Of a stretch of DNA of 64,000 nt, positions 1-64,000 are shown piece after piece. The stretch's first letter is position 1; each line of letters opens with the position of its first letter. The stretch lies in contig JAURYH010000008.1 in NCBI GenBank assembly GCA_030653975.1, positions 62,001 to 126,000 on the forward strand. Reading direction: 5' to 3'. Source of the stretch: Hydrogenophaga sp. GTDB lineage: Bacteria; Pseudomonadota; Gammaproteobacteria; Burkholderiales; Burkholderiaceae_C. The notes beneath the pieces were generated by a model. That model was not told where the DNA came from and did not search any database. It saw nothing but the letters and a program-made list of their open reading frames with translations. Both the position numbers and the translations under genes were made by a program.

Positions 1-974
1 TGGTCGGAGAGGCCGGGGTAGTTGACCCAGCCCACGCGCGGGTCGTCTTTCAGGTACTGCGCGACGGCGAGCGCGTTGCTGCAGTGGCGCTCCATGCGCA
101 GCGGCAGCGTCTCCACGCCCTGCAGGATCTGCCAGGCGCTGGTGGGCGAGAGCGCGGCGCCGAAGACGCGCAGGCCTTCCATGCGGCAGCGCATGGTGAA
201 GCCGAAGTTGCCGAAGGTCTCGTAGAACCGGACACCGTGGTAACCGGGCGAGGGCTCGGTCATGCCGGGGAACTTGCCGTTGTCCCAGGGGAATGTGCCG
301 CTCTCGACCACCACGCCACCGAGCGTGGTGCCGTGGCCGGCGAGGTATTTGGTGGCGCTGTGCACCACGATGTCGGCCCCGTGTTTCAGCGGATTGCAGA
401 GGAAGGGGCTGGGCACGGTGTTGTCCACGATCAGCGGCAGGCCGTGCGCATGGGCGACGTCGGCCACGGCCGCGATGTCGAGCACGACCATGCTCGGGTT
501 GCCCAGCGTTTCGGCGAACACGGCGCGCGTGTTGGGGCGGATGGCGGCGGCGAAGGTGTCGGGGCTCGTCGCGTCCACGAACGTGGTCTCGATGCCGAAC
601 TTCTTGAGGTTCACGGCCAGCATGGTCACGCTGCCGCCATAGAGCGCCCCGGCCGCCACCACATGGTCGCCGGCCTGCAACAGCGTGGTGAGCGCGAGCG
701 CTTCGGCGGCCATGCCGCTGGCCGTGGCCACCGCCGCGCGGCCGCCTTCCAGCGCGGCCACGCGTTCTTCGAGCGCCGCCACGGTGGGGTTGGAGAGGCG
801 CGAGTAGACGTTGCCGAAGGTCTGCAGGTTGAACAGGCTGGCCGCGTGTTCGGCGCTGTCGAAGACGAAGCTGGTGGTCTGGTAGATCGGCAGGGCGCGC
901 GCGCCTGTGGCGGCGTCGGGGATCTGGCCGGCGTGGATGGCGAGGGTTTCGGGCTGGAAGCTGCGGTCGGCCAT
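1..974 (-). CDS. metY: O-acetylhomoserine aminocarboxypropyltransferase (sulfhydrylase), 3' end outside the window
   Basis: PLP enzyme of the Cys/Met metabolism family that makes homocysteine from O-acetylhomoserine and sulfide in the cytoplasm. Read on the minus strand from ATG at 974, the first ~324 residues are present. They begin MADRSFQPETLAIHAGQ, contain the family stretch ALPIYQTTSFVF, and carry the PLP-lysine motif SATKYLAGHG near residue 210. The reading frame is open to the window edge, so the C-terminal ~100 residues are missing here. The next gene on the same strand ends 4 nt upstream of this start, so the two are probably co-transcribed. Family assignment is strong. Sulfhydrylase rather than cystathionine synthase is inferred from the overall sequence. 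Confidence 0.9.
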   Translation of the reverse strand, partial: MADRSFQPETLAIHAGQIPDAATGARALPIYQTTSFVFDSAEHAASLFNLQTFGNVYSRLSNPTVAALEERVAALEGGRAAVATASGMAAEALALTTLLQAGDHVVAAGALYGGSVTMLAVNLKKFGIETTFVDATSPDTFAAAIRPNTRAVFAETLGNPSMVVLDIAAVADVAHAHGLPLIVDNTVPSPFLCNPLKHGADIVVHSATKYLAGHGTTLGGVVVESGTFPWDNGKFPGMTEPSPGYHGVRFYETFGNFGFTMRCRMEGLRVFGAALSPTSAWQILQGVETLPLRMERHCSNALAVAQYLKDDPRVGWVNYPGLSD

Positions 975-978
975 GGTG

Positions 979-1446
979 TCAGCCCTGCTTCGGCCGGTGG
1001 GCCGAAATGACCTGGGTGTTCACCCCGGCCCAGTTGAGCCCGCCGAAAAGGCGCGCGTGTTCGATCTTCACGCAGCGGTCCCAGATCGAGTCCATGCCCG
1101 CTCCGGTGGCGATGCGGTCGGCTTCTTCGCTCATCAGGCCGAGCTGTTGCCAGAAGCTCCTGGCGCCGATGGCGACCGCGCTGCGCGCCACGGCCGGGAT
1201 TTCTTCGACCTTGCGGAACACGTCGACCATGTCGATGGGGAAGGGAATGTCCTCCAGCCGCGGATAGCTCTTCTCGCCGAGGATTTCGGGGTAGCGCGGG
1301 TTCACCGGCACGATGCGGTAGCCGTGCTCCTGCAGGTACTTGGCAGCAAAGTAGCTGGGGCGGTGCCATTCGGCCGAGAGGCCGACCACGGCGATGGTGT
1401 GGTCGCGCGCGAGGATGCGGCGCAGGGTGGGGATGTCGTCTTGCAT
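979..1446 (-). CDS. CoA-binding protein (YccU-like)
   Basis: A 155-residue protein with a CoA-binding Rossmann fold (CoA_binding_2 type). The N-terminal strand and glycine region is IAVVGLSAEWHRPS at about residues 18-31, followed by YRIVPVNPRYPEILGEKSYP, which is characteristic of this family. Its physiological role is not established. It sits directly upstream of the metY-like gene with 4 nt between them, which suggests an operon. Start ATG at 1446, adjacent to the divergent ferredoxin gene. Confidence 0.85.
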   Translation of the reverse strand: MQDDIPTLRRILARDHTIAVVGLSAEWHRPSYFAAKYLQEHGYRIVPVNPRYPEILGEKSYPRLEDIPFPIDMVDVFRKVEEIPAVARSAVAIGARSFWQQLGLMSEEADRIATGAGMDSIWDRCVKIEHARLFGGLNWAGVNTQVISAHRPKQG

Positions 1447-1466
1447 GGTCCCGACACAATACCGGC

Positions 1467-1700
1467 ATGGCGACCGAACGCAAGGCCCTGCCTGTCATTC
1501 ACAAGACCCGCTGCACCGGCTGCGGCTGGTGCGTGGGCGTGTGCCCGCCGCACGTGCTGTCGCTGGAAGTGGAGCACTGGCAGAAGTCTGCGCAGCTGCA
1601 CGACGCGCCCGGCTGCACGGGTTGCGCGAAGTGCGTGCTGAAGTGCCCGTTTGACGCGATCACGATGGTGCGCGTCACCGACGAAGCGCCACACTTGTAA
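1467..1700 (+). CDS. 2[4Fe-4S] ferredoxin-type protein
   Basis: A 77-residue protein with two bacterial-type iron-sulfur motifs, CTGCGWCVGVCP near residue 16 and CTGCAKCVLKCP near residue 51. Each fits CxxCxxCxxxCP and should bind one 4Fe-4S cluster, so this is a small cytoplasmic electron carrier. No partner reductase lies beside it. It is transcribed divergently from the CoA-binding protein, with only 20 nt between the starts. Redox partner unknown. Confidence 0.88.
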   Translation: MATERKALPVIHKTRCTGCGWCVGVCPPHVLSLEVEHWQKSAQLHDAPGCTGCAKCVLKCPFDAITMVRVTDEAPHL

Positions 1701-1759
1701 ACCTCCCCGCACCGACCGCCCTCGGCGGGCAAAGGGCGGTCGCGGCCGATCCAGTACGG

Positions 1760-2179
1760 CTACTGCCCCACGGCCTGCCGGGCCAGTTTGAGAAAACGCG
1801 CACGATCCGCCTCGCTCAGGGACGGCAGGATGTGATCCTGCAGGTCCCGCACGACCGGCACCAGCGCGTTGAAGGTGCGTTGCCCTTCGGGCGTCAGCGA
1901 CAGTTCGCGCGCCCGGCGGTCGCGCTCGCTCACCACGCGGCGCACCCAGCCCTTCTGCTCCAGCCGTTCGATGACGCCGCCGATGGTGGCGCGGTCGTAG
2001 GCGATCATTTCCGCGACCCGCGCCTGGTCCGTGCCCGGCTGGTTGTGGATGGCGTCCAGGGCCGCAAACTGCACCGGTGTCAGGTCAAAGCCCGCGGCCT
2101 GCGTGCGCTGCACGAACACCAGGGTGGACTGCTGGTGCAGGCGGCGGATCAGGTGCCCGGCCATGTCGAGTGAGTCCAT
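1760..2179 (-). CDS. mobR: MarR-family regulator, MobR-like
   Basis: A 139-residue winged-helix repressor. The recognition region ARVAEMIAYDRATIGGVIERLEQKGWV and the wing RDRRARELSLT are typical of MarR proteins. I choose ATG at 2179 because GGAG lies about 9 nt upstream; a TTG at 2197 would add six residues and has no Shine-Dalgarno sequence. It is divergent from the 3-hydroxybenzoate 4-hydroxylase-like gene. In Comamonas testosteroni a MarR-type repressor (MobR) controls mobA and is released by 3-hydroxybenzoate; the same arrangement here supports the name by inference. Confidence 0.82.
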   Translation of the reverse strand: MDSLDMAGHLIRRLHQQSTLVFVQRTQAAGFDLTPVQFAALDAIHNQPGTDQARVAEMIAYDRATIGGVIERLEQKGWVRRVVSERDRRARELSLTPEGQRTFNALVPVVRDLQDHILPSLSEADRARFLKLARQAVGQ

Positions 2180-2239
2180 CCACGCGCTCCGTTTCAAGGT
2201 TCATGTTCACACCGGCATGCCCCAGCGATGCCGTTTTGA

Positions 2240-2286
2240 TAAGTATACGTACCGTCTTGACAACTAATAGTAAGTATAGATATCAT
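2240..2286 (+). promoter_or_regulatory. mobA promoter with a candidate MobR operator pair
   Basis: An AT-rich patch in an otherwise GC-rich region. A -35 TTGACA at 2257-2262 and a -10 TATCAT at 2281-2286 are separated by 18 nt, about 50 nt upstream of the mobA start. The octamer TAAGTATA occurs at 2240-2247 and again at 2271-2278, 31 bp (three helical turns) apart on the same face, bracketing the -35. These repeats are good candidates for the divergent regulator's binding sites. This is a sequence observation only. Confidence 0.6.
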
Positions 2287-2336
2287 TTGTCTACACACCA
2301 TTCGTTCCCGGTGCGCTTCAACCCAGGAGACAACCC

Positions 2337-4247
2337 ATGCAGTTCTACAAAGATGGCTTTCGCGGCGGCAACCCCGACGTCAAGCAGGCCGCGCCCAACC
2401 GGCGCAACCGCGGCGTCAACGAGCCGCTGCCGGAGAAGGTCGACGTGCTGATCGCCGGCACCGGGCCGGCCGGCCTGTGCCTGGCCGCGCAACTGGCGCA
2501 GTTCCCCGATATCGAGACGATGATCGTCGAGCGCATGCCCACCAACATCATCAAGGGCAAGGCCGACGGCATCAACACGCGCACCATGGAGATGTTCCAG
2601 GCCTTCGGTTTCGCCGACAAGGTCAAGCGCGAGACCTACTGGGTCAACCAGACCAACTTCTGGATGCCCGACCCAGTGAACCCCGATCACATCAAGCGCG
2701 TCGGCCGGGTGCAGGACGTGGCCGACGACAGCTCGGAAATGCCGCACATCCTGATCAACCAGGCGCGGCTGCACGAGCTGTTCCTCGAAGTGATGAAGAA
2801 CTCGTCTTCGCGCCTCGAACCCGACTACAGCTGGGAGATCGTGAGCCTGACAGTGGACCCGACCACCGACGACCACCCGGTGACGGTGACGCTCAAGGAC
2901 GCCAGCGGCGTGAACTGGTGGGCCACGCGCACGGTGCGCGCGAACTATGTGGTCGGCTGCGACGGCGCCCACTCTGCCGTGCGCAAGGCCATCGGCGGCG
3001 AACTGCACGGCGATGCCGCTCACCAGGCCTGGGGCGTGATGGACATCCTCGCCAACACCGACTTCCCGGACGTGCGCCAGAAGTGCCTGATCTCGTCGGC
3101 GAACGAGGGCAACGTGCTGATCCTGCCGCGCGAGGGCGGCTACGTGTTCCGCATGTACGTCGAGCTCGACAAGCTCAAAGACGGCGAAAAGGCGGCGAGC
3201 CGCAAGTTCACGCAGGACGACATGATCGCCGCGGCCAACCGCATCATCCAACCCTACTCGATCGACGTGAAGGAAGTCGTCTGGTGGTCGATCTACGACA
3301 TCGGCCACAGCCTCACCGACAAGTTCGACGACGTGCCCGAAGGCAGCGACCGCGCACCGCGCGTGTTCACCGCGGGCGACGCCTGCCACACCCACTCGCC
3401 CAAGGCGGGACAGGGCATGAATGTCTCGATGCAGGACACCTTCAACCTGGGCTGGAAGCTGGTGCATGTGCTGCAGGGCCGCGCCGACGCCAGCCTGCTG
3501 CGCAGCTACTCCAAAGAACGCCTCACCGAAGCCAAGCGGCTGGTCGAGACCGACCACGAGTGGTCGCGCATCATGTCCGCGCCCACCACCCAGGCCGAGC
3601 GCGACGGCACCGAAGAGCCGCGCATCATCCGCCAGTTCAAGGCCAACCTCGAATTCACCGGCGGTACCGCCGTCAAATACGACACGTCGTATCTGTTCGC
3701 TGAAGGCAAACACCAGGCGCTCGCCAAAGGCGAAGAGATCGGCCGCCGCTTCCACTCGGCGCCGGTGGTGCGGCTCTCAGACGCGAAGCAGATGCAGCTC
3801 GGACATGTCGCCGAGGCCGACGCGCGCTGGCGCATCTACGCCTTCGCCGGCCAGGCCGACAGCTCGAACCCGGGTTCGGCCATCCACCAGCTCGCGGACT
3901 GGCTGGAGACCGACCCGAAGTCCCCGGTGGTCAAACACACCCGCCAGGGCGAAGACATCGACGCGGTGATCGACGTGCGCGCCGTGTTCCAGCAGACCTT
4001 CGACCAGCTCGCCTACGAGCACATGCCCTCGCTGCTCAAGCCCAGGACCGGCCAGCTCGGCCTGCAGGACCACGAGAAGATCTTCTGCGTCGACCACAAG
4101 GGCGCTGGCGACATCTACGACATGCGGGGGATTGATCGCGAGAAGGGCTGCATCATCGTCGTGCGCCCCGACCAATACGTGGCGAACGTGCTGCCGCTGG
4201 ATGGGTTCGACGAACTGTCGAGCTTCTTTGCCGGGGTGCTGCGGTAA
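2337..4247 (+). CDS. mobA: FAD-dependent 3-hydroxybenzoate 4-monooxygenase-like protein
   Basis: A 636-residue flavin aromatic hydroxylase of the phenol 2-monooxygenase group. It has the FAD dinucleotide motif VLIAGTGPAGLCLAAQL near residue 37, the YVVGCDGAHSAVRKAIG segment near 205, and the second FAD/ribityl motif VFTAGDACHTHSPKAGQG near 345, followed by a thioredoxin-like C-terminal domain. Its length matches C. testosteroni MobA (about 639 aa), which turns 3-hydroxybenzoate into protocatechuate using NADPH and O2, and several stretches resemble it as I remember it. RBS AGGAG lies 8 nt before ATG. The divergent MarR gene fits. Substrate is inferred; other meta-substituted phenols are possible. 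Confidence 0.82.
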   Translation: MQFYKDGFRGGNPDVKQAAPNRRNRGVNEPLPEKVDVLIAGTGPAGLCLAAQLAQFPDIETMIVERMPTNIIKGKADGINTRTMEMFQAFGFADKVKRETYWVNQTNFWMPDPVNPDHIKRVGRVQDVADDSSEMPHILINQARLHELFLEVMKNSSSRLEPDYSWEIVSLTVDPTTDDHPVTVTLKDASGVNWWATRTVRANYVVGCDGAHSAVRKAIGGELHGDAAHQAWGVMDILANTDFPDVRQKCLISSANEGNVLILPREGGYVFRMYVELDKLKDGEKAASRKFTQDDMIAAANRIIQPYSIDVKEVVWWSIYDIGHSLTDKFDDVPEGSDRAPRVFTAGDACHTHSPKAGQGMNVSMQDTFNLGWKLVHVLQGRADASLLRSYSKERLTEAKRLVETDHEWSRIMSAPTTQAERDGTEEPRIIRQFKANLEFTGGTAVKYDTSYLFAEGKHQALAKGEEIGRRFHSAPVVRLSDAKQMQLGHVAEADARWRIYAFAGQADSSNPGSAIHQLADWLETDPKSPVVKHTRQGEDIDAVIDVRAVFQQTFDQLAYEHMPSLLKPRTGQLGLQDHEKIFCVDHKGAGDIYDMRGIDREKGCIIVVRPDQYVANVLPLDGFDELSSFFAGVLR

Positions 4248-4364
4248 GGAAACGGGTACAGGGACATGGGCTGAGAACCCCGCACATTTCGGCGCAGACC
4301 GAAGCATGCGGGGGCAGGCCGGCCGCACAGTGGACACCCTGTTCCACTTCTGTGCCTCGAAACC

Positions 4365-4703
4365 ATGGCCATCACCTGCTTCATCCGCTACCAGATCGAC
4401 CCATTCCAGCGCGACGCCTTCCGCCGCTATGCCGAGGCCTGGGGCCGCATCATTCCCCGCTGCGGCGGCCACCTGCTCGGCTACTTCCTGCCGCACGAAG
4501 GCAGCAACGACATCGCCTGGGGCCTGATCGGCTTCGACAGCCTCGCCGCCTACGAACGCTACCGCGCCGGGCTGCGCAGCGACGCCGAAGGCCGCGCCAA
4601 CTTCGAGATGGCGCAGGCGCAACGCTTCATCCTGCGCGAAGAACGCAGCTGGCTCGAAGACGTGGCCGGCACGCGCAACCAGTCTCGGCAGGTGGCGCCG
4701 TGA
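4365..4703 (+). CDS. NIPSNAP-family protein
   Basis: A 112-residue dimeric alpha-beta barrel protein. The opening [19 protein letters not shown], the central [21 protein letters not shown] and the later [14 protein letters not shown] follow the NIPSNAP pattern. No enzymatic role is established for bacterial members. It overlaps the next gene by 4 nt (GTGA), which implies translational coupling, and probably forms an operon with the following monooxygenase-like protein and ArsR regulator. Confidence 0.8.
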
Positions 4704-5044
4704 TTGCGGTCATCTTCGAGGTCGAGCCGCACGAAGGGGCCGCGCCGCGCTACCTCGACATCGCGGCCGCCCTGTTGCCCGAGTTGCAGGCCACCGACGG
4801 CTTTGTGTCGGTGGAACGGTTTGAAAGCCTTGCCCGGCCGGGCCGCTACCTGTCGCTGAGCTTCTGGCGCGACGAGGCCGCCGTGCGCGCGTGGCGCTGC
4901 CAAGCGCACCACAGGACCGCACAGCAAGAGGGGCGCAGCGCCGTGTTCGCGGGCTACCGCCTGCGTGTGGCCGCCGTGCTGCGCGACTACGGCCTGCACG
5001 ACCGCACGCAGGCACCCGCCGACTCGCTGGCTGCGCTACTCTGA
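4700..5044 (+). CDS. Antibiotic biosynthesis monooxygenase (ABM)-domain protein
   Basis: A 114-residue protein beginning [19 protein letters not shown] at a GTG start that overlaps the upstream stop codon (GTGA, 4700-4703). The segment [32 protein letters not shown] is typical of ABM/DUF4188-like ferredoxin-fold proteins. Such proteins often remove or oxidise small reactive compounds, but the substrate here is unknown. It is coupled to the NIPSNAP gene upstream, and the ArsR regulator begins 5 nt downstream of its stop. Confidence 0.75.
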
Positions 5045-5049
5045 GGGCC

Positions 5050-5739
5050 ATGACCCGCACCCCGCACGAACCCCGCCTCGCCCGCGTGGCCGCCATGGTG
5101 GCCGACCCGGCGCGCTCGCGCATGCTCGCCTACCTGCTCAGCGGCGAATGCGCCAGCGCCAGCGAGCTGGCCAAGGCCGCGTCCGTCACACCCGCCACCG
5201 CGAGCGGCCACCTCGCCCAGCTGCTCGAAGCGCGCTTCGTGGTCTGCGAACCGCGCGGGCGCCACCGCTACTACCGACTTGCCGATGCCGACGTGGCGCA
5301 CGCGCTGGAAGCCCTGGCCGTGGTGGCCGAGCGCGGCGAGCACGAACAGCAATGGGCCTCGCCCGAACGCGCGCGGTTGCGCTACGCGCGCTGCTGCTAC
5401 GGGCACCTGGCCGGACGGCTGGGCATCCAGCTGTTCGACGGCCTGATAGCGGCCAACGGACTGCAGCCCGTGAGCACCGGCTATGCGCTCACCGACAGCG
5501 GTCGCGCGTGGTGCCAGCGCCTGGGCTTCGAGCCACCGGAGCCCGGCAGGAAGAGGCGCTACGCCTACCCATGCCTGGACTGGTCCGAGCGGCGCGACCA
5601 CCTGGCGGGCGAACTGGCCGACCGGCTGTATCTGCACCTGGTGGCGCAGGGTTGGGTGCGACGTGGGACGGGCAGGGATGTGGTGGTGACGCCGGTGGGG
5701 CAGCGGGACTTGGCGCCGTTGCTTGGGGCGAATCTTTGA
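5050..5739 (+). CDS. ArsR-family transcriptional regulator
   Basis: A 229-residue protein. An N-terminal winged helix (residues ~10-95: VADPARSRMLAYLLSGE, then ASELAKAASVTPATASGHL) is followed by a ~130-residue C-terminal extension found in long ArsR members linked to small oxidoreductases. I take ATG at 5050. The classic metal-binding ELCVCDL motif of ArsR/SmtB is absent, although CC occurs near residue 116 (YARCCYGHL). It is the last gene of the small operon and may control it. Ligand unknown. Confidence 0.82.
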   Translation: MTRTPHEPRLARVAAMVADPARSRMLAYLLSGECASASELAKAASVTPATASGHLAQLLEARFVVCEPRGRHRYYRLADADVAHALEALAVVAERGEHEQQWASPERARLRYARCCYGHLAGRLGIQLFDGLIAANGLQPVSTGYALTDSGRAWCQRLGFEPPEPGRKRRYAYPCLDWSERRDHLAGELADRLYLHLVAQGWVRRGTGRDVVVTPVGQRDLAPLLGANL

Positions 5740-5767
5740 CCCCGACGCAGAGACGCTGATCCCGCGG

Positions 5768-6384
5768 TCAGTCCTTGGCCTTGGGCTTGAAGATGTGCAC
5801 GGTCTCGCCGCGCGCCAGCATGTCCACCAGCTGTGCGATGCGGCGGGCGCGCGTCTCGGGCTTCACCGCGGTCTGTATGCGCCACAACACAGCGTAGCGA
5901 TTGCTTGCGTTGATCGAGGCAAAGAAGGCCTTGGCCTGCGGCTGTGCGTCCAGCGCCGCCAGCAGGTCGTCCGGCACCACCGATGTTCGCGCGCCGTCGT
6001 AGGCCCTGGCCCGACGACCGTCGGCCTTGGCCGCGTCCACTTGTGCGAGGCCCGGCGGCTGCATGCGCCCTGCCGGGATGAGTGCCGCGACCTTCTCCAC
6101 ATTCACCTTCGACCAGACGCAGCGCGCACGCCGTGGCGTGAAGCGCTGCAGAGAGTACTGGTCGTCCAGCCCCATCTCCCAGCCGTCGATCCAGCCCCAG
6201 CACAGCGCGATCTCCACCGCTTCGGCATAGGTGACGCTGGGTCATGAGCACCCCGTTTGGCGATCTGGAGCCAGAGGCCATCGGAACTGGCGTGGTGCCT
6301 CTTCAGCCAGGTCTCGAACGTCTTTGCGTTCTTGAACAGGCTTGGGGCAGGTTGGGTCTGGGGATCTGGTTCCTGGGTGCTCAC
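5768..6384 (-). pseudogene. YdeI/OmpD-associated family protein, frameshifted
   Basis: The N-terminal part (ATG at 6384: SLFKNAKTFETWLKRHHASS, then GLWLQIAKRGA) and the remainder (VEIALCWGWIDG, FTPRRARCVWSKVNVEKVAAL, down to 5768) lie in different frames. Together they make one YdeI-family protein of about 205 residues. The switch falls near 6237-6243, where a run of three C on the coding strand (GACCCAGC) would need four to restore ...DPSVTYAEAVEIALCWGW. Either a single-base deletion has inactivated the gene or the base is a sequencing error. The gene is convergent with the upstream ArsR gene. Confidence 0.75.
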
Positions 6385-6529
6385 GGCGGTGAGAGATCGG
6401 CGGGGTTGAGAACTACCCAGATGAAGATTGGCTTGGCAGGCTGAGCGTATCTAAAGCTACAGATGTTGTGGCGGCATCTTTCTACTATGCGCTTGCTGCG
6501 GCCTTCGCAGCTTGTTCAAGGATAGACCT

Positions 6530-6829
6530 ATGCAAACCATGCGTTTTTTCGTCGACACACACGACCGGAGCAAACAGACCTTCCCACCTGAACTGACGCC
6601 CGAACAGTTCGAAGGCTTCTTCGCCCAATACGAACAGGCATGCGCAGCGGAGGGTGTGGTGCCACTGCGAATCCATGTCGGGCTGGAGGAGGGACGAGCC
6701 TTCTGCTTCAACATGGCACCCGATGCGGATGCCGTGTGCCGCGCTCACGAGCGAGTGGGCCTGCCCTACGATTCGATCACCGAGGTCACGACGGCCACGC
6801 CTGGAGACCTCTTCTTCCATCGCAGGTGA
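6530..6829 (+). CDS. DUF4242 (SCO4226-like) small protein
   Basis: A 99-residue protein beginning MQTMRFFVDTHDRSKQTFP, with the typical EGVVPLRIHVGLEEGRAFCF and ADAVCRAHERVGLPYDSI segments. DUF4242 proteins are small ferredoxin-fold proteins; one Streptomyces member binds nickel. I choose ATG at 6530 because AAGGA sits 7 nt upstream; an in-frame TTG further upstream lacks a ribosome site. It heads an operon with the Crp/Fnr regulator, 6 nt downstream. GC content here is lower than in the flanks. Confidence 0.82.
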   Translation: MQTMRFFVDTHDRSKQTFPPELTPEQFEGFFAQYEQACAAEGVVPLRIHVGLEEGRAFCFNMAPDADAVCRAHERVGLPYDSITEVTTATPGDLFFHRR

Positions 6830-6835
6830 ACAAAC

Positions 6836-7552
6836 ATGACCGGTGCACCCCACGCATCTGCTGGCATCCAGCTCGAGTCTTTTGAGCCGTTCGCATCGCT
6901 CGGAGAGAGCGGCCGTGCGTTGCTGGCGCAAGGGCAGACGCACCGGTTTACCCGCGCGGCGCAAACCATCGTGCACAAAGGGCAACCCGTGTCGGGGGCA
7001 TACGTCGTTCTAGAGGGAAGGTTGCGCGTTTTCACCATCTCCCCCAACGGTGTAGAGGCGACGCTTTACATCCTGTCCCCTGGTGAGACCTGCGTATTGG
7101 CGCTGAACTGCGTTTTCAACGATCTGCTTTACCCAGCCTGGGTACAGGCGGAACAACCCAGCCTGGTTTGCGTGATTCCCGGTGCGGTGTATCGGCGCCT
7201 GTTTGAGATCGAGGGTGCTGTGCGGGACTTCACAGTGCGCAACCTGGCAACGCTGGTTTACCGCCTGATGAGCGAGCTGGAGCAGGTGCATGGCAGTCAC
7301 CACAGGCAGCGCCTGATTCACTTCATTCTCCATCATGCCTCCTCTGACGGGGTGCTTCGCATGACACAGCAACAGGTCGCCGGGCACATCGGCACCACGC
7401 GCGAAGTCGTGGCCCGGTTGATGCAGGAACTGGTCACAGCGCGTCTGGTGCGGACAGCCCGGGGAGAAATTCGGATCTCCGACCTGTTCGGACTCAAGCG
7501 ATCCCTCAACCCTGTGACGAATCAACGAACTGGTAGGGGTAGCCATGACTGA
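6836..7552 (+). CDS. Crp/Fnr-family transcriptional regulator
   Basis: A 238-residue regulator. A cyclic-nucleotide-binding-like beta barrel (residues ~25-140, with HKGQPVSGAYVVLEGRLRVF) is followed by a C-terminal Crp-type helix-turn-helix (RMTQQQVAGHIGTTREVVAR, ~180-200). No Fnr-type four-cysteine iron-sulfur signature is seen, so it is probably not an Fnr oxygen sensor. It overlaps the downstream di-heme peroxidase gene by 8 nt, so regulator and cytochrome are made from one message, suggesting control of the peroxidase or of a redox response. Confidence 0.88.
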   Translation: MTGAPHASAGIQLESFEPFASLGESGRALLAQGQTHRFTRAAQTIVHKGQPVSGAYVVLEGRLRVFTISPNGVEATLYILSPGETCVLALNCVFNDLLYPAWVQAEQPSLVCVIPGAVYRRLFEIEGAVRDFTVRNLATLVYRLMSELEQVHGSHHRQRLIHFILHHASSDGVLRMTQQQVAGHIGTTREVVARLMQELVTARLVRTARGEIRISDLFGLKRSLNPVTNQRTGRGSHD

Positions 7553-8861
7553 ACTGACCCTAGGATCATTTGTTGCGATTGCAGTTGCCGCGCTGCTGCT
7601 GCTGGGAGTCACGTTCGAGTTGGCGCCAGCCGGCGGACTCACCGGCCGTGGCCGCTGGCTGCTGGCCGCCGCGCTGGGAGCGGGCCTGCTGGCATTTGCC
7701 GTCAAGCTGCTGGCCATCGTCGCATTCTCGCTGGCACCCAACGGATGGGTGCACCAAACCCTTGAACCGGTGAAGGAGCGGAGCGATGTCGACGGGTATC
7801 GGACCGGCATCGAACCGGCGCGCAAGATTCGTTGGCAAGGTCTGCCCCTGGTCGCGCCTTTCCCGGCAGACAACCCGACCACACCCGCCAAAACCGAACT
7901 GGGGCGACGTCTTTTCCATGACAAGAGCCTTTCCTTGACAGGTGATGTGGCTTGCGCCAGCTGTCATGACTTGCAGGGGCAGGCAGGGGCTGACGGGCGA
8001 CCGACAGCACTTGGCATACACCGGCAGATGGGCCGCCGCAACACGCCCACCGTGTGGAATGCAGCTTTCCAGACCCGCCTGTTCTGGGACGGGCGCGCCG
8101 CTTCACTGGAAGAACAGGCACTCGGTCCGATCACCAACCCTCTGGAAATGGGTATGCCGGATGTGGATGCCGCAATTCGGCGATTGGCCGCGGACCCTGA
8201 CTATAGGGAGGCTTTCTCCAGGGCTTTTGGGGCAAACGACCAAGGTGAACCTGTCACCGCAGAGCGCTTGGCGGCGGCACTGGCGGCCTTCGAGCGAACG
8301 CTGATCACTCCGGATGCCCCCTTTGACCGCTTCGTGCGCGGTGATACCAGCGCACTAACGTCGCTTCAGATCAGGGGTATGACTCTGTTCGAATCCACTG
8401 GCTGCATCCATTGCCACGCTGGACCGAATTTCAGTGCAGCGAGCCAGTTCGATGGCAGTGCGCCGTTTCGTGCCTTTCCGGCCCGTCCGGTTGCGGGTCT
8501 GGAGCGGCTGGATCTGACCGAGGACCTGGGGCGTGCATCTCCCGGTAGCCATCAGGGGGTCTGGCGCATTCCATCGTTGCGCAACGTGGCGGTGACAGCC
8601 CCTTACTTTCACAACGGCTCCGTCAACGATCTCAAGGAAGCCGTGAGCATCATGGCCCGCACGCAGCTCGGGTTTTCAATCGGTGAGACCCCCTCCATCA
8701 ACGTCATTTTCGACACACAGCCGAACCCCGGCGTGTTCGTTCAGCAAGCGGGCAACATCACCGATTCGGACCTTGACGCGCTTACCGCGTTTCTTGAGGC
8801 GCTCACAAGCCCACGGTTTTCCAACTCAGCGCAGAGCAGCCATCCGGGCGCCCGGCCATGA
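7545..8861 (+). CDS. Di-heme cytochrome c peroxidase, membrane anchored
   Basis: A 438-residue CcpA/MauG-family protein. The N-terminus has two predicted membrane helices (~5-26 and ~36-62), instead of a cleaved signal peptide. Heme motifs CASCH near residue 137 and CIHCH near residue 286 mark two c-type hemes, with RRNTPTVWNAAF and FWDGRAASLEEQALGPI between them. The family reduces H2O2 with electrons from cytochrome c, or performs post-translational oxidations, in the periplasm. Co-expressed with the overlapping Crp/Fnr gene. Peroxidase activity is inferred from family. Confidence 0.87.
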   Translation: MTELTLGSFVAIAVAALLLLGVTFELAPAGGLTGRGRWLLAAALGAGLLAFAVKLLAIVAFSLAPNGWVHQTLEPVKERSDVDGYRTGIEPARKIRWQGLPLVAPFPADNPTTPAKTELGRRLFHDKSLSLTGDVACASCHDLQGQAGADGRPTALGIHRQMGRRNTPTVWNAAFQTRLFWDGRAASLEEQALGPITNPLEMGMPDVDAAIRRLAADPDYREAFSRAFGANDQGEPVTAERLAAALAAFERTLITPDAPFDRFVRGDTSALTSLQIRGMTLFESTGCIHCHAGPNFSAASQFDGSAPFRAFPARPVAGLERLDLTEDLGRASPGSHQGVWRIPSLRNVAVTAPYFHNGSVNDLKEAVSIMARTQLGFSIGETPSINVIFDTQPNPGVFVQQAGNITDSDLDALTAFLEALTSPRFSNSAQSSHPGARP

Positions 8862-8949
8862 GTCCCAGGGCACGGCGGAGCGCAGCTGAAAGGACGACTC
8901 GGTTTCAACAAGTCGAAAGGGGAATACAGGTGTTCGCTACCAATGACGT

Positions 8950-10779
8950 TCAAGCTTGTCGCGCCAGCCACACCCGCCAGTTCCCCAGTTGAGTGATCTC
9001 TGTACCGCCCTCCACCCCAACCGCCTCACACACAAACCCGCTCACCCACGTCCCATCGGCCAGCTTGACCTTGCCGATGCCCAGCGGGGCGGGGATGCCG
9101 TCGACAAAGCTGCCGAAGTGTTCGGCGGGCAGTTCCCAGACTTCCATGTCAATGGCGGCGCCGCCTTCGGTGACGCGCACCATGCCGGGCCGCTGGACCG
9201 GGCCGCCGGCCAATGCGTAGAACTTGTATTCGGGCGCGGACTGCACCGCGCCGAGCAGGCGCGCGCCGCGTTGGGTGAGCTGCCAGTTGAGCGGCAGGCC
9301 GCTGAGGTGCGCGCCGCAGACCGCGACCTTGACGGTGCCGGCGGTGTTGCTGCCTTTCGGCAGCTCGGTGGTGGTGACGGCCGGGGTGTCGGCCAGCGTT
9401 GCGGGGGTGGCGCCGAGTGACAGCGCCTGTGCGCGGTGGAAGCGGTCGGCCAGGCGCAGCAGGGGCACGTCCTTGAACGCGGGCGCGGCCAGGGTGACGC
9501 CCCAGGGCAGGCCTTGCGCGTCGCCGCTGGCCTGAAAGCCTGCGGGCACGGCCACGGCGCTGTAGTCCAGCAGGTTCATGAAGTTGGTGTAGTAGCCCAG
9601 GTTCGAGTTCAGGCGGATCGGGTCGACCTGCATCTCGGCGATGCGGTAGATGGTGCCGGCGGTGGGCGTGAGCAGGCAGTCCACGTCTTTCCACACCGCG
9701 TCGCACACGCGCTTGAGCGCCTTGAGCTTGTAGCTGGCCGCGAAGGCGTCGGCGGCGGTCTTGCCGCGCCCGCCTTCGATGATGGTGCGCACGGGCGGGA
9801 ACACGGCCTCGGGCTGGGCTTCGATGAAGTCTTTGATGGCGACGTAGCGCTCGGCGACCCAGGGGCCTTCGTAGAGCAGGCGCGCGGCTTCGAGGAAGGG
9901 GGTGAGGTCCACCTCGACGGCGGTGCCGCCGAGGGCATGCAGGCGTTCGATGCTTTGCGCAAAGAGGGCAATGGCCGCGTCGTTGCCGAAGAAGTTGAGG
10001 TCCTGCGGACGCGGCACGCCGAAGCGGAACGGGCCGGCCGAGAAGTCCACGCCGAAGGGCTCGGCCTTACGGCTGAAGGCGTCGGCTTCGTCGTAGGCGG
10101 CGGCGACGGCGAGCACGGCCTGCGCGTCGGCGGCGGTGAGCGCCATGATCGACACCGTGTCGACCGAGCGGCAGGCCGGCACCACGCCAGTGGCCGAAAG
10201 CAGGCCGATGCTGGGCTTGAGGCCCACCAGGTTGTTGAAGCTCGCGGGCACGCGGCCCGAACCCGCCGTATCGGTGCCGAGCGAAAAACTCACCCAGCCT
10301 TTGGCCACACTCACCGCCGAACCCGAGCTGGAGCCGCCCGAAACGAATGCAGGGTTGAAGGCGTTCTGGCAGGCGCCGTAGGGCGAGCGTGTGCCGTTCA
10401 GGCCGGTGGCGAACTGGTCAAGGTTGGTCTTGCCCAGCGGCACGGCGCCGGCCGCCACCAGCTGCTGGATCAGGAAGGCGCTCTCGCCGGGGGTGTAGGC
10501 GAACTCGGGGCAGCCGGCGGTGGTGGGGATGTGCGCGAGATCGATGTTGTCCTTCAGCGCGAAGGGCACGCCGTAGAGCGGCAGGCTCGCCGGGTCCACG
10601 CCGTCGAGCCGCGCGACGTAGGGTTCGATCTCGGCGTCGGTCAGGCGGTGGATGAAGGCGTGGTGCGTGTCGCTGGCGCAGCGGCGTTGGGCTTCGGCGA
10701 CCACGGCGCGCACGGGGGCGCCGCTGGCGTAGGCGGCTTGCAGGCTGGCGATGTCAAAAGAGAGGGTGCTCAGGTCCAT
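8950..10779 (-). CDS. atzF: Allophanate hydrolase
   Basis: A 609-residue amidase-signature enzyme that splits allophanate into ammonia and CO2, the last step of urea/guanidine carboxylase pathways. The Ser-cisSer-Lys amidase core is visible, with the Gly/Ser-rich SGGSSSGSAVSVAKG near residue 150 and GTDTAGSGRVPASF just after. A ~130-residue C-terminal domain typical of AtzF follows (VAVCGAHLSGLPLNWQL, then a YKFYALAGGPVQRPG segment). Start ATG at 10779 has AGGAG 8 nt upstream; an in-frame upstream extension overlaps the carboxylase-atzF spacer and is unlikely. Last gene of the riboswitch-led nitrogen operon. Confidence 0.93.
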   Translation of the reverse strand: MDLSTLSFDIASLQAAYASGAPVRAVVAEAQRRCASDTHHAFIHRLTDAEIEPYVARLDGVDPASLPLYGVPFALKDNIDLAHIPTTAGCPEFAYTPGESAFLIQQLVAAGAVPLGKTNLDQFATGLNGTRSPYGACQNAFNPAFVSGGSSSGSAVSVAKGWVSFSLGTDTAGSGRVPASFNNLVGLKPSIGLLSATGVVPACRSVDTVSIMALTAADAQAVLAVAAAYDEADAFSRKAEPFGVDFSAGPFRFGVPRPQDLNFFGNDAAIALFAQSIERLHALGGTAVEVDLTPFLEAARLLYEGPWVAERYVAIKDFIEAQPEAVFPPVRTIIEGGRGKTAADAFAASYKLKALKRVCDAVWKDVDCLLTPTAGTIYRIAEMQVDPIRLNSNLGYYTNFMNLLDYSAVAVPAGFQASGDAQGLPWGVTLAAPAFKDVPLLRLADRFHRAQALSLGATPATLADTPAVTTTELPKGSNTAGTVKVAVCGAHLSGLPLNWQLTQRGARLLGAVQSAPEYKFYALAGGPVQRPGMVRVTEGGAAIDMEVWELPAEHFGSFVDGIPAPLGIGKVKLADGTWVSGFVCEAVGVEGGTEITQLGNWRVWLARQA

Positions 10780-10811
10780 GAAGGGCTCCTTGAATGTTTT
10801 TTGAATGAAGC

Positions 10812-13800
10812 TCAGATGGCTTCGTCGATCAATACCAGCACGTTCTGCCCGGCGGCCACCGAGCCGCCCTGGGCGCACATGAGCCGGTGCACGGTGGCGC
10901 TGGCGGGTGCGAGCAGGTTGAACTCCATCTTCATGGACTCAATCACCATCAGCACGTCACCGGCCTGCACCTGCTGGCCCTCGCTCACCGCCACCTTCCA
11001 CACGTTGCCTGGCACGCTGGCGGCGATCAGTCGGCCGCCTTCGGGCAGGTCGATCTCGCTGTCAGGGCCGGCCGCTTCCACGTCGGCCTCGCTCGCCACC
11101 TCGGCCAGGCCGGCCGCGGCCCAGCGCTCGCGCTCGGCTTCGAACGCCACTTGCTGCGTGGCCTTGAAGGCGGCGATGCTCTCGGCGTTGTCGGCGAGGA
11201 AACGGCGGTAGTCCTTCAGGCTGAAGCTGCCTGCTTCGGTGCGCAGCGGATAGCCGCCGTGCGGGAAATCGGCGCGGATGCGCAGCAGCTCGTCCTGGCT
11301 CACGGGATAAAAGCGGATCTGGTCGAAGAAGCGCAGCAGCCAGGGCTGTTCGAACACCGTGCCCGCCTCGCCATGCCGCCATCGGTTCCACATCTGCAGC
11401 GTGCGGCCGACGAACTGGTAACCGCCGGGGCCTTCCATGCCGTAGACGCAGAGGTAGGCGCCGCCGATGCCCACGGCGTTCTCCGGCGTCCAGGTGCGCG
11501 CCGGGTTGTACTTGGTGGTCACGAGGCGCTGGCGCGGGTCCAGCGGCGTGGCCACCGGCGCGCCCAGGTACACGTCGCCCAGGCCGAGCACGAGGTAGGG
11601 CGCCTCGAAAACGATCTTGAACACCTCGTCGATGCTGTCCAGCCCGTTGATGCGGCGGATGAACTCGATGTTGCTCGGGCACCAGGGCGCGTCGGGCCGC
11701 ACCGACTGCATGTACTTCTCGATCGCCAGCTTGGTCTGCGGGTCGTCCCACGAGAGCGGCAGGTGCACCGTGCGGCTGGGCACCACCATGTCGTCCACCG
11801 GCGGCAGCGCGGCCTCGGTGGCGATCAGCGTTTTCAGCAGCGCGTCGCGCGCGATCTGCGCCGGGTCGAAGTGCACCTGCAGCGAGCGGATGCCGGGCGT
11901 CATGTCGATGATGCCGGGCAGATGGCCCTGCGCCTGCAGGTCCTTCAGCGCCGTCATCAGCACGTGCACGCGCAGGCGCAGCTCGATGTCCAGCACCAGC
12001 GGGCCGAACTCCAGCAGCACGTAGCGGTCGCCGGCCTGGCGCATCACCATGGCGGGCACGTCTTCGCGCGCGGGGTCTTCGTAGATCACCGGTGTGGTGT
12101 GGGCCTCTGCGTCGTCGCTCGGCGTCACGGGCAGCGCGCCGGCCAGAGACGACAGCGCCGCTTCCACCGCCGCCTCGCGTTCACCCGCCTGCGCCAGCGA
12201 AAGCCGGTGGAAGCGCACCGTGTCGCCCGGGCGCAGCTGGCCCAGCTTCCACAGCTCGGCGTTCACCACCACGGCCGGGCAGACGAAGCCGCCGAGGCTG
12301 GGGCCGTCCGGCCCGAGGATCACGGGCATGTCGCCGGTGAAGTCGATCGCGCCGATGGCGTAGGCGTTGTCGTGGATGTTCGACGGGTGCAGCCCGGCCT
12401 CGCCGCCGTCGGCCCGCGCCCACTGGGGCCGGGGGCCGATCAGGCGCACGCCCGTGCGGCTGCTGTTGTGGTGCACCTTCCAGTCGGTGGCGAAGAAGGT
12501 GGCGATGTCGTCGGGCTGGAAGAAGTCGGGCGCGCCGTGCGGGCCGTAGAGCACGCCGACGTCCCAGTGGTGGCCGTAGGTGGGGATCAAAGGCGGCGGT
12601 GTGAGCAACAACCGTTCGCCCTGAGCCTGTCGAAGGGCATCGCGCGACGCAGGGGCTTCGACAGGCTCAGCCCGAACGGATGCGGCGGAGGACGTCAGGT
12701 GCAGCACATCGCCCGCGCGCAGATGCCGCCCCGCATGCCCGCCGAACTGTCCGAGCGTGAAGGTGCTGCGGCTGCCGAGGTAGGCCGGCACGTCCAGCCC
12801 GCCCGCCACAGCGAGCGCGAGGCGCACGCCCGCTTCGGTGCGGCCCACGGCCAGCGTGCTGCCCGCGTTCACAAGAAGCGCCCGCCACATCGCCACCGGC
12901 TGGCCGTCCAGCGTGAGCTTCACCGGCGCGCCGGTCACGGCCACGACGGCGTCGGTGTTGAAGCGCAGCGTGGGGCCGGCGAGCGTGATCTCCAGCGCGG
13001 CGGCGTCGGGCGCATTGCCCACCAGCTGGTTGGCCAGGCGGTGCGCGTAGGCGTCCATCGGGCCGCTGGGCGGCACGCCCACGTCCCAGTAGCCGGTGCG
13101 GCCCGGCCAGTCCTGCACGCTGGTCTGCACGCCCGGCTCCAGCACCTCGATGGTCGCGGGCCGGTACTCAAAACTGTTGAGGAAACGCGTGACCTGCCGG
13201 CCTTCGCGGAACACCGCGCTGCGCACCACATGGCGCAGGTAGCCCAGGTTGGTTTCGATGCCGGCCAGGCGCGTTGCGTCCAGCGCGGCTTCCATCTTCT
13301 GCAGTGCCTGCTCGCGCGTGTCGGCGGTGACGATGAGCTTGGCCAGCATCGGGTCGTACCAGGCGGGCACCTCGGTGCCGCGCTCGACCCAGCCGTCCAC
13401 GCGGGCATCCGCCGGGAACACCACTTCGGTCAATAAACCCGCGCAGGGCTGGAAGTTGCGCGCCGGGTCTTCGGCGTAGAGCCGCACCTGGATCGACGCA
13501 CCGCGCAGCACCGGTTGCAGCGTGGCCAGCGGCGGCAGGTCGCCTGCGGCGAGCTGCAGCATCCAGGCCACCAGGTCCACACCGCTCACCTGTTCGGTCA
13601 CGCCGTGCTCCACCTGCAGGCGCGTGTTCACCTCCAGAAAATAGAAGGCGCCGGTGGCCGCGTCGTACACGAACTCCACCGTGCCGGCCGAGCGGTAATT
13701 CACCGCCTGCGCCAGCCGCACGGCGGTGGCGTGCAGCTCGCTGCGCTGCGCGTCGGTGAGGCCCGGCGCCGGGGTCTCTTCGATCACCTTCTGGTTGCGC

Positions 13801-14495
13801 CGCTGCACCGAACAGTCGCGCTCGCCCAGCGCGATCACGCCGCCCGCGCCGTCGCCGAACACCTGCACCTCGATGTGGCGCGCCTGCTCGACGTACTTCT
13901 CGATGAACAGGCCGGCGTCCTTGAAGTTGGCCTGGGCGAGGCGCCCCACGTTCTCGAACGCATCGGCGAGTTCGGCGGCGTTCCACACCAGCCGCATGCC
14001 GATGCCGCCGCCGCCTGCCGTGCTCTTGAGCATCACCGGGAAACCGATGCGCTGTGCCTCGATCTGCGCCTGCGCCAGATCGCCCAGCAGGCCCGAGCCC
14101 GGCAGCAGCGGCACGCCGCGCGCTTGCGCCAGATCACGCGCCGTGTGCTTCAGGCCGAAGGCGCGCATCTGCGCCGGCGTGGGGCCGATGAAGGCGATGC
14201 CCGCGGCCTCGCAGGCTTCGGCGAAACCCGGGTTCTCCGACAGGAAACCGTAGCCGGGGTGGATGGCCTGCGCGCCGCAATCCTGGGCGATCTGCAGGAT
14301 GCGGTCGGCGCGCAGGTAGCTCTCGGCGGCGGGCGCCGGGCCGAGCAGAAACGCTTCGTCGGCCTCGCGCACATGGCGCGCCTGCGCGTCGGCTTCGGAA
14401 TACACGGCCACGCTATGCACGCCCAGGCTTTTGAGCGTGCGGATGATGCGGCAGGCGATGGCGCCGCGGTTGGCAATCAGGACCTTGCTGAACAT
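10812..14495 (-). CDS. Urea/guanidine carboxylase, biotin-dependent
   Basis: A 1227-residue multidomain enzyme. Biotin carboxylase with ATP-grasp spans residues ~1-445 (begins [30 protein letters not shown] in the middle). A KipA-like carboxyltransferase half (~455-770) and a KipI-like half (~830-1030) follow. The C-terminal biotinyl domain has the biotin lysine in [10 protein letters not shown] (~1185). It carboxylates urea to allophanate or, as shown for riboswitch-associated homologues, guanidine to carboxyguanidine. The guanidine-I riboswitch and the two adjacent associated proteins favour guanidine. Residues ~606-628 are encoded by an inserted inverted repeat (12612-12679). RBS GGAG is present. 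Confidence 0.92.
12612..12679. repeat. REP-like inverted repeat inside the carboxylase gene
   Basis: Two 24-nt arms, 12612-12635 and 12656-12679, are inverted copies matching at 22 of 24 positions, sharing the core CTGAGCCTGTCGAAG. They flank a 20-nt loop. This is a widespread proteobacterial intergenic palindrome, recognisable here by its translation RAEPVEA...LRQAQGER. It lies in frame within the carboxylase between the KipA half and the next conserved segment ([16 protein letters not shown]), adding about 23 residues in a surface linker. No second copy of this element was found in the window. Confidence 0.85.
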
Positions 14496-14600
14496 GAAGT
14501 CTCCGGGGCAGGCCGTCCTGCGAATGCAAGGAAGTCAGACAGGTCGTCCTGCTGGCAGATTGAAGAAGCCGATGCGCGCAGGCACGCCAACCGGGACACA

Positions 14601-14676
14601 CCGAAGAACCGGCTTTGCCGGGCCAAAGGTGTGGTCCCCCCAGCGGGGGGAAGACGCGAAGCGGCGCAGGGGGGGC
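14601..14676 (+). repeat. Dispersed GC-rich repeat, family A
   Basis: A compact series of hairpins containing CCGGCTTTGCCGGGCC, a GGTCCCCC...GGGGGG arm pair, then GCGAAGCGGCGCAGGGGG. It fills the gap between the associated protein gene and the carboxylase gene and ends directly at the stop codon of the upstream gene. Related copies are at 44561-44637 and 59682-59746 (same orientation) and 48857-48931 and 62115-62170 (opposite orientation). It may serve as transcript-stabilising or terminating structure; function is not known. Confidence 0.8.
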
Positions 14677-15342
14677 TCACTGCTCGTCCCACACCAGCAA
14701 CTGAATGGGCGTCGGGTTGTACGCATTGCACGGGTTGTTCAGCTGCGGGCAGTTGCTGATCAGCACCCAGGCGTCCATCTCGGCGCGCATCTCCACATAC
14801 TTGCCCGGGCCGGACACGCCGTCGTCGAACTTCAGGTCACCGCTGTCGGTCACCGGCACGTTCATGAAGAAGTTGATGTTGGGCACCAGGTCGCGCTTGG
14901 TGAGGCCCATGTCGGCGCGCTGCAGGGCGATCAGGTAGTTGTCGCGGCAGCTGTGCATGTACTTCTTCTGCAGCGCGTAGCGCACGGTGTTGCTCTCGGC
15001 CGCGCAGGCGCCGCCGAGGGTGTCGTGGCGGCCGCAGGTGTCGGCCACGATGGTGAGCATGGGCCGGCCGTCGTTGCTGCGGATGACGGAGCCGGTGGTC
15101 AGGTAGATGCCGCCCTGGTGGACCATGGTGTCGGTCGCGCTGTAGTGCTCGGCCAGGTCGTCGCGGTTGTAGAAGATCACGTCGGCGGCCTGGTTGCCTT
15201 CGAGGTCCACGATGCGCAGGGTCTGGCCCTTGTTGACGGCGAACAGGATGGGCTCGCCGGCAGGGTGGCGCTGGTTCATCACGGCATTCGCCGGGTCGAG
15301 CTGGCTTTCCAGGATGCGGATGTCGGTGGCGGTGGTGGTCAT
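14677..15342 (-). CDS. cgdB: Urea carboxylase-associated protein 2 (carboxyguanidine deiminase subunit)
   Basis: A 221-residue DUF1989-family protein, beginning MTTTATDIRILESQLDPANA. Conserved stretches are EGNQAADVIFYNRDD near residue 50, then DTCGRHDTLGGACAAESNTV near 95 and NINFFMNVPV near 155. With its neighbour it corresponds to the two-subunit enzyme reported to deiminate carboxyguanidine to allophanate, linking guanidine carboxylase to allophanate hydrolase. AGGAG lies 8 nt upstream of ATG at 15342; the spacer to the upstream gene is 11 nt. The assignment of A versus B subunit is tentative. Confidence 0.8.
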   Translation of the reverse strand: MTTTATDIRILESQLDPANAVMNQRHPAGEPILFAVNKGQTLRIVDLEGNQAADVIFYNRDDLAEHYSATDTMVHQGGIYLTTGSVIRSNDGRPMLTIVADTCGRHDTLGGACAAESNTVRYALQKKYMHSCRDNYLIALQRADMGLTKRDLVPNINFFMNVPVTDSGDLKFDDGVSGPGKYVEMRAEMDAWVLISNCPQLNNPCNAYNPTPIQLLVWDEQ

Positions 15343-15353
15343 CGGGGTTCTCC

Positions 15354-16187
15354 TCACAGGTACAACATGTCGCTGTTGTGCAGGGCGCGCGCGTTTTCCG
15401 GGCGGAAGGCGCGGCAGAAGTCGTCGGCCGGTGCCGCGCCGCAGCGCCAGGCCACAAGGCCCACTTTCTTCGGCGCGTACACGGGGCTCGGATCGAGGGC
15501 ATGCGGCGCGCTGGACACGGCCAGGATCACGTCCATATCAAAGCGCAGCTCCACGAAATCGCCCGCCTTCGCGTGGTCCGCCGCAAAACCGAAGCGGCCC
15601 TGCGCATCCACGCTGACCTTGCTGAACAGGTTGACCGGCGCGATCAGGTCGCGCCGCGTCAGGCCGTATTTGGCGATCTCGATCAGCAGGCCGTCCTTGC
15701 CGGAGCGGTACATGGCGTTGCGCGCCTGTTCGTAGCGCTGCTCGCCGTATTTCGTGGCCATGAGTTCGTTGTCGAGCAGGGCGCCCAGCGGGTCGTGCCA
15801 GCCCAGGCTGTCGGCCGTGACGCTGGCCATGCTGCGGCCCATGTCGCTCATGAGCACGTGGCCGCGGGTGTAGTGGGCGGTGTGCTGCGCCTTCAGGCTG
15901 TCGGGCATGTTGTAGCGCTCCAGCTTCTCTTGCGCGCTGTACAGCACCAGGCTGAGGTTGGCGCCCGCGTCGAGAGCCACGAAGCGGATCGCGCTGCCAC
16001 GCGGCATGCGCCAGCTCCAATGGCTGCCGCCGGGCACGACCTCGCTCCACATCAGCTTCGTGGTGTCCACACCGGCCAGCGCGGGCGCGGGGAAACGTTG
16101 CCAGAAGGCGGGCGCGTCCACCGGCGCGGCCAGCGGCGGGTTGGGCAAGACGGTGGTCAGCGGGTCGGGGATGTCATTGAGGTTCAT
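15354..16187 (-). CDS. cgdA: Urea carboxylase-associated protein 1 (carboxyguanidine deiminase subunit)
   Basis: A 277-residue DUF1989-family protein. It starts MNLNDIPDPLTTVLPNPP and shares the fold of its downstream neighbour, with LMWSEVVPGGSHWSWRMPRG near residue 45, GRSMASVTADSLGWHDPLG near 118 and RRDLIAPVNLFSKVSVDAQG near 178. The pair is always found beside urea/guanidine carboxylases and is known from work on guanidine-I regulated clusters to form carboxyguanidine deiminase. RBS AGGAG precedes ATG. It follows the ABC ATPase gene by 16 nt within the same operon. Confidence 0.8.
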   Translation of the reverse strand: MNLNDIPDPLTTVLPNPPLAAPVDAPAFWQRFPAPALAGVDTTKLMWSEVVPGGSHWSWRMPRGSAIRFVALDAGANLSLVLYSAQEKLERYNMPDSLKAQHTAHYTRGHVLMSDMGRSMASVTADSLGWHDPLGALLDNELMATKYGEQRYEQARNAMYRSGKDGLLIEIAKYGLTRRDLIAPVNLFSKVSVDAQGRFGFAADHAKAGDFVELRFDMDVILAVSSAPHALDPSPVYAPKKVGLVAWRCGAAPADDFCRAFRPENARALHNSDMLYL

Positions 16188-16203
16188 GGGTGTCTCCTGA
16201 AAT

Positions 16204-17046
16204 TCAGAGGGTCTCAGTGGTGGCGCCGCTCAGTCTTTGCAGCTGTTCCAGATCGGTCTTCATGCCCGAGGTCTCGCGGATGCGTTCCAGGATGTCGCGC
16301 TTGAGGCGCACGAACTCCGGCGCGAACTTGAGGTCCTGCGTGCGCTGGTCGCCGAAGGGCACCTCGTAGATGGTGTCGATGCGGCCCGGGCGCGGCGCCA
16401 TCAGCACCACGCGGCTGCCGAGGTAGAGCGCTTCCTCCACGTCGTGCGTCACGAAGACGATGGTGGCTTTCTCCAGCCGGTGCACGTAGCGGATCAGGTC
16501 GTGCATCACCTCGCGCGTCTGCGCGTCGAGCGCGCCGAAGGGCTCGTCCATCAGCACGATGTCGGGCCGGCCCATGAGCGCGCGCGCAATCGCCACGCGC
16601 TGCTGCATGCCACCCGACAGCTGGTTGGGCCAGGCGCCCGCTGAAGCCTGCAGGCCCATCAGGCGCAGCAATGCGTCGGCCCGGCCCGAGGCGGCTTCCA
16701 CGTCGCTGGAGCTGCGGTCTTGCGTGTGCGCGGCGAGCTGGCGGCAGAACTTGATGTTCTCCATCACCGTCATCCAGGGGTAGAGGCTGTAGTGCTGGAA
16801 CACCATGGCGCGGTCGATGCCCGGGCCGGTGACCGGCCGGTTGTCCACCAGCAGCTCGCCGGCGGTCTGCACCTCCAGCCCGCCGATGGTGCGCAGCAGC
16901 GTGCTCTTGCCGCAACCCGAAGCACCGACGAAGGTGACGAACTCGTTGGCGCCGATGTCCAGGTCCACGTTCTCCAGCGCGTTCGTGGGCGCGCCGTCGA
17001 AGTGCTTGGTGAGGCCGCGGATGGAGACTTTGGGAAGGGTGTTCAT
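16204..17046 (-). CDS. ABC transporter ATP-binding protein, nitrate/taurine type
   Basis: A 280-residue ATPase with Walker A GASGCGKST near residue 40, ABC signature LSGGMQQRVAIARAL near 145 and Walker B DIVLMDEPFGALD near 168. It belongs to the NitT/TauT branch and energises uptake together with the permease encoded 4 nt upstream. The matching periplasmic binding protein is not here but about 11 kb away at 29093-30133 under its own guanidine-I riboswitch. Likely cargo is guanidine or a guanidino/urea compound, inferred from the riboswitch and the carboxylase. Confidence 0.92.
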   Translation of the reverse strand: MNTLPKVSIRGLTKHFDGAPTNALENVDLDIGANEFVTFVGASGCGKSTLLRTIGGLEVQTAGELLVDNRPVTGPGIDRAMVFQHYSLYPWMTVMENIKFCRQLAAHTQDRSSSDVEAASGRADALLRLMGLQASAGAWPNQLSGGMQQRVAIARALMGRPDIVLMDEPFGALDAQTREVMHDLIRYVHRLEKATIVFVTHDVEEALYLGSRVVLMAPRPGRIDTIYEVPFGDQRTQDLKFAPEFVRLKRDILERIRETSGMKTDLEQLQRLSGATTETL

Positions 17047-17050
17047 CGCA

Positions 17051-17929
17051 TCAGCCTTTCAGGTAAAGCCAGGGGAAAGCGCGGCGGTGCAGCCAGCGGA
17101 ACAGCTGGTCCGTCACCAGCCCGATGAGGCCGATGACGATGATCCCGGCGAAGATGGTGTCGGTCTGCAGGAAGCGCTGCGCGCGCAGGATCGCGTAGCC
17201 CAGGCCCGAGTTCGCGGCCACCAGCTCGGCGACGACCAGATACGTCCAGGCCCAGCCCATGGTGATGCGCAGCGTGTCGAGCAGCGCCGGCTTGGCGCTG
17301 GGCAGGATCACTTTTTCAAGCAGCTCGCGGCGGTTCGCGCCCATGGTCTGTGCCGCCTCCACCTGCGCGGCCGGCACGCGGCGCACGTCTTCCGCCACCA
17401 TCAGCACCATCTGGAAAAAAGTGCCGATGAAGATGATCGCGATCTTGGAACCCTCGTCGATGCCCACCCACAGCATCACCAGCGGAATGAAGGCCACCGC
17501 GGGCATGTAGCGGATCAGGTCGGTCAGCGGCTCCAGCAGCGCCTGCACCGAGCGGAACGTCCCGATCAGCAGCCCCAGCGGCAGCGCGATCACGGCCGAG
17601 AGCACGAAGCCCGCGACCACGCGGTAGACGCTGATGCCCATGTCTTCGAGCAGGCCGGTCTCGGTGGCCCAGGTCCAGGTCTTGGCCAGCACCGCCATGG
17701 GCGAAGGAAGAAAGGTCGGGTCCATGCCGCCCCAGGCGGCCAGCGCGGCCCACATCAGCAGCGGGGTGATCAGGCCGGTGAGCGCAAACCCCCAGTAGGC
17801 GCGGCGCGAGATGCCGGTGCGCACGGTCCAGAAGCCGTTGCGCCGCGGCGGGCGCATAGACGCAACGGCGCTGGGCGCACCAGCGCGGGCCGGTGGCGGA
17901 ATCGATGCAGGCGGAGGAAGGCGGGACAT
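17051..17929 (-). CDS. ABC transporter permease, NitT/TauT type
   Basis: A 292-residue inner-membrane protein. A ~45-residue Pro-rich cytoplasmic tail (MSRLPPPASIPPPARAG) precedes about six helices. The EAA loop EAAQTMGANRRELLEKVILP lies near residue 190. I start at ATG 17929, which has AGGAG 8 nt upstream; reading further upstream would run into the riboswitch. First gene of the guanidine operon, working with the ATPase just downstream. Confidence 0.92.
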   Translation of the reverse strand: MSRLPPPASIPPPARAGAPSAVASMRPPRRNGFWTVRTGISRRAYWGFALTGLITPLLMWAALAAWGGMDPTFLPSPMAVLAKTWTWATETGLLEDMGISVYRVVAGFVLSAVIALPLGLLIGTFRSVQALLEPLTDLIRYMPAVAFIPLVMLWVGIDEGSKIAIIFIGTFFQMVLMVAEDVRRVPAAQVEAAQTMGANRRELLEKVILPSAKPALLDTLRITMGWAWTYLVVAELVAANSGLGYAILRAQRFLQTDTIFAGIIVIGLIGLVTDQLFRWLHRRAFPWLYLKG

Positions 17930-17984
17930 GCGGGGCTCCTGACGGGGGACAAACGGCGAGAGAGGCTCGTGCGCAAGCAGCGAA

Positions 17985-18100
17985 GCATCTCCCGGGCTTT
18001 TGTCCCTCCGTGGAGCCACACGATCGTGGCCGACTGCTCTCGGACCAGACGGCTCAGACGGCTTCTTGAGAGAAGTGGTCTGGGCCCGGAACCCTAGCGG
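17985..18100 (-). promoter_or_regulatory. Guanidine-I riboswitch (ykkC) for the carboxylase/ABC operon
   Basis: Read on the minus strand, the conserved ykkC blocks appear in order: CTAGGGTTCCG (from 18097), CTGGTCCGAGAG (18048-18037), ACGGAGGGA (18011-18003) and AAAAGCCCGGGAGA (18001-17988). These are the signature conserved blocks of the guanidine-I aptamer. It lies ~55 nt upstream of the permease start and should switch the operon on when guanidine binds. The mechanism (terminator or ribosome site) is not obvious from sequence. Confidence 0.92.
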
Positions 18101-18156
18101 TCTTCAAGGCAGCGAATCACCGTTTTGGTGCACTCGCCTCTCTGTGCTTCATAGAT

Positions 18157-18172
18157 AGCAGGTTTGATGCCA
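18157..18172 (-). promoter_or_regulatory. Candidate sigma-54 promoter of the carboxylase operon
   Basis: On the minus strand TGGCATCAAACCTGCT keeps the invariant GG (-24) and GC (-12) dinucleotides with correct spacing (consensus TGGCACGnnnnTTGCW). It lies ~60 nt upstream of the riboswitch, which places the transcript start just before the aptamer. A TTGGTGCA half-site resembling an NtrC element lies at 18125-18132, downstream of the predicted start. Sequence match only. Confidence 0.5.
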
Positions 18173-18214
18173 AGGTGAGCACAGAAGGCCTTGAGCGGGT
18201 TTATACTCCACCAG

Positions 18215-18922
18215 ATGACCCAGTCCTCTTCACTTCTTGGTACAGGTATGTACCCCCTGGCCAGGGCTGCCCGGCTTGTGGGAGAGGATCTGCGCACTGT
18301 GCGCCGCTGGCTTAAGGGCTACGCATGGAAGTACCGCGAAGGACACAGGGTTTCAACTCCGCTTTGGTCTCTCCAATACAGCCAAGACGAAGACTTGGGA
18401 GAGGAGCAAGTTCTCAGTTTTCGGGATTTGCTTGAATTGAGAACGGTAGCGAGATTTGTGCATCAAGGCGTATCTCTACAAGTGGTTCGAGCCACGATAG
18501 AAGTTGCACGCGAGACACTGGGTGACTACCCACTTCAATCGCGTCGTTTCGTTACGGACGGAAAGAAGATTTTTCTCGAAGCAGTCGAACGGGTTGGAGA
18601 GGATCCAAAGCTTCTTGACGTTCGGGGTAGGCAATTTGCCATTGATGCGGTTATCAGACCAAGTCTGATCGAAGGCATTGAGTACGACGCGGATTCGCGA
18701 GCTCTGCGATGGTTTCCTCTTAACAAGCGCAGGTTGATCGTTCTAGATCCACAAATTCAGTTTGGTGAACCGATCATTGCGGGTGCGGGAGTGCCTACTG
18801 ATGCTTTGGCTTCCGCGTTTTTTGCTGAAGGCAAAGACACTGGCAGAGTTGCTCGCCTTTACAAGGTGAGTCCGCAAGCGGTTCAAGCGGCAGTTGCGTT
18901 TGAAAGTCGTCTCGCGGCGTGA
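18215..18922 (+). CDS. DUF433 antitoxin-like protein with N-terminal MerR-like helix-turn-helix
   Basis: A ~235-residue protein. The N-terminus (MYPLARAARLVGEDLRTVRR, then WLKGYAWKY) resembles a MerR-like helix-turn-helix. The C-terminal ~55 residues (FGEPIIAGAGVPTDALASAF, then a LYKVSPQAVQAAVAFE segment) match the DUF433 fold of VapB-type antitoxins. It overlaps the PIN-like gene downstream by 4 nt (GTGA), the standard antitoxin-toxin arrangement. I take ATG at 18215; a TATACT hexamer at 18202-18207 would place transcription almost on the ATG (leaderless). GC is near 50%, well below the surroundings, so the pair was probably acquired. Confidence 0.72.
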   Translation: MTQSSSLLGTGMYPLARAARLVGEDLRTVRRWLKGYAWKYREGHRVSTPLWSLQYSQDEDLGEEQVLSFRDLLELRTVARFVHQGVSLQVVRATIEVARETLGDYPLQSRRFVTDGKKIFLEAVERVGEDPKLLDVRGRQFAIDAVIRPSLIEGIEYDADSRALRWFPLNKRRLIVLDPQIQFGEPIIAGAGVPTDALASAFFAEGKDTGRVARLYKVSPQAVQAAVAFESRLAA

Positions 18923-19320
18923 GATTTCTTTTTGATGCAAACCTACCTCCGGATTTGGCCCATGCCATCCGTGAGTTATGCCAAGGCGAGCAACAGGTTT
19001 TGGAAGTTTGTCATCTCACCGACAAGTACAAAGGCAACACCCCGGATCTCACCTGGATACCGAGTCTTGGTCGTGGCTGGTACATCGTGAGTATCGACAA
19101 ATTCAACAAGAGTCGAGGGCAGGAGCGGGAAGCACTCCGCCGTGCGGGACACACGGTTTATGTACTTGATCCCCAATGGTCATCCCAACCGTTTTGGCAA
19201 AAGTCCGCCCGGCTTGTTCTCTGGTGGCCACAGGTAATCGAACATGCAGGGCTTTCCCAAGGCGGCGTGCATAGGATCCCTTGGCGACATACGTCCAGCA
19301 AAAAGTTTCTCAGTCTCTGA
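18919..19320 (+). CDS. PIN-like toxin (VapC45/DUF5615 type)
   Basis: A 133-residue protein starting with GTG inside the antitoxin stop codon. It begins MRFLFDANLPPDLAHAIREL and contains DLTWIPSLGRGWYIVSIDKF and EREALRRAGHTVYVLDP. This is the VapC45-type PIN-like pattern with the first acidic residue in LFDAN, a second Asp in ISIDK-like context and DP later, presumably binding a metal for RNA cleavage. Low GC and coupling to the DUF433 protein support a type II toxin-antitoxin pair. RNase activity is inferred. Confidence 0.72.
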   Translation: MRFLFDANLPPDLAHAIRELCQGEQQVLEVCHLTDKYKGNTPDLTWIPSLGRGWYIVSIDKFNKSRGQEREALRRAGHTVYVLDPQWSSQPFWQKSARLVLWWPQVIEHAGLSQGGVHRIPWRHTSSKKFLSL

Positions 19321-19344
19321 CTGCGTAGCCACGTTGTTGCAGTA

Positions 19345-19848
19345 GTGCCAGCGTTCTTTTCAACGAAAGCTGCCTCCAAGGCTCATCGCGAAGCATGGGG
19401 TGTAGCGCCCGAATGCCCACATGACCCCTGGCAACTCCAGCAAATGATCAAAGCCTCCGGCTGGCCCCTGGCCGCGGAGCATCTTGCGCCCGGCGCCGAT
19501 TTCAACGCCCGGCTGGAGGGCGGGCAGGTGCCGCTGCACTGGGCTTGCGCAGAGGGCAAGCCCAGGGTGTGAAACACATGGTCGAACAAGGGGCGAACGT
19601 GCTGGACGCGGCGGCCGACGGGCAGACGCCGCTGACGATGGCTGTGAAATCCGGGAGCTTTCAGGTGGTGAAGATGGTGATCGACCGCATGAAGGCGCTG
19701 GCCGCGCCGCGACGAGGCCTTGCGCAAGCGGCTTCAAGACACCTTTGGCAAGAGCCACACCGACGCGAAAAACCGCCTGCAGCAGACGCTGAAAGACTGG
19801 GACCGCATCGCGAGGAAAGCGGGCGGGCGGGCTCCCCCCGCGCTCTGA
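19345..19848 (+). pseudogene. Ankyrin-repeat protein, two frameshifts
   Basis: Three reading frames joined in order give one ankyrin protein. GADFNARLEGGQVPLHWACAE (frame from GTG 19345) breaks at about 19565. VKHMVEQGANVLDAAADGQ, then TPLTMAVKSGSFQVVKMVID, continues in a second frame to about 19710. A Lys/Arg-rich tail (RKRLQDTFGKSHTDAKNRL) ends at TGA 19846-19848 in a third frame. Two frame changes in 500 bp mean it is not a working gene as written. Between two toxin-antitoxin-like pairs, it looks like a remnant of an acquired island. Confidence 0.7.
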
Positions 19849-19876
19849 GGCGTGGTTTGCCTGGGATTGTTTCTTT

Positions 19877-19900
19877 TTGTTTAGCTGATCAGCTAAACAA
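19877..19900. promoter_or_regulatory. Perfect 24-bp palindrome upstream of the AbiE-like pair
   Basis: A perfect 24-bp inverted repeat with core TTTAGCTGATCAGCTAAA sits ~75 nt upstream of the AbiEi-like start in the only AT-rich stretch nearby. A -10-like CATAAT follows at 19922-19927. AbiEi antitoxins bind inverted repeats in their own promoters, so an operator is likely. Because GTGTTTTT follows, it could instead form a weak terminator for the pseudogene upstream. Confidence 0.55.
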
Positions 19901-19973
19901 GTGTTTTTACCTAAATTAAAGCATAATGGCACTCCTGCGCTGACCAGCAACACTGGCCATTGCCTCCTTAGCC

Positions 19974-21089
19974 ATGCCCCCACCCGCCCTGCTCCCCAAA
20001 GAAACCGCCCGGCTCGCGCACGAAGCCGGGCTGGCTGACCAGCTGTGCTCGGCACTGGCCGGGGCCACGGGCGGCGAGGTGTTGGACCGCAGGGCAGAGG
20101 TGCCCATGGACGACAAGCATCGACTGGACTTGGTATTCACGCTGACGGCTGGGGGGGAATCGGTGGAGGTGGCGGTGGAGACGCTGCGCCACGCTTATCC
20201 GCGCGACATACGGCAGGCTGTCTGGCAGCTGGAGGAGTACAAGCTGGCCAACAGCCGACCGCATGGCCTGATCACCCTGGTGGCAGCCGAGTCGCTGAGC
20301 CTGGGGGCGAAGGAGCTGCTGCGCAAGCGCGGGGTGGGCTACTTTGAGCGCAGTGGCTCGCTGTACCTGCGGTGGCGGCAGTGGCTGATCGACATTGAAC
20401 GCCCTGGCAAGGCAACGGCCCGCAAGGGCTCGCTGCCGCTGTTCACGGACGCGCGCGCGATGGTGGTGCACGCGCTGCTTCAGCACAGGGGTGAGTGGCT
20501 GACCGGCGGGGAACTGGCCGAGCTGGCCCAGACCTCTGCTTACACCTGTTCGGTGGTGCTGCAAGAGCTGTCGCGGTTGGAGTGGTGCGAGTCGAGCGGG
20601 GCGGGGCGCACATTGCGGCGCCGGTTGGCCCAGCCTGCGTTGCTGCTGGACGCCTGGGCCGAGCAGTGGCCGCAGCGCAAAGAGACGCGCAGCCGTTGGT
20701 ATGTGCTTCCAAGGCAACCGCAGGGGTTGCTGTTGCAGCTGACCGACCAGATCGAGCAGGCGCGACTGGCCTTCCCTTGGGCGTTCACCGGCACGGCGGC
20801 GGCCAACGTGTACGCACCGCTGCTCACCAGCGTGGACACCGCCGAGATCATCGTTTCCCCAGGCCAAGCAGAGCCGATGGCCCAGGCACTGGGCTTGAAG
20901 CCTGCCGACCAGGGCGGGAATGTGACGCTGATGGAACGGGAGGGCGCGAGCTTGCTGTTTCGCACGCTGCACCCTGAGTACCCGTCCTGGTTCGCCAGCC
21001 CGTTCATCCTGTACCTGGACCTGCTCGATGGGCGCGGCCGGAACAAGGAGCTGGCGCAACACGTTCGCAACAAGCTGGAGCTTCTCTGA
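19974..21089 (+). CDS. AbiEi-type antitoxin/transcriptional regulator
   Basis: A 371-residue protein. An N-terminal nuclease-like domain (residues ~35-115: RRAEVPMDDKHRLDLVFTL, then PRDIRQAVWQLEEYKLANS) precedes a winged-helix region (~160-215: DARAMVVHALLQHRGEWLTG, then ELAQTSAYTCSVVLQEL). This matches large AbiEi-family antitoxins of type IV toxin-antitoxin systems. The next gene starts within its stop codon (TGATG), as expected for an abiEi-abiEii operon. No convincing Shine-Dalgarno sequence before ATG 19974. Phage-defence role is inferred only. Confidence 0.7.
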   Translation: MPPPALLPKETARLAHEAGLADQLCSALAGATGGEVLDRRAEVPMDDKHRLDLVFTLTAGGESVEVAVETLRHAYPRDIRQAVWQLEEYKLANSRPHGLITLVAAESLSLGAKELLRKRGVGYFERSGSLYLRWRQWLIDIERPGKATARKGSLPLFTDARAMVVHALLQHRGEWLTGGELAELAQTSAYTCSVVLQELSRLEWCESSGAGRTLRRRLAQPALLLDAWAEQWPQRKETRSRWYVLPRQPQGLLLQLTDQIEQARLAFPWAFTGTAAANVYAPLLTSVDTAEIIVSPGQAEPMAQALGLKPADQGGNVTLMEREGASLLFRTLHPEYPSWFASPFILYLDLLDGRGRNKELAQHVRNKLELL

Positions 21090-21994
21090 TGGCCACTGAC
21101 ATCAAACCCCGCACCGCTGGGGGCTACCGCTCGGATGTGACCGAGGCCTGTGAGCGCGCCTTGCTCACGCTGATGGGGGCTTTTGGGGGCCTCAAGACGA
21201 CACTGCGGCTGGTGGGAGGCCTCGTACCCCGGTACCTCACGCCCGAGGCCCCGCCCGACGTGCCGGCGCACGCGGGTACATCTGACGTGGATGTGGTGCT
21301 CAACCTGCAACTGATCGCCGAGGGCGAGGGCTACGCCACGCTGGCCGATCAATTGGTGGTGCGCGGCTTTGCCCGGTATGTGAACCCGGAGGGCAAGCCG
21401 GCGGCATGGCGCTGGCAGCGGCAGGTGGACGAGCACACGCACATCCTGATCGAGTTCCTTCGCGATGCGGGCGATGGACAGCCAGGCAGGGTGGTGAGCG
21501 TGGACGGAGAGCGCGTGTCGGCGCTGTCGGTGAGATTTGCAGGCATCGTGCACGACTGGTTTGAAACGCGGGAGATCAGCGGCGAGCTGCTCGATCGCGG
21601 CGGCCTCTCGGTGGAGACCCTGCGTTTTGCGGATGTGCCGGCTTTCGTGATCCTGAAAGCCCTAGCACTGGACGACCGGCAGGAAAACAAGGACGCGGCC
21701 GACCTGATTCACGTGCTGCGGTATGCCGGGACGCTGGAGCAAGTCGCCGCCCTGTTCGTGGTGCGCATCTTGTCCGGACAACACCCTGCAGCCATGCAGG
21801 CGGGGCTGGACGCGCTGCGCCGGCGCTTTTGCGATGACGCTCACGGCGAGGGGTACCGGAAGTTGGGCGCGGTGGCGTATGCGAGTTTTCACGACGCAGG
21901 CGATGAGGACGCGCGGGTGCGTGACCAGCGCTATGCGGCGGGCCTCGTGCAAGCCCTTCTTGAACGCATAGCCACCGCTCACACCCCGAGGTAG
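21089..21994 (+). CDS. AbiEii-like nucleotidyltransferase toxin
   Basis: A 301-residue protein with a polymerase-beta-type nucleotidyltransferase core: LRLVGGLVPRYL near residue 44, then the metal-binding pair TSDVDVVLNL near 67. LRFADVPAFVILKALALDDR (~180) and KDAADLIHVLRYAG (~200) carry the Lys and Asp motifs typical of AbiEii/MenT-like toxins. Coupled to the AbiEi-like antitoxin by a 1-nt overlap. It would be expected to modify tRNA or another RNA acceptor. The end overlaps the convergent YitT gene by 16 nt. Confidence 0.7.
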   Translation: MATDIKPRTAGGYRSDVTEACERALLTLMGAFGGLKTTLRLVGGLVPRYLTPEAPPDVPAHAGTSDVDVVLNLQLIAEGEGYATLADQLVVRGFARYVNPEGKPAAWRWQRQVDEHTHILIEFLRDAGDGQPGRVVSVDGERVSALSVRFAGIVHDWFETREISGELLDRGGLSVETLRFADVPAFVILKALALDDRQENKDAADLIHVLRYAGTLEQVAALFVVRILSGQHPAAMQAGLDALRRRFCDDAHGEGYRKLGAVAYASFHDAGDEDARVRDQRYAAGLVQALLERIATAHTPR

Positions 21995-22602
21995 CGCCCC
22001 GGCCGGTGGTTGAGCGCGAGGATGGCGCCGATGGCCACAGCACCCACCACCGACTGCGCCACCTGGATAGGCGGCAGCACCCAGAACGCCGTGAGCACGA
22101 CGACCAGATCCACACACATCTGCACCTTGCCGGCGCTGAAACCTTTGGCCTGCTGCAGCCATTGCGCCAGGATGTTGACGCCGCCCACGCTGGCCTGGTG
22201 ACGCAGCAGGGCGAGCAGCCCGAAGCCGATCAAAAAGCCGCCGAGCACCGAAGCGACCCAGGGGTTGAGCAGTTCGAAGCGCACCACCTTGGGCGCCAGC
22301 GTGGTGCAGGCGGACACGAGGGCGACGGCGCCGAAGCTCTTGAAGGTGAACGCCGGGCCAAGCCGGTACCAGGACAGCATGAAAAACGGCAGGCTGAACA
22401 GGAAGAAGAACAGGCCGAAGGCGAGGCCGCTGGCATAACTGGCCAGAAAGGCCACGCCCGCCACGCCGCCGGTCAGCAGGCCGGCGTGGCCAAACATGGT
22501 CATGCCCAGCGCGACGAAGAGCGAACCGGCGATGAGCGCGTGGGTGTCGTCGAACCAGGAGTGGGCGGCGGGGGCGGGGGCGATGCGGGTGGCGGAGTCC
22601 AT
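21979..22602 (-). CDS. YitT-family membrane protein
   Basis: A ~207-residue inner-membrane protein with about five to six helices. GMTMFGHAGLLTGGVAGVAF near residue 35 and GGFLIGFGLLALLRHQASVG near 115 are typical of the YitT/DUF161 family. No transported substrate is established. I take ATG at 22602; an upstream GTG at 22632 would add ten residues. It lies 31 nt downstream of the MBL gene at the 3' end of the second riboswitch operon, so it may be the last co-transcribed gene. Confidence 0.75.
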   Translation of the reverse strand: MDSATRIAPAPAAHSWFDDTHALIAGSLFVALGMTMFGHAGLLTGGVAGVAFLASYASGLAFGLFFFLFSLPFFMLSWYRLGPAFTFKSFGAVALVSACTTLAPKVVRFELLNPWVASVLGGFLIGFGLLALLRHQASVGGVNILAQWLQQAKGFSAGKVQMCVDLVVVLTAFWVLPPIQVAQSVVGAVAIGAILALNHRPGRYLGV

Positions 22603-22633
22603 GCGGGGGAACAAGCATGGGGCGTGCCGCACG

Positions 22634-23398
22634 CTAGGCGCTGGTCCTGTCGAGATACGCCCGCACCAGCTCGCGCAGCCGCTCGCGCCCGAAGCTCGGG
22701 TCGTGGCCCGCGTGCACCACGCTCACGGGCAGTGTCAGCAGTCGCTCCATGGTGCGCGCATAGGCCACGCGGTCGGAGTGGTGCAGGTCGTCGATGAGCG
22801 GCCCGTCGTAGACCGCGTCGCCGGAAAACAGCGTGCCGCTTTTCGCTTCCCACAGGCCGATGCTGCCGGGCGAGTGGCCGGGCAGGTGCAAGACCTCGAA
22901 GTGGCGGTTGCCGAGGTCGATGACGTCGCCTTCGTCGAGCCGGCGCGTGACGGTGGCCTGTTTGATTTCCCAGGCCGAGAGGTCGTAGTCGGGTGTGGGC
23001 AGGGCGGTGAGCGCGGGGCCGCCGGTTTGATAGCCGGGCACTTCGATGTTGACCTCGTTGAGGTCGAAGTCGGCCAGCGTGCCGTCGGGGTCGGCGTGGG
23101 CGAGTGAATCGGCTTCGAGCCGGTGGCACCAGCATTCGGCGAACTCGTGGTGCCCGCCGACGTGGTCCAGGTGCACGTGCGTGGCGAGCGCGGCCACGCG
23201 CTGGCCGAACAGGTGGCGCGAGGCGGCGTGCAGGCTGCTGACGCCGAGGCCGGTGTCGACCATGAGGTCGAGCCCGCGCCCGCGGATGTGCCAGATGTTG
23301 CAGCGGAGGAAGGGGATGACGTGCGGCTCGGTGATGAGGGTGATGCCCTCGCCGAGGCTGCGGAAGTGGAACCAGTCGCCGGAGATGGGCTGCAGCAT
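22634..23398 (-). CDS. MBL-fold metallo-hydrolase
   Basis: A 254-residue zinc hydrolase. The metal motif HVHLDHVGGHHEF lies near residue 74, with further ligands in LHLPGHSPGSIGLWE (~170) and LFSGDAVYDGP (~192), and the last His in VVHAGHDPSFG near 230. Substrate is unknown. It is 26 nt downstream of the hypothetical protein in the guanidine-riboswitch operon, so it may act on an intermediate of that pathway, for example a lactone, lactam or ester. Confidence 0.85.
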   Translation of the reverse strand: MLQPISGDWFHFRSLGEGITLITEPHVIPFLRCNIWHIRGRGLDLMVDTGLGVSSLHAASRHLFGQRVAALATHVHLDHVGGHHEFAECWCHRLEADSLAHADPDGTLADFDLNEVNIEVPGYQTGGPALTALPTPDYDLSAWEIKQATVTRRLDEGDVIDLGNRHFEVLHLPGHSPGSIGLWEAKSGTLFSGDAVYDGPLIDDLHHSDRVAYARTMERLLTLPVSVVHAGHDPSFGRERLRELVRAYLDRTSA

Positions 23399-23424
23399 GG
23401 GTGGGCCTGTGGTGGGTGGACGGT

Positions 23425-24054
23425 TCAGTCTGGGGCCTGGCCAAAGACCATGTCGAAGTCGAGCAGCCCAGGAGCGGCACCGGGGTGGCGCTGCAGCAGT
23501 TGTGCCAGGGTTTCATCGGGCTTCAGGTCGCCGGGCCAGGGGGCTGTGCGCGGCCGCACCGTGATGGCATAACGCCCCGCAACGAAGCGCTGCACGCCGG
23601 TGGGCTGCCCCTGCGCGTCCAGCTCGGCCTGCGCACGGTAGCGGCCCGTGGAGCCGGGCAGGCGTTCCCAGATTTCGAGATACGGACCGTGCACGCCGGT
23701 TTCGATCACGCGCCCGGGTGTCTCGAAGACCATGAAACCGGCGTCGGGCGTGCTGCGCGGGGGCTGGATATCCCAGCGGCGGTGCCAGGTGCAGACGTCG
23801 GGCTGGCCGTCCTTCCCGGGCGTGATGCGGGTGAGGCCGCAGAAACCCTGCAGCTGGGTGCGGCCCAAGGGTGTGGTGGGGTCTGCGCCTTGCGGCACGC
23901 GCAGGTCGGCGTGCCAGCCCCCGGTCTGCAGCCAGTGCACGCGGGTGCTGGTGTCGCGTCCCTCGGGCGTCTCCAGCAGGGTGCGCACCCAGACACCGCG
24001 GTAGCGCTCGGGCACCGGCTCATCGGGCGCGGGCAGGTCGGTCCAGCCGCTCAT
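23425..24054 (-). CDS. Conserved-looking hypothetical protein in the guanidine operon
   Basis: A 209-residue soluble protein I do not recognise with certainty. It has no signal peptide or membrane helix and looks beta-rich and Trp-rich: RYRGVWVRTLLETPEG near residue 18, TWHRRWDIQPPRSTPDAG near 88, and YLEIWERLPGSTGRYRA near 127. This may be a calycin/lipocalin-like barrel (a guess). Its ATG overlaps the stop of the upstream amidase gene (ATGA), so it is translationally coupled to the pathway enzymes. The pattern hints at small-molecule binding. Confidence 0.6.
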   Translation of the reverse strand: MSGWTDLPAPDEPVPERYRGVWVRTLLETPEGRDTSTRVHWLQTGGWHADLRVPQGADPTTPLGRTQLQGFCGLTRITPGKDGQPDVCTWHRRWDIQPPRSTPDAGFMVFETPGRVIETGVHGPYLEIWERLPGSTGRYRAQAELDAQGQPTGVQRFVAGRYAITVRPRTAPWPGDLKPDETLAQLLQRHPGAAPGLLDFDMVFGQAPD

Positions 24055-24728
24055 TTTTCTGCTACCTCGACCGGCGCGACCGCCCGCAATGCCTCGACGG
24101 TGTCATCGGTGCTGGAGACACGGCCAAAGAGGCCGCCTTCGACGCCGATCATGGCCAGCGCAGGCGCCTGCAGTTCGGGCTGGCTGGCGGCAGTGGCGTC
24201 GCCCACGGTGGTGCAGGTGTAGCCACGGTCCACCGCTTCGCGCAGGGTGGAGTGCACGCAGACTTCGGTGGTCACGCCGCAGAGGATGAGCTGGCGCACA
24301 CCTTGACGCGTCAGCAGGCTGTCTAGACCGGTGAGGTAAAAGGCGCCGTAGCCGGGTTTGTCGATCACCGCTTCGCCGGGCAGCGGGCGCAACGCGTCCA
24401 CCAAGTCGTGACCCTGTTCGCCGCGCACCAGCAGGCGCCCGAGCGGGCCATAGCTGCCGATGGGCGCGCCCGCTGCCACGCTGCGCGCCAGCTTCGCGGG
24501 CGGGCAGTCCGACAGGTCAGGCAGATGCCCTTCGCGCGTGTGCACCACCAGCAGGCCCCCTGCGCGCGCGGCGGCCAGCAGGCGCTGCACCTGCGGTACC
24601 ACGGCCTGCATGGGCGCGATGTCGATGCCGGCCTGGTGCGCGTAGCCGCCGGGGCTGCAGAAGTCGCGCTGCATGTCGATGACGATCAGCGCGGTGCTGG
24701 CGGGGTCGAAGGCGGTCGGGGTGTTCAT
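24051..24728 (-). CDS. Isochorismatase-like cysteine hydrolase (amidase)
   Basis: A 225-residue enzyme with the family triad D18 (LIVIDMQRDF), K124 (VIDKPGYGAF) and C157 (CGVTTEVCVHS). The CGVTTEVCV motif groups it with C-N hydrolases such as biuret hydrolase, N-carbamoylsarcosine amidase and guanylurea hydrolase. The last is known to feed guanidine into the carboxylase route. Coupled by ATGA overlaps to both neighbours. In this riboswitch context, release of guanidine, ammonia or allophanate from a guanidino or ureido compound is plausible; the substrate cannot be read from sequence. Confidence 0.85.
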   Translation of the reverse strand: MNTPTAFDPASTALIVIDMQRDFCSPGGYAHQAGIDIAPMQAVVPQVQRLLAAARAGGLLVVHTREGHLPDLSDCPPAKLARSVAAGAPIGSYGPLGRLLVRGEQGHDLVDALRPLPGEAVIDKPGYGAFYLTGLDSLLTRQGVRQLILCGVTTEVCVHSTLREAVDRGYTCTTVGDATAASQPELQAPALAMIGVEGGLFGRVSSTDDTVEALRAVAPVEVAEK

Positions 24729-25519
24729 GGCGCGGGGCGGGTGAAGCCGGTGGTGATGGCTTCGGCCATGCGGCGCGCCACCTCGTCGGCGAGCAGTTTG
24801 CCTTTGGCGGCGTCGGAGCCTCTGGCCGAGGACAGCACGCCCGAGGGCGGCACCCAGTCGGTGCGGCTGGGGTACATGTCGTAGGGCGGGAAGTCGGCCG
24901 GGCCGTCATCGGGCAGCAGGTCCATACGCACCAGGCTGGGGTGGTGGTGCAGCATCATGGACGTTTCCAGCACGGCAGCGTGTTCGAGCGCGAAGCCGGG
25001 GAAACCGTCGGGGAACACGTCGCCCAGGGTCTGTGGCGTCATGAAGTCCCAGTACTCCAGGCGCATCACCTGCAGCGCACAGGCCGGGTCGGCGGCCTTG
25101 GCGTCGCGCAGGCCGAGGTCGATGCCCTCGATCAGGAACCACTGGTTCTCGTAGTGGCCGTTCACGATCACGAGCTTGGTCAGACCGTGGCGCGCGAACT
25201 CGCGCACCGCGTCGCGCACCTGGCCGATGAGCGTGGCGGCGTCCACGCTGGTGGTGCCGCAGAAGTGCTGGCCGCCGCCGCACTTGGGCTGCGATTTGTA
25301 GCCGTAGCTCAGCGTGGGCGCGACCAGGCCGCCCACGCGCGCCGCGGTGTCGGCGGCCACGGCGCTGGCGAGCAGGCCGTCGGTGCCCAGCGGCAGGTGC
25401 GGGCCGTGTTGTTCGAGCGCGCCCACGGGCAGCAGCACGGGCGGCTGGTCGGCGCGGATGCGCTGCTGGTAGTCCAGCCAGGACAGCTGGTTCATCCACA
25501 CGGTGTTGGGGCTTGTCAT
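24725..25519 (-). CDS. Creatininase-family amidohydrolase
   Basis: A 264-residue protein strongly resembling Pseudomonas creatininase (creatinine to creatine, Zn/Mn dependent). It has LPVGALEQHGPH with E36 and H38, D47, LSYGYKSQPKCGGGQHF near 70, NGHYEN with H122 and E124, and FALEH with H180, matching all the metal and catalytic ligands I recall. The lid tryptophan that is Trp174 in the Pseudomonas enzyme appears to be Phe here (FPGFALEH), hinting at a different cyclic guanidine or lactam. ATG 25519 has GGAG upstream. Coupled by ATGA overlap to the amidase gene; no creatinase gene is nearby. Confidence 0.82.
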   Translation of the reverse strand: MTSPNTVWMNQLSWLDYQQRIRADQPPVLLPVGALEQHGPHLPLGTDGLLASAVAADTAARVGGLVAPTLSYGYKSQPKCGGGQHFCGTTSVDAATLIGQVRDAVREFARHGLTKLVIVNGHYENQWFLIEGIDLGLRDAKAADPACALQVMRLEYWDFMTPQTLGDVFPDGFPGFALEHAAVLETSMMLHHHPSLVRMDLLPDDGPADFPPYDMYPSRTDWVPPSGVLSSARGSDAAKGKLLADEVARRMAEAITTGFTRPAP

Positions 25520-25520
25520 T

Positions 25521-26447
25521 TCAGACTCCGGTTGTTGCATGGCTTGGGTCGTTGCCGGGCGCGGGTGACTCGGCACCGCTGCTGCCCAGTGCTTCCACCA
25601 GGGCCGCGGTCGCAATGAGCGCGCCACCCGCCCAGCCCATGGGCGTGAGGCTTTCGCCGCCAAACCACAGCGCGGTGAGCACGGCCACCACCAGTTCGGC
25701 CAGCAGGATCACGCCGGCACGGCTGCTCTCCAGGTGCGTCACACCGAACTGCCAGGTGGCGGTGGCCAGCAGCAGCCAGCCAAAGCCGTAGGCCAGAATG
25801 CCGAACCACACCAGCGCACCCATGGCCGGCACGCCGTGGCCCAGCGCGCTGGTGGCGGCGAGCGAAATCGCGCCGCAGCCGACGAAAACGGACAGCGTCT
25901 TGGTGCGCATGGGCACGGCCTGCGCGGCGCGCGCGAGGATGTTGTTGGCCGCGAAGGCGAAGCCGGCCGAGAGCGCGAGGAAGTCCACGAAGCCGAGCGA
26001 CAGGCTGAGCGCGCCCGGCCCGCCCAGCACCAGCCACAGGCCCACGATGGCGGCCACCACCGCGGCCCAGCGCGAGGGCGGAATGCGCTCCTTCAGAAAC
26101 AGCCAGCCGCCCAGCACCGACCACACGGGCGAGAGGTAGAACAGGAACATCACCCGCACCACGTCGCCCAACATCAGCGCGTTGACGAACGAGGTGTTGG
26201 CCCAGCCGCCCACCAGCGCCAGCGCGAGCACAAAACCCCACTGCGAGCGCCAGGCCGCGCGGTCGCGCCAGATGAAGGGCAGCGCGCACAGGCCCACCAG
26301 GCCGTAGGACAGCAGCGACACCACCGGACCGCTCAGGCCCTGCGCGATGAACCACTTGAGCGGCACCCACGACAGGCCCCAGAGCGAGGCGGAAAACAGC
26401 AGCACACCGGTGGCTGCGCGGTCGGACGGTTGCTTCATAAGGTTCAT
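25521..26447 (-). CDS. EamA/DMT-family transporter
   Basis: A 308-residue ten-helix drug/metabolite transporter with two EamA repeats (SLWGLSWVPLKWFIAQGLSG near residue 20; GFAFAANNILARAAQAVPMR near 160). ATG 26447 overlaps the stop of the upstream SDR (ATGA), and its stop lies 1 nt before the creatininase start codon. Other guanidine riboswitches control small SMR exporters of guanidinium; a full-length EamA protein here may export or import the operon's substrate or a product. Direction unknown. Confidence 0.88.
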   Translation of the reverse strand: MNLMKQPSDRAATGVLLFSASLWGLSWVPLKWFIAQGLSGPVVSLLSYGLVGLCALPFIWRDRAAWRSQWGFVLALALVGGWANTSFVNALMLGDVVRVMFLFYLSPVWSVLGGWLFLKERIPPSRWAAVVAAIVGLWLVLGGPGALSLSLGFVDFLALSAGFAFAANNILARAAQAVPMRTKTLSVFVGCGAISLAATSALGHGVPAMGALVWFGILAYGFGWLLLATATWQFGVTHLESSRAGVILLAELVVAVLTALWFGGESLTPMGWAGGALIATAALVEALGSSGAESPAPGNDPSHATTGV

Positions 26448-27205
26448 GGCATGACGGAGCCGCCGTTGGGCCCGAGCACCTGGCCGCAATAGAAGCGCGA
26501 GAGATCGGACGCGAGGAAGAGCGCCGTGGCCGCGATCTCCTCCGGCGCACCCAGGCGGTGCTGTGGGATCGCGAGTTCTTTCTCCACCCACTCGGCACTC
26601 ATGTGTTCGAGCGAGACCATGGCGGTGGCCACCGGGCCGGGCGCGATGGCGTTGACGCGGATCTGCTGCGGCGCGAATTCGCGCGCCAGCGAGCGCGTGA
26701 GCCCGATCACGCCGGCCTTGGCGGTGCAGTAGGGCGCGTAGCGCTCGCGCCCGAGGATGCCGAGGTCGGACGCGATGTTGACGATGGCGCCGCTGCCGCG
26801 CGCCACCATGCCGGGCAGCACCGCGCGGCACATCAGGAAGACCGACTTGAGGTCGGTGCCAAGCATCTGGTCCCAGTCGCCCTCGGTGGTGTCGAGGAAG
26901 GCCTTCTCCTGGATGATGCCGGCGTTGTTGACCAGGATGTGGAGGGCACCGCAGGCGGCGATGGCCTCGTCCACCAGGCGCTGCACCGCGCTGGCGTCGC
27001 TCACGTCGGCGCTGATCGCGATGGCCTGGCCGCCTGCGGCTGCGATGGCTTGTACCAGCGAAGCGGCTTCGGCGTCCTGCCCCCGGTGGTTGACCACCAC
27101 ACGTGCGCCGGCCTGCGCGAACAGCAGCGCAGTCGCGCGGCCGATGCCGGTGGCGGCACCGGTGATCAGCGCGGTCTGGCCCTGCAACGAGATCAAAAAG
27201 CTCAT
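26444..27205 (-). CDS. SDR-family oxidoreductase (classical), first of two
   Basis: A 253-residue NAD(P)-dependent dehydrogenase. Cofactor motif TGAATGIG near residue 15, NNAG near 90, catalytic Ser-Tyr-Lys with YCTAK near 158, and the C-terminal GPNGGSVMP. Overlaps by 4 nt with the second SDR upstream and with the EamA gene downstream. In the operon it may oxidise an alcohol made by the membrane hydroxylase/desaturase; substrate not known. Confidence 0.88.
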   Translation of the reverse strand: MSFLISLQGQTALITGAATGIGRATALLFAQAGARVVVNHRGQDAEAASLVQAIAAAGGQAIAISADVSDASAVQRLVDEAIAACGALHILVNNAGIIQEKAFLDTTEGDWDQMLGTDLKSVFLMCRAVLPGMVARGSGAIVNIASDLGILGRERYAPYCTAKAGVIGLTRSLAREFAPQQIRVNAIAPGPVATAMVSLEHMSAEWVEKELAIPQHRLGAPEEIAATALFLASDLSRFYCGQVLGPNGGSVMP

Positions 27206-27990
27206 GCCATCACCTCGCCGTGGCTGGCCACCAGGCACTGACCGGTGAGCGGGGTGGCGCCTTCGCTGGCGAGGAACAGGAACACGCCCGCGAGCTCGTC
27301 GGGCGTGAGCATCTTCGGCACGGCCTGGCGCGCGAGGATCTCGCGCTCGACCTCGGCCTCGCTGCGACCGCTCTCCGCGGCCATCGCGGTCAGCGAGCGC
27401 ATCGCCGCTTCGGTGCGCACCCAGCCGGGGCAGACCGCGTTGACGCGGATGCCACGCGGCCCCAGTTCCAGCGCGAGCGAGCGCGTGAGGCCCACGACGG
27501 CGTGTTTGCTCGCGCTGTAGGCCGAGAAACCGGCCACGCCGGTGCGGCCCCAGATGGAACTCTGGTTGATCACGCTCGCGCCGCGCGGCAGCAGCGGCAG
27601 CAGCGCCAGCGTGAGCCGCACCATGCTGCTCACGTTGTTGTCGAGCAGGCCGGTCCAGCACGCCATGAAGCCCGCTTCGGCATCGGCCAGCGGCGTCGGG
27701 TACTCGGTGCCCGCGTTGTTGATCAACACGTCGAGCTGGCCAAAGCGCTCCTGCACTTGTGCTGCCACCGCCGCCACCTCAGCATCGCTACCCAGATCGC
27801 ACACAGCGCTGTGCACCTGGCTGCTGTGCAGCGAATCGACCAGCGCGTCCAGCGGCGCGGCCGCTCGGTCCAGCAGCATCAGCTGCGCACCCTGGGCCAG
27901 GAAGGCACGCGACAGCGCACTGCCGATGCCACCGGCCGCGCCGGTGATCAATACGGTCTTGCCTTGCAGGCCATAGCTCGGCGACGTCAT
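27202..27990 (-). CDS. SDR-family oxidoreductase (classical), second of two
   Basis: A 262-residue classical SDR. TGAAGGIG near residue 15, NNAG near 90, a Ser in the INQSSIWG strand and catalytic YSASK near 163. Its sequence differs clearly from the other SDR, so the two probably act on different steps rather than being a recent duplication. Start at 27990 overlaps the desaturase stop by 1 nt (TGATG), and its end overlaps the other SDR by 4 nt. Role in the guanidine-linked pathway is inferred from position only. Confidence 0.87.
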   Translation of the reverse strand: MTSPSYGLQGKTVLITGAAGGIGSALSRAFLAQGAQLMLLDRAAAPLDALVDSLHSSQVHSAVCDLGSDAEVAAVAAQVQERFGQLDVLINNAGTEYPTPLADAEAGFMACWTGLLDNNVSSMVRLTLALLPLLPRGASVINQSSIWGRTGVAGFSAYSASKHAVVGLTRSLALELGPRGIRVNAVCPGWVRTEAAMRSLTAMAAESGRSEAEVEREILARQAVPKMLTPDELAGVFLFLASEGATPLTGQCLVASHGEVMA

Positions 27991-29003
27991 CAAACCGCCG
28001 TCAAAAAGGAGACGCCCACAGCCCCGATGAAGCCATCGGCACGGTGCGGTGCGCCGGGCGGCAGCACCGCGCCGTAGTCGCTGGCCAGCACGCGCGTCAC
28101 GCGGTGGCGGTGGTAGGCGCGCAGCAGCTCGCCCACCGTGACCACCTGGGCATTGCCATCGGGGTAGAGCTCGCGGTGCAGCCGCGGCAGCTGGTACCAG
28201 GGCGCCACAGGGCGTTCGTGGTGCGCGTTGTGGAAACCGAAGTTGAGCCAGACCAGGTTGAGCCATTTGGCGTCGAGGCCCACCACGTCGCTGTAGGTGT
28301 TGGCCTGTTCGTAGGCGCGGTCGCGCAGCTTGTCCTGCGGGATGGGCTTGTCGTCGAGGATGGGGTAGGCGTCGTAGGTGTGCTGGAAGCAGTCGGCAAA
28401 ACGCAGCAGGTGCACGAACAGCAGGTAGGCCAGCGCGTACAGCGCCAGCGCCTTGAGCGACCACCAGGCCAGCAGCGCCCAGGCCGTGAACCGCACCACG
28501 GCGACACCGATCACGCGGCCGCGCGCTGCTTTCTTGCGATCACCCAGGAAGGGCAGCGCGATCACGAAGCCGCGCATGACGAACTCCACAGCGGGGATGT
28601 GCAGCCATTCGAGCGCCAGCACCACCCGCCGCACCAGCGGGTGGGCGCGCAGGAAACCCTGCAGGTCGAAGGTGATGACGTCGGCGCGTTCGACGTGGTG
28701 GCGCATGTGTTTGCGGCGCAGGTCGGCGAAGCTGGCGTAGGCGCTGCCGTTGATCCAGCTCATGAACCGGCCCCAGCGCTCGTTGGCCTGCGGCGTGCGG
28801 AAGATGGCGTGGTGCGCGAACTCATGAATGAAGTAGGCCGACCAGGTGAGCGTGAGGGCGACCAGCAGCACGCCCAGCGCGTTGAGCGCCCAGTGCGCCT
28901 GGCCCAGCAGGGCGATGCCGAGTGGCCAGCCGAGCACGGTGAAGGCCAGGGCGGCGGTGTTGGGCCAGACGCCGTCGGCGTGGCGGAAAAGGGCTTGTTT
29001 CAT
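27990..29003 (-). CDS. Membrane fatty-acid-desaturase-like di-iron protein
   Basis: A 337-residue membrane protein with three histidine boxes: HEFAHH at residues 60-65, HMRHH at 99-103 and HNAHHE near 275, as in membrane desaturases, hydroxylases and alkane monooxygenases. Hydrophobic segments lie near 18-58 and 160-225. Such enzymes use O2 to hydroxylate or desaturate C-H bonds. The placement between an ABC binding protein and two dehydrogenases, under a guanidine riboswitch, suggests oxidation of an alkyl or cyclic group on a guanidino compound. No ferredoxin or reductase partner is in the operon. ATG 29003 chosen. Confidence 0.8.
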   Translation of the reverse strand: MKQALFRHADGVWPNTAALAFTVLGWPLGIALLGQAHWALNALGVLLVALTLTWSAYFIHEFAHHAIFRTPQANERWGRFMSWINGSAYASFADLRRKHMRHHVERADVITFDLQGFLRAHPLVRRVVLALEWLHIPAVEFVMRGFVIALPFLGDRKKAARGRVIGVAVVRFTAWALLAWWSLKALALYALAYLLFVHLLRFADCFQHTYDAYPILDDKPIPQDKLRDRAYEQANTYSDVVGLDAKWLNLVWLNFGFHNAHHERPVAPWYQLPRLHRELYPDGNAQVVTVGELLRAYHRHRVTRVLASDYGAVLPPGAPHRADGFIGAVGVSFLTAV

Positions 29004-29092
29004 GGCGGGAACTCCATGCGGAAAACGCGGGGTGGCCAGCGCTCCGCACACCCGTGCCAGCGGCACGGGCAGCGGAAATCTCTGAGCAGGAT

Positions 29093-30133
29093 TTACTTGG
29101 CCAGCGCCTTGACGAGCGAGGCGTCGAAGGTGGCTTCGGTGGCCGGGATCGTGGTGATCTGGCCCTTGGCCTTGAGCAGCTGGCCGATGATGTCGCCGCT
29201 GGCGAAGTAGGAGGTGGTTTCCTTGGCGGGCAGGAAGGCCTTGGGCATTTCAGCCAGCGGGATGTTGTAGACGCCGCTCATCTGTTCCTTGGCTTCCTTG
29301 GCCGAGACGCCCATGAACTTGCCGATGATCCTGGCGGCCTCGTCGGGCTTGGCCTTCATGTAGGCCATGCCGTCCAGGTAGGCCTTCATGACGCCGGTGA
29401 TCTCGGTCGGCTTGGCCTTGATGACCTTCTCGTCGAACACCAGCACATCGGCGATCAGGCCCGGCGCGTCCTTGGAGGAGAAGATCACCTTGAATTTCTT
29501 GCCGCCACCCTGGCCCAGGATCTGCGACAGGCTGGGTTCGTAGGTCACGCCGATGGGCAGGGCGCCCGAGGCCATCGCGGCCGGCACCGCTTCGGGCGTC
29601 ATGCTCACAGGGCTGATGTCCTTCTCGCTCAGGTTCACCGTCTTGAGCGCGTAGGAGAGCAGGAAGTCGCTCGGCGAAAGCGGGTTGTAGCCGATCTTCT
29701 TGCCCTTGAAGTCGGCCACCTTGGTGATGCTGCTGTCGGCCACGATGGCGTCGCCGCCGTTGGAGTAGTCGATGGGCATCACCACCTTCATGGCGCGGCC
29801 CGCCGCCACCTGGCCGACCACCTGGTCGTAGGTCAGCATGCCGCCGTCGACCGCGCCCGAGGCGATGGCCGCGGGGATCAGCGCCGGGTCGTTGAAGACC
29901 TGCAGCGAGACCTTGAGGTTGTATTTCTTGAACAGGTCCAGCGATTCGGCCACGTAGAAGGGGCCGTAGCCGATCCAGACCACGGTGGCCAGCTTCATGT
30001 TGGCGGGCGCGGCCATCGCCGTGGCGGTGGCCAGCGCGAGCGCAGCACCCAGCGCGGGCTTGAACAGCCTGCCGAGCACGGAAGTGGACGTGGTGGAACC
30101 TGCGGGAGAGGAGAAGAGACCAGCCAGTTTCAT
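29093..30133 (-). CDS. ABC transporter periplasmic binding protein, urea-carboxylase-region type
   Basis: A 346-residue NitT/TauT-type binding protein. A signal peptide (residues 1-~48, ending ATAMAAPAN) precedes LATVVWIGYGPFYVAESLDL, then IASGAVDGGMLTYDQVVGQV and the NPLSPSDFLLSYAL segment. Family members occur beside urea/guanidine carboxylases, so this is the likely partner of the permease and ATPase at 16204-17929. ATG 30133 has GGAG ~9 nt upstream; reading further upstream would run into the riboswitch. First gene of the second guanidine operon, 89 nt from the next gene. Confidence 0.88.
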   Translation of the reverse strand: MKLAGLFSSPAGSTTSTSVLGRLFKPALGAALALATATAMAAPANMKLATVVWIGYGPFYVAESLDLFKKYNLKVSLQVFNDPALIPAAIASGAVDGGMLTYDQVVGQVAAGRAMKVVMPIDYSNGGDAIVADSSITKVADFKGKKIGYNPLSPSDFLLSYALKTVNLSEKDISPVSMTPEAVPAAMASGALPIGVTYEPSLSQILGQGGGKKFKVIFSSKDAPGLIADVLVFDEKVIKAKPTEITGVMKAYLDGMAYMKAKPDEAARIIGKFMGVSAKEAKEQMSGVYNIPLAEMPKAFLPAKETTSYFASGDIIGQLLKAKGQITTIPATEATFDASLVKALAK

Positions 30134-30179
30134 GATGAAGCTCCGTTTGATGAGGGATGGGCGCAGGAGAACCGATCTG

Positions 30180-30285
30180 ACGTCGTTCTCCCGGGCTTTT
30201 ATCCCTCCGTGGAGCCTGCGATGAGGCCGGTCCACTCTCGGACCAGACCCCGCGGTGAAGCGGACGGAACCCTAGTGGACCTACG
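30180..30285 (-). promoter_or_regulatory. Guanidine-I riboswitch (ykkC) for the binding-protein/creatininase operon
   Basis: On the minus strand the conserved blocks follow in order: CTAGGGTTCCG (from 30275), CTGGTCCGAGAG (30246-30235), ACGGAGGGA (30210-30202) and AAAAGCCCGGGAGA (30200-30187). It is a second independent guanidine-I aptamer, with different variable stems from the one at 17985-18100. It sits ~50 nt before the binding protein start. Confidence 0.92.
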
Positions 30286-30337
30286 CACGAGCCGCTGCTC
30301 CTGTGTGCAGACCGCTCTCCATGCTGATACTCCCCCA

Positions 30338-30353
30338 TGCATGGATCGTGCCA
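30338..30353 (-). promoter_or_regulatory. Candidate sigma-54 promoter of the second guanidine operon
   Basis: On the minus strand TGGCACGATCCATGCA matches the sigma-54 consensus TGGCACGnnnnTTGCW at every defined position except one (A for the first T of TTGC). The -24 GG and -12 GC are intact. It is ~60 nt upstream of the riboswitch, so the transcript would start just 5' of the aptamer. Confidence 0.68.
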
Positions 30354-30371
30354 GCACAGATGCCCCGTTTT

Positions 30372-30430
30372 TGCACCAAATCGCGGCACACCACACCCCA
30401 CACACCGGCCTCAGCGCTGAATTTGGTGCA
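30372..30430 (-). promoter_or_regulatory. Pair of NtrC-like half-sites
   Basis: TGCACCAAAT at 30372-30381 and its exact reverse complement ATTTGGTGCA at 30421-30430 lie upstream of the sigma-54-like promoter. NtrC dyads have TGCAC and TTGGTGCA-like halves; each site here has one good half and a degenerate second half. Their position ~20-75 bp upstream of the -24 element suits enhancer binding. This suggests nitrogen-limitation control on top of guanidine sensing. Confidence 0.5.
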
Positions 30431-30478
30431 TGGGCCGGGGCCTAGAATCCCCTGCACCACCGCATACCCGTGCTCACC

Positions 30479-30832
30479 ATGCCCCACACCATCCCCGCCT
30501 GCCCGCAATGCGGCCTTGAAAACACCTACCCCGACGGCGACCACTTCGTCTGCCCGGACTGCGCCTTCGAGTGGCCGCAGACGGCCGCGGTCGCCGAAGA
30601 CGAGGCCGCCGGCAACGGCAGCGTGAAAGACGCCAACGGCAACCCGCTGGCCGACGGCGACTCGGTGATCCTGGTCAAGGACCTGAAGGTCAAGGGCTCG
30701 TCCACCGTGCTCAAGAAGGGCAGCAAGATCAAGGGCATCCGCCTGGTCGATGGCAACGACGGCCACAACGTGGACTGCAAGACCGAGCTCGGGCCCATGC
30801 TGCTGAAGTCCGAGTTCCTGAAGAAAGCCTGA
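30479..30832 (+). CDS. yjdM: YjdM/PhnA-family zinc-ribbon protein
   Basis: A 117-residue protein with an N-terminal zinc ribbon (CPQCGLENTY, then FVCPDCAFEW; four Cys) and the C-terminal SH3-like domain (DGDSVILVKDLKVKGSSTVL, then the KIKGIRLVDGNDGHNVDC segment). Formerly called an alkylphosphonate uptake protein; its real role is unclear. ATG 30479 is preferred to the GTG nine bases upstream. The exonuclease gene follows 8 nt downstream. Confidence 0.88.
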   Translation: MPHTIPACPQCGLENTYPDGDHFVCPDCAFEWPQTAAVAEDEAAGNGSVKDANGNPLADGDSVILVKDLKVKGSSTVLKKGSKIKGIRLVDGNDGHNVDCKTELGPMLLKSEFLKKA

Positions 30833-30840
30833 CCCCGGTC

Positions 30841-31485
30841 ATGAGCCGCATCGCCGTCATCGACTTCGAAACCACCGGCATCTCGCCCGGCCAGGGCGAC
30901 CGCGCCACCGAGGTGGCGATCGTGCTCACCGAAAACGGCCAGGTGGTGGACCGCTTCCAGAGCCTGATGAACGCGGGCGTGCACATCCCGGCCTTCATCA
31001 CCCAGCTCACCGGCATCACCAACGCCATGGTGGCGGGTGCGCCGCCGGCCGAGGCCGTGATGGCGGAGGCCGCGCGCTTCGTCGGCGAGCTGCCGATGGT
31101 GGCGCACAACGCGTCGTTCGACCGCCGCTACTGGATCGCCGAGCTCGCGCGCGCCGGTGTGCCGGCGCCGCAGCCTTTTGCCTGCACCGTGCTGCTCTCG
31201 CGCCGGCTCTACCCCGAGGCGCCGAGCCACAAGCTGGGCAGCCTGGTGGACTGGTTCCACCTGCCGCGCACCGGTCGCGCCCACCGCGCGCTGGCCGACG
31301 CCGAGATGGCGGCCGGGCTGCTGCAACGCATCCAGCACGACCTGCGAACACACCACGGCGTGGCCGAGCCCGACCACGCTTTTCTCCGCGCGCTGCAGGC
31401 CTGCACGCGCGCGGCGCTGCCGAAGTTTTTTCTGGCGCGCACTGCAGCCCCCGGGTCGACCGCGAATGCCGTGGTCCACGGCTGA
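30841..31485 (+). CDS. 3'-5' exonuclease, DnaQ/DEDDh type
   Basis: A 214-residue exonuclease. Motif I is VIDFETTG (Asp, Glu) near residue 8, motif II has NASFDRRYW near 88, and motif III is HRALADAEM near 145, completing DEDDh. It resembles the proofreading-type domain alone, with no polymerase-binding tail, as in stand-alone exonucleases in DNA or RNA turnover. ATG 30841 lies 8 nt after the yjdM stop. Confidence 0.85.
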   Translation: MSRIAVIDFETTGISPGQGDRATEVAIVLTENGQVVDRFQSLMNAGVHIPAFITQLTGITNAMVAGAPPAEAVMAEAARFVGELPMVAHNASFDRRYWIAELARAGVPAPQPFACTVLLSRRLYPEAPSHKLGSLVDWFHLPRTGRAHRALADAEMAAGLLQRIQHDLRTHHGVAEPDHAFLRALQACTRAALPKFFLARTAAPGSTANAVVHG

Positions 31486-31567
31486 TCTCGTGCGCCATCA
31501 AGGCGGTTTGCAGGCCCACTTCCCCGGGTGAAGAACCATGCGGGCCGATCCGTTACGCTTGTCATCC

Positions 31568-32038
31568 ATGCGCTGTCTTGTCCCAGGCCTTGCCCTTTGT
31601 GCCGCGTTGCTGATCACGGGCTGCAGCACCACGCCACCGCCCCGCGGGCCGGTGTACCGCGCGCTGTCGGCCGAACAGTCGAGCGACATCGCCATCCACG
31701 CGCTGGGTCTGGTGGGCACGCCCTACCGCTACGGCGGCAACACGCCCGAGGGCGGCTTCGACTGCAGCGGCCTGATCGGCTACGTGTACAAAAGCCGCGC
31801 CGGCGTCGCCCCGCCGCGCACCGTGGCGCAGCTGTCGGACTTCGGCCAGCCGGTGAGCACCCGCGAGCTGCGCACCGGCGACCTGGTGATCTTTGGTTCC
31901 GGTCGACCGTTTCACGCCGGCATCTACGTCGGCGAAGGCCGCTTTGTGCACGCACCGTCCACCGGCGGCACGGTGCGGCTGGACCGACTGAACAGCCGCT
32001 ACTGGGCGCGCCAGAGCACCGCCTTCCGCCGCCCCTGA
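31568..32038 (+). CDS. NlpC/P60-family lipoprotein, cell-wall endopeptidase
   Basis: A 156-residue lipoprotein. Signal peptide with lipobox LITGC (Cys ~19), then an NlpC/P60 domain with catalytic Cys in GGFDCSGLIGYVYKS, His in RPFHAGIYVGEG and a third polar residue in FVHAPSTGG. It should cleave D-Glu-to-meso-DAP type bonds in peptidoglycan from the outer membrane. ATG 31568 is chosen since it gives a proper signal peptide; an upstream ATG at 31538 would add ten charged residues. Confidence 0.85.
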   Translation: MRCLVPGLALCAALLITGCSTTPPPRGPVYRALSAEQSSDIAIHALGLVGTPYRYGGNTPEGGFDCSGLIGYVYKSRAGVAPPRTVAQLSDFGQPVSTRELRTGDLVIFGSGRPFHAGIYVGEGRFVHAPSTGGTVRLDRLNSRYWARQSTAFRRP

Positions 32039-32087
32039 GAACGGCCGGTTGTGGCGGCCCGCGGAGGCGGCGCGACAATAGCGGGCT

Positions 32088-33194
32088 ATGACCCACGCCC
32101 ACCGCACATCCACCCCGCTGTCCACCCAGGACACCACCCGCATCGACGACCTGCGCATCGGCGCGGTGCGCCCGCTCATCACGCCCGCCCTGCTGCAGGA
32201 ATGGCTGCCCACACCGCCCGAGGTGCTGGCGCTGGTCGAGAGCAGCCGCGGCGCGCTCTCGCGTGTGCTGCACGGGCAGGACGACCGCCTGATCGTGGTG
32301 GTCGGCCCCTGCTCCATCCACGACCACGGGCAGGCCATGGCCTACGCGCGGCTGCTCAAGGAGCAGGCCGATGCGCTGTCACAAGACCTGCTGGTGGTGA
32401 TGCGGGTGTACTTCGAGAAGCCGCGAACCACGGTGGGCTGGAAGGGCTACATCAACGACCCGCACCTCGACGGCAGTTTCGCCATCAACGAAGGGCTGGA
32501 ACTGGCGCGCCAGCTGCTGCTGGACGTGCTGGCGCTGGGCCTGCCGGTGGGCACCGAGTTCCTCGATCTGCTCTCGCCGCAGTTCATTTCTGACCTGGTG
32601 AGCTGGGGCGCGATTGGCGCGCGCACCACCGAAAGCCAGAGCCACCGCCAACTCGCCAGCGGCCTCTCGTGCCCGGTGGGTTTCAAGAACGGCACCGACG
32701 GTGGCATCAAGGTGGCGAGCGACGCCATCCAGGCGGCGCAGGCATCACACGCCTTCATGGGCATGACCAAGATGGGCCAGGCCGCGATCTTCGAGACGCG
32801 CGGCAACGCCGACTGCCATGTGATCCTGCGCGGCGGCAAGGCGACCAACTACAGCGCGGCCGACGTGGACGCCGCCTGCGCCCTGCTCAAGGCCGCCGGC
32901 CTGCGCGAGCAGGTGATGATCGACGTGTCACACGCCAACAGCAGCAAGCAGCACCGCCGGCAGATCGAGGTGGCCGCCGACGTGGCGCAGCAGATCGCCG
33001 CGGGTGACGCGCGCATCACCGGCCTGATGATCGAAAGCCACCTGAACGAAGGCCGGCAGGACATCGTTCCCGGCCAGACGCTGCAGCACGGCGTGAGCGT
33101 GACCGACGCCTGCATCAGCTTCGAGCAGACCGTGCCGGTGCTGCAGCGGCTGGCCGAAGCGGTGCGGGCGCGGCGCTCGAAAACCGGCCGCTGA
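32088..33194 (+). CDS. aroG: 3-deoxy-7-phosphoheptulonate (DAHP) synthase, class I
   Basis: A 368-residue enzyme of the AroFGH type, condensing phosphoenolpyruvate and erythrose 4-phosphate in the first step of aromatic amino acid synthesis. IVVVGPCSIHDHGQAM near residue 66, then VYFEKPRTTVGWKGYINDP, NGTDGGIKVA near 200 and IDVSHANSSKQHRRQ near 280 carry the substrate and metal residues. Which amino acid inhibits it cannot be told with confidence. Monocistronic by spacing. Confidence 0.92.
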   Translation: MTHAHRTSTPLSTQDTTRIDDLRIGAVRPLITPALLQEWLPTPPEVLALVESSRGALSRVLHGQDDRLIVVVGPCSIHDHGQAMAYARLLKEQADALSQDLLVVMRVYFEKPRTTVGWKGYINDPHLDGSFAINEGLELARQLLLDVLALGLPVGTEFLDLLSPQFISDLVSWGAIGARTTESQSHRQLASGLSCPVGFKNGTDGGIKVASDAIQAAQASHAFMGMTKMGQAAIFETRGNADCHVILRGGKATNYSAADVDAACALLKAAGLREQVMIDVSHANSSKQHRRQIEVAADVAQQIAAGDARITGLMIESHLNEGRQDIVPGQTLQHGVSVTDACISFEQTVPVLQRLAEAVRARRSKTGR

Positions 33195-33362
33195 CCCCCC
33201 GGTTCCCCGACGAACGGGCCCGTCCAGACTGGCTCGCCGTTGACGACACTGTCAACTTTTACAGGTATTTGATCCCGCTCCTGCGCGGAGTGTCTAGAGT
33301 GCGCCAGTCGCTGGCTTTCGCTGGCGCCTCTTACACCCATAAACAGCATTCAGGAGGTTTCC

Positions 33363-34166
33363 ATGTCCCCATTCCATCTGACCGGGCGCAAGGCCCTGGT
33401 GACCGGCGGCGCCCGGGGCCTGGGCGCCGGCATGGCCGTGGCGCTGGCCGCGGCCGGGGCCGCGGTGATGATTGGTGACGTGCTGGAAGAGCAGGGCCGC
33501 GAAACTGCGCGGGCGCTGGCCGCCACCGGCGCCCGTGCCGCGTTTGTGCACATGGACGTGACCGACGAAGCCCACTGGCTCGCCGCCATCAGCGCCACCC
33601 ACTACGCACTGGGCGGCTTCGACATCCTGATCAACAACGCCGGCGTGGAAGTCACGGCACTGGTGACCGACATCGACCCCGACGAACTGCGCCGCATGCT
33701 CGACGTCAACATCGTGGGCACCGCGCTGGGCCTCAAGCACGCCTTTCGCGCGATGCGCCCGGGTGGACTGGCCGGACAGGGCGGCGCCGTGGTCAACATT
33801 TCGTCGGTGGCGGCGACCATCGCGTTTCCGGCGATCGCCGGGTATTCGGCCACCAAGTCCGCCGTGGACCGGCTCACGCGCGTGGCGGCCACGGAATCGG
33901 GCAAGCTCGGCTATGGCGTGCGGGTGAACTGCGTCTATCCCGGGCTTGTGCCCACCGACATGGGCTTGAAGCTCGCCAGTGACGTGATGAGCGCGGGCCT
34001 GTTCGCCTCGCCCGATGCGGCCGTGATGGCCATCGTGGAACAGACGCCGCTGGGGCGCCTCGGCACCATCAGCGACATGGCCGATGCCGTGGTCTTTCTG
34101 TGCTCCGACGCATCGCGGTTCATCACCGGCGCGGGCCTGCCGGTGGACGGTGGCATGGGCACCTGA
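33363..34166 (+). CDS. SDR-family oxidoreductase
   Basis: A 267-residue classical SDR with TGGARGLG near residue 15, NNAGVE near 93, Ser in VNISSVAAT and catalytic YSATK near 163. AGGAGG lies 6 nt upstream of ATG, the strongest ribosome site in the window. The 168-bp region upstream is AT-richer and holds TTGAC...GTCAA arms (33239-33254). Similar to 3-alpha/20-beta-hydroxysteroid-type dehydrogenases in general form; substrate unknown. Confidence 0.87.
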   Translation: MSPFHLTGRKALVTGGARGLGAGMAVALAAAGAAVMIGDVLEEQGRETARALAATGARAAFVHMDVTDEAHWLAAISATHYALGGFDILINNAGVEVTALVTDIDPDELRRMLDVNIVGTALGLKHAFRAMRPGGLAGQGGAVVNISSVAATIAFPAIAGYSATKSAVDRLTRVAATESGKLGYGVRVNCVYPGLVPTDMGLKLASDVMSAGLFASPDAAVMAIVEQTPLGRLGTISDMADAVVFLCSDASRFITGAGLPVDGGMGT

Positions 34167-34187
34167 GCGCACCCAGAGTCCGCCACC

Positions 34188-34221
34188 GAAGACAAAACCC
34201 CGCGCGCTGGCCAGCGCGCGG
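34188..34221 (-). terminator. Rho-independent terminator of infA (minus strand)
   Basis: A perfect 22-bp palindrome (34200-34221, half CCGCGCGCTGG) is followed on the minus strand by GGTTTTGTC. It lies 14 nt past the IF-1 stop and 33 nt after the convergent SDR gene, so it may stop transcription from both sides. Confidence 0.7.
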
Positions 34222-34235
34222 TGGCTCTCAGGTTC

Positions 34236-34490
34236 TCAGCGCGGCTTGCGCGGCACCATCGGGCCGCGGCCCTCGATGTGGCGGAAATTGATGCGGCCCT
34301 TGGTCAGGTCGTAGGGCGAGAGTTCCAGAGAAACCCGGTCACCCGCGAGGATGCGGATGTGGTTCTTCTTCATCTTGCCGGCGGAATAGGCAATCAGCTG
34401 GTGACCGTTGTCCAGCGTCACGCGAAAGCGCGTGTCGGGCAGCACCTCGTTGACGATGCCCATCATGTCGATCAGTTCTTCCTTGGCCAT
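34236..34490 (-). CDS. infA: Translation initiation factor IF-1 paralogue
   Basis: An 84-residue OB-fold protein: [60 protein letters not shown]. It is clearly IF-1, occupying the ribosomal A site during initiation, but diverges from the canonical 72-residue form and has an 11-residue basic tail ([13 protein letters not shown]). Betaproteobacteria often carry a second IF-1 outside the ribosomal protein operon; this is probably that copy. RBS GGAG precedes ATG. Confidence 0.9.
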
Positions 34491-34506
34491 GTGAGGCTCC
34501 TTTGCT

Positions 34507-34818
34507 TCAAATACAAATCTGGGGAGAAGGCACCGTCGCGGCCACGGTGGCCGGGCGGGCGCGGGCGCGCAACGCGTCGTTCACCCAGTCGATGCCTTGC
34601 GCCACGGCGTAATGCGCCGCTGCGTCGTGTGTGGGGAAATCATCGTGGAAACGCATGACACGGTCGGTGCAGGCGCTGCCGGAGCCGCTGGCGATGGACA
34701 CCTGCGCGGCAAAACGGCCGCACGGCAGCGGCCGGGGGCAAGCCGCAATGCGGTACTTGTCCAGAGTGAGAGGCGACAGTCTCTTCGTTGTTGTGGTCGT
34801 GGAAATCGTATGAATCAT
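34507..34818 (-). CDS. Small conserved-looking hypothetical protein
   Basis: A 103-residue protein, [14 protein letters not shown] at the start and the more conserved-looking [20 protein letters not shown] and [20 protein letters not shown] later. The pattern (a short beta-rich domain, then ...F.T..AA..YA..QG..W) recalls a small family common in betaproteobacteria whose function is unknown. It lies 16 nt upstream of infA on the same strand. The start is uncertain: no good ribosome site, and an alternative ATG is at 34827. Confidence 0.6.
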
Positions 34819-35220
34819 CAAAAACATCAAAGGGCGGAACGCCGCGGTCTCATGGACCGCACAGCAGGAAAACGCCCGAAAAACACATTGGCAGCCCCAA
34901 GCGCCGGGGTGCCCGACTGAATCCGCCGGCGCCGGCGCGGTGTCGGGAACACCACGCCAGAACCGGTGCACGCGCCACGGCAGGGGCATCGGCAACAGCA
35001 GGGAGAATATTGCGACGGCGCCGACCTGGAAAGGGTGCGGGGCTGGCGCGGCTCGCGATGGAGGGGCTGGACCGGCGGCCCCTCTGCCGGGGGCGGTGCG
35101 CCGAGGTCGTGAAACCCGGACGCGGCTGGTCGCCCAAGGCGAACCAGTTAATGTACCACGATGTGGAAAAACGTGCACGGGTTAAGCATCGTCATCGCAC
35201 AGGGTGGGCGGGTGCGCACT
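34819..35220. other. Gene-free stretch of ~400 nt
   Basis: Between the small hypothetical gene and the DUF4124-like gene. Frames through it are Arg/Pro/Gly-rich without domain-like segments and look like GC-driven noise. No clear hairpin-T tract, repeat copy or RNA motif was seen. Confidence 0.5.
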
Positions 35221-36000
35221 TCAGCAATGCAGCCTGAACTGCTCGTCGCGGGCTTTCTTTCGTTCGGAACGCGCCCAGTCCTGTTGCCCGGCAGACAAGG
35301 GTTGACGGGCGTAGGCATCCAGCCTGGTCACTCGCTCGTTCAGTGCCTTGCACTGAAGGGTGCGATCTTGCGCCACCTCATGACGCTCGGTCATTGCCTC
35401 CGGTGGCAACGGCCGGGGCGCTGCAAGGGCGGCCCGGCGTTCTCGGGCCCAGGCGACTTGCTCGTCAAACGAACGGTCTGCGGGCACGGTCACCGTTCGC
35501 TCGACCCAGGCGCGGCGCTGGTGACAGTGTTGACGCGTCCAGAACAAGCCCCCGTCGGTCGCTTTGCACAGGTAGAGGGTGATTGTGCTGGGACGCGACG
35601 GAGCGGGCGCCTGCGCCACGGTGGAGGCCTCGGCGCCGGGAGGGCAAGGCTCATCGGTGTAGAGCACCCGGCCTTGCACGACGCACTTGTGCATGCCTTC
35701 CGAAGCCACCTGGGGTGGCGATGCCGGTGCCGCATGGATCCTCTGCGTTGGAGGCGCTGGCGCAGAACCGGGCGCTGCGACGCTGCGGGCCGCTGTCGGC
35801 AACTGGACGCTGAATGGTTGAGTGCTGTCAGGCCGGGATGCGGCGGCTCGGCGGGCATCCCACCAGCCATAGCCCACATAAAAAGCGACCAGCACGGCGA
35901 TGGCGGCGGCGATGGACAACACGGTCCCCAATTTTCCGGGTTCCGGTGGCTTGAAAGGGGCATCGTTTTGAACACCTTCACGCATCCAGTCACTGCCCAT
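35221..36000 (-). CDS. DUF4124-like protein with one membrane helix
   Basis: A 259-residue protein: short cytoplasmic start, one transmembrane helix (LGTVLSIAAAIAVLVAFYVG, ~24-46), an Ala/Pro-rich linker, then a small domain with CVVQGRVLYTDEPCPPGA near residue 107 and a second Cys pair (LYLCKATDG, RQHCHQRRAW). The first resembles the DUF4124 motif (K-C-x-G-x-x-x-Y-x-D-x-x-C). The C-terminus is charged and coiled-coil-like. Its ATG follows the ubiB stop with no gap, so they are probably co-translated. Function unknown. Confidence 0.7.
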   Translation of the reverse strand: MGSDWMREGVQNDAPFKPPEPGKLGTVLSIAAAIAVLVAFYVGYGWWDARRAAASRPDSTQPFSVQLPTAARSVAAPGSAPAPPTQRIHAAPASPPQVASEGMHKCVVQGRVLYTDEPCPPGAEASTVAQAPAPSRPSTITLYLCKATDGGLFWTRQHCHQRRAWVERTVTVPADRSFDEQVAWARERRAALAAPRPLPPEAMTERHEVAQDRTLQCKALNERVTRLDAYARQPLSAGQQDWARSERKKARDEQFRLHC

Positions 36001-37701
36001 TCAATCCTCCCCCACATCCCGCCCCTTGCTGCTGCGCCAGATCGCGCGCACCAGCCACAGCCCGCCGACAAACGCGCTGGCGAAGCCGATGAAGCCGAAG
36101 GCGGGCAGGCCGAAGAGGGTGGGGCCGCCCTTGACGGTCATGACGATGGACGAGCCGATGATGAGTGCGGCGATCACCAGCGCCATCGTGAGGCGGTTGG
36201 CGGCGCGGTCGATCTGGTCGCCCACGCGCTTGAGGTGCGCGAGCTCGATGCCCACATGCACCTTGCCCCGGCGCGCGTTGCGCAGCAGGCGCGAGACGTC
36301 GTGCGGCAGCTGTTCGGCCACCGCGAGCGTGCGGCGCAGGGTCTGCCAGGCGCGGTTGGCCACCACCTTGGGCTGGTAGCGTGCGCGCACCACCTGCTTG
36401 AGCAGCGGCAGGGCCTCGGTCGTCATGTGGAACTCGGGATCGAGACTGCGGCCCATGCCTTCGAGCGTGATGAAGGCCTTGATGAGCAAGGCCATGTCGG
36501 ACGGCAGGCCGAGGTGGTGTTCACGCAGGATGGTGGTGACGTCGGCGAGCATTTCGCCCAGGTTCAACTGGGCCAGCGGTGTGCCGTGGTACTGGTCGAC
36601 GAAGGTTTCGATCTCGGTTTCGAGCAGGCTGAGGTTGACGCCGTGCTCGTCGCCGGTCCAGTCGAGCAGCACGTCGGCCACGGTCTGCGGGTTGCGCTCG
36701 ACCAGGCCGAGCAGCAGGTTCAGGAGTTCTTCGCGGCGCCGCACCGAGAGGCGGCCGACCATGCCGAAGTCGATGAAGGCGATGCGGTTGCCTTCGAGAT
36801 AGAAGACGTTGCCAGGGTGCGGGTCGGCGTGGAAGAGGCCGTCTTCAACGATCTGTTTGAGCACGGCCTGGGCGCCGCGTTTCGCCAGCAGACTGCGGTC
36901 CAGCCCCTGGGCATCGAGCTGGTCGAGTTGATTGCCGGCGATGCCGCCCACGAAGTCCTGCACATTGACGCGCTCCTTGGTGTGCATCCAGTGCACCTTG
37001 GGCACCACGATCCAGGGCAGGCTGACCAGGTTGGCGGCGATGCGTTCGGCGTTGCGGCATTCGCTGGCGAGGTCGAGTTCGCGTTTGAGCGAACGAGCGA
37101 GCTCGCGCACCAGCTGCTGCGGGCGGTAGGGTTTGAGGGCGGGGATTTCGGCCTCGGCGATGGCGGCCAGGCGGCCGAGCAGGCGCAGGTCGGCTTCGAT
37201 GGTGTCGGTGATGCCGGGACGGCGGATCTTGACGATCACTTCGGTGCCGTCGTGCAGCCGGGCGCGGTGCACCTGGGCGATGGAGGCGGCGGCAAGTGGT
37301 TCGGTATCGAAACGGGCAAAGACGGCTTCAGGTTCGCCGCCGAGGTCTTCGCGCAGCTGCGGACGCAGCGTTTCCAGCGGCACGGCGGGCACCTGGCTGT
37401 GCAGCTTCTCGAACTCGGCGATGTAGTCGGGGCCGAACAGGTCGGCGCGGCCGGCCAGGATCTGACCGAGCTTGACGAAAGTGGGACCGAGCTCTTCCAG
37501 CGTGAGGCGCAGCTGGACCGGCGGTTCGAGCCGCGCCAGCTCGGCCGCGTTGTCCCATTTGAGGGCGTGGCCGGCACGTTCCAGCCGGTCGGCCAGGCCG
37601 AGGCGGCGCACGCTGTCGCCAAAGCCGTGGCGGATGAGCACGCCCAGGATGGTGTTCAGGCGGCCCATGTCTCGGGCAGCGCCCAGGGTTTCGATCAGCA
37701 T
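36001..37701 (-). CDS. ubiB: UbiB/AarF (ABC1)-family atypical kinase
   Basis: A ~566-residue protein needed for ubiquinone synthesis or delivery. The family KxGQ motif is in FVKLGQILAGRADLFG (~75), the catalytic/metal region in FHADPHPGNVFYLEG (~290), DFG in FIDFGMVGRLS (~310), and two C-terminal membrane helices lie ~500-560. I use ATG at 37701 (MLIETLGAARDMGRL); a start eight codons upstream is possible. Followed directly by the DUF4124-like gene. The nearby ubiM gene is a related pathway member. Confidence 0.88.
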   Translation of the reverse strand: MLIETLGAARDMGRLNTILGVLIRHGFGDSVRRLGLADRLERAGHALKWDNAAELARLEPPVQLRLTLEELGPTFVKLGQILAGRADLFGPDYIAEFEKLHSQVPAVPLETLRPQLREDLGGEPEAVFARFDTEPLAAASIAQVHRARLHDGTEVIVKIRRPGITDTIEADLRLLGRLAAIAEAEIPALKPYRPQQLVRELARSLKRELDLASECRNAERIAANLVSLPWIVVPKVHWMHTKERVNVQDFVGGIAGNQLDQLDAQGLDRSLLAKRGAQAVLKQIVEDGLFHADPHPGNVFYLEGNRIAFIDFGMVGRLSVRRREELLNLLLGLVERNPQTVADVLLDWTGDEHGVNLSLLETEIETFVDQYHGTPLAQLNLGEMLADVTTILREHHLGLPSDMALLIKAFITLEGMGRSLDPEFHMTTEALPLLKQVVRARYQPKVVANRAWQTLRRTLAVAEQLPHDVSRLLRNARRGKVHVGIELAHLKRVGDQIDRAANRLTMALVIAALIIGSSIVMTVKGGPTLFGLPAFGFIGFASAFVGGLWLVRAIWRSSKGRDVGED

Positions 37702-37734
37702 GTGTGGATCATAAAGACCCGCCATCGCGCTGCG

Positions 37735-37800
37735 CGCGTCCCCCTGAAGGGGAGCGACACCTGAGGTCCGGCAAAACCGGTCCTTGGTGTCTCTGGATGG
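37735..37800 (+). repeat. Hairpin-rich intergenic element
   Basis: Between ubiB and minE: CCCCCTGAAGGGG, then GGTCCGGCAAAACCGGTCC, a modular hairpin series similar in layout to the dispersed repeats elsewhere in the window but with a different sequence. May be a diverged family member. Confidence 0.45.
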
Positions 37801-37857
37801 GGCGCTGCTTCGCGCGCTGGGAATCGCTCTCCGACTCGGCAGAGAGCAGGACCCGCC

Positions 37858-38124
37858 TTACTTGCGGTCGGGCAGCTCGATCTTGACTTCGAGCACTTCC
37901 AGGTTGTCCTGGCGCTCGAGCATGACCTTGATGTCGTCCGGATTGATCTTGATGTATTTGCCGATCACGGCCACCAGCTCGCGCTGCAGCGCGGGCAGGT
38001 AGTCGGGCTCGGAGGCGTTGCGACCGCTGCGCTCGTGCGCCAGGATGATCTGCAGCCGCTCCTTGGCGACGCTGGCGGTCTTCTTGTTTTCGCCCAGAAA
38101 GAAGGAAAGAAAGGACATGCTCAC
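37858..38124 (-). CDS. minE: Cell division topological specificity factor MinE
   Basis: An 88-residue MinE that stimulates MinD ATPase and drives Min oscillation. N-terminal [10 protein letters not shown] membrane/MinD-binding region, then [18 protein letters not shown] and the topological specificity part with [19 protein letters not shown]. Overlaps minD by 4 nt (ATGA). Confidence 0.95.
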
Positions 38125-38936
38125 TTCCTTCCGAACACGCGCTTGAAGAAGCCCGCCTTTTCGGCTTCAACGAAACGAAGCGGTTTCTCGGCACCGAGAA
38201 AACGGTCGATCACGTCGCTGTAGGCCTCGGCCACGTCGGTGCCCTTGAGGTGGATCGCCGGCATGCCCTGGTTGGACGCGGTCAGCACGTTTTCGCTCTC
38301 GGGGATGACGCCGATGAGCTTGATGCGCAGGATGTCCTGGATGTCTTCCAGGCTGAGCATCTGGCCGTCGGCCACGCGCGTGGGGTTGTAGCGCGTGATC
38401 AGCAGGTGTTCCTTGATCGGGTCCTTGCCTTCGATGGCGCGTTTGGTCTTGCTGCCGAGCATGCCGAGGATGCGGTCGGAATCGCGCACGCTGGAGACTT
38501 CGGGGTTGGTCACGATCAGCGCTTCGTCGGCGAAGTGCATCGCCATGAGCGCGCCGGTCTCGATGCCGGCGGGCGAGTCGCAGACGATGTATTCAAAGCC
38601 CATGGCCGACAGGTCGTTCAGCACCTTTTCCACGCCGTCCTGCGAGAGCGCGTCCTTGTCGCGTGTCTGGCTGGCGGCGAGCACGAACAGGTTGTCGCAC
38701 TGTTTGTCCTTGATCAGCGCCTGGTTCAGGTTGGCTTCGCCGTGGATGACGTTGATCAGGTCGTAGACCACGCGGCGTTCGCAGCCCATGATCAGGTCAA
38801 GGTTGCGCAGGCCGACGTCGAAGTCGATGACGGCGGTCTTGTGGCCGCGCAGGGCGAGGCCGGAAGCGAAGCTGGCGCTGGTGGTGGTCTTGCCCACGCC
38901 GCCCTTGCCGGAAGTGATGACAACGATTTGGGTCAT
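38121..38936 (-). CDS. minD: Septum site-determining ATPase MinD
   Basis: A 271-residue membrane-associated ATPase with deviant Walker [11 protein letters not shown] at residue 9, VCDSPAGIE near 120, and a C-terminal amphipathic membrane-targeting helix ([12 protein letters not shown]). Recruits MinC to block division at the poles. Order minC-minD-minE is the standard one. Confidence 0.96.
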
Positions 38937-38987
38937 GTGGAGGTTCCTGTGAAGGTGGGGTAGTGGCTGAAAGGCTGCTGGCAGCCG

Positions 38988-39782
38988 TCAGGCAGACAGG
39001 GGATCGATGATCAGTTTGTCTTCGCCATCGGGGCCGGGCATGAGGCGCACCTGGGCGGCCTTGCCCCGCACTTCGGCGGGCAGGTCGGTTTCGCTGGTGC
39101 GGTAGATGCCCGCGATGGAGATGAGTTCGGGGTCCATGGACAGCGCAAAGATGCGCGCGTCGGCGTTGCCGCGCGCACCGGCGATGGCTCTGCCCCGCAG
39201 CGGTGCATAGACGTGGATGTGGCCGTCGGCGATGACTTCGGCGCCGGGGTTGACCATGGCCATGACGACCAGATCGCGCCCGCGGGCGTACACCTGCTGA
39301 CCGGAGCGCAGCGGTTTGTCCACCACCAGCGCACCCGGCGCCACCGGCGAAGGCACAGCGGCCGCCGGAGCGGGTGCTTCGACCTCGGCGGGAGCGCGGC
39401 TCGGTGCCGGCTGGGGCGCGGGGCTGCGCTGGACCAGGGCGTCGGGCGCCGAGATGAGGCCGGTGGCCAGGGCGGCGGCGGTCTGCGTTTCGCTGCCGCC
39501 GCGCACGGCGATGGGCTGCAGGCGGTACTGGCGCAGGAGCTCGGTGAGCGCGGCGAAGTCGAGCGCGGTTTCAAGACCGACCGCAGCAGTGCCCTGCAAG
39601 GGCGAGAGGTCGATGACCAGCGGGTCCTGGTCAAAAAAATCGGGCATGTCGCCGAATCGCTGGGCCAGTTCCTCGCTCAGGCGGGCGAGGTCGGCGGATT
39701 TGAGCAGCAAGGCCACCAGGGGCAGGTTGGCGCTCTTGATCTCGAAGGTGGCGGGCGCGTTGGCAGCGAGGGCAACGGACAT
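38988..39782 (-). CDS. minC: Septum formation inhibitor MinC
   Basis: A 264-residue FtsZ polymerisation inhibitor. N-domain begins MSVALAANAPATFEIKSANL. A Pro/Ala-rich linker separates it from the beta-helical C-domain that binds MinD, with LRSGQQVYARGRDLVVMAMV, VNPGAEVIADGHIHVYAPLR and the GRAIAGARGN turn. I take ATG 39782 because residues upstream of it are low-complexity and do not resemble MinC. minD follows 51 nt downstream. Confidence 0.94.
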   Translation of the reverse strand: MSVALAANAPATFEIKSANLPLVALLLKSADLARLSEELAQRFGDMPDFFDQDPLVIDLSPLQGTAAVGLETALDFAALTELLRQYRLQPIAVRGGSETQTAAALATGLISAPDALVQRSPAPQPAPSRAPAEVEAPAPAAAVPSPVAPGALVVDKPLRSGQQVYARGRDLVVMAMVNPGAEVIADGHIHVYAPLRGRAIAGARGNADARIFALSMDPELISIAGIYRTSETDLPAEVRGKAAQVRLMPGPDGEDKLIIDPLSA

Positions 39783-40016
39783 GAAGGGCAGGCTCGGTGG
39801 CTGGAGAGAAAAACGAGGTCCCAGCGGTGTGCAAAGGGCGAAGCCGCACAGCAAGACCCGGGCCCACTGCGCGCCGCGCATCTTACCAGCCGGGGGGTGT
39901 GCGTTGGTGCCCAGGTGTGTGCCGGTGTGAGGGGCTGTAAGCCCTGTGGCGTGCCGTTCGTCGGCTTGCGCGATGGCAATGCAGGATGGCGCGGGTGTCG
40001 GCATACTGAAACCCGT

Positions 40017-40988
40017 ATGAAAAACACCCCCCCATCCCCTGAAAAACCGGCATCCGGCACCCCGGTTTCTGCGTGGGACCGTGTGTCACTGGTGTGGCGC
40101 ATGACACGGCCGGCGTTCCTGCTGCTGACCGTGGTCGCCTGCGTGCTGGGCACCGCCACGGCGTCCGCCTGCGGCTGTGGCCTGGACCTGCCGCTGGCAC
40201 TGGGCGCGATGGCGTTGGCGGTGCTGGCGCATGCGGCGGGCAATGTGCTGAACGACCTGCACGACGCCCGCAACGGCGCCGACGCCGCCAACACGGACGG
40301 CATCTTCCCCTTCACCGGCGGTTCCCGGCTGATCCAGACCGGCGCCGTGAGCGAACAGCAGACCGCCGAGCTGGCCAAGGCGCTGCTGGTGTTCCTGGTG
40401 CCCGCGGGTCTGTTGCTGGCGGTCAAGGCCGGCGGCGGGGTGCTGCTGCTGGGCATGGCCGGATTGCTGCTGGCCTGGGCCTATTCGGCGCCGCCGCTCA
40501 AGCTGGTTTCGCGCGGACTGGGCGAGCTGACGGTGGCGCTGGTCTGGTTTCTGGTGGTGGTGGGCGCGGACTATGTGCAACGGCGGCAGTTCTTCGTGAT
40601 TCCGGCCAGCGCCGCAGCGGGTTTTGCGCTGATGGTGGGGGCCTTGCTGCTGATCAACGGCTTTCCGGACGCCGCGGCCGATGCCCGGGTGGGCAAACGC
40701 ACCCTGGTGGTGCGGCTGGGTCCTGTGGCAGCGGGCGCGCTGTACGGCGCGCTGGTGCTGGGTGCTCATGCCTGGCTGGCGGCCAGTGTGTGGCTGCTGA
40801 TTCCGCCGATGCCGGCGCTCTGGGGACTGGTTTCGCTGCCGTTCTCGCTGGCAGCACTCGCCTGGCTGCTGACCCATCTGCACCGGCCGCAGCAGTTGAA
40901 GCCCGCCCTGGCCCTCACCGTGGCGGCCACGCTGTTGCACGGTCTGGGCATGGCCTGGGGCTTTGCGCAGATGGCACGCCTGCACTGA
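40017..40988 (+). CDS. UbiA-family prenyltransferase (MenA-like)
   Basis: A 323-residue membrane protein with about nine helices. The first Asp-rich motif is NVLNDLHDARNGAD near residue 78 and the second NGFPDAAADARVGKRT near 215, the prenyl-diphosphate-Mg sites of UbiA enzymes. The layout is closest to 1,4-dihydroxy-2-naphthoate prenyltransferases, but no men genes are near and ubiquinone genes are, so the aromatic acceptor is uncertain. ATG at 40017. Divergent from minC. Confidence 0.85.
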   Translation: MKNTPPSPEKPASGTPVSAWDRVSLVWRMTRPAFLLLTVVACVLGTATASACGCGLDLPLALGAMALAVLAHAAGNVLNDLHDARNGADAANTDGIFPFTGGSRLIQTGAVSEQQTAELAKALLVFLVPAGLLLAVKAGGGVLLLGMAGLLLAWAYSAPPLKLVSRGLGELTVALVWFLVVVGADYVQRRQFFVIPASAAAGFALMVGALLLINGFPDAAADARVGKRTLVVRLGPVAAGALYGALVLGAHAWLAASVWLLIPPMPALWGLVSLPFSLAALAWLLTHLHRPQQLKPALALTVAATLLHGLGMAWGFAQMARLH

Positions 40989-40991
40989 AAC

Positions 40992-41012
40992 CACCATCCG
41001 GGTGATTTTTTT
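40992..41012 (+). terminator. Weak terminator after the prenyltransferase gene
   Basis: A short stem (CACC 40992-40995 with GGTG 41001-41004) followed by a run of seven to eight T. The stem is only 4 bp, so confidence is modest. Confidence 0.4.
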
Positions 41013-41020
41013 CGGGGATG

Positions 41021-41281
41021 TTTTGCACAACCCTGTGTACAACTTTTTAACAAATACCACTTTATCCACAAGATGGTGATCAAACGCGGGCTTATCCCCA
41101 TTCCGGTTCAGCAGCAACAGGGCCGTCTTCACACGCTTGTACGGACGCCAAGTCCTTGATTGGCCAGCAAAAAACCCGCTTGTCCACACAAAACCGCCTG
41201 CTCTACTACTCCTACTAATTTGAAATAAAGAAATAGAAGAGTAAGAACGGCCGGGGAAAACCGTCCGGTGCCCGGACGGCC
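41021..41281 (+). other. Origin-like module, copy A
   Basis: About 260 bp repeated at 41539-41802 with a 518-bp offset. It contains a perfect DnaA box TTATCCACA (41062-41070), TTTTGCACA (41021-41029), near-matches TTGTACACA (minus strand, 41034-41042) and TTATCCCCA (41092-41100), then TTGTCCACA (41180-41188). Next comes a short GC-rich spacer, a DnaA-trio-like CTACTACTCCTACTAAT (41203-41219) and an AT-rich tract. It closes with a hairpin (CCGTCCGG/CCGGACGG). This is the order of a bacterial origin unwinding element. Confidence 0.65.
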
Positions 41282-41538
41282 AAGCAGGAAAACGGCATCG
41301 GCCGGTGTCTGAAAACATGTTCCGACCGTTTGAACACACCTTCCTGCCGCCGTTCGAGAAAAGTCACCGAGATCGATGCAGGTGGCTTTTGGAAGAGTTC
41401 GCAGCATCCGGGTGCCAGCCAGGCGCCACAGGTTGACCCGCAGGCCTTTGCGGGCCTGGAGATGCTGACCGTTGGAAACAGCAAGCTTCCGGGCTGGAAA
41501 CCGCAGGAACTGCGGCCTCAGACCGTCTGTGAACACCA
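41282..41538. other. Spacer between the two origin-like modules
   Basis: About 260 bp, of more ordinary GC content than the modules, without convincing open frames. GCCTTTGCGGGCC-type hairpins occur near 41440-41456. No perfect DnaA box was seen here. No gene called. Confidence 0.5.
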
Positions 41539-41802
41539 ATTTCCACAACCCTGTGTATATCTTTTTAATAAGTTCAAGGTTATTCACAGTTTTATGGATA
41601 AGTGTCGGGTTATCCCCTTTTCTGTCTGATCGCAACAGGGCTGTCTTCACATGCTTGTACGGACGCCAAGCCCTTGATCGGCCAGCAAAAAACCCGCTTG
41701 TCCACACAAAACCGCCTGCTCTACTACTCCTACTAATTTGAAATAAAGTTATAGAAGAATAAGAACAGCCAAAAAAAACGCCGCCCGGTGCCCGGACGGC
41801 GT
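41539..41802 (+). other. Origin-like module, copy B
   Basis: Direct repeat of 41021-41281. It has a DnaA box TTATTCACA (41580-41588), a near-match TTATCCATA on the minus strand (41593-41601), TTGTCCACA (41698-41706), the same GC-rich spacer and an identical DnaA-trio-like tract (41721-41737) with AATTTGAAATAAAG following. The end is the terminator hairpin of the convergently placed acetyltransferase gene. Identity to copy A is near complete over the TTGTCCACA-to-AT-rich part and looser in the DnaA-box part. Confidence 0.65.
41771..41802 (-). terminator. Rho-independent terminator of the Pat-type acetyltransferase gene
   Basis: On the minus strand a strong GC hairpin (arms 41791-41801 and 41779-41788) is followed by eight T. 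It lies ~25 nt beyond the stop codon at 41827. A related hairpin at 41250-41281 in copy A is followed by only four T. Confidence 0.85.
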
Positions 41803-41826
41803 GGTCAAAAAGCCGCTGAGTGCGGT

Positions 41827-44505
41827 TCAGAGCATGTGCGTGACGAGTTTGAAGTCCGGGTCTTCCGGGAACGGCTTGACGCTGTAGCCCAGGCCCTTCA
41901 TCAGGCGCAACATGCCTGGGTTGTTGGCCAGCACCAGGCCTTCGATTTCCGCCAGGCCCTTGTCGCGCGCTTCTTCCATGATGCTGAGCATGAGACGCGA
42001 GCCCAGGCCCTTGCCATTGAAGTCGTCCGCCACCACCAGCGAAAACTCGCAACTGGCCTTGTCGGGGTTGGTGATGTAGCGCGACACACCCACGATGCGT
42101 TCGGTTTCCTCGATCCCGCCATCGGCATCGGCCTGGCGGCTGCGGTGGATCGCCACCAGCGCCATTTCGCGGTCGTAGTCGATCAGGGTCAGGCGCGACA
42201 GCATCGACGGAGGCAACTCCTTGAGCGAGGAGACAAAGCGGAAATAGCGGCTCTCGGGCGAGAGGTTTTGCACCAGGTCCTGCAGCATCTGGGCGTCGTC
42301 GGGATGGATCGGGCGGATGGTGTACTCACCACCGCCGCGCAGTGGCCAGATCTGCTCGTAGCGGGCCGGGTAGGGCAGGATGGCCAGGTGGGCGTAGTTG
42401 CGGGCGGTGGCGGGGGCGCTGTCGATCACGATGCGGGCGTCCACCGCCACCGCACCCGATTCGTCCACGATGATGGGGTTGATGTCCATCTCGCGCAGCT
42501 GCGGCAGCTCGCAGACCATTTCCGAGACGCGCAACAGCACGTGTTCCAGCGCGTCCATGTCGACCGCGCTGGCGCCGCGCCATTTGACCAGGGTTTCGGC
42601 CACGCGCGAGCGCTCGATGAGCCGGCGCGCCAGGAACTGGTTGAGCGGGGGCAGCTCCATGGCGCGGTCGTTGATGAGCTCGATCATGGTGCCGCCGGCA
42701 CCGAAAGCGATCACCGGGCCGAAGGGGTCGTCGGTCACGAGACCGATGTAGAGCTCGCGCCCGCGCTTGTTGCGCGCCATCTTCTGGATCGTGACGCCGT
42801 TGATGCGTGCGCCGGGCTGGGCCTTGGCCACCGCCTGGATCATGGTGTTGTAGATATCGCGCACGCCGACCGCATTGAGCACGTTGAGCGCCACGCCGTT
42901 GACGTCACTCTTGTGGCTGATGTCGGGCGAGTCGATCTTCAGCGCCACCGGGTAGCCCAGCTGGGTGGCGATCAGCATGGCTTCGTTGGCGCTGCGTGCC
43001 AGGATGGTTTGTGTGACCGGGATGTGGAAGGCCGACAGCAGGGCCTTGGACTCCATTTCGGTGAGGATCTTGCGGCGCTCGGTGAGCACGTTTTCGATCA
43101 GCAGTCGCGCTCCCTCGATGTCGGGCTTGGCCAGCGTGGACAGCGGCGGCGGTGTCTGCTGCAAGAGCTGCTGGTTCTGGTAGAAGCTGGCGATGTTGCC
43201 GAAGGCGCCCACGGCGGCTTCGGGCGTGCGGAAGCTGGGGATGTTGGTCGTGGCCAATACAGCGCGCGCTTCACCCACCGAGGCATCGCCCATCCAGCAG
43301 CAGAGCAGCGGTTTGCCCAGGCGGGGTTTGAGCTCGGCCATGGCGCGCGCCACGTCGGCCGCGTTGATGCCGGACTTGGGCGAATGCACCACCAGGATGC
43401 CGTCCACCGTTTTTTCGTGGCCGGCGGCGTCGATGGCGGCGCGGTAGTGTTCGGCCGTGGCTTCTTCGGACAGGTCGATCAGGTCGGTGAGCGAGGCCAG
43501 GGCGGGCAGCTGGGGTTTGAGCCCGGCGGCGGTCTCGGGCGAGAGCTGGCCCAGTTCGAGCCCGATTTCACTCACCCAGTCGGCCGCCAGCACGCCGGGG
43601 CCGCCACCGTTGGTGACGATGGACAGGCGCTTGCCCACCGGGCGGTAGCGCGAGGCCAGGCATTTGGCGGCTGAAAACAGCTCGACGAAAGAGCGCACGC
43701 GCACCGCGCCGGCGCGGCGCAGGGCGGCATCGAACACGTCGTCGCTGCCGACGATGGTGCCGCAGTGCGTCTGCGCGGCCAGGTTGCCCGCGGTCTTGCG
43801 CCCGGCCTTGAGCACCACCACCGGCTTGGCGTTGGCGGCGGCGCGCAACGCGCTCATGAAGCGGCGAGCGCTGGAGATGCCTTCCATATAGACGACGATG
43901 CTGTGGGTTTGGGCATCGGAAGCGAGGAAATCGAGCACCTGGGCGATGTCGACCGAGGTGTTGGGTCCGAGCGAAACCACGGTGGAAAAGCCCACGGCGT
44001 TCTGGCTCGCCCAGTCCAGGATGGACGCGGTGAGCGCACCCGACTGAGAGACCAGCGCGAGCGGGCCGACGGCTGCGAGCGGGCCGACCACACTGGCGTT
44101 GAGGCCGGCACGCGGACGCTGGAAGCCCAGGCTGTTGGGGCCGAGCAGGTGCATGCCGTGGCGGCGCGCAACGCGGTGCATGTCGCCGGCCATGTCCGCC
44201 GAGGTGCCGCTGCCGACCACCAGCGCGGCCTTGCACTTGATGCGACCGGCGACCTCGAGCGCCGCAAGGGCTTCGGTCGGTGGCAGGGCGATGATGGCCA
44301 GATCGGCCCGGGTCTGGGCCAGGTCGGCCAGGGTGCCGGTGGTGTGGATGTCGAGGAACACCAGGTTGCCGGTGAAGCGCTGGGTGGTGAGTGCGTTGAC
44401 CAGCGCCCGGGCTTGCGGTATCTGGCTGTCGGGGTCGTCGGTTCTGCCGGCAAAGACGGCAATGGTTTCGGGCAGGAAGAGTGGGGTGAGGTAGTGTTTG
44501 TCCAT
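41827..44505 (-). CDS. Pat-type protein acetyltransferase: acyl-CoA synthetase (NDP-forming)-like domain fused to GNAT
   Basis: An 892-residue protein. A CoA-binding domain (residues ~1-130) and succinyl-CoA-ligase-like domains (~135-460) are followed by an ATP-grasp domain (~470-700: LTEMESKALLSAFHIPVTQT) and a GNAT acetyltransferase (~725-890) with YTIRPIHPDDAQMLQDLV and the acetyl-CoA loop NGKGLGSRLM. This matches Pat/YfiQ lysine acetyltransferases that switch off enzymes such as acetyl-CoA synthetase. ATG 44505 avoids an N-terminal extension that is translated intergenic repeat. Confidence 0.88.
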   Translation of the reverse strand: MDKHYLTPLFLPETIAVFAGRTDDPDSQIPQARALVNALTTQRFTGNLVFLDIHTTGTLADLAQTRADLAIIALPPTEALAALEVAGRIKCKAALVVGSGTSADMAGDMHRVARRHGMHLLGPNSLGFQRPRAGLNASVVGPLAAVGPLALVSQSGALTASILDWASQNAVGFSTVVSLGPNTSVDIAQVLDFLASDAQTHSIVVYMEGISSARRFMSALRAAANAKPVVVLKAGRKTAGNLAAQTHCGTIVGSDDVFDAALRRAGAVRVRSFVELFSAAKCLASRYRPVGKRLSIVTNGGGPGVLAADWVSEIGLELGQLSPETAAGLKPQLPALASLTDLIDLSEEATAEHYRAAIDAAGHEKTVDGILVVHSPKSGINAADVARAMAELKPRLGKPLLCCWMGDASVGEARAVLATTNIPSFRTPEAAVGAFGNIASFYQNQQLLQQTPPPLSTLAKPDIEGARLLIENVLTERRKILTEMESKALLSAFHIPVTQTILARSANEAMLIATQLGYPVALKIDSPDISHKSDVNGVALNVLNAVGVRDIYNTMIQAVAKAQPGARINGVTIQKMARNKRGRELYIGLVTDDPFGPVIAFGAGGTMIELINDRAMELPPLNQFLARRLIERSRVAETLVKWRGASAVDMDALEHVLLRVSEMVCELPQLREMDINPIIVDESGAVAVDARIVIDSAPATARNYAHLAILPYPARYEQIWPLRGGGEYTIRPIHPDDAQMLQDLVQNLSPESRYFRFVSSLKELPPSMLSRLTLIDYDREMALVAIHRSRQADADGGIEETERIVGVSRYITNPDKASCEFSLVVADDFNGKGLGSRLMLSIMEEARDKGLAEIEGLVLANNPGMLRLMKGLGYSVKPFPEDPDFKLVTHML

Positions 44506-44560
44506 GAGAGTCTTCGTTGTTAACCGTACGCTGTGTGGAACGTGTGTTCCCACCCAGCAC

Positions 44561-44637
44561 ACGCCGAAGAACCGGCTTTGCCGGGCCAAAGGCGTGGTCC
44601 CCCCCGGGGGGAAGCTGCACAGCAGCGCAGGGGGGTC
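44561..44637 (+). repeat. Dispersed GC-rich repeat, family A
   Basis: Nearly identical to 14601-14676: CGAAGAACCGGCTTTGCCGG, then GTGGTCCCCCC...GGGGGG and GCAGCGCAGGGGGG. It lies between the acetyltransferase start and the deacetylase stop, again ending against a stop codon. Confidence 0.8.
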
Positions 44638-44638
44638 A

Positions 44639-45565
44639 TCAATCTGCGCCGATCAACACGCGCACATGGGCCGCGACGCTGCGCGCCAGCGGGCTGAGCA
44701 CGTACCCGCCCTCCAGGCAGGAAATGATGCGGCCCTGGCAGTGTTTTTCGGCCATCTTCACGAGTTGTTGGGTGACCCAGGCGTAGTCGGCTTCCACGAG
44801 GCCGAGGTTGCCCATGTCGTCTTCGCGGTGGGCGTCGAAGCCGGCCGAGATGTAGATCAGTTGCGGTGCAAAGGTGTCGAGCGCGGGCAGCCAGTGGTCG
44901 GTGACGGCGGCTTGGAAGGCATCGCTGCCGCTGCGGCTGGGCAGGCCCACATTGACCATGTTCGGACCGACGGCGCTTTCGCCGTTGAAGGGGTAGAGGC
45001 CCTTTTCGAAGATGGAACACATCAGCACGCGCTCGTCGCCGCGGAAGATGTCTTCGCTGCCGTTGCCGTGGTGCACGTCGAAGTCGATCAGGGCCACGCG
45101 CTCCAGGCCGTGCACGTCGAGCGCGTGGCGCATGCCCACGGCGACGTTGTTGAAGAAACAGAATCCCATGGCGGCCGAACGTTCGGCGTGGTGACCGGGC
45201 GGGCGCACGCTGCAGAAAGCGGTGGTGGTGCTGCCGGCCAGCACCAGGTCGGTCGCCTGCACGGCGGCGCCCGCGGCGCGCAGGGCGGCGCTGAGCGTGT
45301 GGGGACACATGTTGGTGTCCGGGTCCACTGCGTGCAGGCCATCCTTGGGCGAGGCTTCAAAAATTTCGCGCACGTAGAGCGAGGCGTGTGCGCGGCCCAG
45401 CTGTTCTTCGGTGGCCAGCGGGGCGTCGTACGGGATCATGTAGTCCAGCAGGCCCTTGACCAGCAGGTGGTCGTTGATGGCGCCCAGGCGCTCGGGGCAT
45501 TCCGGATGGTGCGCACCCATGTCGTGGCGGGCGCAGTCGGCGTGGGTGATGTAGGCGGGCAGCAT
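44639..45565 (-). CDS. Histone deacetylase-family (acetylpolyamine amidohydrolase/AcuC-like) protein
   Basis: A 308-residue zinc deacetylase: HHPECPERLGAI near residue 19, RPPGHHAERSAAMGFCFFNN near 120 (active-site His pair), and Zn ligands in LIDFDVHHGNG near 158 plus ISAGFDAH near 240. It removes acetyl groups from a small amine or a lysine. Lying beside the Pat-type acetyltransferase, it could oppose it; the polyamine cluster further on makes an acetylpolyamine substrate also possible. A near-palindromic Fnr-like site lies upstream. Confidence 0.88.
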   Translation of the reverse strand: MLPAYITHADCARHDMGAHHPECPERLGAINDHLLVKGLLDYMIPYDAPLATEEQLGRAHASLYVREIFEASPKDGLHAVDPDTNMCPHTLSAALRAAGAAVQATDLVLAGSTTTAFCSVRPPGHHAERSAAMGFCFFNNVAVGMRHALDVHGLERVALIDFDVHHGNGSEDIFRGDERVLMCSIFEKGLYPFNGESAVGPNMVNVGLPSRSGSDAFQAAVTDHWLPALDTFAPQLIYISAGFDAHREDDMGNLGLVEADYAWVTQQLVKMAEKHCQGRIISCLEGGYVLSPLARSVAAHVRVLIGAD

Positions 45566-45623
45566 GGTTCTGGGGTCTCCTCGGGCGGTGGTGAACGGCC
45601 GGGCGTCTGCGTGCCCGTGCGGA

Positions 45624-45637
45624 TTGACATGCATCAA
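45624..45637. promoter_or_regulatory. Fnr/Anr-like box
   Basis: TTGACATGCATCAA fits TTGAyNNNNrTCAA (consensus TTGATNNNNATCAA) with one mismatch, 59 nt upstream of the deacetylase start. It could place that gene under oxygen-responsive control. Match by eye only. Confidence 0.5.
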
Positions 45638-45752
45638 TCTAGACCCGAATGCTGACAAAGGCATTGATGCACCGCAACAAGACCCTGCTGGATTCCACCC
45701 CTGGAGCCTGGATCGGAGCGCGTGTCTGCTTCCCAGAACGCGGTGGGGACCT

Positions 45753-46967
45753 TCAATGAAGTCCCGTCAGGGACGCCGCCACCGCGCGTTTGAAGGGCGT
45801 GAAACGTTCACCCAGGCCCACCATGGCCTGGCGCAGCAGGCGCGCCGGGGTTTCTTCGCGGGTGTAGAGCGTGGCCAGGGCGTGGGTGGCCATGTAGAGG
45901 CCACGGCTGGCGCCCTGGTGGGTGCGCTGGTAGCGCTGCAGCAGGACGGGCGAGGCGATGTCCTGCCCTTTTTGATGCGCCCGGATCAGCGCCTGGGACA
46001 GCGTGTCGATGCTGCGCAGGCCGAGGTTGAAGCCGTGTGCGGTGACCGGGTGCATGCCCACGGCGGCGTCGCCCACCACGGCGAAGCGTTGCGCGACCAG
46101 GCGGCGCGACCACACGCCCACCAATGGGTAGGCGTGGCGGGTGCTGCTGAGCCGCATGGTGCCGAGCTGGTGGCCGAAGCGGCGTTCCATCTCGGCGTTG
46201 AACTCGGGCTCGGGCAGGTCCATCAGGGGTTGGAGTTCCTGGCTGGGCAGGGTGAGCACGACCGAGGAGCGCGGCAGGCCGGTCTGCGGACAGGGGTTCA
46301 TGGGCAGCAGGGCGAGCGTCTGGCCGTGGTCGAACCACTCCCAGGCGGTTTCAAAGTGCGGCTGCTCGTGCGTCATGTTGCACACGAGCATGGTGCGACC
46401 GTAGTCGTGCATATCCGCCGGGATGCCCATGGCGCGGCGGGTGCTGGAATGGCGGCTGTCGGCGGCCACCACGAGCTGGGCGCTCAGGCGCTGGCCGCTG
46501 GCGAGCGTGAGGTGGGCGCCACTGGCGTCGGTGTGGATCTGGCTCACCTGCTCGCCGCAAACCAGGCTGGGGGCGGTGCCGCTGGCGTCGTCAGGCGCCA
46601 GGGCGGCTTCGAAGGCAGCGCGGCGGATGTGGTGGTTGGCGACAAGGAAGCCGAGCTCGGATTTGGGGCTGAGCTGGTGGCTGATGAGCATGCGCTGCTG
46701 GCCCGGGCCGGCGCCGCCGTCGAGCACGAGTGCGTCGCGCAACGGCGCGATGTGGGCGTCGCCCAGCAGCGGCCAGATGCCGAGCTGGCGCAGCCTTTCG
46801 GCGCTGTGCTGGGTGAGGGCGATTTCGCGGCCGTCGAAGGCGGGTTGTTGCAGCGCTTCGCGGCTGTGCTGTTCGATCAGGCCGATGTGCAGTCCGCTGC
46901 CTCGCAATGCCCGCGCCAGGCTCAGGCCGGCCGGGCCGGCGCCGATGATGATGAGGTCAAAGTCCAT
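45753..46967 (-). CDS. ubiM: UbiM-type ubiquinone FAD hydroxylase
   Basis: A 404-residue UbiH-family flavoprotein. FAD motif IIIGAGPAGLSLARAL at residue 6, then FDGREIALTQHSAERLRQLG (the segment that marks UbiH/UbiF/UbiM), and RFAVVGDAAVGMHPVTAHGF near 290. UbiM enzymes hydroxylate one or more ring positions in ubiquinone synthesis in many Betaproteobacteria. The choice of UbiM over UbiH/UbiF is by sequence impression. An Fnr-like site lies ~37-50 nt upstream. Confidence 0.8.
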   Translation of the reverse strand: MDFDLIIIGAGPAGLSLARALRGSGLHIGLIEQHSREALQQPAFDGREIALTQHSAERLRQLGIWPLLGDAHIAPLRDALVLDGGAGPGQQRMLISHQLSPKSELGFLVANHHIRRAAFEAALAPDDASGTAPSLVCGEQVSQIHTDASGAHLTLASGQRLSAQLVVAADSRHSSTRRAMGIPADMHDYGRTMLVCNMTHEQPHFETAWEWFDHGQTLALLPMNPCPQTGLPRSSVVLTLPSQELQPLMDLPEPEFNAEMERRFGHQLGTMRLSSTRHAYPLVGVWSRRLVAQRFAVVGDAAVGMHPVTAHGFNLGLRSIDTLSQALIRAHQKGQDIASPVLLQRYQRTHQGASRGLYMATHALATLYTREETPARLLRQAMVGLGERFTPFKRAVAASLTGLH

Positions 46968-47003
46968 GGCGGGGCAGCTTATCGGGTGGCCGGGTGGCGG
47001 GGC

Positions 47004-47017
47004 TTGACTCAGGTCAA
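47004..47017. promoter_or_regulatory. Fnr/Anr-like palindrome upstream of ubiM
   Basis: TTGACTCAGGTCAA, a perfect TTGAC-N4-GTCAA dyad, starts 37 nt upstream of the ubiM ATG. It differs from the Fnr consensus by one base in each half. Confidence 0.4.
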
Positions 47018-47069
47018 GCCCATGAAAAAGCCCCGACGGGCGGGGCTTGGGAAAGGGTGCGGGTCGGGC

Positions 47070-47720
47070 TCAGCTGTTCGGCTGCATCGGGGCATCGCAA
47101 CCAGCGCCGCCACCCATGCCACCCATGCCACCCATGCGGTGGTGGTGGCCGCCATGGCCGTGCTTGCCCATCATGCCGCGCTCACCCTGCATGCCGGCGC
47201 GCTGGAAGCCGCCGTGGCGCTGCGTGTCAAACACCTTTTGCTGCTCGGGCGTGAGGGCGGCGTAGAAGCTCTTGGTGGCGTCGATGCGCTTGCCCATCCG
47301 GGCGTCGCGTTCGGCTTTCAGGGCCTGCATCTTGTCCAGACGCTCGGGCGTGGTCAGCTTGGCCCAGTCTTCGCGGCTCTGGCTGCGGGCCATGCGCGGC
47401 TCGGGTGCGGTGCGGGCCACGAAGGCGTTCCACGCGGCTTCCTGGGCCGGTGTGATCTTCAGGGTGTCCTTGAGCTGGGCTTGGCGTTCGGCCATGCGTT
47501 TTTGCATGCGTTCCATGCGCCAGGCATGATTTTTCGACATCTCTGCCGTGCCCGGACCGGCTTCGGTGCCAGCCTGACCACGCTGGGCCATGTGTTGTGT
47601 CCGCATGTCCTGCGACATGGGGCCGTGGCCCATGCCCTGGGCAATGGCGGTGGCAGAAACGCCGACAAAAGCGGTGGCGAGGGCGGCGGCGATGAGGGTG
47701 CGTTGGCTGAACAGTTTCAT
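47070..47720 (-). CDS. Spy/CpxP (LTXXQ)-family periplasmic protein, metal-binding tail
   Basis: A 216-residue protein with a signal peptide (cleavage after ATAIAQ, ~residue 28). Two LTXXQ-like elements (LKITPAQEAAW near 90, LTPEQQKVFD near 160) lie in helical, Met-rich regions. The tail is rich in His, Gly and Met (GKHGHGGHHHRMGGM) and could bind copper. Spy proteins are ATP-independent periplasmic chaperones. Position beside cueR, copZ and copA suggests a role in copper stress. Confidence 0.85.
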   Translation of the reverse strand: MKLFSQRTLIAAALATAFVGVSATAIAQGMGHGPMSQDMRTQHMAQRGQAGTEAGPGTAEMSKNHAWRMERMQKRMAERQAQLKDTLKITPAQEAAWNAFVARTAPEPRMARSQSREDWAKLTTPERLDKMQALKAERDARMGKRIDATKSFYAALTPEQQKVFDTQRHGGFQRAGMQGERGMMGKHGHGGHHHRMGGMGGMGGGAGCDAPMQPNS

Positions 47721-47885
47721 GAATCACTCCTGAACGGTTGATAAAAAGCTTTCCAGAGGTCTCAGAGGCTTCTGTTTCTGGAATGGCTCCAGTGTGAGCA
47801 GGGGCTGTATCTGCCCTGTGCCGGAGTGATGCCGTTTTGTAAAGATTTGTTCCGCTGGCGCTTGAATAGCTTGCGCCAGATCAAA

Positions 47886-47970
47886 GGATCCACCGCCGGG
47901 CCGCCCCAAGGCTGGATCAGCCTCCCGGGCAGCAGCGACCCGCGCAGCGGTGGAGCCCCGAAACACGCCA
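47886..47970 (+). repeat. Dispersed repeat, family B, copy 1
   Basis: AGGATCCACCGCCGGGCC, then GCCCCAAGGCTGGATCAGCC and CGACCCGCGCAGCGGTGGAG. The same element recurs in the same orientation at 48434-48512, so the cueR gene lies between two direct copies. Confidence 0.75.
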
Positions 47971-47993
47971 GCAAGGCGTGGTTCGCAAGGGGG

Positions 47994-48398
47994 TCAGAGA
48001 CTCCCGAGGTCGTCGAGGATGGGGCAGTCGGGCCGGTCGTTACCGGGGCAATGGCACAGCAGTTCGTCCAGGGTGCGCTGCATGGCCTGCAGCGCTTCGA
48101 TGCGCTGGCCGAGTTCGTCGCGGTGTTTCTGCGCGATGCGCTTGACGCTGGCACTGCTGCGGCGCCGGTTGTGCCACAGGCTCACGAGTTCGGTGATGGC
48201 GTCGAGAGAGAAGCCCATGTCGCGCGAGCGGCGGATGAAGCGCAGGGTGTGCACGTCGGCCAGGCTGTACTGCCGGTAGTTGCTGTCGGTGCGTGCCACC
48301 GTGCCCAGCAGGCCAAGCGCTTCGTAATGGCGCAGCATCTTGGGCGAAATGCCGCTCAGGCTGGCGGCGGTGCCGATGTTGACCGGCCACTGGCCCAC
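47994..48398 (-). CDS. cueR: CueR-type copper-responsive MerR regulator
   Basis: A 134-residue MerR regulator. Helix-turn-helix NIGTAASLSGISPKMLRHYE near residue 7, a dimerisation coiled coil, and the metal-loop cysteines in LDELLCHCPGNDRPDC near 115. The C-x-C...C arrangement resembles CueR (Cu+). The start is uncertain: GTG at 48398 gives the family's usual N-terminus, but ATG at 48521, just past the copZ stop, would give a 41-residue longer protein whose extra part is translated repeat DNA. Activates copZ and copA by inference. Confidence 0.82.
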   Translation of the reverse strand: MGQWPVNIGTAASLSGISPKMLRHYEALGLLGTVARTDSNYRQYSLADVHTLRFIRRSRDMGFSLDAITELVSLWHNRRRSSASVKRIAQKHRDELGQRIEALQAMQRTLDELLCHCPGNDRPDCPILDDLGSL

Positions 48399-48433
48399 GT
48401 GGTCCAACGCGCTGTCTGCTCTGTGGGCTGTGC

Positions 48434-48512
48434 TCGTCGGATCCGGCGCCGGGCCGCCCCAAGCCGGATCAGCCCCCTCGGGGGGCAACGACCCGCGCAG
48501 CGGCGGAGTGTG
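48434..48512 (+). repeat. Dispersed repeat, family B, copy 2
   Basis: GGATCCGGCGCCGGGCC, then GCCCCAAGCCGGATCAGCC and CGACCCGCGCAGCGGCGGAG, the same unit as 47886-47970. It separates copZ from cueR and, if the longer cueR start is used, would be translated. Confidence 0.75.
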
Positions 48513-48522
48513 GGGGCTCATC

Positions 48523-48720
48523 TCATGCAGCGACGGTGTAGCCTTCTTCGCTGATGGCCGCAGCCACCGCGTCGCGCGGCTGTTCGGTCTGGACTTCCAC
48601 CAGGTTCTGGCTGCGATCAATGCGCACCTCGGCTTGCGGGTCAAGGGTCTTGACGGCGGCGATCACGGCTTTTTCACAGTGGCCGCAGGTCATGCCTTGG
48701 ACGGAAAAGACTTGGTTCAT
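48523..48720 (-). CDS. copZ: CopZ-like copper chaperone, heavy-metal-associated domain
   Basis: A 65-residue HMA protein, MNQVFSVQGMTCGHCEKAV at the start, with the Cu+-binding GMTCGHC motif, then AEVRIDRSQNLVEVQTEQP. Carries Cu+ to the CopA ATPase encoded divergently ~230 bp away. Its promoter carries a perfect CueR-type dyad. Confidence 0.92.
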   Translation of the reverse strand: MNQVFSVQGMTCGHCEKAVIAAVKTLDPQAEVRIDRSQNLVEVQTEQPRDAVAAAISEEGYTVAA

Positions 48721-48758
48721 GGTGGTGCTCCAGGAAGAACGGTGGGGAAGAAGGCTGC

Positions 48759-48789
48759 ATGATCAGCCTTGACACGGTGTCAAGGTCAA
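48759..48789 (-). promoter_or_regulatory. CueR-type promoter of copZ
   Basis: On the minus strand TTGACC (48789-48784) and GATCAT (48764-48759) are separated by 19 nt, the long spacer typical of MerR-family promoters. The spacer holds a perfect 9-1-9 dyad, CCTTGACACGGTGTCAAGG (48767-48785, plus-strand reading). Confidence 0.82.
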
Positions 48790-48821
48790 GCCCCCAGGCG
48801 ATGAACGATACACCTTGTCGC

Positions 48822-48852
48822 TTGACCTTCCCATGGGGGTAAAGCTTATAAC
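48822..48852 (+). promoter_or_regulatory. CueR-type promoter of copA
   Basis: TTGACC (48822-48827) and TATAAC (48847-48852) with a 19-nt spacer containing the imperfect dyad CCTTCCCATGGGGGTAAAG. This is the usual layout of CueR-dependent copA promoters. The transcript would begin just before the repeat at 48857-48931. Confidence 0.78.
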
Positions 48853-48856
48853 CGGG

Positions 48857-48931
48857 GTTCCCCCCTGCGCCGCTTTGCGGCTTCCCCCCAGGGGACCACG
48901 CTTGTGGCCCGGCGAAGCCGGTTCCACGGCG
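48857..48931 (-). repeat. Dispersed GC-rich repeat, family A, in the copA leader
   Basis: Inverted-orientation copy (CCCCCTGCGCCGC..., CGGCGAAGCCGGTTCC). It lies between the copA promoter and start codon, so it would be transcribed as a structured 5' leader. Confidence 0.75.
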
Positions 48932-48949
48932 TGTACTGAAACAGACCCG

Positions 48950-51322
48950 ATGAACACCACCACCTCCGAAATCCCGATCCTTTCCGAAGCCAGCCAGATC
49001 GATCTGGGCATCGGCGGAATGACCTGTGCGTCGTGTGTGTCGCGCGTGGAAAAGGTGCTGAAGAAGCAGTCTGGCGTGAGCGGCGCGAGCGTGAACCTGG
49101 CCACCGAATCGGCGCGCGTCACGCTCACCGGACCCGACGACGCCGAGACCCTGGCGCGCATCAAGCGCGCGGTGCGCGACGCCGGCTACGAGCCGCGGTC
49201 CATGGCCGCGATGGACGACGTCGAAGGCGAACGCTGGCACGGCATCCCCACCGACTTCCTGCCGGTGCTCGCGGGCCTGCTGCTCTCGGCCCCGCTGGCC
49301 CTGCCCATGGTGGGCGACCTGTTCGGAAAACACTGGATGTTGCCCTCGTGGGTGCAGTTCCTGCTGGCCACGCCGGTGCAGTTCTGGCTCGGTGCGCGCT
49401 TTTACAAGGCCGGCTGGCACGCCCTGAAAGCGCTCACCGGCAACATGGAGTTGCTGGTGGCCATCGGCACCACGGCGGGCTGGGCGCTGTCGACCTGGCT
49501 CTGGTGGCGTGCCGAGCCGGGCGAGATGGTGCATCTCTACTACGAGGGCTCGGCGGTGGTGATCACGCTGGTGTTGCTGGGCAAGTGGCTGGAAGCGCGC
49601 GCCAAGCGCCAGACCACCAGTGCCATCCGGGCGCTGCATGCGCTGCGGCCCGAGTGGGCGCACCTGCTGCCCGATGGCATCAAACGCACCGAAGAGACCG
49701 ACGTGCCGGTCGACGAACTGCTGCCCGGTGACCTGATCACCGTGCGACCCGGTGAACGGTTTCCGGCCGACGGCACGGTGGCGCAGGGCAGCACCCAGGC
49801 CGATGAATCCATGCTCACCGGCGAAGCCATGCCGGTGCCCAAGGCGGTGGGCGATGGCGTGACCGGCGGTGCGCTCAACGGCGAGGGCGCGGTGCAGGTG
49901 AGCGTGCGCGCGGTGGGCGCGCAGAGCGTGCTGGCGCACATCATCGCGCTGGTGCAGGACGCGCAGGCGGGCAAGGCGCCGGTGCAGCGCCTGGTGGACA
50001 AGGTGGCGGCGGTGTTCGTGCCGGTGGTGCTGGTGATCGCGCTGTTCACGCTGGGCGGCTGGCTGTATGTGGGCTCTCCGGTGGAGGAGGCGCTGCTGCA
50101 CGCGGTGGCGGTGCTGGTGATCGCCTGCCCCTGTGCGCTGGGTCTGGCGACGCCGGCGGCCATCATGGCCGGCACCGGCGTGGCGGCGCAACACGGCATC
50201 CTGATCAAGGACGCGCAGGCGCTGGAGATCGCGCACCGCGTGGACACGGTGGCGTTCGACAAGACCGGCACGCTGACGGTCGGCCATCCGCGGCTGCGAC
50301 TGATCGAGGCCGCCGCGGGCGTGGACGAGGTGGCGGTGTTGCAGGCGGCGAGCGCGCTGCAGGCACAGAGCGCGCACCCGCTGGCGCGCGCCGTGCTGGA
50401 AGCCGCGGCCACGCGTGGGCTGGTGGTGGCCGCCGATGCGGCGCAGGACGTGCAGGCGGTGTCCGGCCGCGGCAGCCTGGGCACGGTGCAGGGTGTGAAG
50501 CTGGCGCTGGGCAGCCTGCGCTGGATGGACGAGTTGGGGGCGGCGATGGGCCCGCTGGCGGCGCGCGCGCAGACGCTGCAGGATGAAGGCGCCACGGTGT
50601 CGGTGCTGGCGGCGCAAGGCGAGGCCGATCAGTGGGCACCCCTGGCCCTGCTGGCCTTCGCCGACGAAGCCAAACCCGGCGCGGCCGCTGCGCTGGCCGG
50701 GCTGCGCGCCCAGGGTTTGCGGCTCTTCATGGTCTCGGGCGACAACCGCGGCGCGGCGCTGGCGATGGCCCACACGCTGGGCCTGCGGGCCGACGAAGGC
50801 GAGGTGATCGCCGAGGTGTTGCCGGGCGACAAGGCGGCGGTGGTGCAGCGCCTGAAGCTGGGCGAACGCGAACCGCCGCCGGGACTGGTGGCGCTGGCGG
50901 CGGTGGAGGGTGGTACCCCGCCCGGGGCCGTGACAACGGGTTCGAAGGAAAGCCTGCACACCGTGGCGATGGTCGGTGATGGCGTGAACGATGCGCCGGC
51001 GCTCGCCGCGGCCGATGTGGGCATGGCCATGAGCCACAGCCAGGGTGGCAGTTCCGACGTGGCGATGCACGCCGCGGGCATCACGCTGATGCGCGGCGAC
51101 CCGATGCTGGTGGCCGCCGCGCTCGACATCTCGCGCCGCACCGTGAGCAAGATCCGGCAGAACCTGTTCTGGGCCTTCGCCTACAACGCCGCCGGCATTC
51201 CGCTGGCCGCGCTGGGTTACCTGAGCCCGGTGCTCGCCGGTGCTGCGATGGCGATGAGTTCGGTGAGCGTGGTCAGCAACGCGCTGTTGCTCAAGCGCTG
51301 GAAGCCGCCGGTGCAGCGGTGA
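48950..51322 (+). CDS. copA: Cu+-exporting P1B-type ATPase
   Basis: A 790-residue heavy-metal ATPase. One N-terminal metal-binding domain (GMTCASC near residue 23), eight helices, transport motif [13 protein letters not shown] near 390, phosphorylation site [12 protein letters not shown] near 435, SAHPLARA near 475 and [10 protein letters not shown] near 675. CPC plus CueR-type promoter indicates Cu+ (or Ag+) export. Just before [10 protein letters not shown] the hinge segment carries an unusual ~30-residue Gly/Pro/Thr-rich insertion ([18 protein letters not shown]). ATG 48950 chosen; upstream sequence is leader repeat. Confidence 0.93.
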
Positions 51323-51378
51323 AACCCTGTTCACCCGTCGCCTGCGTTACGGGGGGCGCCGCAACTTGGCGGGCAGGG

Positions 51379-51392
51379 TTGATGTGCGTCAA
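51379..51392. promoter_or_regulatory. Fnr/Anr-like box upstream of the hemerythrin gene
   Basis: TTGATGTGCGTCAA matches TTGATNNNNATCAA except for one base, 86 nt before the hemerythrin start. An oxygen-responsive regulator would suit a dioxygen- or NO-binding protein. Confidence 0.5.
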
Positions 51393-51477
51393 TCCGGTTC
51401 GCGCCGTGTTCGGTGATAGTCTTGGGTCGAGTTAACCGACCGTTGGGTCGGTTTTGATCCCTGAGGAGACAAACACC

Positions 51478-52074
51478 ATGAACCACGAAGCCCTGCGGGT
51501 CATCCGCGACGAACACGCCTCGCTGGCAGCGATGCTGCAATCGCTGATGCAGATGGTCCGGCGCGGCCCCGATCCCGAAGGGACGGGCCAGACCGAGCTG
51601 TTTTTTGACGTGTTGCGGGCGATGCTGTTCTACATCGACGAGTATCCCGAGAAGCACCACCACCCCAAGGAATCGGACCTGCTGTTCCCCCGCGTGGCGC
51701 GCGTGGCGCCGCACACCATGGCCGCCATCGACCAGCTGGAGCGCGACCACATGCAGGGTGAATTGCGTGTGCGCGAACTCATGCATCTGCTGATGGCCTG
51801 GGAGCTGCTGGGCGACACCCGGCGCCAGGCGTTCGAAGACGAGGTGACCCGCTATGTGGATTTCTACCTGGAGCACATGCGGCTGGAAGAGTCGGTGATC
51901 CTGCCCGAAGCCGAGAAAAGCCTGACCGACGCCGACTGGCACGCCCTCAACGCCGCGTTCGCCACCAACCAGGACCCCCTGAACAGCCGCGTGCCGCGCG
52001 ACCCGCAGTTCGACCGCCTGTTCACCCGCATCGTGATGCGCGCGCCCGCGCCGGTGGGTCTGGGTCAGGGCTGA
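51478..52074 (+). CDS. Hemerythrin-domain protein
   Basis: A 198-residue four-helix di-iron protein. Ligand positions are visible in IRDEHASLAAML (first His), YPEKHHHPKESDLLF (HxxxE), ERDHMQGE (His) and YLEHMRLEE (HxxxE). Proteins of this type bind O2 or NO or repair iron centres. AGGAG lies ~12 nt upstream of ATG. The following gene is a diverged relative lacking these residues. Confidence 0.9.
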   Translation: MNHEALRVIRDEHASLAAMLQSLMQMVRRGPDPEGTGQTELFFDVLRAMLFYIDEYPEKHHHPKESDLLFPRVARVAPHTMAAIDQLERDHMQGELRVRELMHLLMAWELLGDTRRQAFEDEVTRYVDFYLEHMRLEESVILPEAEKSLTDADWHALNAAFATNQDPLNSRVPRDPQFDRLFTRIVMRAPAPVGLGQG

Positions 52075-52269
52075 TCGCCGTCCCCGGGGCGGTGTGGCGG
52101 GCATCGCCGCCGGTGAACAAGCGTGCCGTGGTGCGACGCTGTCAGTGGTTTGACGGCTGAAGATGAACACCCAAGTGGTGTTTGCGTGATCAATCTCAAT
52201 GCCCGCAGCGGTCCGATCGGGGATGCTTGGAACTGTCCAGTACCAGTTCCCACTTGATGTGGGCCCGCC

Positions 52270-52857
52270 ATGTCACATCCCGTCTCACTTTCCTGCTCCG
52301 GCGAACGCCACGAGTTCTCGCGGCAATTGCACACCCTGGTGCAGTTGCTTCAGCGGGTGCCCGACACCCGGGAGCCGAGCGGAAACGCCGCCTTTTTCGA
52401 CACCATGCGGGCGGTGCTGATCGACGTCTGTGCCGCAGCCCCCGAGCCGTGGCCGGGTGCCGATGCGCTGGTCATGCTGGCGATCGCCCAACTGGAGCGC
52501 CAGCCCCTGAATAACGATCCGCTGGTCTCCGGTCTGCTGCAGCTGCTGCAGGCCCACGGTTTTCTGGACGGTGAGCGCCGCACCCAGCTGAAGGCGACGC
52601 TGCGGCGGCTGTTGGGCCGGCACCTGCGCCTGTTCTGGCAGGTGTCGGATGTGCCCGTGCTGGCCGTCGCAGCGGCGCGCAGCCAGCGGGCGGAGGCCGT
52701 CGATCCGACCCGTCTCAAGCGGCCCTGGACGTTGCGGCCGGGGCAGCTTGGCTCCGAACACCGGGCTGCGGCCAACGAGCCCGATGCCCACCCGGACAGG
52801 CATCGCCCCTCCGCGCGGCAAGACGGCGCTGAATCCGCCTGGTTGCCCGCGGCCTGA
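52270..52857 (+). CDS. Hypothetical protein, degenerate hemerythrin-like fold
   Basis: A 195-residue protein whose first ~135 residues align by eye with the hemerythrin protein upstream: LHTLVQLLQRVPD and FFDTMRAVLIDV mirror LQSLMQMVRRGPD and FFDVLRAMLFYI. However, the HHHPKE ligand motif is replaced (PWPGAD) and the later ligand histidines are missing. The C-terminal ~55 residues are charged, Pro-rich and low-complexity. Either an unusual non-iron paralogue or a decaying duplicate. ATG 52270 has no strong ribosome site. Confidence 0.55.
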   Translation: MSHPVSLSCSGERHEFSRQLHTLVQLLQRVPDTREPSGNAAFFDTMRAVLIDVCAAAPEPWPGADALVMLAIAQLERQPLNNDPLVSGLLQLLQAHGFLDGERRTQLKATLRRLLGRHLRLFWQVSDVPVLAVAAARSQRAEAVDPTRLKRPWTLRPGQLGSEHRAAANEPDAHPDRHRPSARQDGAESAWLPAA

Positions 52858-52913
52858 GCCGGCACAGCGGCCACCCGCCAGCGCGGGCGGGCTTTGGCCC
52901 ACAATGGCCGGCC

Positions 52914-54152
52914 ATGTCCCGCCACCCCTCGCCCGCTTCCCTGGCGCCCGACCACACGCCCTACCTGCGCCTGGCGCTCGCGCTCTCGCTGGGCGCTGCG
53001 GTGTCGCTGGGCATCACGCGTTTCGCCTATGGTCTGCTGTTGCCGCCCATGCGCGACGACCTGGGCTGGAGCTACACCCTGGCCGGTGCCATGAACACCG
53101 CCAACGCGGTCGGCTACCTCATCGGTGCGCTGGCCATGTCGTGGCTGTTGAAACGCCTGTCGCCCATGCGCGTGCTGCTGGCCGGCTCGGTGCTGGCCAC
53201 GCTGTTCATGGCCGCCAGCGGCTTTTTCACCAGCGCCACGGCGCTGCTGCTGCAGCGGTGTCTGGCGGGCGTGGCGAGCGCGCTGGTGTTCAGCACCGGT
53301 GGGCTGCTGGCTGCTCGGCTGGGCGCGCGCCAACCGCATCGAAGTGGGTTCCTGCTCGGGCTGTATTACGGTGGCACGGGGCTGGGCATCGTGGTCTCTG
53401 CGTTCGGTGTGCCCTGGCTGCTGGAGCGGGCGGCCGGCCAACCCCATGGCTGGGCCTGGGCGTGGTGGGGCCTGTCGCTTTTGTGCGCGCTGGCGACGGC
53501 GCTGCTGGCCTGGCCCGCGCGCGTGCTCGCGGCCAGCGAAGCCGCCCGCCCGGCCGCGGCCGCGACCACCGGTCAGGCCGCAGGCCCGCTCGCCAGCCGC
53601 GTGTTCCGCATGCGCGATTTCGCTTTTGCGCTGGCGGGCTACGCCGGCTTTGGCGTCGGCTACATCGGTTACATGACCTTCGTGATCGCGCTGCTGCGCG
53701 AGCAAGGCAGCAGCTCCGGCGCGATCACCCTGTTTTATGCGCTGCTCGGCGTCGCGGTCATCGCCTCTTCGCGCATCTGGGCCGGCCTGCTGGACCGCCA
53801 CCAAAGCGGCCAGGCGCTGGCGCGGCTCAACGCCCTGCTCGGCGTGGCGGCCATCCTGCCCGCGCTCACCACCGCCTGGCCGCTCGTGATCGCCTCGGGC
53901 CTGCTGTTCGGTGGCGTGTTCCTCTCGGTGGTGGCGTCCACCACGGCGCTGGTGCGGCACAACCTGCCGCCCGCGCAATGGGCCGCCGGCATCAGCGCCT
54001 TCACGGTGATCTTCGCGGCGGGTCAGATCGTCGGTCCGACCGTGGTCGGCCTGATCGCCGATGGTCCGGGTGGTCTGGCGCGCGGGCTGGTGTTTTCAGC
54101 GCTGGCGCTGTGGGTGGGGGCAGCGCTGGCGCTGCGGCAGCGGGCGCTGTGA
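52914..54152 (+). CDS. MFS transporter, YbfB/YjiJ type
   Basis: A 412-residue twelve-helix major facilitator protein. ITRFAYGLLLPPMRDDLGW near residue 38 is typical of the YbfB/YjiJ group. Repeated hydrophobic segments run to the end. Substrate unknown. No regulator beside it. Confidence 0.88.
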   Translation: MSRHPSPASLAPDHTPYLRLALALSLGAAVSLGITRFAYGLLLPPMRDDLGWSYTLAGAMNTANAVGYLIGALAMSWLLKRLSPMRVLLAGSVLATLFMAASGFFTSATALLLQRCLAGVASALVFSTGGLLAARLGARQPHRSGFLLGLYYGGTGLGIVVSAFGVPWLLERAAGQPHGWAWAWWGLSLLCALATALLAWPARVLAASEAARPAAAATTGQAAGPLASRVFRMRDFAFALAGYAGFGVGYIGYMTFVIALLREQGSSSGAITLFYALLGVAVIASSRIWAGLLDRHQSGQALARLNALLGVAAILPALTTAWPLVIASGLLFGGVFLSVVASTTALVRHNLPPAQWAAGISAFTVIFAAGQIVGPTVVGLIADGPGGLARGLVFSALALWVGAALALRQRAL

Positions 54153-54275
54153 CCCAGCGCCGCAGCCCTCAACCAGCCGCAAGAGCACGACAGGTTCGGC
54201 GGTCACCGCGCTGGACATCGTCTGCTGGACCGGTGGTCTTGGCGGTGACGGGGCGGTGGACGATGGGTGGGGGTT

Positions 54276-54326
54276 TCAATTGGACTCATGAATGATGAGA
54301 CTTTTTGGTATCTTGAGGTTCCAATT
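54276..54326. promoter_or_regulatory. Candidate operators for the MocR regulator upstream of the agmatinase gene
   Basis: TCAATTGGA at 54276-54284 and, inverted, TCCAATT at 54320-54326, about 42 bp apart in an AT-rich patch just before the agmatinase gene. The same nonamer occurs inverted at 59794-59802 before puuD. Shared motif at both ends of the polyamine region suggests a common regulator, probably the MocR-type protein at 58153-59643. Confidence 0.4.
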
Positions 54327-54353
54327 TTGTTCATAGCCAGACCAAGGACCGCC

Positions 54354-55298
54354 ATGGCCACGGGACAGTTCGCCTACGCCAACAACACCAACCGTTTTCT
54401 GGGGGCGCCTGAGCTGGGCGCGCAGCCGTTTGCCGTGGCCGGCGTGCCGTTCGACGGCGTGGTGACGAACCGGCCGGGCGCGCGTTTTGGTCCGCAGGCG
54501 ATCCGTGCGGCCAGCCTGATGCTGTGCGACGGCATCCACCCGGTGTTCGACGTGTCGCCGCTGGGCCAGATGGGCGATGCGCTGGACATGCGCCTGCCCA
54601 ACGCCTCACCGCTGCCCGTGGTGCGTGCCGCCATCGAGGCGCAGGCCGCGCTGCTGATGGCGAAACACCATTGCGTGTTCCTCGGCGGCGATCACTCGGT
54701 CACGCTGTCGCTGCTGCGCGCGGCGCAGGCGCAATACGGCGGCGGCGAGCCGCTGGCCTGCCTGCATTTCGACGCCCACTGCGACACCTGGAGCGATCAT
54801 TTCGGCGAACCCTCGGGCCACGGCACCTGGACCTATGAAGCGCTGCAGGAGGGGCTGATCAGCCCGGCGCACACGGTGCAGATCGGCATCCGCTCCAGCG
54901 GCGAACGCGCCGCGCGCGAGTACGTGGCACATCAGGGCGGGCAGATCTTCACGGCGCGCGCGCTGCGTGGGCTCGACGGTGCGGGGCTGCGGCCCGCCAT
55001 CGACGCGATCCGCGCGCGTTTCGGCCAGCGACCGTGTTACCTGACGCTGGACATCGACGTGCTCGACCCGGCGTTTGCGCCTGGCACCGGCACCCCCGAG
55101 CCCGGTGGGCTGAGCAGTTCGCAGGTGCTGAGCTTCATCGAGGAGCTGGCCGGGCTGAACTGGATCGCCATGGATTGCGTGGAGGTGGCCCCGGCCTACG
55201 ACCACGCCGAGCTCACCAGCCACGCAGCGGCCTGTTTCGTCTGGACCTACCTGTGTGGCCAGATCGCCAAAGCGGCCCAAGCGCCGAAGGGGGGCTGA
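54354..55298 (+). CDS. speB: Agmatinase-family ureohydrolase
   Basis: A 314-residue Mn enzyme. Metal motifs FLGGDHSVTL near residue 105, LHFDAHCDTW near 138 (D, H, D intact; Cys replaces the usual Thr) and LTLDIDVLDPAFAPGTGTPE near 225. Hydrolyses a guanidino compound to amine and urea. PuuB follows 3 nt downstream, favouring agmatine to putrescine, but guanidinobutyrate or even guanidine hydrolysis cannot be excluded. ATG 54354 has AAGGA 5 nt upstream. Confidence 0.85.
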   Translation: MATGQFAYANNTNRFLGAPELGAQPFAVAGVPFDGVVTNRPGARFGPQAIRAASLMLCDGIHPVFDVSPLGQMGDALDMRLPNASPLPVVRAAIEAQAALLMAKHHCVFLGGDHSVTLSLLRAAQAQYGGGEPLACLHFDAHCDTWSDHFGEPSGHGTWTYEALQEGLISPAHTVQIGIRSSGERAAREYVAHQGGQIFTARALRGLDGAGLRPAIDAIRARFGQRPCYLTLDIDVLDPAFAPGTGTPEPGGLSSSQVLSFIEELAGLNWIAMDCVEVAPAYDHAELTSHAAACFVWTYLCGQIAKAAQAPKGG

Positions 55299-55301
55299 AC
55301 C

Positions 55302-56612
55302 ATGTTCTCGCGCGCCTTGCTGGGCTCCGACACCCAGCTCAACCAGCAGAGTTATTACGAAGCCAGCGTGATCCGGCCCTTGCCGAATGCGCCCCTGCAC
55401 GGCGCGGTGCAGGCCGACGTGGTGGTGGTGGGCGCGGGCTTCGCGGGCCTGAGCGCGGCGCTGGAGCTGGCGCAGCAGGGCCTGAGCGTGGTGGTGCTGG
55501 AAGCCGACCGCGTGGGCAGTGGCGCGAGCGGGCGCAACGGCGGTCAGGCCATCGTGGGTTATGCCAGCGGGCAGGGGCCGTTTGAAGCGCAGCTGGGTGA
55601 GGCCGATGCGCAATGTGCCTGGGACATGTCGGTCGAGGCGGTGGACCTGATCGAGCAGAGGGCCCTGGCACTCGGCATCGACTGCGACTGGCAGCGCGGC
55701 TACACCTATGTGGCCGAATCGGCCCGAAAGGCGCGCGCGCTGCAGGCCGAGGTGGACGATCTGCAGCGGCGCGGCGTGGCCTGTGATGTGGCGACCGGCG
55801 ACGATGTGCGCCGGCTCATCGACAGCCCGCGTTATGTGGCGGCGGCGCACGAACGGCGTTCGGGCCATCTGCACCCGCTGAAATACGCGCTCGGTCTGGC
55901 GCGGGTGGCGCAGGCGGCGGGCGTGCGCCTGTTCGAGAACACGCCGGTGACCGGCTTGCGGCGCGGACCGAAGCTGGTGGCCGCCACCGCGCACGGGCAC
56001 GTGACGGCGCGCTTTGGTGTGCTGGCGGGCAACTGCATGCTGCCCGAATACGGCCCGCAGGTGGCGCCCGAGATCACGCCGCGCGTGATGCCGGTGGGCA
56101 CCTACATGGTGGGTACCGCGCCGCTGGACCCGGCCCTGTGCGAGCGCCTGATCGCGCACAAAGCGGCGGTCTGCGACAACAACTTCGTGCTCGACTATTT
56201 CCGTTTCAGCGCCGATCACCGCCTGCTGTTTGGCGGGCGCGTGAGCTACACGACCATGACGCCGCACGATCTGAAGGGCGTGATGGCGCGGCGCCTGTGC
56301 GCCGTGTTCCCGGCCTTGAAGGGCGTCCCGATCGACCACGTCTGGGGGGGCTTCGTGGACATCAGCATGAACCGCGCGCCCGACTTTGGCCGCCTGGGCG
56401 ACAACCTCTATTACCTGCAGGGTTTCAGCGGCCACGGCGTAGCGCTCACCGGGCTGGCGGGCCAGCTCGTGGCCGAGGCGGTGGCCGGGCAGGCGGGCCG
56501 TTTTGATGTCTTCAGCCGCCTGCAGCACCGCCCGTTTCCCGGCGGCTCCCTGCTGCGCACGCCCAGCCTGGCGCTGGGCATGCTCTGGTACCGCTTGCGC
56601 GACGCACTTTGA
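55302..56612 (+). CDS. puuB: Gamma-glutamylputrescine oxidoreductase-like FAD enzyme
   Basis: A 436-residue DAO-family flavoprotein: VVVVGAGFAGLSAALELAQQ near residue 35, GRNGGQAIVGYASGQG near 77, and the final FAD loop YLQGFSGHGVALTGLAGQL near 375. This pattern marks PuuB-type amine oxidases that deaminate gamma-glutamylputrescine, producing aldehyde, NH3 and H2O2. It follows the agmatinase gene directly. The matching dehydrogenase (PuuC) is not in the window. Confidence 0.87.
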   Translation: MFSRALLGSDTQLNQQSYYEASVIRPLPNAPLHGAVQADVVVVGAGFAGLSAALELAQQGLSVVVLEADRVGSGASGRNGGQAIVGYASGQGPFEAQLGEADAQCAWDMSVEAVDLIEQRALALGIDCDWQRGYTYVAESARKARALQAEVDDLQRRGVACDVATGDDVRRLIDSPRYVAAAHERRSGHLHPLKYALGLARVAQAAGVRLFENTPVTGLRRGPKLVAATAHGHVTARFGVLAGNCMLPEYGPQVAPEITPRVMPVGTYMVGTAPLDPALCERLIAHKAAVCDNNFVLDYFRFSADHRLLFGGRVSYTTMTPHDLKGVMARRLCAVFPALKGVPIDHVWGGFVDISMNRAPDFGRLGDNLYYLQGFSGHGVALTGLAGQLVAEAVAGQAGRFDVFSRLQHRPFPGGSLLRTPSLALGMLWYRLRDAL

Positions 56613-56627
56613 GGGCCATCGGCCCTC
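56611..56627. terminator. Hairpin between convergent puuB and crystallin genes
   Basis: Perfect stem GAGGGCC-ATC-GGCCCTC beginning inside the puuB stop codon. No T run on either side, so termination is uncertain. Confidence 0.4.
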
Positions 56628-56633
56628 AAGGCA

Positions 56634-58043
56634 TCACTGCTGCTGACGCGGCTCGCCCTGTTCGTTCACCGTGATGGTCCTGCCCGGGTCCGAGGCCATC
56701 TGGACGCGGTGGTCCTGGCCGCGGAAGCTGTAGGACACGTCCCAGAACGCGGGCTGCGCGCCGCCGGGGATGTTTTCGCAGCGCCGCACATCCTGCGTGG
56801 CGGGCTGTCCGTCGCGACCGACCTGGGCACCGAGCGCGGCACCCGCGATCACCCCACCCACGGTGGCGATGTCCTTGCCGCTGCCGCCGCCCACCTGGTG
56901 GCCGAGGATGCCGCCGATCAGGGCGCCAGCCAGCGCCGCCGGCACGTTGGCGTTGCCGCCCTGGACCTGTTCACGTTCGACCCAGCAGCGTTGTCCGGAA
57001 GTGGCGAGCACCGCCCGCACGGACGTGACCGGGGCCTCAAAGAGCCGTTCGTTGTCGCGGCGACGGCTGTCGTAGACCGGCACCGGTTGTGGTGCGTAGC
57101 GGTTGCTGTCGATGCGGCCGCTGCCTTCGACGGTGCGCACGGACGAAATGCGGTCGTTCATGCCCATCGCTTCCAGCGACGGGTAGCGCCCGGGGCGCAG
57201 CACGACGCAGCGCCCGCTGTACCGGGTGTCGTTGCAGACCTCCCAGCGCTCACCGATCACGATCGCCGAGGTGGCGCGGTCGTTGAAGCCGGCCCGTTCC
57301 AGGTTGGCGATGGCCTCTTCCGTGGTGAAGGAGCGGCCCTGGAAACCCGCACGCTCGAAGAAGGTGACCTGACCGTCCACCCGGGCAGGTCCGGGTGCGG
57401 GGGCGTAGCGGTTGTCGGCGATGCGCGCGTTGCCCGCGACGGTGCGTACCGAGGTGACCTCGTCGTCCAGGCCCATCGAGGCCAGTGACGGGTAGCGCCC
57501 CGGGCGCAGCACGACGCAACGGCCGCGGTACCGGTTGTCCTCGCAGACTTCCCAACGCTCGCCGACCACGACCGCCGACGAGGCGCGGTCGTTGAAGCCG
57601 TAGCGGCGGAAGTTGGGGATGGCCCCGGTGGTGGTGAAGGAGCGGCCATCGAAGCCTTCGCGCTCATAGAACGTGATCTGGGCATTGACCACTGCCGGTG
57701 CGTAGCGGTCGTCGTCGACGCGGGCGTTGTTGGCGATGGCGCGCGCCGAGGAGATCTGGTCGTTCAGGCCCATGTCGGCGAGCGAGGGGTATTGCCCCGG
57801 GCGCAACACCACGCAGCGGCCCTGGAAACCGCTGTGCTCACAAACCTCCCAGCGGTTGCCGACAATCTCCACGGACGAGGTGCGGTCGTTGAAGCTGTAG
57901 CGGTCGAACCGGGGAATTTCCTGGTTCGCACGCACGGTCTGGCCGCCAAAGTCCGTGTGTTCGTAGAAGGTGGCCTGGGCGGCCACCTGGGCACTGAAGA
58001 CGATGCCGGCCACGGCCAGCAGGGTTCTTGAGAGGGAAGTCAT
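56634..58043 (-). CDS. Triple beta/gamma-crystallin-domain protein with glycine-zipper tail
   Basis: A 469-residue exported protein. Signal peptide (residues 1-~24, ending AQVAAQ), then three similar ~90-residue beta/gamma-crystallin modules. Each has ATFYEHTDFGGQ-like first and CVVLRPGQYPSL-like second Greek keys with FNDR/LND turns. Then comes a glycine-zipper 2TM segment (LAGALIGGILGHQVGGGSG) and a basic tail. Crystallin modules of this kind often bind Ca2+; the zipper suggests outer-membrane association. AGGAG precedes ATG 58043. Function unknown; the three modules are also similar at DNA level. Confidence 0.85.
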   Translation of the reverse strand: MTSLSRTLLAVAGIVFSAQVAAQATFYEHTDFGGQTVRANQEIPRFDRYSFNDRTSSVEIVGNRWEVCEHSGFQGRCVVLRPGQYPSLADMGLNDQISSARAIANNARVDDDRYAPAVVNAQITFYEREGFDGRSFTTTGAIPNFRRYGFNDRASSAVVVGERWEVCEDNRYRGRCVVLRPGRYPSLASMGLDDEVTSVRTVAGNARIADNRYAPAPGPARVDGQVTFFERAGFQGRSFTTEEAIANLERAGFNDRATSAIVIGERWEVCNDTRYSGRCVVLRPGRYPSLEAMGMNDRISSVRTVEGSGRIDSNRYAPQPVPVYDSRRRDNERLFEAPVTSVRAVLATSGQRCWVEREQVQGGNANVPAALAGALIGGILGHQVGGGSGKDIATVGGVIAGAALGAQVGRDGQPATQDVRRCENIPGGAQPAFWDVSYSFRGQDHRVQMASDPGRTITVNEQGEPRQQQ

Positions 58044-58152
58044 GTGGGTGTCTCCTGAATGGGTATCGCTGATCAGGATGACCTCCGGGGTTGCCGGTGT
58101 CTGTGCGTTGGCGCACACCTGCCGCGCCGGCCGCTGGACCCGCGTGGCCGCT

Positions 58153-59643
58153 TCAGGAACTCATCAGGCTCCTGACGGCTGCACTGAGCACCGGACCGCA
58201 GCGCTGGATGTCGGTCAGCGGCGCATAGCCGTAACCGATCACCAGACCTTTGAGGTCGTTGCGGGCGAGGCAATAGGCCGAGAGCGGGCGCACCGTGAGT
58301 CCTTGTTGCGCGAGGCGCTGGGCGAGGGCTTTGTCGTCCGCGTGCGAGGGCAGGCGCAGGCACAGGTGCAGGCCCTGTTCGGCACCGCTGATGAACGGAC
58401 CATCGGTGCCGGCCGCGAGCACGGGTTTGAGTGCTTCGAGCAGGGCGGCGCGCCGTTCGCCGTAACTCTGGCGGGCGCGGCGCAGCGCGCTGCTGAAATG
58501 CCCCATTTCGATGAACTCGGCGAGCGCGGCCTGCAGCGGCATCTGGCCCGGGCGGTTGAGGTCGTAGTGCGCCTGCTTGAAGGCGGCCACGAGCGGCTTG
58601 GGCACGACGAGGTAGCCGAGCTTGATGCCGGGGTAGAGCACCTTGGAGAAGGTGCCCATGTAGAGCACGCGGCCGTCGGTGTCCAGCCCTTCGAGGCTGG
58701 AGATCGGCGGGCCGCTGAAGCGGTATTCGCTGTCGTAGTCGTCTTCGAGCACCCAGGCGCCGTGGGCACGCGCGGTGGAGAGCAGCTGGTGGCGCCGCGG
58801 CAGCGACATGACGGCGCCGGTGGGGTACTGGTGCGAGGGCGTGAGGTAGATCATTTTGGGCGGGTGCGCGTCGTCGGCCACGCCGGGGCAGATGCCTTCG
58901 TCGTCCACCCGCACCGGATGGATCGCCAGACCGGTGGCCATGAAGGCCTTGACCGCGCCCCAGTAGGCCGGGTCTTCGACCCACACGGTGTCGCCGTGGT
59001 CGGCCAGCAGGCGGGCGCAGAGTTCGAGCGACTGCTGGGTGCCGGTGGTGACGATGACCTGGTCGGCGTCGAGCTGCACGCTGCGGAAGACGCGCAGGTA
59101 ATCGGCGATGGCGCGGCGCAGCGGCGCGTAGCCGCCGGAGTCGTTGTAGTCCAGCATGTCCGGGTAGGTCATGCGCCAGTGTTTGTTCTGCAGCCGCTGC
59201 CAGAGCGTGAGCGGGAAGGCGCTGAAGTCGGCGATGCCGGGGGTGAAGGGCTGGACTTCGAGTTCGGTGGCGCAGAAGGTGGTTGACAGGGCCAGACCCC
59301 GGGCCGACAGGCGCGCGGGCGCCACCGTCGGGGCGCCGCGCAGGTGGGGCCGGGCGGCGGAAGCCGGGTTGACCCGCGGCACGTTGTCGTTGACGAAGGT
59401 GCCGCTGCCCACACGGCTGACCAGATAACCTTCGACGCTGAGCTGGTTGAGGGCCGCGACCACGGTGTTGCGCGAGAGCCCCAGGTCCTGCGCCAGGTCG
59501 CGGCTGGACGACAGGCGCTCGCCAGCGCCGAGCTTGCCGTCGAGCATGGCGCGGCGCAGTGCCTCGTAGAGCTGGCGGTGCAGGGGCAGGGCGTCCTGGC
59601 TGCCCAGTCGGTTCATTTCGCTCAGCAAAAACTCAGACAGCAT
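58153..59643 (-). CDS. MocR-type regulator (GntR helix-turn-helix plus aminotransferase-like domain)
   Basis: A 496-residue regulator. N-terminal GntR winged helix (residues ~15-85: LYEALRRAMLDGKLGAGERL, then DLGLSRNTVVAALNQLSVEG) and a class I aminotransferase-like domain (~115-490) with ATGTQQSLELCARLL-like segment and the PLP-lysine region VLYMGTFSKVLYPGIKLGYL near 325. Members bind PLP and an amino ligand to control amine or vitamin pathways. It stands between puuB and puuD, pointing to polyamine or GABA control. ATG 59643 chosen; upstream is repeat DNA. Confidence 0.88.
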   Translation of the reverse strand: MLSEFLLSEMNRLGSQDALPLHRQLYEALRRAMLDGKLGAGERLSSSRDLAQDLGLSRNTVVAALNQLSVEGYLVSRVGSGTFVNDNVPRVNPASAARPHLRGAPTVAPARLSARGLALSTTFCATELEVQPFTPGIADFSAFPLTLWQRLQNKHWRMTYPDMLDYNDSGGYAPLRRAIADYLRVFRSVQLDADQVIVTTGTQQSLELCARLLADHGDTVWVEDPAYWGAVKAFMATGLAIHPVRVDDEGICPGVADDAHPPKMIYLTPSHQYPTGAVMSLPRRHQLLSTARAHGAWVLEDDYDSEYRFSGPPISSLEGLDTDGRVLYMGTFSKVLYPGIKLGYLVVPKPLVAAFKQAHYDLNRPGQMPLQAALAEFIEMGHFSSALRRARQSYGERRAALLEALKPVLAAGTDGPFISGAEQGLHLCLRLPSHADDKALAQRLAQQGLTVRPLSAYCLARNDLKGLVIGYGYAPLTDIQRCGPVLSAAVRSLMSS

Positions 59644-59681
59644 GTGTGTTGGAGGATGAGGGGTTTTGACGGGCACGCTGT

Positions 59682-59746
59682 GGAACCGGCTTTGCCGGGC
59701 CACCAGCGTGGTCCCCCAGGGGAAGACGCGAAGCGGCGCAGGGGGT
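59682..59746 (+). repeat. Dispersed GC-rich repeat, family A
   Basis: GAACCGGCTTTGCCGGGCC, GTGGTCCCCCAGGGG and GCGAAGCGGCGCAGGGGG. It sits upstream of the MocR gene in the divergent region with puuD. Confidence 0.78.
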
Positions 59747-59793
59747 AGCGCTAAGTGGCACCATGAAGTGGCTTCAACTGGCTCTGATTGTGA

Positions 59794-59802
59794 TCCAATT
59801 GA
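59794..59802 (-). promoter_or_regulatory. Candidate MocR operator upstream of puuD
   Basis: TCAATTGGA on the minus strand, the same nonamer as at 54276. A weaker relative, TCAACTGGC, lies at 59773-59781. Located 34 nt before the puuD start. Confidence 0.35.
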
Positions 59803-59835
59803 CCCGTCAGAATCAACCACCTGTCTGGAGATGTC

Positions 59836-60648
59836 ATGAACAAGCCGCCGCCATGCATGGTCTGGCTGCCCGCCGACCACCGCCTCATGGGCGACCACGG
59901 GCATCTGATGCCGTTTCTGCTGCTGGGGGACAAATACGCCCGCGCCGTCAAGGTGGGAGCCCAGGCCCAGCCGGTGATGTTTCCACTCGCCGAGACGGGT
60001 GACATCAGCGACCTGCTGTCGATGGTGGATGGCGTGATGCTGACCGGATCACCCTCCAACGTGCACCCCTCGCATTTCGCTGAAGACGTGACCGACCCCA
60101 GCCTGCCGCTGGACCCCGCGCGCGACGCGCTCACGCTGGCGCTGGTGAAGGCCTGCGTGCACGAAGGCGTGCCGCTGCTGGGCGTGTGCCGTGGCTTTCA
60201 GGAGATCAACGTGGCGCTGGGCGGCACGCTGCACCAGCGGGTGCACGAGGTGCCGGGCCTGATGGACCACCGCGAACCCAAAACCGCCCCGTTTGAAGAA
60301 CAGTACGCGCCCAGCCACCCGATCCGCCTGGCGCCGGGCAGCGTGTTCGAGACCTGGGCCGGTGGCGCCGAGGCGATGGTGAATTCGCTGCACGGCCAGG
60401 GCATCAACCAGCTCGCGCCCGGGCTGGAGGCGCTGGGCCATGCGCCCGATGGTCTGGTGGAGGCGTTCGGCGTCAAGGGCGCCCACACCTTTGCCTACGC
60501 GATGCAGTTCCACCCCGAATGGCGCTGCTGGGAAACGCCGTTTTATGCCGCGATCTTCGAGGCCTTTGGCAAGGCCTGCCGCCAGCGCATGAGCTTGCGC
60601 TTGCAGGCCGCTGACCTGAGCCGCAGCCGGGTCACGATCAACTCCTGA
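59836..60648 (+). CDS. puuD: Gamma-glutamyl-gamma-aminobutyrate hydrolase
   Basis: A 270-residue class I glutamine-amidotransferase-like hydrolase with nucleophile Cys in GVCRGFQEINVALGG near residue 117 and the His-x-Glu pair in QFHPEWRCWE near 225. Releases GABA and glutamate from gamma-glutamyl-GABA in the Puu putrescine pathway. Followed 62 nt later by puuA. Confidence 0.9.
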   Translation: MNKPPPCMVWLPADHRLMGDHGHLMPFLLLGDKYARAVKVGAQAQPVMFPLAETGDISDLLSMVDGVMLTGSPSNVHPSHFAEDVTDPSLPLDPARDALTLALVKACVHEGVPLLGVCRGFQEINVALGGTLHQRVHEVPGLMDHREPKTAPFEEQYAPSHPIRLAPGSVFETWAGGAEAMVNSLHGQGINQLAPGLEALGHAPDGLVEAFGVKGAHTFAYAMQFHPEWRCWETPFYAAIFEAFGKACRQRMSLRLQAADLSRSRVTINS

Positions 60649-60710
60649 ACGCCTGAGCGTTTTTCCGTACCCGACACCACCGCACACAACGACAGACAAG
60701 GAACCGGCAC

Positions 60711-62081
60711 ATGACAGCCCCCAAGACCGTAACCACCTTCAACGACCTGGAGAACTGGCTCAACGAACGCCGCGTCACCGAGGTGGAATGCCTGGTGCCC
60801 GACCTGACCGGTGTGGCGCGCGGCAAGATCCTGCCGCGTGGCAAGTTCACCGAAGACCGCGGCATGCGCCTGCCCCAGGCCATCGTGGGCATGGGGGTGA
60901 CGGGCGAGTTCCCCGAGAGTGGGCCGTACTACGACGTGGTGGACCCGACCGACAAGGACATGCAGCTGCGCCCGGATCCTTCCACCGTGCGCATCGTGCC
61001 CTGGGCCACCGACCCGACCGCGCAGGTGATCCACGACTGCTTCGACCACGAAGGCAAGCTGGTGCCCTTTGCGCCGCGCAGCGTGTTGCGCCGCATCTGC
61101 GACCTCTACGCCGCCGAGGGCTGGGAGCCGGTGGTGGCGCCCGAGCTGGAGTTCTACCTGACCGCGCGCAACACCGACCCGAACACGCTGCTGAAGCCGC
61201 CGATCGGCCGCAGCGGCCGCGCCGAGACCTCGCGCCAGGCCTATTCGATCGACGCGGTGAACGAGTTCGACCCGCTGTTCGAGGAGATCTACGACTACTG
61301 CGACAAGATGGAGCTCAACGTGGACACGCTGATCCACGAGGTGGGTGCGGGACAGATGGAGATCAACTTCTTCCACGCCCACCCGCTGGGCCTGGCCGAC
61401 GAGGTGTTCTTCTTCAAGCGCACGGTGCGCGAAGCGGCGCTGCGCCACGACATGTACGCCACTTTCATGGCCAAACCGATTGCGGGCGAGCCCGGCAGCG
61501 CGATGCACGTGCACCAGAGCATCCTGGACAAGGCCACCGGCAAGAACATCTTCAGCAACGAAGACGGCACGGCCTCGGAGGCCTTCTACCATTACATCGG
61601 CGGCCTGCAGCGCTACATCCCGGCGGCCATGGTGCTGGTGGCGCCGTACGTGAACAGCTACCGCCGCCTCTCGCGCCACACGGCCGCGCCGATCAACATC
61701 GAGTGGGGGCACGACAACCGCACCGTGGGCATCCGCTCGCCGATCTCCAGCCCGGCCGCGCGCCGGGTGGAAAACCGCGTCATCGGCGCCGACGCCAACC
61801 CCTATGTGGCGATGGCCATGACGCTGGCCTGCGGCTACCTGGGCATGAAGAACAAGATCCAGCCCAAGCCCGAGATGAAGGGCGACGCCTATCTGGCGCC
61901 GTACTCGCTGCCGCGCAGCCTGGGTGAAGCGCTGGACTGGCTGCGCCGCGAGCCCGACCTGCACGAGGTGCTGGGCAAGGAGTTCATCACCATCTACACC
62001 GAGATCAAGGAGCTGGAGTTCGACGAGTTCATGAAGGTCATATCCCCGTGGGAACGCGAACACCTGCTTTTGCACGTCTAG
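60711..62081 (+). CDS. puuA: Gamma-glutamylputrescine synthetase (glutamine synthetase family)
   Basis: A 456-residue glutamine-synthetase-fold ligase: VECLVPDLTGVARGKILPRG near residue 24 (N-terminal GlnA beta-grasp), EVGAGQMEINFFHAHPL near 207, and the active-site segments AAPINIEWGHDNRTVGIR and RRVENRVIGADANPYVAMA. Joins glutamate to putrescine using ATP, the first Puu step. RBS AAGGA is upstream of ATG. Confidence 0.9.
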   Translation: MTAPKTVTTFNDLENWLNERRVTEVECLVPDLTGVARGKILPRGKFTEDRGMRLPQAIVGMGVTGEFPESGPYYDVVDPTDKDMQLRPDPSTVRIVPWATDPTAQVIHDCFDHEGKLVPFAPRSVLRRICDLYAAEGWEPVVAPELEFYLTARNTDPNTLLKPPIGRSGRAETSRQAYSIDAVNEFDPLFEEIYDYCDKMELNVDTLIHEVGAGQMEINFFHAHPLGLADEVFFFKRTVREAALRHDMYATFMAKPIAGEPGSAMHVHQSILDKATGKNIFSNEDGTASEAFYHYIGGLQRYIPAAMVLVAPYVNSYRRLSRHTAAPINIEWGHDNRTVGIRSPISSPAARRVENRVIGADANPYVAMAMTLACGYLGMKNKIQPKPEMKGDAYLAPYSLPRSLGEALDWLRREPDLHEVLGKEFITIYTEIKELEFDEFMKVISPWEREHLLLHV

Positions 62082-62114
62082 AACCTGACTCACCCCCGCG
62101 CCGCACCTGCGGTG

Positions 62115-62170
62115 CGTCACCCCCTCAAGGGGGCAACGCTGGCGGCCCGGCGGAGCCGGTTCCGCGGCGT
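62115..62170 (-). repeat. Dispersed GC-rich repeat, family A (short copy)
   Basis: GTCACCCCCTCAAGGGGG, then GGCGGCCCGGCGGAGCCGG. Inverted relative to the 14601 copy. Lies between puuA and the aminotransferase gene. Confidence 0.65.
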
Positions 62171-62209
62171 TCTTGAAAAACTTCCCCTCTCTCTGAAAGC
62201 GAGCCTGTT

Positions 62210-63649
62210 GTGAACCCCTCGACCCTCATCGCCCCGCCCGCCCTGGTACGCCGCGCCGAGCAGCAGGACACGAAAGCCATCCAGGCGCTGGACAGCGCGC
62301 ACTTCTTCCACCCCTTCACCGACCATGCCGGCCTGGCCTCGCGCGGTGCGCGGGTGATCACGCGGGCCGACAACATCTATGTGTGGGACTCCGAGGGCGC
62401 GAAGATCCTGGACGCGATGAGCGGCCTGTGGTGCGTGAACGCGGGCTACGGCCGCAAGGAGCTGGCCGACGCGGCCTACCAGCAGATGATGACGCTGCCG
62501 TTCTACAACAGCTTCTTCAACACCACCAACGTGCCGGCGGTGCAGCTGGCCACCAAGCTGGCTTCGCTGGCCCCGGTGGTGGGCGGGCGCAAGTTCGAAC
62601 ATGTGTTCTTCTCCAGCAGCGGATCGGAGAGCAACGACACCAACGTGCGCATGGTGCGCCGCTACTGGGACCTGCTGGGCCAGCCGCAGCGCAAGGTGAT
62701 CATCAGCCGCCACAACGCGTACCACGGCTCCACCATGGCCGGCGCCTCGCTCGGCGGCATGAGCGGCATGCACGCGCAGGGTGACCTGCCGATTCCGAAC
62801 ATCACGCACATCGAGCAGCCGCACTTCTGGGACAACGCGCTGCCGGGTGAAAGCCGGGCCGATTTCGGCCGCCGCGCGGCGGGCTGGCTGGAGGCCGAGA
62901 TCCTGGCCATTGGCGCACACAAGGTGGCGGCCTTCATCGCCGAGCCGGTGCAGGGCGCGGGCGGCGTGATCATCCCGCCCGAAACCTACTGGCCCGAAAT
63001 CCAGCGCATCGTCGACCAGTACGGCATCCTGCTGATCTCCGACGAGGTGATCTGCGCCTTCGGCCGCCTGGGTCACTGGTTCGCCTACGAGAAGTTCGGT
63101 TACCGGCCCGACCTGGTGACCTTCGCCAAGGGCGTGACGAGCGGCTACATCCCGCTCGGCGGCGTGATGGTGGGCGACCGCGTGGCCCAGGTGCTGATCG
63201 AGCAGGGCGGCGAGTTCAACCACGGCTACACCTACAGCGGCCACCCGGTGGCCTGCGCGGTGGCGCTGGCCAACCTGGAGCTGATGGAGCGCGAGAACCT
63301 GGTGGGGCGGGTGAAGGACGACGTCGGCCCCTACCTGGCCGAGCGTTTTGCCGGGCTCAGGGACCACCCGCTGGTGGGTGATGCCGAGACCTGCGGCTTC
63401 GTGGCCGGTCTGGTGCTGGTGAAGAACAAGACGACCCGGCAGATGTTCGACGCGGACCTCGGCGTGGGCATGATCTGCCGCGGCCACTGTTTCAGCAACG
63501 GGCTGATCATGCGCGCCGTGGGCGACCGCATGATCATCGCGCCGCCGCTGGTGATGACGCGTGCCCAGATCGACGAGATGATGGACCTCATCCTCCGCTG
63601 CCTGGACGCGACCCTGGACGATCTGCGCGCCGACGGCCAGCTGGGCTGA
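62210..63649 (+). CDS. Class III aminotransferase (putrescine/GABA--pyruvate type)
   Basis: A 479-residue PLP transaminase. VWDSEGAKILDAMSGLWCVN near residue 60, SSSGSESNDTNVRMVRRYW near 135, LLISDEVICAFGRLGHWFAY near 270 and the PLP lysine in TFAKGVTSGYIPLGG near 305. Closely resembles SpuC/omega-amino-acid:pyruvate transaminases acting on putrescine, GABA or beta-alanine. It begins with GTG; the context with puuA and puuD suggests polyamine or GABA use. Exact substrate unsettled. Confidence 0.87.
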   Translation: MNPSTLIAPPALVRRAEQQDTKAIQALDSAHFFHPFTDHAGLASRGARVITRADNIYVWDSEGAKILDAMSGLWCVNAGYGRKELADAAYQQMMTLPFYNSFFNTTNVPAVQLATKLASLAPVVGGRKFEHVFFSSSGSESNDTNVRMVRRYWDLLGQPQRKVIISRHNAYHGSTMAGASLGGMSGMHAQGDLPIPNITHIEQPHFWDNALPGESRADFGRRAAGWLEAEILAIGAHKVAAFIAEPVQGAGGVIIPPETYWPEIQRIVDQYGILLISDEVICAFGRLGHWFAYEKFGYRPDLVTFAKGVTSGYIPLGGVMVGDRVAQVLIEQGGEFNHGYTYSGHPVACAVALANLELMERENLVGRVKDDVGPYLAERFAGLRDHPLVGDAETCGFVAGLVLVKNKTTRQMFDADLGVGMICRGHCFSNGLIMRAVGDRMIIAPPLVMTRAQIDEMMDLILRCLDATLDDLRADGQLG

Positions 63650-63847
63650 GCCGCGCACGCAGCCTGCGCGCATCACACCCGGTGTTGTCCGGATTCGGGG
63701 TTGACTGAATCTTTGTTACAGTATTTCATGCCCCTTTTGCGGGGATAAAGTTGGTCTGTAACTTGCTTGCTTCCAGGCTTGCAAGCCAGCCGGTTCCTTT
63801 GTGTCAACCGCCGGGTTCTGTCCCATTTAACTGGAGTGTTCCTCATC

Positions 63848-64000
63848 ATGAAGAAGCAAGTTCTGGCTCTGGCCATTTCGGCGATCCTGCTCGCCGCCTG
63901 CGGCAAAAAAGAAGAACCGGTGGCAGCCCCCGCGGCGCCCGCGCCGGTGGCTGCGGCGCCTGCTGCGCCTGCCGGTCCGGTGTACGACGATGAAAAGGTC
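63848..64000 (+). CDS. Start of a lipoprotein, probably a polyamine ABC-transporter binding protein
   Basis: The first 51 codons only. A lipoprotein signal peptide (MKKQVLALAISAILLAAC, lipobox LAAC with Cys 18) is followed by a Lys/Glu stretch and an Ala/Pro linker ([16 protein letters not shown]) that ends VYDDEKV at the window edge. PotF/SpuD-type polyamine-binding proteins in this group begin this way and would fit the neighbouring Puu genes. The domain itself is outside the window. Confidence 0.6.
   Translation, partial: MKKQVLALAISAILLAACGKKEEPVAAPAAPAPVAAAPAAPAGPVYDDEKV

Follow-up and report, generated by a model that had tools for sequence, protein, structure and literature searches.

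The window (the whole 64,000-nucleotide stretch of Hydrogenophaga sp. DNA that was analysed) carries on its minus strand a guanidine-I aptamer followed by ten genes. The aptamer, at 30186-30286(-), aligns to model positions 1-107 of Rfam RF00442, which corresponds to the whole aptamer, with a score of 82.9 bits (gathering score, 63), and differs by a few bases from the span of 30180-30285 proposed in an earlier sequence-only reading. Downstream of it, all on the same strand, are genes for an NMT1-type substrate-binding protein (SBP, 29093-30133; PF09084, 1.3e-24), a membrane protein of the fatty-acid-desaturase superfamily (DES), two short-chain dehydrogenases (SDR1 and SDR2), an EamA-family transporter (25521-26447; PF00892), a creatininase homologue (CREAT), an isochorismatase-like protein (ISO), a protein labelled HYP, a glyoxalase-II-like hydrolase of the MBL fold (22634-23398; PF00753), and a YitT membrane protein (21979-22602; PF02588). 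From SBP to YitT the intergenic spacings are 89, -1, -4, -4, 1, -4, -4, 26 and 31 nt, values that depend on the start codons that we picked.

The conservation of this arrangement was followed in relatives of DES, of which 102 were found and 80 loci kept; gene-content counts refer to 61 complete loci, after leaving out 19 with less than 5 kb downstream of DES, and absence was defined as no tblastn match at E 1e-8. Relatives share eight of the ten genes, SBP through HYP, as a recurrent unit, with EamA present in 54 of the 61 loci. Most relatives possess a different MBL type (MBLX), positioned between ISO and HYP: 43 loci contain MBLX only, 10 the glyoxalase-II-like type of the window only, 8 neither, and none both. 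YitT was detected in 4 of the 80 loci, at variable distance, which makes its presence in the window probably incidental. Thus, the ten-gene same-strand operon of the sequence-only reading stands as regards the switch, the ten genes and their tight spacing, but its last gene probably does not belong to the unit.

A guanidine-I aptamer was found at most 500 nt upstream of the SBP gene in 69 of the 74 loci testable in this respect (more than 250 nt before the gene), so that the gene order is associated with other guanidine-I riboswitches more than by chance, a check that the same reading had named. Among the five misses, the aptamer overlaps the extrapolated start in L045 and L054 (the latter at 53.4 bits, under the gathering score) and precedes a fused run beginning with the permease in L040 and L063, L090 being devoid of any guanidine-I. 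A consensus scan for a T-run terminator in the operon leader found none. Two further riboswitches lie in the window: a second guanidine-I (17987-18108(-); 83 bits) ahead of a permease, an ATPase, and two UAAP (CgdA/CgdB-type) genes, and a guanidine-II (14508-14555(-); 35.1 bits, gathering score 32) ahead of a gene for a urea-carboxylase-family enzyme (10812-14495(-); TIGR02712, 1892 bits) that by context is a guanidine carboxylase. Together with the adjacent allophanate hydrolase (8950-10779(-); TIGR02713, 787 bits), this enzyme is proposed, also by context, as the site of guanidine consumption (8950-14495(-)). SBP is probably part of an ABC importer with the permease and ATPase encoded at 16204-18019, and in three loci (L154, L156, L157) a single run holds SBP, the pathway genes, the permease and the ATPase. 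In agreement with the formaldehyde release proposed below, the genome of the window also encodes a formaldehyde dehydrogenase of the glutathione-dependent type, which scores 625 bits against a cut-off of 544. The idea that guanidine-I switches usually control exporters or the carboxylase pathway is dated, as an MgdH/MgdL operon controlled by guanidine-I and guanidine-II was published in 2025 (PMC12508155).

One product of the MgdH/MgdL operon is MgdL, a recently characterised N-(hydroxymethyl)guanidine lyase with catalytic Asp49 and Arg51 (PMC12508155). An MgdL orthologue was recognised in locus L113: the gene opens with the primer sequence published for mgdL, and around it lie the end of a carboxylase gene, allophanate hydrolase and an MgdH-like gene, as in the layout of PMC12508155. 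HYP (23425-24054(-)) shares 32% identity over 169 aa with this orthologue (E 8e-22; hhalign, 99.4%), and its D50 and R52 match in the alignment the catalytic D49 and R51 of MgdL. Equivalents of both residues are present in 59 of 60 aligned HYP rows, the remaining row being a gap, and the gene is found in 59 of the 61 complete DES loci. By these sequence features HYP is an MgdL-family hemiaminal lyase, putatively acting on N-(hydroxymethyl/alkyl)guanidine, which in turn indicates an N-methyl- or N-alkylguanidine as the oxygenase substrate. The sequence-only reading, which listed it as a hypothetical protein, overlooked this identity. A fold search of HYP in the PDB gave no match at E <=0.001 (best, the lipocalin-like 4qrl at 5.7e-3), a PDB sequence search with its profile returned nothing credible, and it was sought in plasmids with no match. 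A match to the Pfam family HRI1 was weak (0.045 for the window protein; E <=1 in 9 of 18 members, best 1e-4), and we placed no weight on it.

DES (27990-29003(-); PF00487, 1.7e-32, 113.6 bits) harbors three histidine boxes (H60, H64, H99, H102, H103, H258, H261, H262) that, along with H208, are invariant in 80 of 80 aligned rows, H65 being variable. Its scores with named desaturase models are low (best, 30.9 bits; cut-off, 350). Neither the fold search in the PDB, where nothing appeared at E <=0.001 (best, two chains of chloroplast FtsHi complexes at 2.3e-3 and 3.0e-3; AlkB at about 0.1), nor a PDB sequence search with the DES profile gave anything credible, no close relative being solved. Within the operon we recognised no gene whose product would supply a di-iron oxygenase with electrons. 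At 17 HYP loci outside the genus of the window, an MgdH-like dioxygenase was nearby in 11, DES in 4, neither in 2 (L106 and L110), and both in none. As most of these HYP homologues lie near an MgdH-like protein or DES but none near both, we read DES as a non-homologous stand-in for MgdH, which by gene context would be a membrane N-alkylguanidine (methylguanidine) hydroxylase. An MgdH-like gene had no match in the 97 loci searched for it, nor in the genome of the window with one query, a search run without positive control. In genome G741 a second dioxygenase-HYP pair occurs in a different context (L111), suggesting that HYP homologues may act on other alkylguanidines. On the other hand, DES can occur without an MgdL-family lyase: nine DES stretches fetched from other families (L126-L134), including two short contigs, gave no HYP hit with a profile that recovered 17 of 17 known HYP loci; in these stretches DES is accompanied by MBLX and/or a TIM-barrel neighbour, which the model proposed below leaves unexplained, and a PDB sequence search with the TIM-barrel neighbour gave nothing credible. 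In a class sample of ten DES loci outside the genus, six had a guanidine riboswitch within the fetched stretch, three of them a guanidine-II immediately upstream of DES, and four had none at gathering score.

The SDRs and CREAT make up a second, accessory module. SDR1 (27202-27990(-)) and SDR2 (26444-27205(-)), both matching PF13561, are present in 48 and 52 of the 61 loci, respectively, and CREAT (24725-25519(-); TIGR04448, 354.8 bits, cut-off 235), a putative hydrolase of cyclic or acyl guanidines, is found together with an SDR in 52 loci, the same 52 that contain SDR2, both being missing from the other 9. In an alignment with the Pseudomonas putida creatininase (1j2t), equivalents of its active-site residues E34, H36, D45, H120, E122, W154 and H178 are present in 60 of 60 rows, whereas the position of Trp174 is occupied by Phe in 58 (including the window protein) and Tyr in 2; Trp is kept in the two above-cut-off creatininases whose genomes gave no DES match. 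This altered residue, along with the separate gain and loss of parts described below, makes the hydrolysis of plain creatinine by CREAT doubtful. ISO (24051-24728(-)), a candidate acylguanidine amidase, is 57.7% identical over 92% to the pMET-2 enzyme, a proven guanylurea hydrolase, and 47-51% to biuret and triuret hydrolases, and scores 257.9 bits with the biuret hydrolase BiuH model (NF050097), below its cut-off of 370. In a tree without the first described GuuH (strain GU), the clade of the cluster ISOs and the pMET-2 enzyme had a support of 69, and the clade that also takes in the triuret hydrolase chain one of 95. While 60 of the 61 complete loci have CREAT, ISO or both, ISO without CREAT was found in 8 and CREAT without ISO in 6, which speaks against an obligatory pairing, and 7 loci retaining DES lack ISO. 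Ring opening (CREAT and SDRs) and amide hydrolysis (ISO) are parts gained and lost separately.

Altogether, we consider it probable that this is a guanidine-induced catabolic operon which frees guanidine from methylguanidine or from a guanidine with another N-alkyl group. SBP, together with the permease and ATPase encoded in the adjacent operon, would import the substrate, DES would hydroxylate its N-alkyl carbon, and HYP would cleave the resulting hemiaminal to give guanidine plus an aldehyde, which for methylguanidine is formaldehyde. The carboxylase operon (8.9-18.1 kb) would then consume this guanidine, which would also hold both guanidine-I switches on, the SDR and CREAT module and ISO most likely supplying cyclic or acylated guanidines, such as oxidised creatinine. 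This model is backed at sequence level by the riboswitch, the gene set and its conservation, the family and catalytic residues of HYP, and the alternation of unrelated oxygenases beside HYP homologues; what DES catalyses, which compound exactly is the substrate, and how the SDRs, CREAT, ISO, MBL and EamA contribute is inferred. The route in the sequence-only reading fits in its oxidation and hydrolysis of a larger guanidino compound and delivery of guanidine to the carboxylase operon; the ring opening and amide hydrolysis that it names belong to parts gained and lost separately.

An extension of this model, which we put forward only tentatively, starts from creatinine: DES and an SDR would oxidise C5 to give creatol and then creatone A, CREAT would open the oxidised ring, ISO would cleave the acylguanidine so formed into oxalate plus methylguanidine, and the latter would be demethylated to guanidine by DES together with HYP. 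CREAT scores above the creatininase cut-off and is linked to the SDRs (both in 52 and neither in 9 of 61 loci) as well as to DES, all 12 genomes with DES being among the 14 of 299 that have a creatininase; ISO resembles guanylurea hydrolase, and abiotic oxidation of creatinine yields creatol and methylguanidine (PMC3775425). Nevertheless, ISO and CREAT occur alone, CREAT and SDRs are missing in 9 loci, the replaced Trp174 could also mean another substrate, and the literature examined yielded no enzymatic route through creatol. Release of guanidine solely by acylguanidine hydrolysis, our early model, was demoted after HYP proved to be an MgdL homologue: an SDR would oxidise the hemiaminal made by DES from an alkylguanidine to an N-acylguanidine such as N-formylguanidine, which ISO or CREAT would cleave to guanidine and a carboxylate, HYP being a mere escape path. 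Creatinine and guanylurea are acylguanidines, one bond type suits both hydrolase families, and nearly all complete loci (60 of 61) have at least one of them. However, 9 of the 61 loci have DES without a clustered SDR, HYP is kept in 59, and MgdH/MgdL operons do not need this step, all of which renders such a route rather unlikely.

The similarity of ISO to the proven guanylurea hydrolase (about 57% identity) could point instead to an operon for degrading guanylurea or metformin-type biguanides, in which release of guanidine by ISO would be the main step, but DES is kept without ISO in 7 of 61 complete loci, and DES, HYP, the SDRs and CREAT would be left unexplained; guanylurea as main substrate accounts for one gene of ten, and we regard this as very improbable. 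Hardly credible at all is the view that DES desaturates or hydroxylates lipids in the usual way to guard membranes from guanidine, the other genes being a guanidine stress response: the PF00487 match of DES would fit, but the low scores with named desaturase models and its occupation of the same place beside HYP homologues as the dioxygenase MgdH do not.

The N-alkylguanidine operon proposed here is most similar to the MgdH/MgdL operon of Vreelandella boliviensis (PMC12508155), which also combines guanidine-I and -II, the carboxylase pathway, an ABC importer and an MgdL-family lyase with catalytic Asp and Arg. It differs in that its presumed oxygenase is a membrane protein of the desaturase superfamily and not a 2-oxoglutarate/Fe(II) dioxygenase, in carrying in addition the SDRs, a creatininase homologue, an amidase, an MBL protein and EamA, and in that the genes in the window fall into two separate operons. 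The pMET-2 guanylurea hydrolase, a close relative of ISO that, like ISO, would act ahead of the carboxylase pathway, is encoded on its plasmid together with a nucleoside deaminase, a LysR regulator and an ABC importer; neither DES nor HYP is found with it. CREAT is homologous to the P. putida creatininase over its whole length, with metal ligands, Trp154 and His178 kept, but its family has Phe or Tyr for Trp174 and its neighbours under the guanidine riboswitch are DES, SDRs and HYP. The guanidine carboxylase pathway under guanidine-I/II (PMC12186494) uses the same switch classes and adjoins the operon in the window; that pathway consumes ready-made guanidine, whereas the present one seems to be a producer of it.

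A 2025 review (PMC12186494) names the origin of guanidine in nature as a major gap and lists only a few enzymes that release it; the operon could account for one origin of the guanidine sensed by bacteria. If DES is an alkylguanidine hydroxylase, the step taken by MgdH would have a second oxygenase, unrelated to the first, the desaturase superfamily would gain a new class of substrates, and testable functions would follow for a protein without curated family and for several loosely annotated ones. The genes concerned occur in dozens of Burkholderiales genomes, including cultured Hydrogenophaga species. It is conceivable, though we would not count on it, that they form a widespread riboswitch-controlled route from creatinine-like acylguanidines through methylguanidine to guanidine, with a membrane di-iron N-alkylguanidine hydroxylase doing the job of the unrelated MgdH as key enzyme; if so, such a route would be a biological source of methylguanidine and guanidine supplied by vertebrate waste.

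The operon under study lies behind a guanidine-I riboswitch at 30186-30286 on the minus strand, and the claim of the sequence-only reading that ten same-strand genes follow this element was borne out: the Rfam match exceeds the gathering score, and ten minus-strand genes are arranged downstream with overlaps or short gaps. In order of transcription they encode an NMT1-type binding protein (SBP), a fatty-acid-desaturase-superfamily protein (DES), two short-chain dehydrogenases (SDR1 and SDR2), an EamA transporter, a creatininase homologue (CREAT), an isochorismatase-like amidase (ISO), a protein with no match in Pfam or NCBIfam at E 0.001 (HYP), an MBL-fold hydrolase (MBL) and YitT. Two further minus-strand riboswitches score above the Rfam gathering score: a guanidine-I at 17987-18108, followed by genes for an ABC permease, its ATPase and two UAAP proteins (CgdA/CgdB in the published nomenclature), and a guanidine-II at 14508-14555, which precedes a urea-carboxylase-family enzyme and an allophanate hydrolase. 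As the run of permease, ATPase and UAAP genes contains no binding-protein gene, SBP may serve the permease of this neighboring run. SBP, pathway genes, permease and ATPase form one run in three loci from another bacterial family (L154, L156 and L157). An agmatinase-family gene (PRK02190, 335 bits, cut-off 302) is located at 54267-55298, ~24 kb from the operon.

For relatives of DES, one genome per species was scanned, and the best 80 of 102 relatives were used. The DES of the window shares 97% identity with its Hydrogenophaga aromaticivorans counterpart, which makes a Hydrogenophaga the probable source, and the genera in the titles of the 80 loci are all ones that we take to belong to the Burkholderiales. 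Guanidine-I riboswitches were found in 79/80 host genomes (40/40 and 39/40). In 69 of the 74 loci whose upstream sequence is long enough, such an element lies no more than 500 nt ahead of the SBP gene. For 61 loci the sequence extends 5 kb or more downstream of DES; of these, 59 have HYP, 54 EamA, 54 ISO, 52 CREAT, 52 SDR2 and 48 SDR1. YitT was found in just 4 of the 80. In most relatives the MBL type of the window is replaced by an N-acyl-homoserine-lactonase-like MBL protein (MBLX), encoded between ISO and HYP instead of after HYP (MBLX only, 43 of the 61 loci; window type only, 10; neither, 8; both, 0).

On sequence grounds, HYP is a homologue of MgdL, the N-(hydroxymethyl)guanidine lyase of methylguanidine demethylation. 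In the published operon, which carries guanidine-I and guanidine-II riboswitches, mgdH (encoding a 2-oxoglutarate/Fe(II) dioxygenase) and mgdL are flanked by the genes for the carboxylase and for allophanate hydrolase (PMC12508155). A HYP profile matched 7/369 genomes of a class sample. At one locus, L108, the order is permease, ATPase, CgdB, CgdA, guanidine-II, carboxylase, 2OG-Fe(II) dioxygenase and HYP homologue, the latter having Asp49 and Arg51; allophanate hydrolase follows further along. In a genome of the same genus (locus L113), the published mgdL forward-primer sequence marks where the gene for a 237-aa protein carrying D49 and R51 begins. This gene is flanked by the carboxylase end and an MgdH-like gene (88% identity to its L108 counterpart) on one side and by allophanate hydrolase on the other, matching the layout in the paper. 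The reverse-primer sequence from the paper was not found at L113, so this genome is that of a relative of the published strain. The window HYP shares 32% identity with the L113 protein over 169 residues (E 8e-22; hhalign 99.4%) and 35% with the L108 protein over 182 residues, and its D50 and R52 align with D49 and R51 of the MgdL-type proteins. Both residues are kept in 59 of 60 aligned HYP rows, the remaining row having a gap, and both are invariant in nine diverse family members, as are, among others, W22, R24, D34, W41, Q43, W90, R92, E118, E127 and W129. The AlphaFold2 model of HYP is confident and beta-rich (mean pLDDT 95.4).

Outside the genus of the window, HYP homologues were compared at 17 loci from the class sample (L106-L111) and a phylum sample (L153-L163; matches in 14/398 genomes). 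An MgdH-like dioxygenase is encoded within ~5 kb of the HYP homologue in 11 (L107, L108, L111, L153, L155 and L158-L163), DES is nearby in four (L109, L154, L156 and L157), neither in two (L106 and L110, the genome of the latter carrying DES elsewhere, at L131), and both together in none. No MgdH-like match was found across the 97 loci searched, nor in the window's own genome with one MgdH-like query, a search that had no positive control. Because the two oxygenases alternate beside HYP and never co-occur there, the best reading is that DES takes over the position of MgdH. At L111 (7644-9384), a second locus of genome G741, which also has a canonical pair, an extra dioxygenase and HYP-homologue pair perhaps serves another alkylguanidine; an arginase-family gene lies ~4 kb away. 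In another genome of that genus (G789, L112), an mgdL-like reading frame ends after 64 codons, and its dioxygenase neighbor matches in separate pieces too.

DES also accompanies guanidine riboswitches beyond clusters of the Burkholderiales type. It was found in 12/369 class genomes, 10 of them outside the genus. A guanidine riboswitch occurs in the fetched stretch for six of these ten loci (L109, L126, L127, L128, L130 and L132), a guanidine-II being directly upstream of DES in L127, L128 and L132, and none was detected in the stretches of L129, L131, L133 and L134 (the last a short contig). HYP is absent from L126-L134 by a profile search that recovered 17/17 known loci as positive control, which counts against a fixed DES-HYP pair. 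In such loci MBLX adjoins DES (L126, L128, L129 and L130) and/or an AP_endonuc_2-type TIM barrel is encoded directly behind DES or MBLX (L127:7438-8286, L129:10800-11642 and L132:7581-8417), so that the lyase may have a substitute there or not be needed, and the TIM-barrel protein may be another partner or stand in for the lyase. L132 (G496) holds three guanidine riboswitches within ~7 kb (7400-14700), two guanidine-I and the guanidine-II directly before DES; the stretch between them encodes a glutamine-synthetase-like protein and a creatininase-family protein of a second type.

CREAT and an SDR are both present in 52/61 loci and both absent in 9/61. Of 299 genomes from the same family, 12 carry DES at E 1e-40 or better and 14 a creatininase above the TIGR04448 cut-off, the 14 including all 12 with DES (hypergeometric 1e-19, relatedness ignored). 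Residue roles and numbering are presumed to be those of Pseudomonas putida creatininase (1j2t). The position of Trp174 is Phe in all 12 DES-linked copies and Trp in the two others, as in the P. putida enzyme. An alignment of 60 CREAT copies has Phe there in 58 and Tyr in the other 2, and all 60 retain residues equivalent to the metal ligands, Trp154 and His178. PDB entry 3a6e aligns with the same Trp-to-Phe exchange. The kept ligands together with the exchange suggest that CREAT probably hydrolyzes an amide in a cyclic or acyl guanidine, its natural substrate having changed. The two Trp174-type creatininases (L194 and L195, in G052 and G168) each adjoin a predicted membrane transporter-like gene in a genome without a DES match.

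ISO is 57% identical to BB_00025 of plasmid pMET-2, a guanylurea hydrolase according to PMC9800807, whose sequence record was matched via plasmid, family and neighboring deaminase gene; identities to two biuret hydrolase chains are 51% and 47%, and to a triuret hydrolase chain 51%. When the tree is rooted on a biuret hydrolase, the pMET-2 enzyme falls in one clade with the cluster ISOs (support 69), where it pairs with the ISO of L126 (support 55); a clade also taking in the triuret hydrolase has support 95. CREAT and ISO co-occur in 46 of the 61 loci; ISO alone is found in 8, CREAT alone in 6 and neither in 1. Since each occurs alone, the two are not an obligatory pair but act in parallel or on different substrates. 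An ISO relative on Nitrosospira plasmid pNRS527-2 (L097:7900-8592) falls together, at support 100, with the ISO from L075, a cluster in a Herbaspirillum MAG, a pattern that looks like transfer onto the plasmid of an ammonia oxidizer.

The riboswitch, the gene set and its conservation, the family and catalytic residues of HYP and the alternation of two unrelated oxygenases beside it are established by sequence comparison. In the proposed pathway, DES would act on a substituted guanidine, hydroxylating its N-methyl or N-alkyl carbon, and HYP would split the resulting hemiaminal; the freed guanidine would enter the carboxylase pathway and keep the riboswitches on, and formaldehyde would pass to the glutathione-dependent formaldehyde dehydrogenase, which the genome encodes (625 bits, cut-off 544). 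Disposal of formaldehyde is perhaps aided by the MBL protein, which has a relative beside the MgdH-like gene in L155. The SDR-CREAT module and ISO probably channel cyclic or acylated guanidines into this pathway, the most attractive candidate being creatinine oxidized at C5, because abiotic oxidation of creatinine yields creatol and methylguanidine (PMC3775425); an enzymatic version is our proposal.

In a search of open-access papers on guanidine, no title or abstract opening was found to describe this gene set, and the earlier portions of the review PMC12186494 do not mention such an operon; passages in PMC12625717 and PMC11410670 deal with other gene sets. HYP-like proteins may be among the 216 MgdL homologues counted in UniRef90 by PMC12508155, the main text of which lacks the words "desaturase" and "Burkholderiales". 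The MgdL-type lyase is common to that operon and the one in the window, whereas the latter has DES where the former has MgdH, and adds the feeder genes. We rate MgdL-type guanidine release as known, and a different, unrelated proposed oxygenase with added feeder genes as new.
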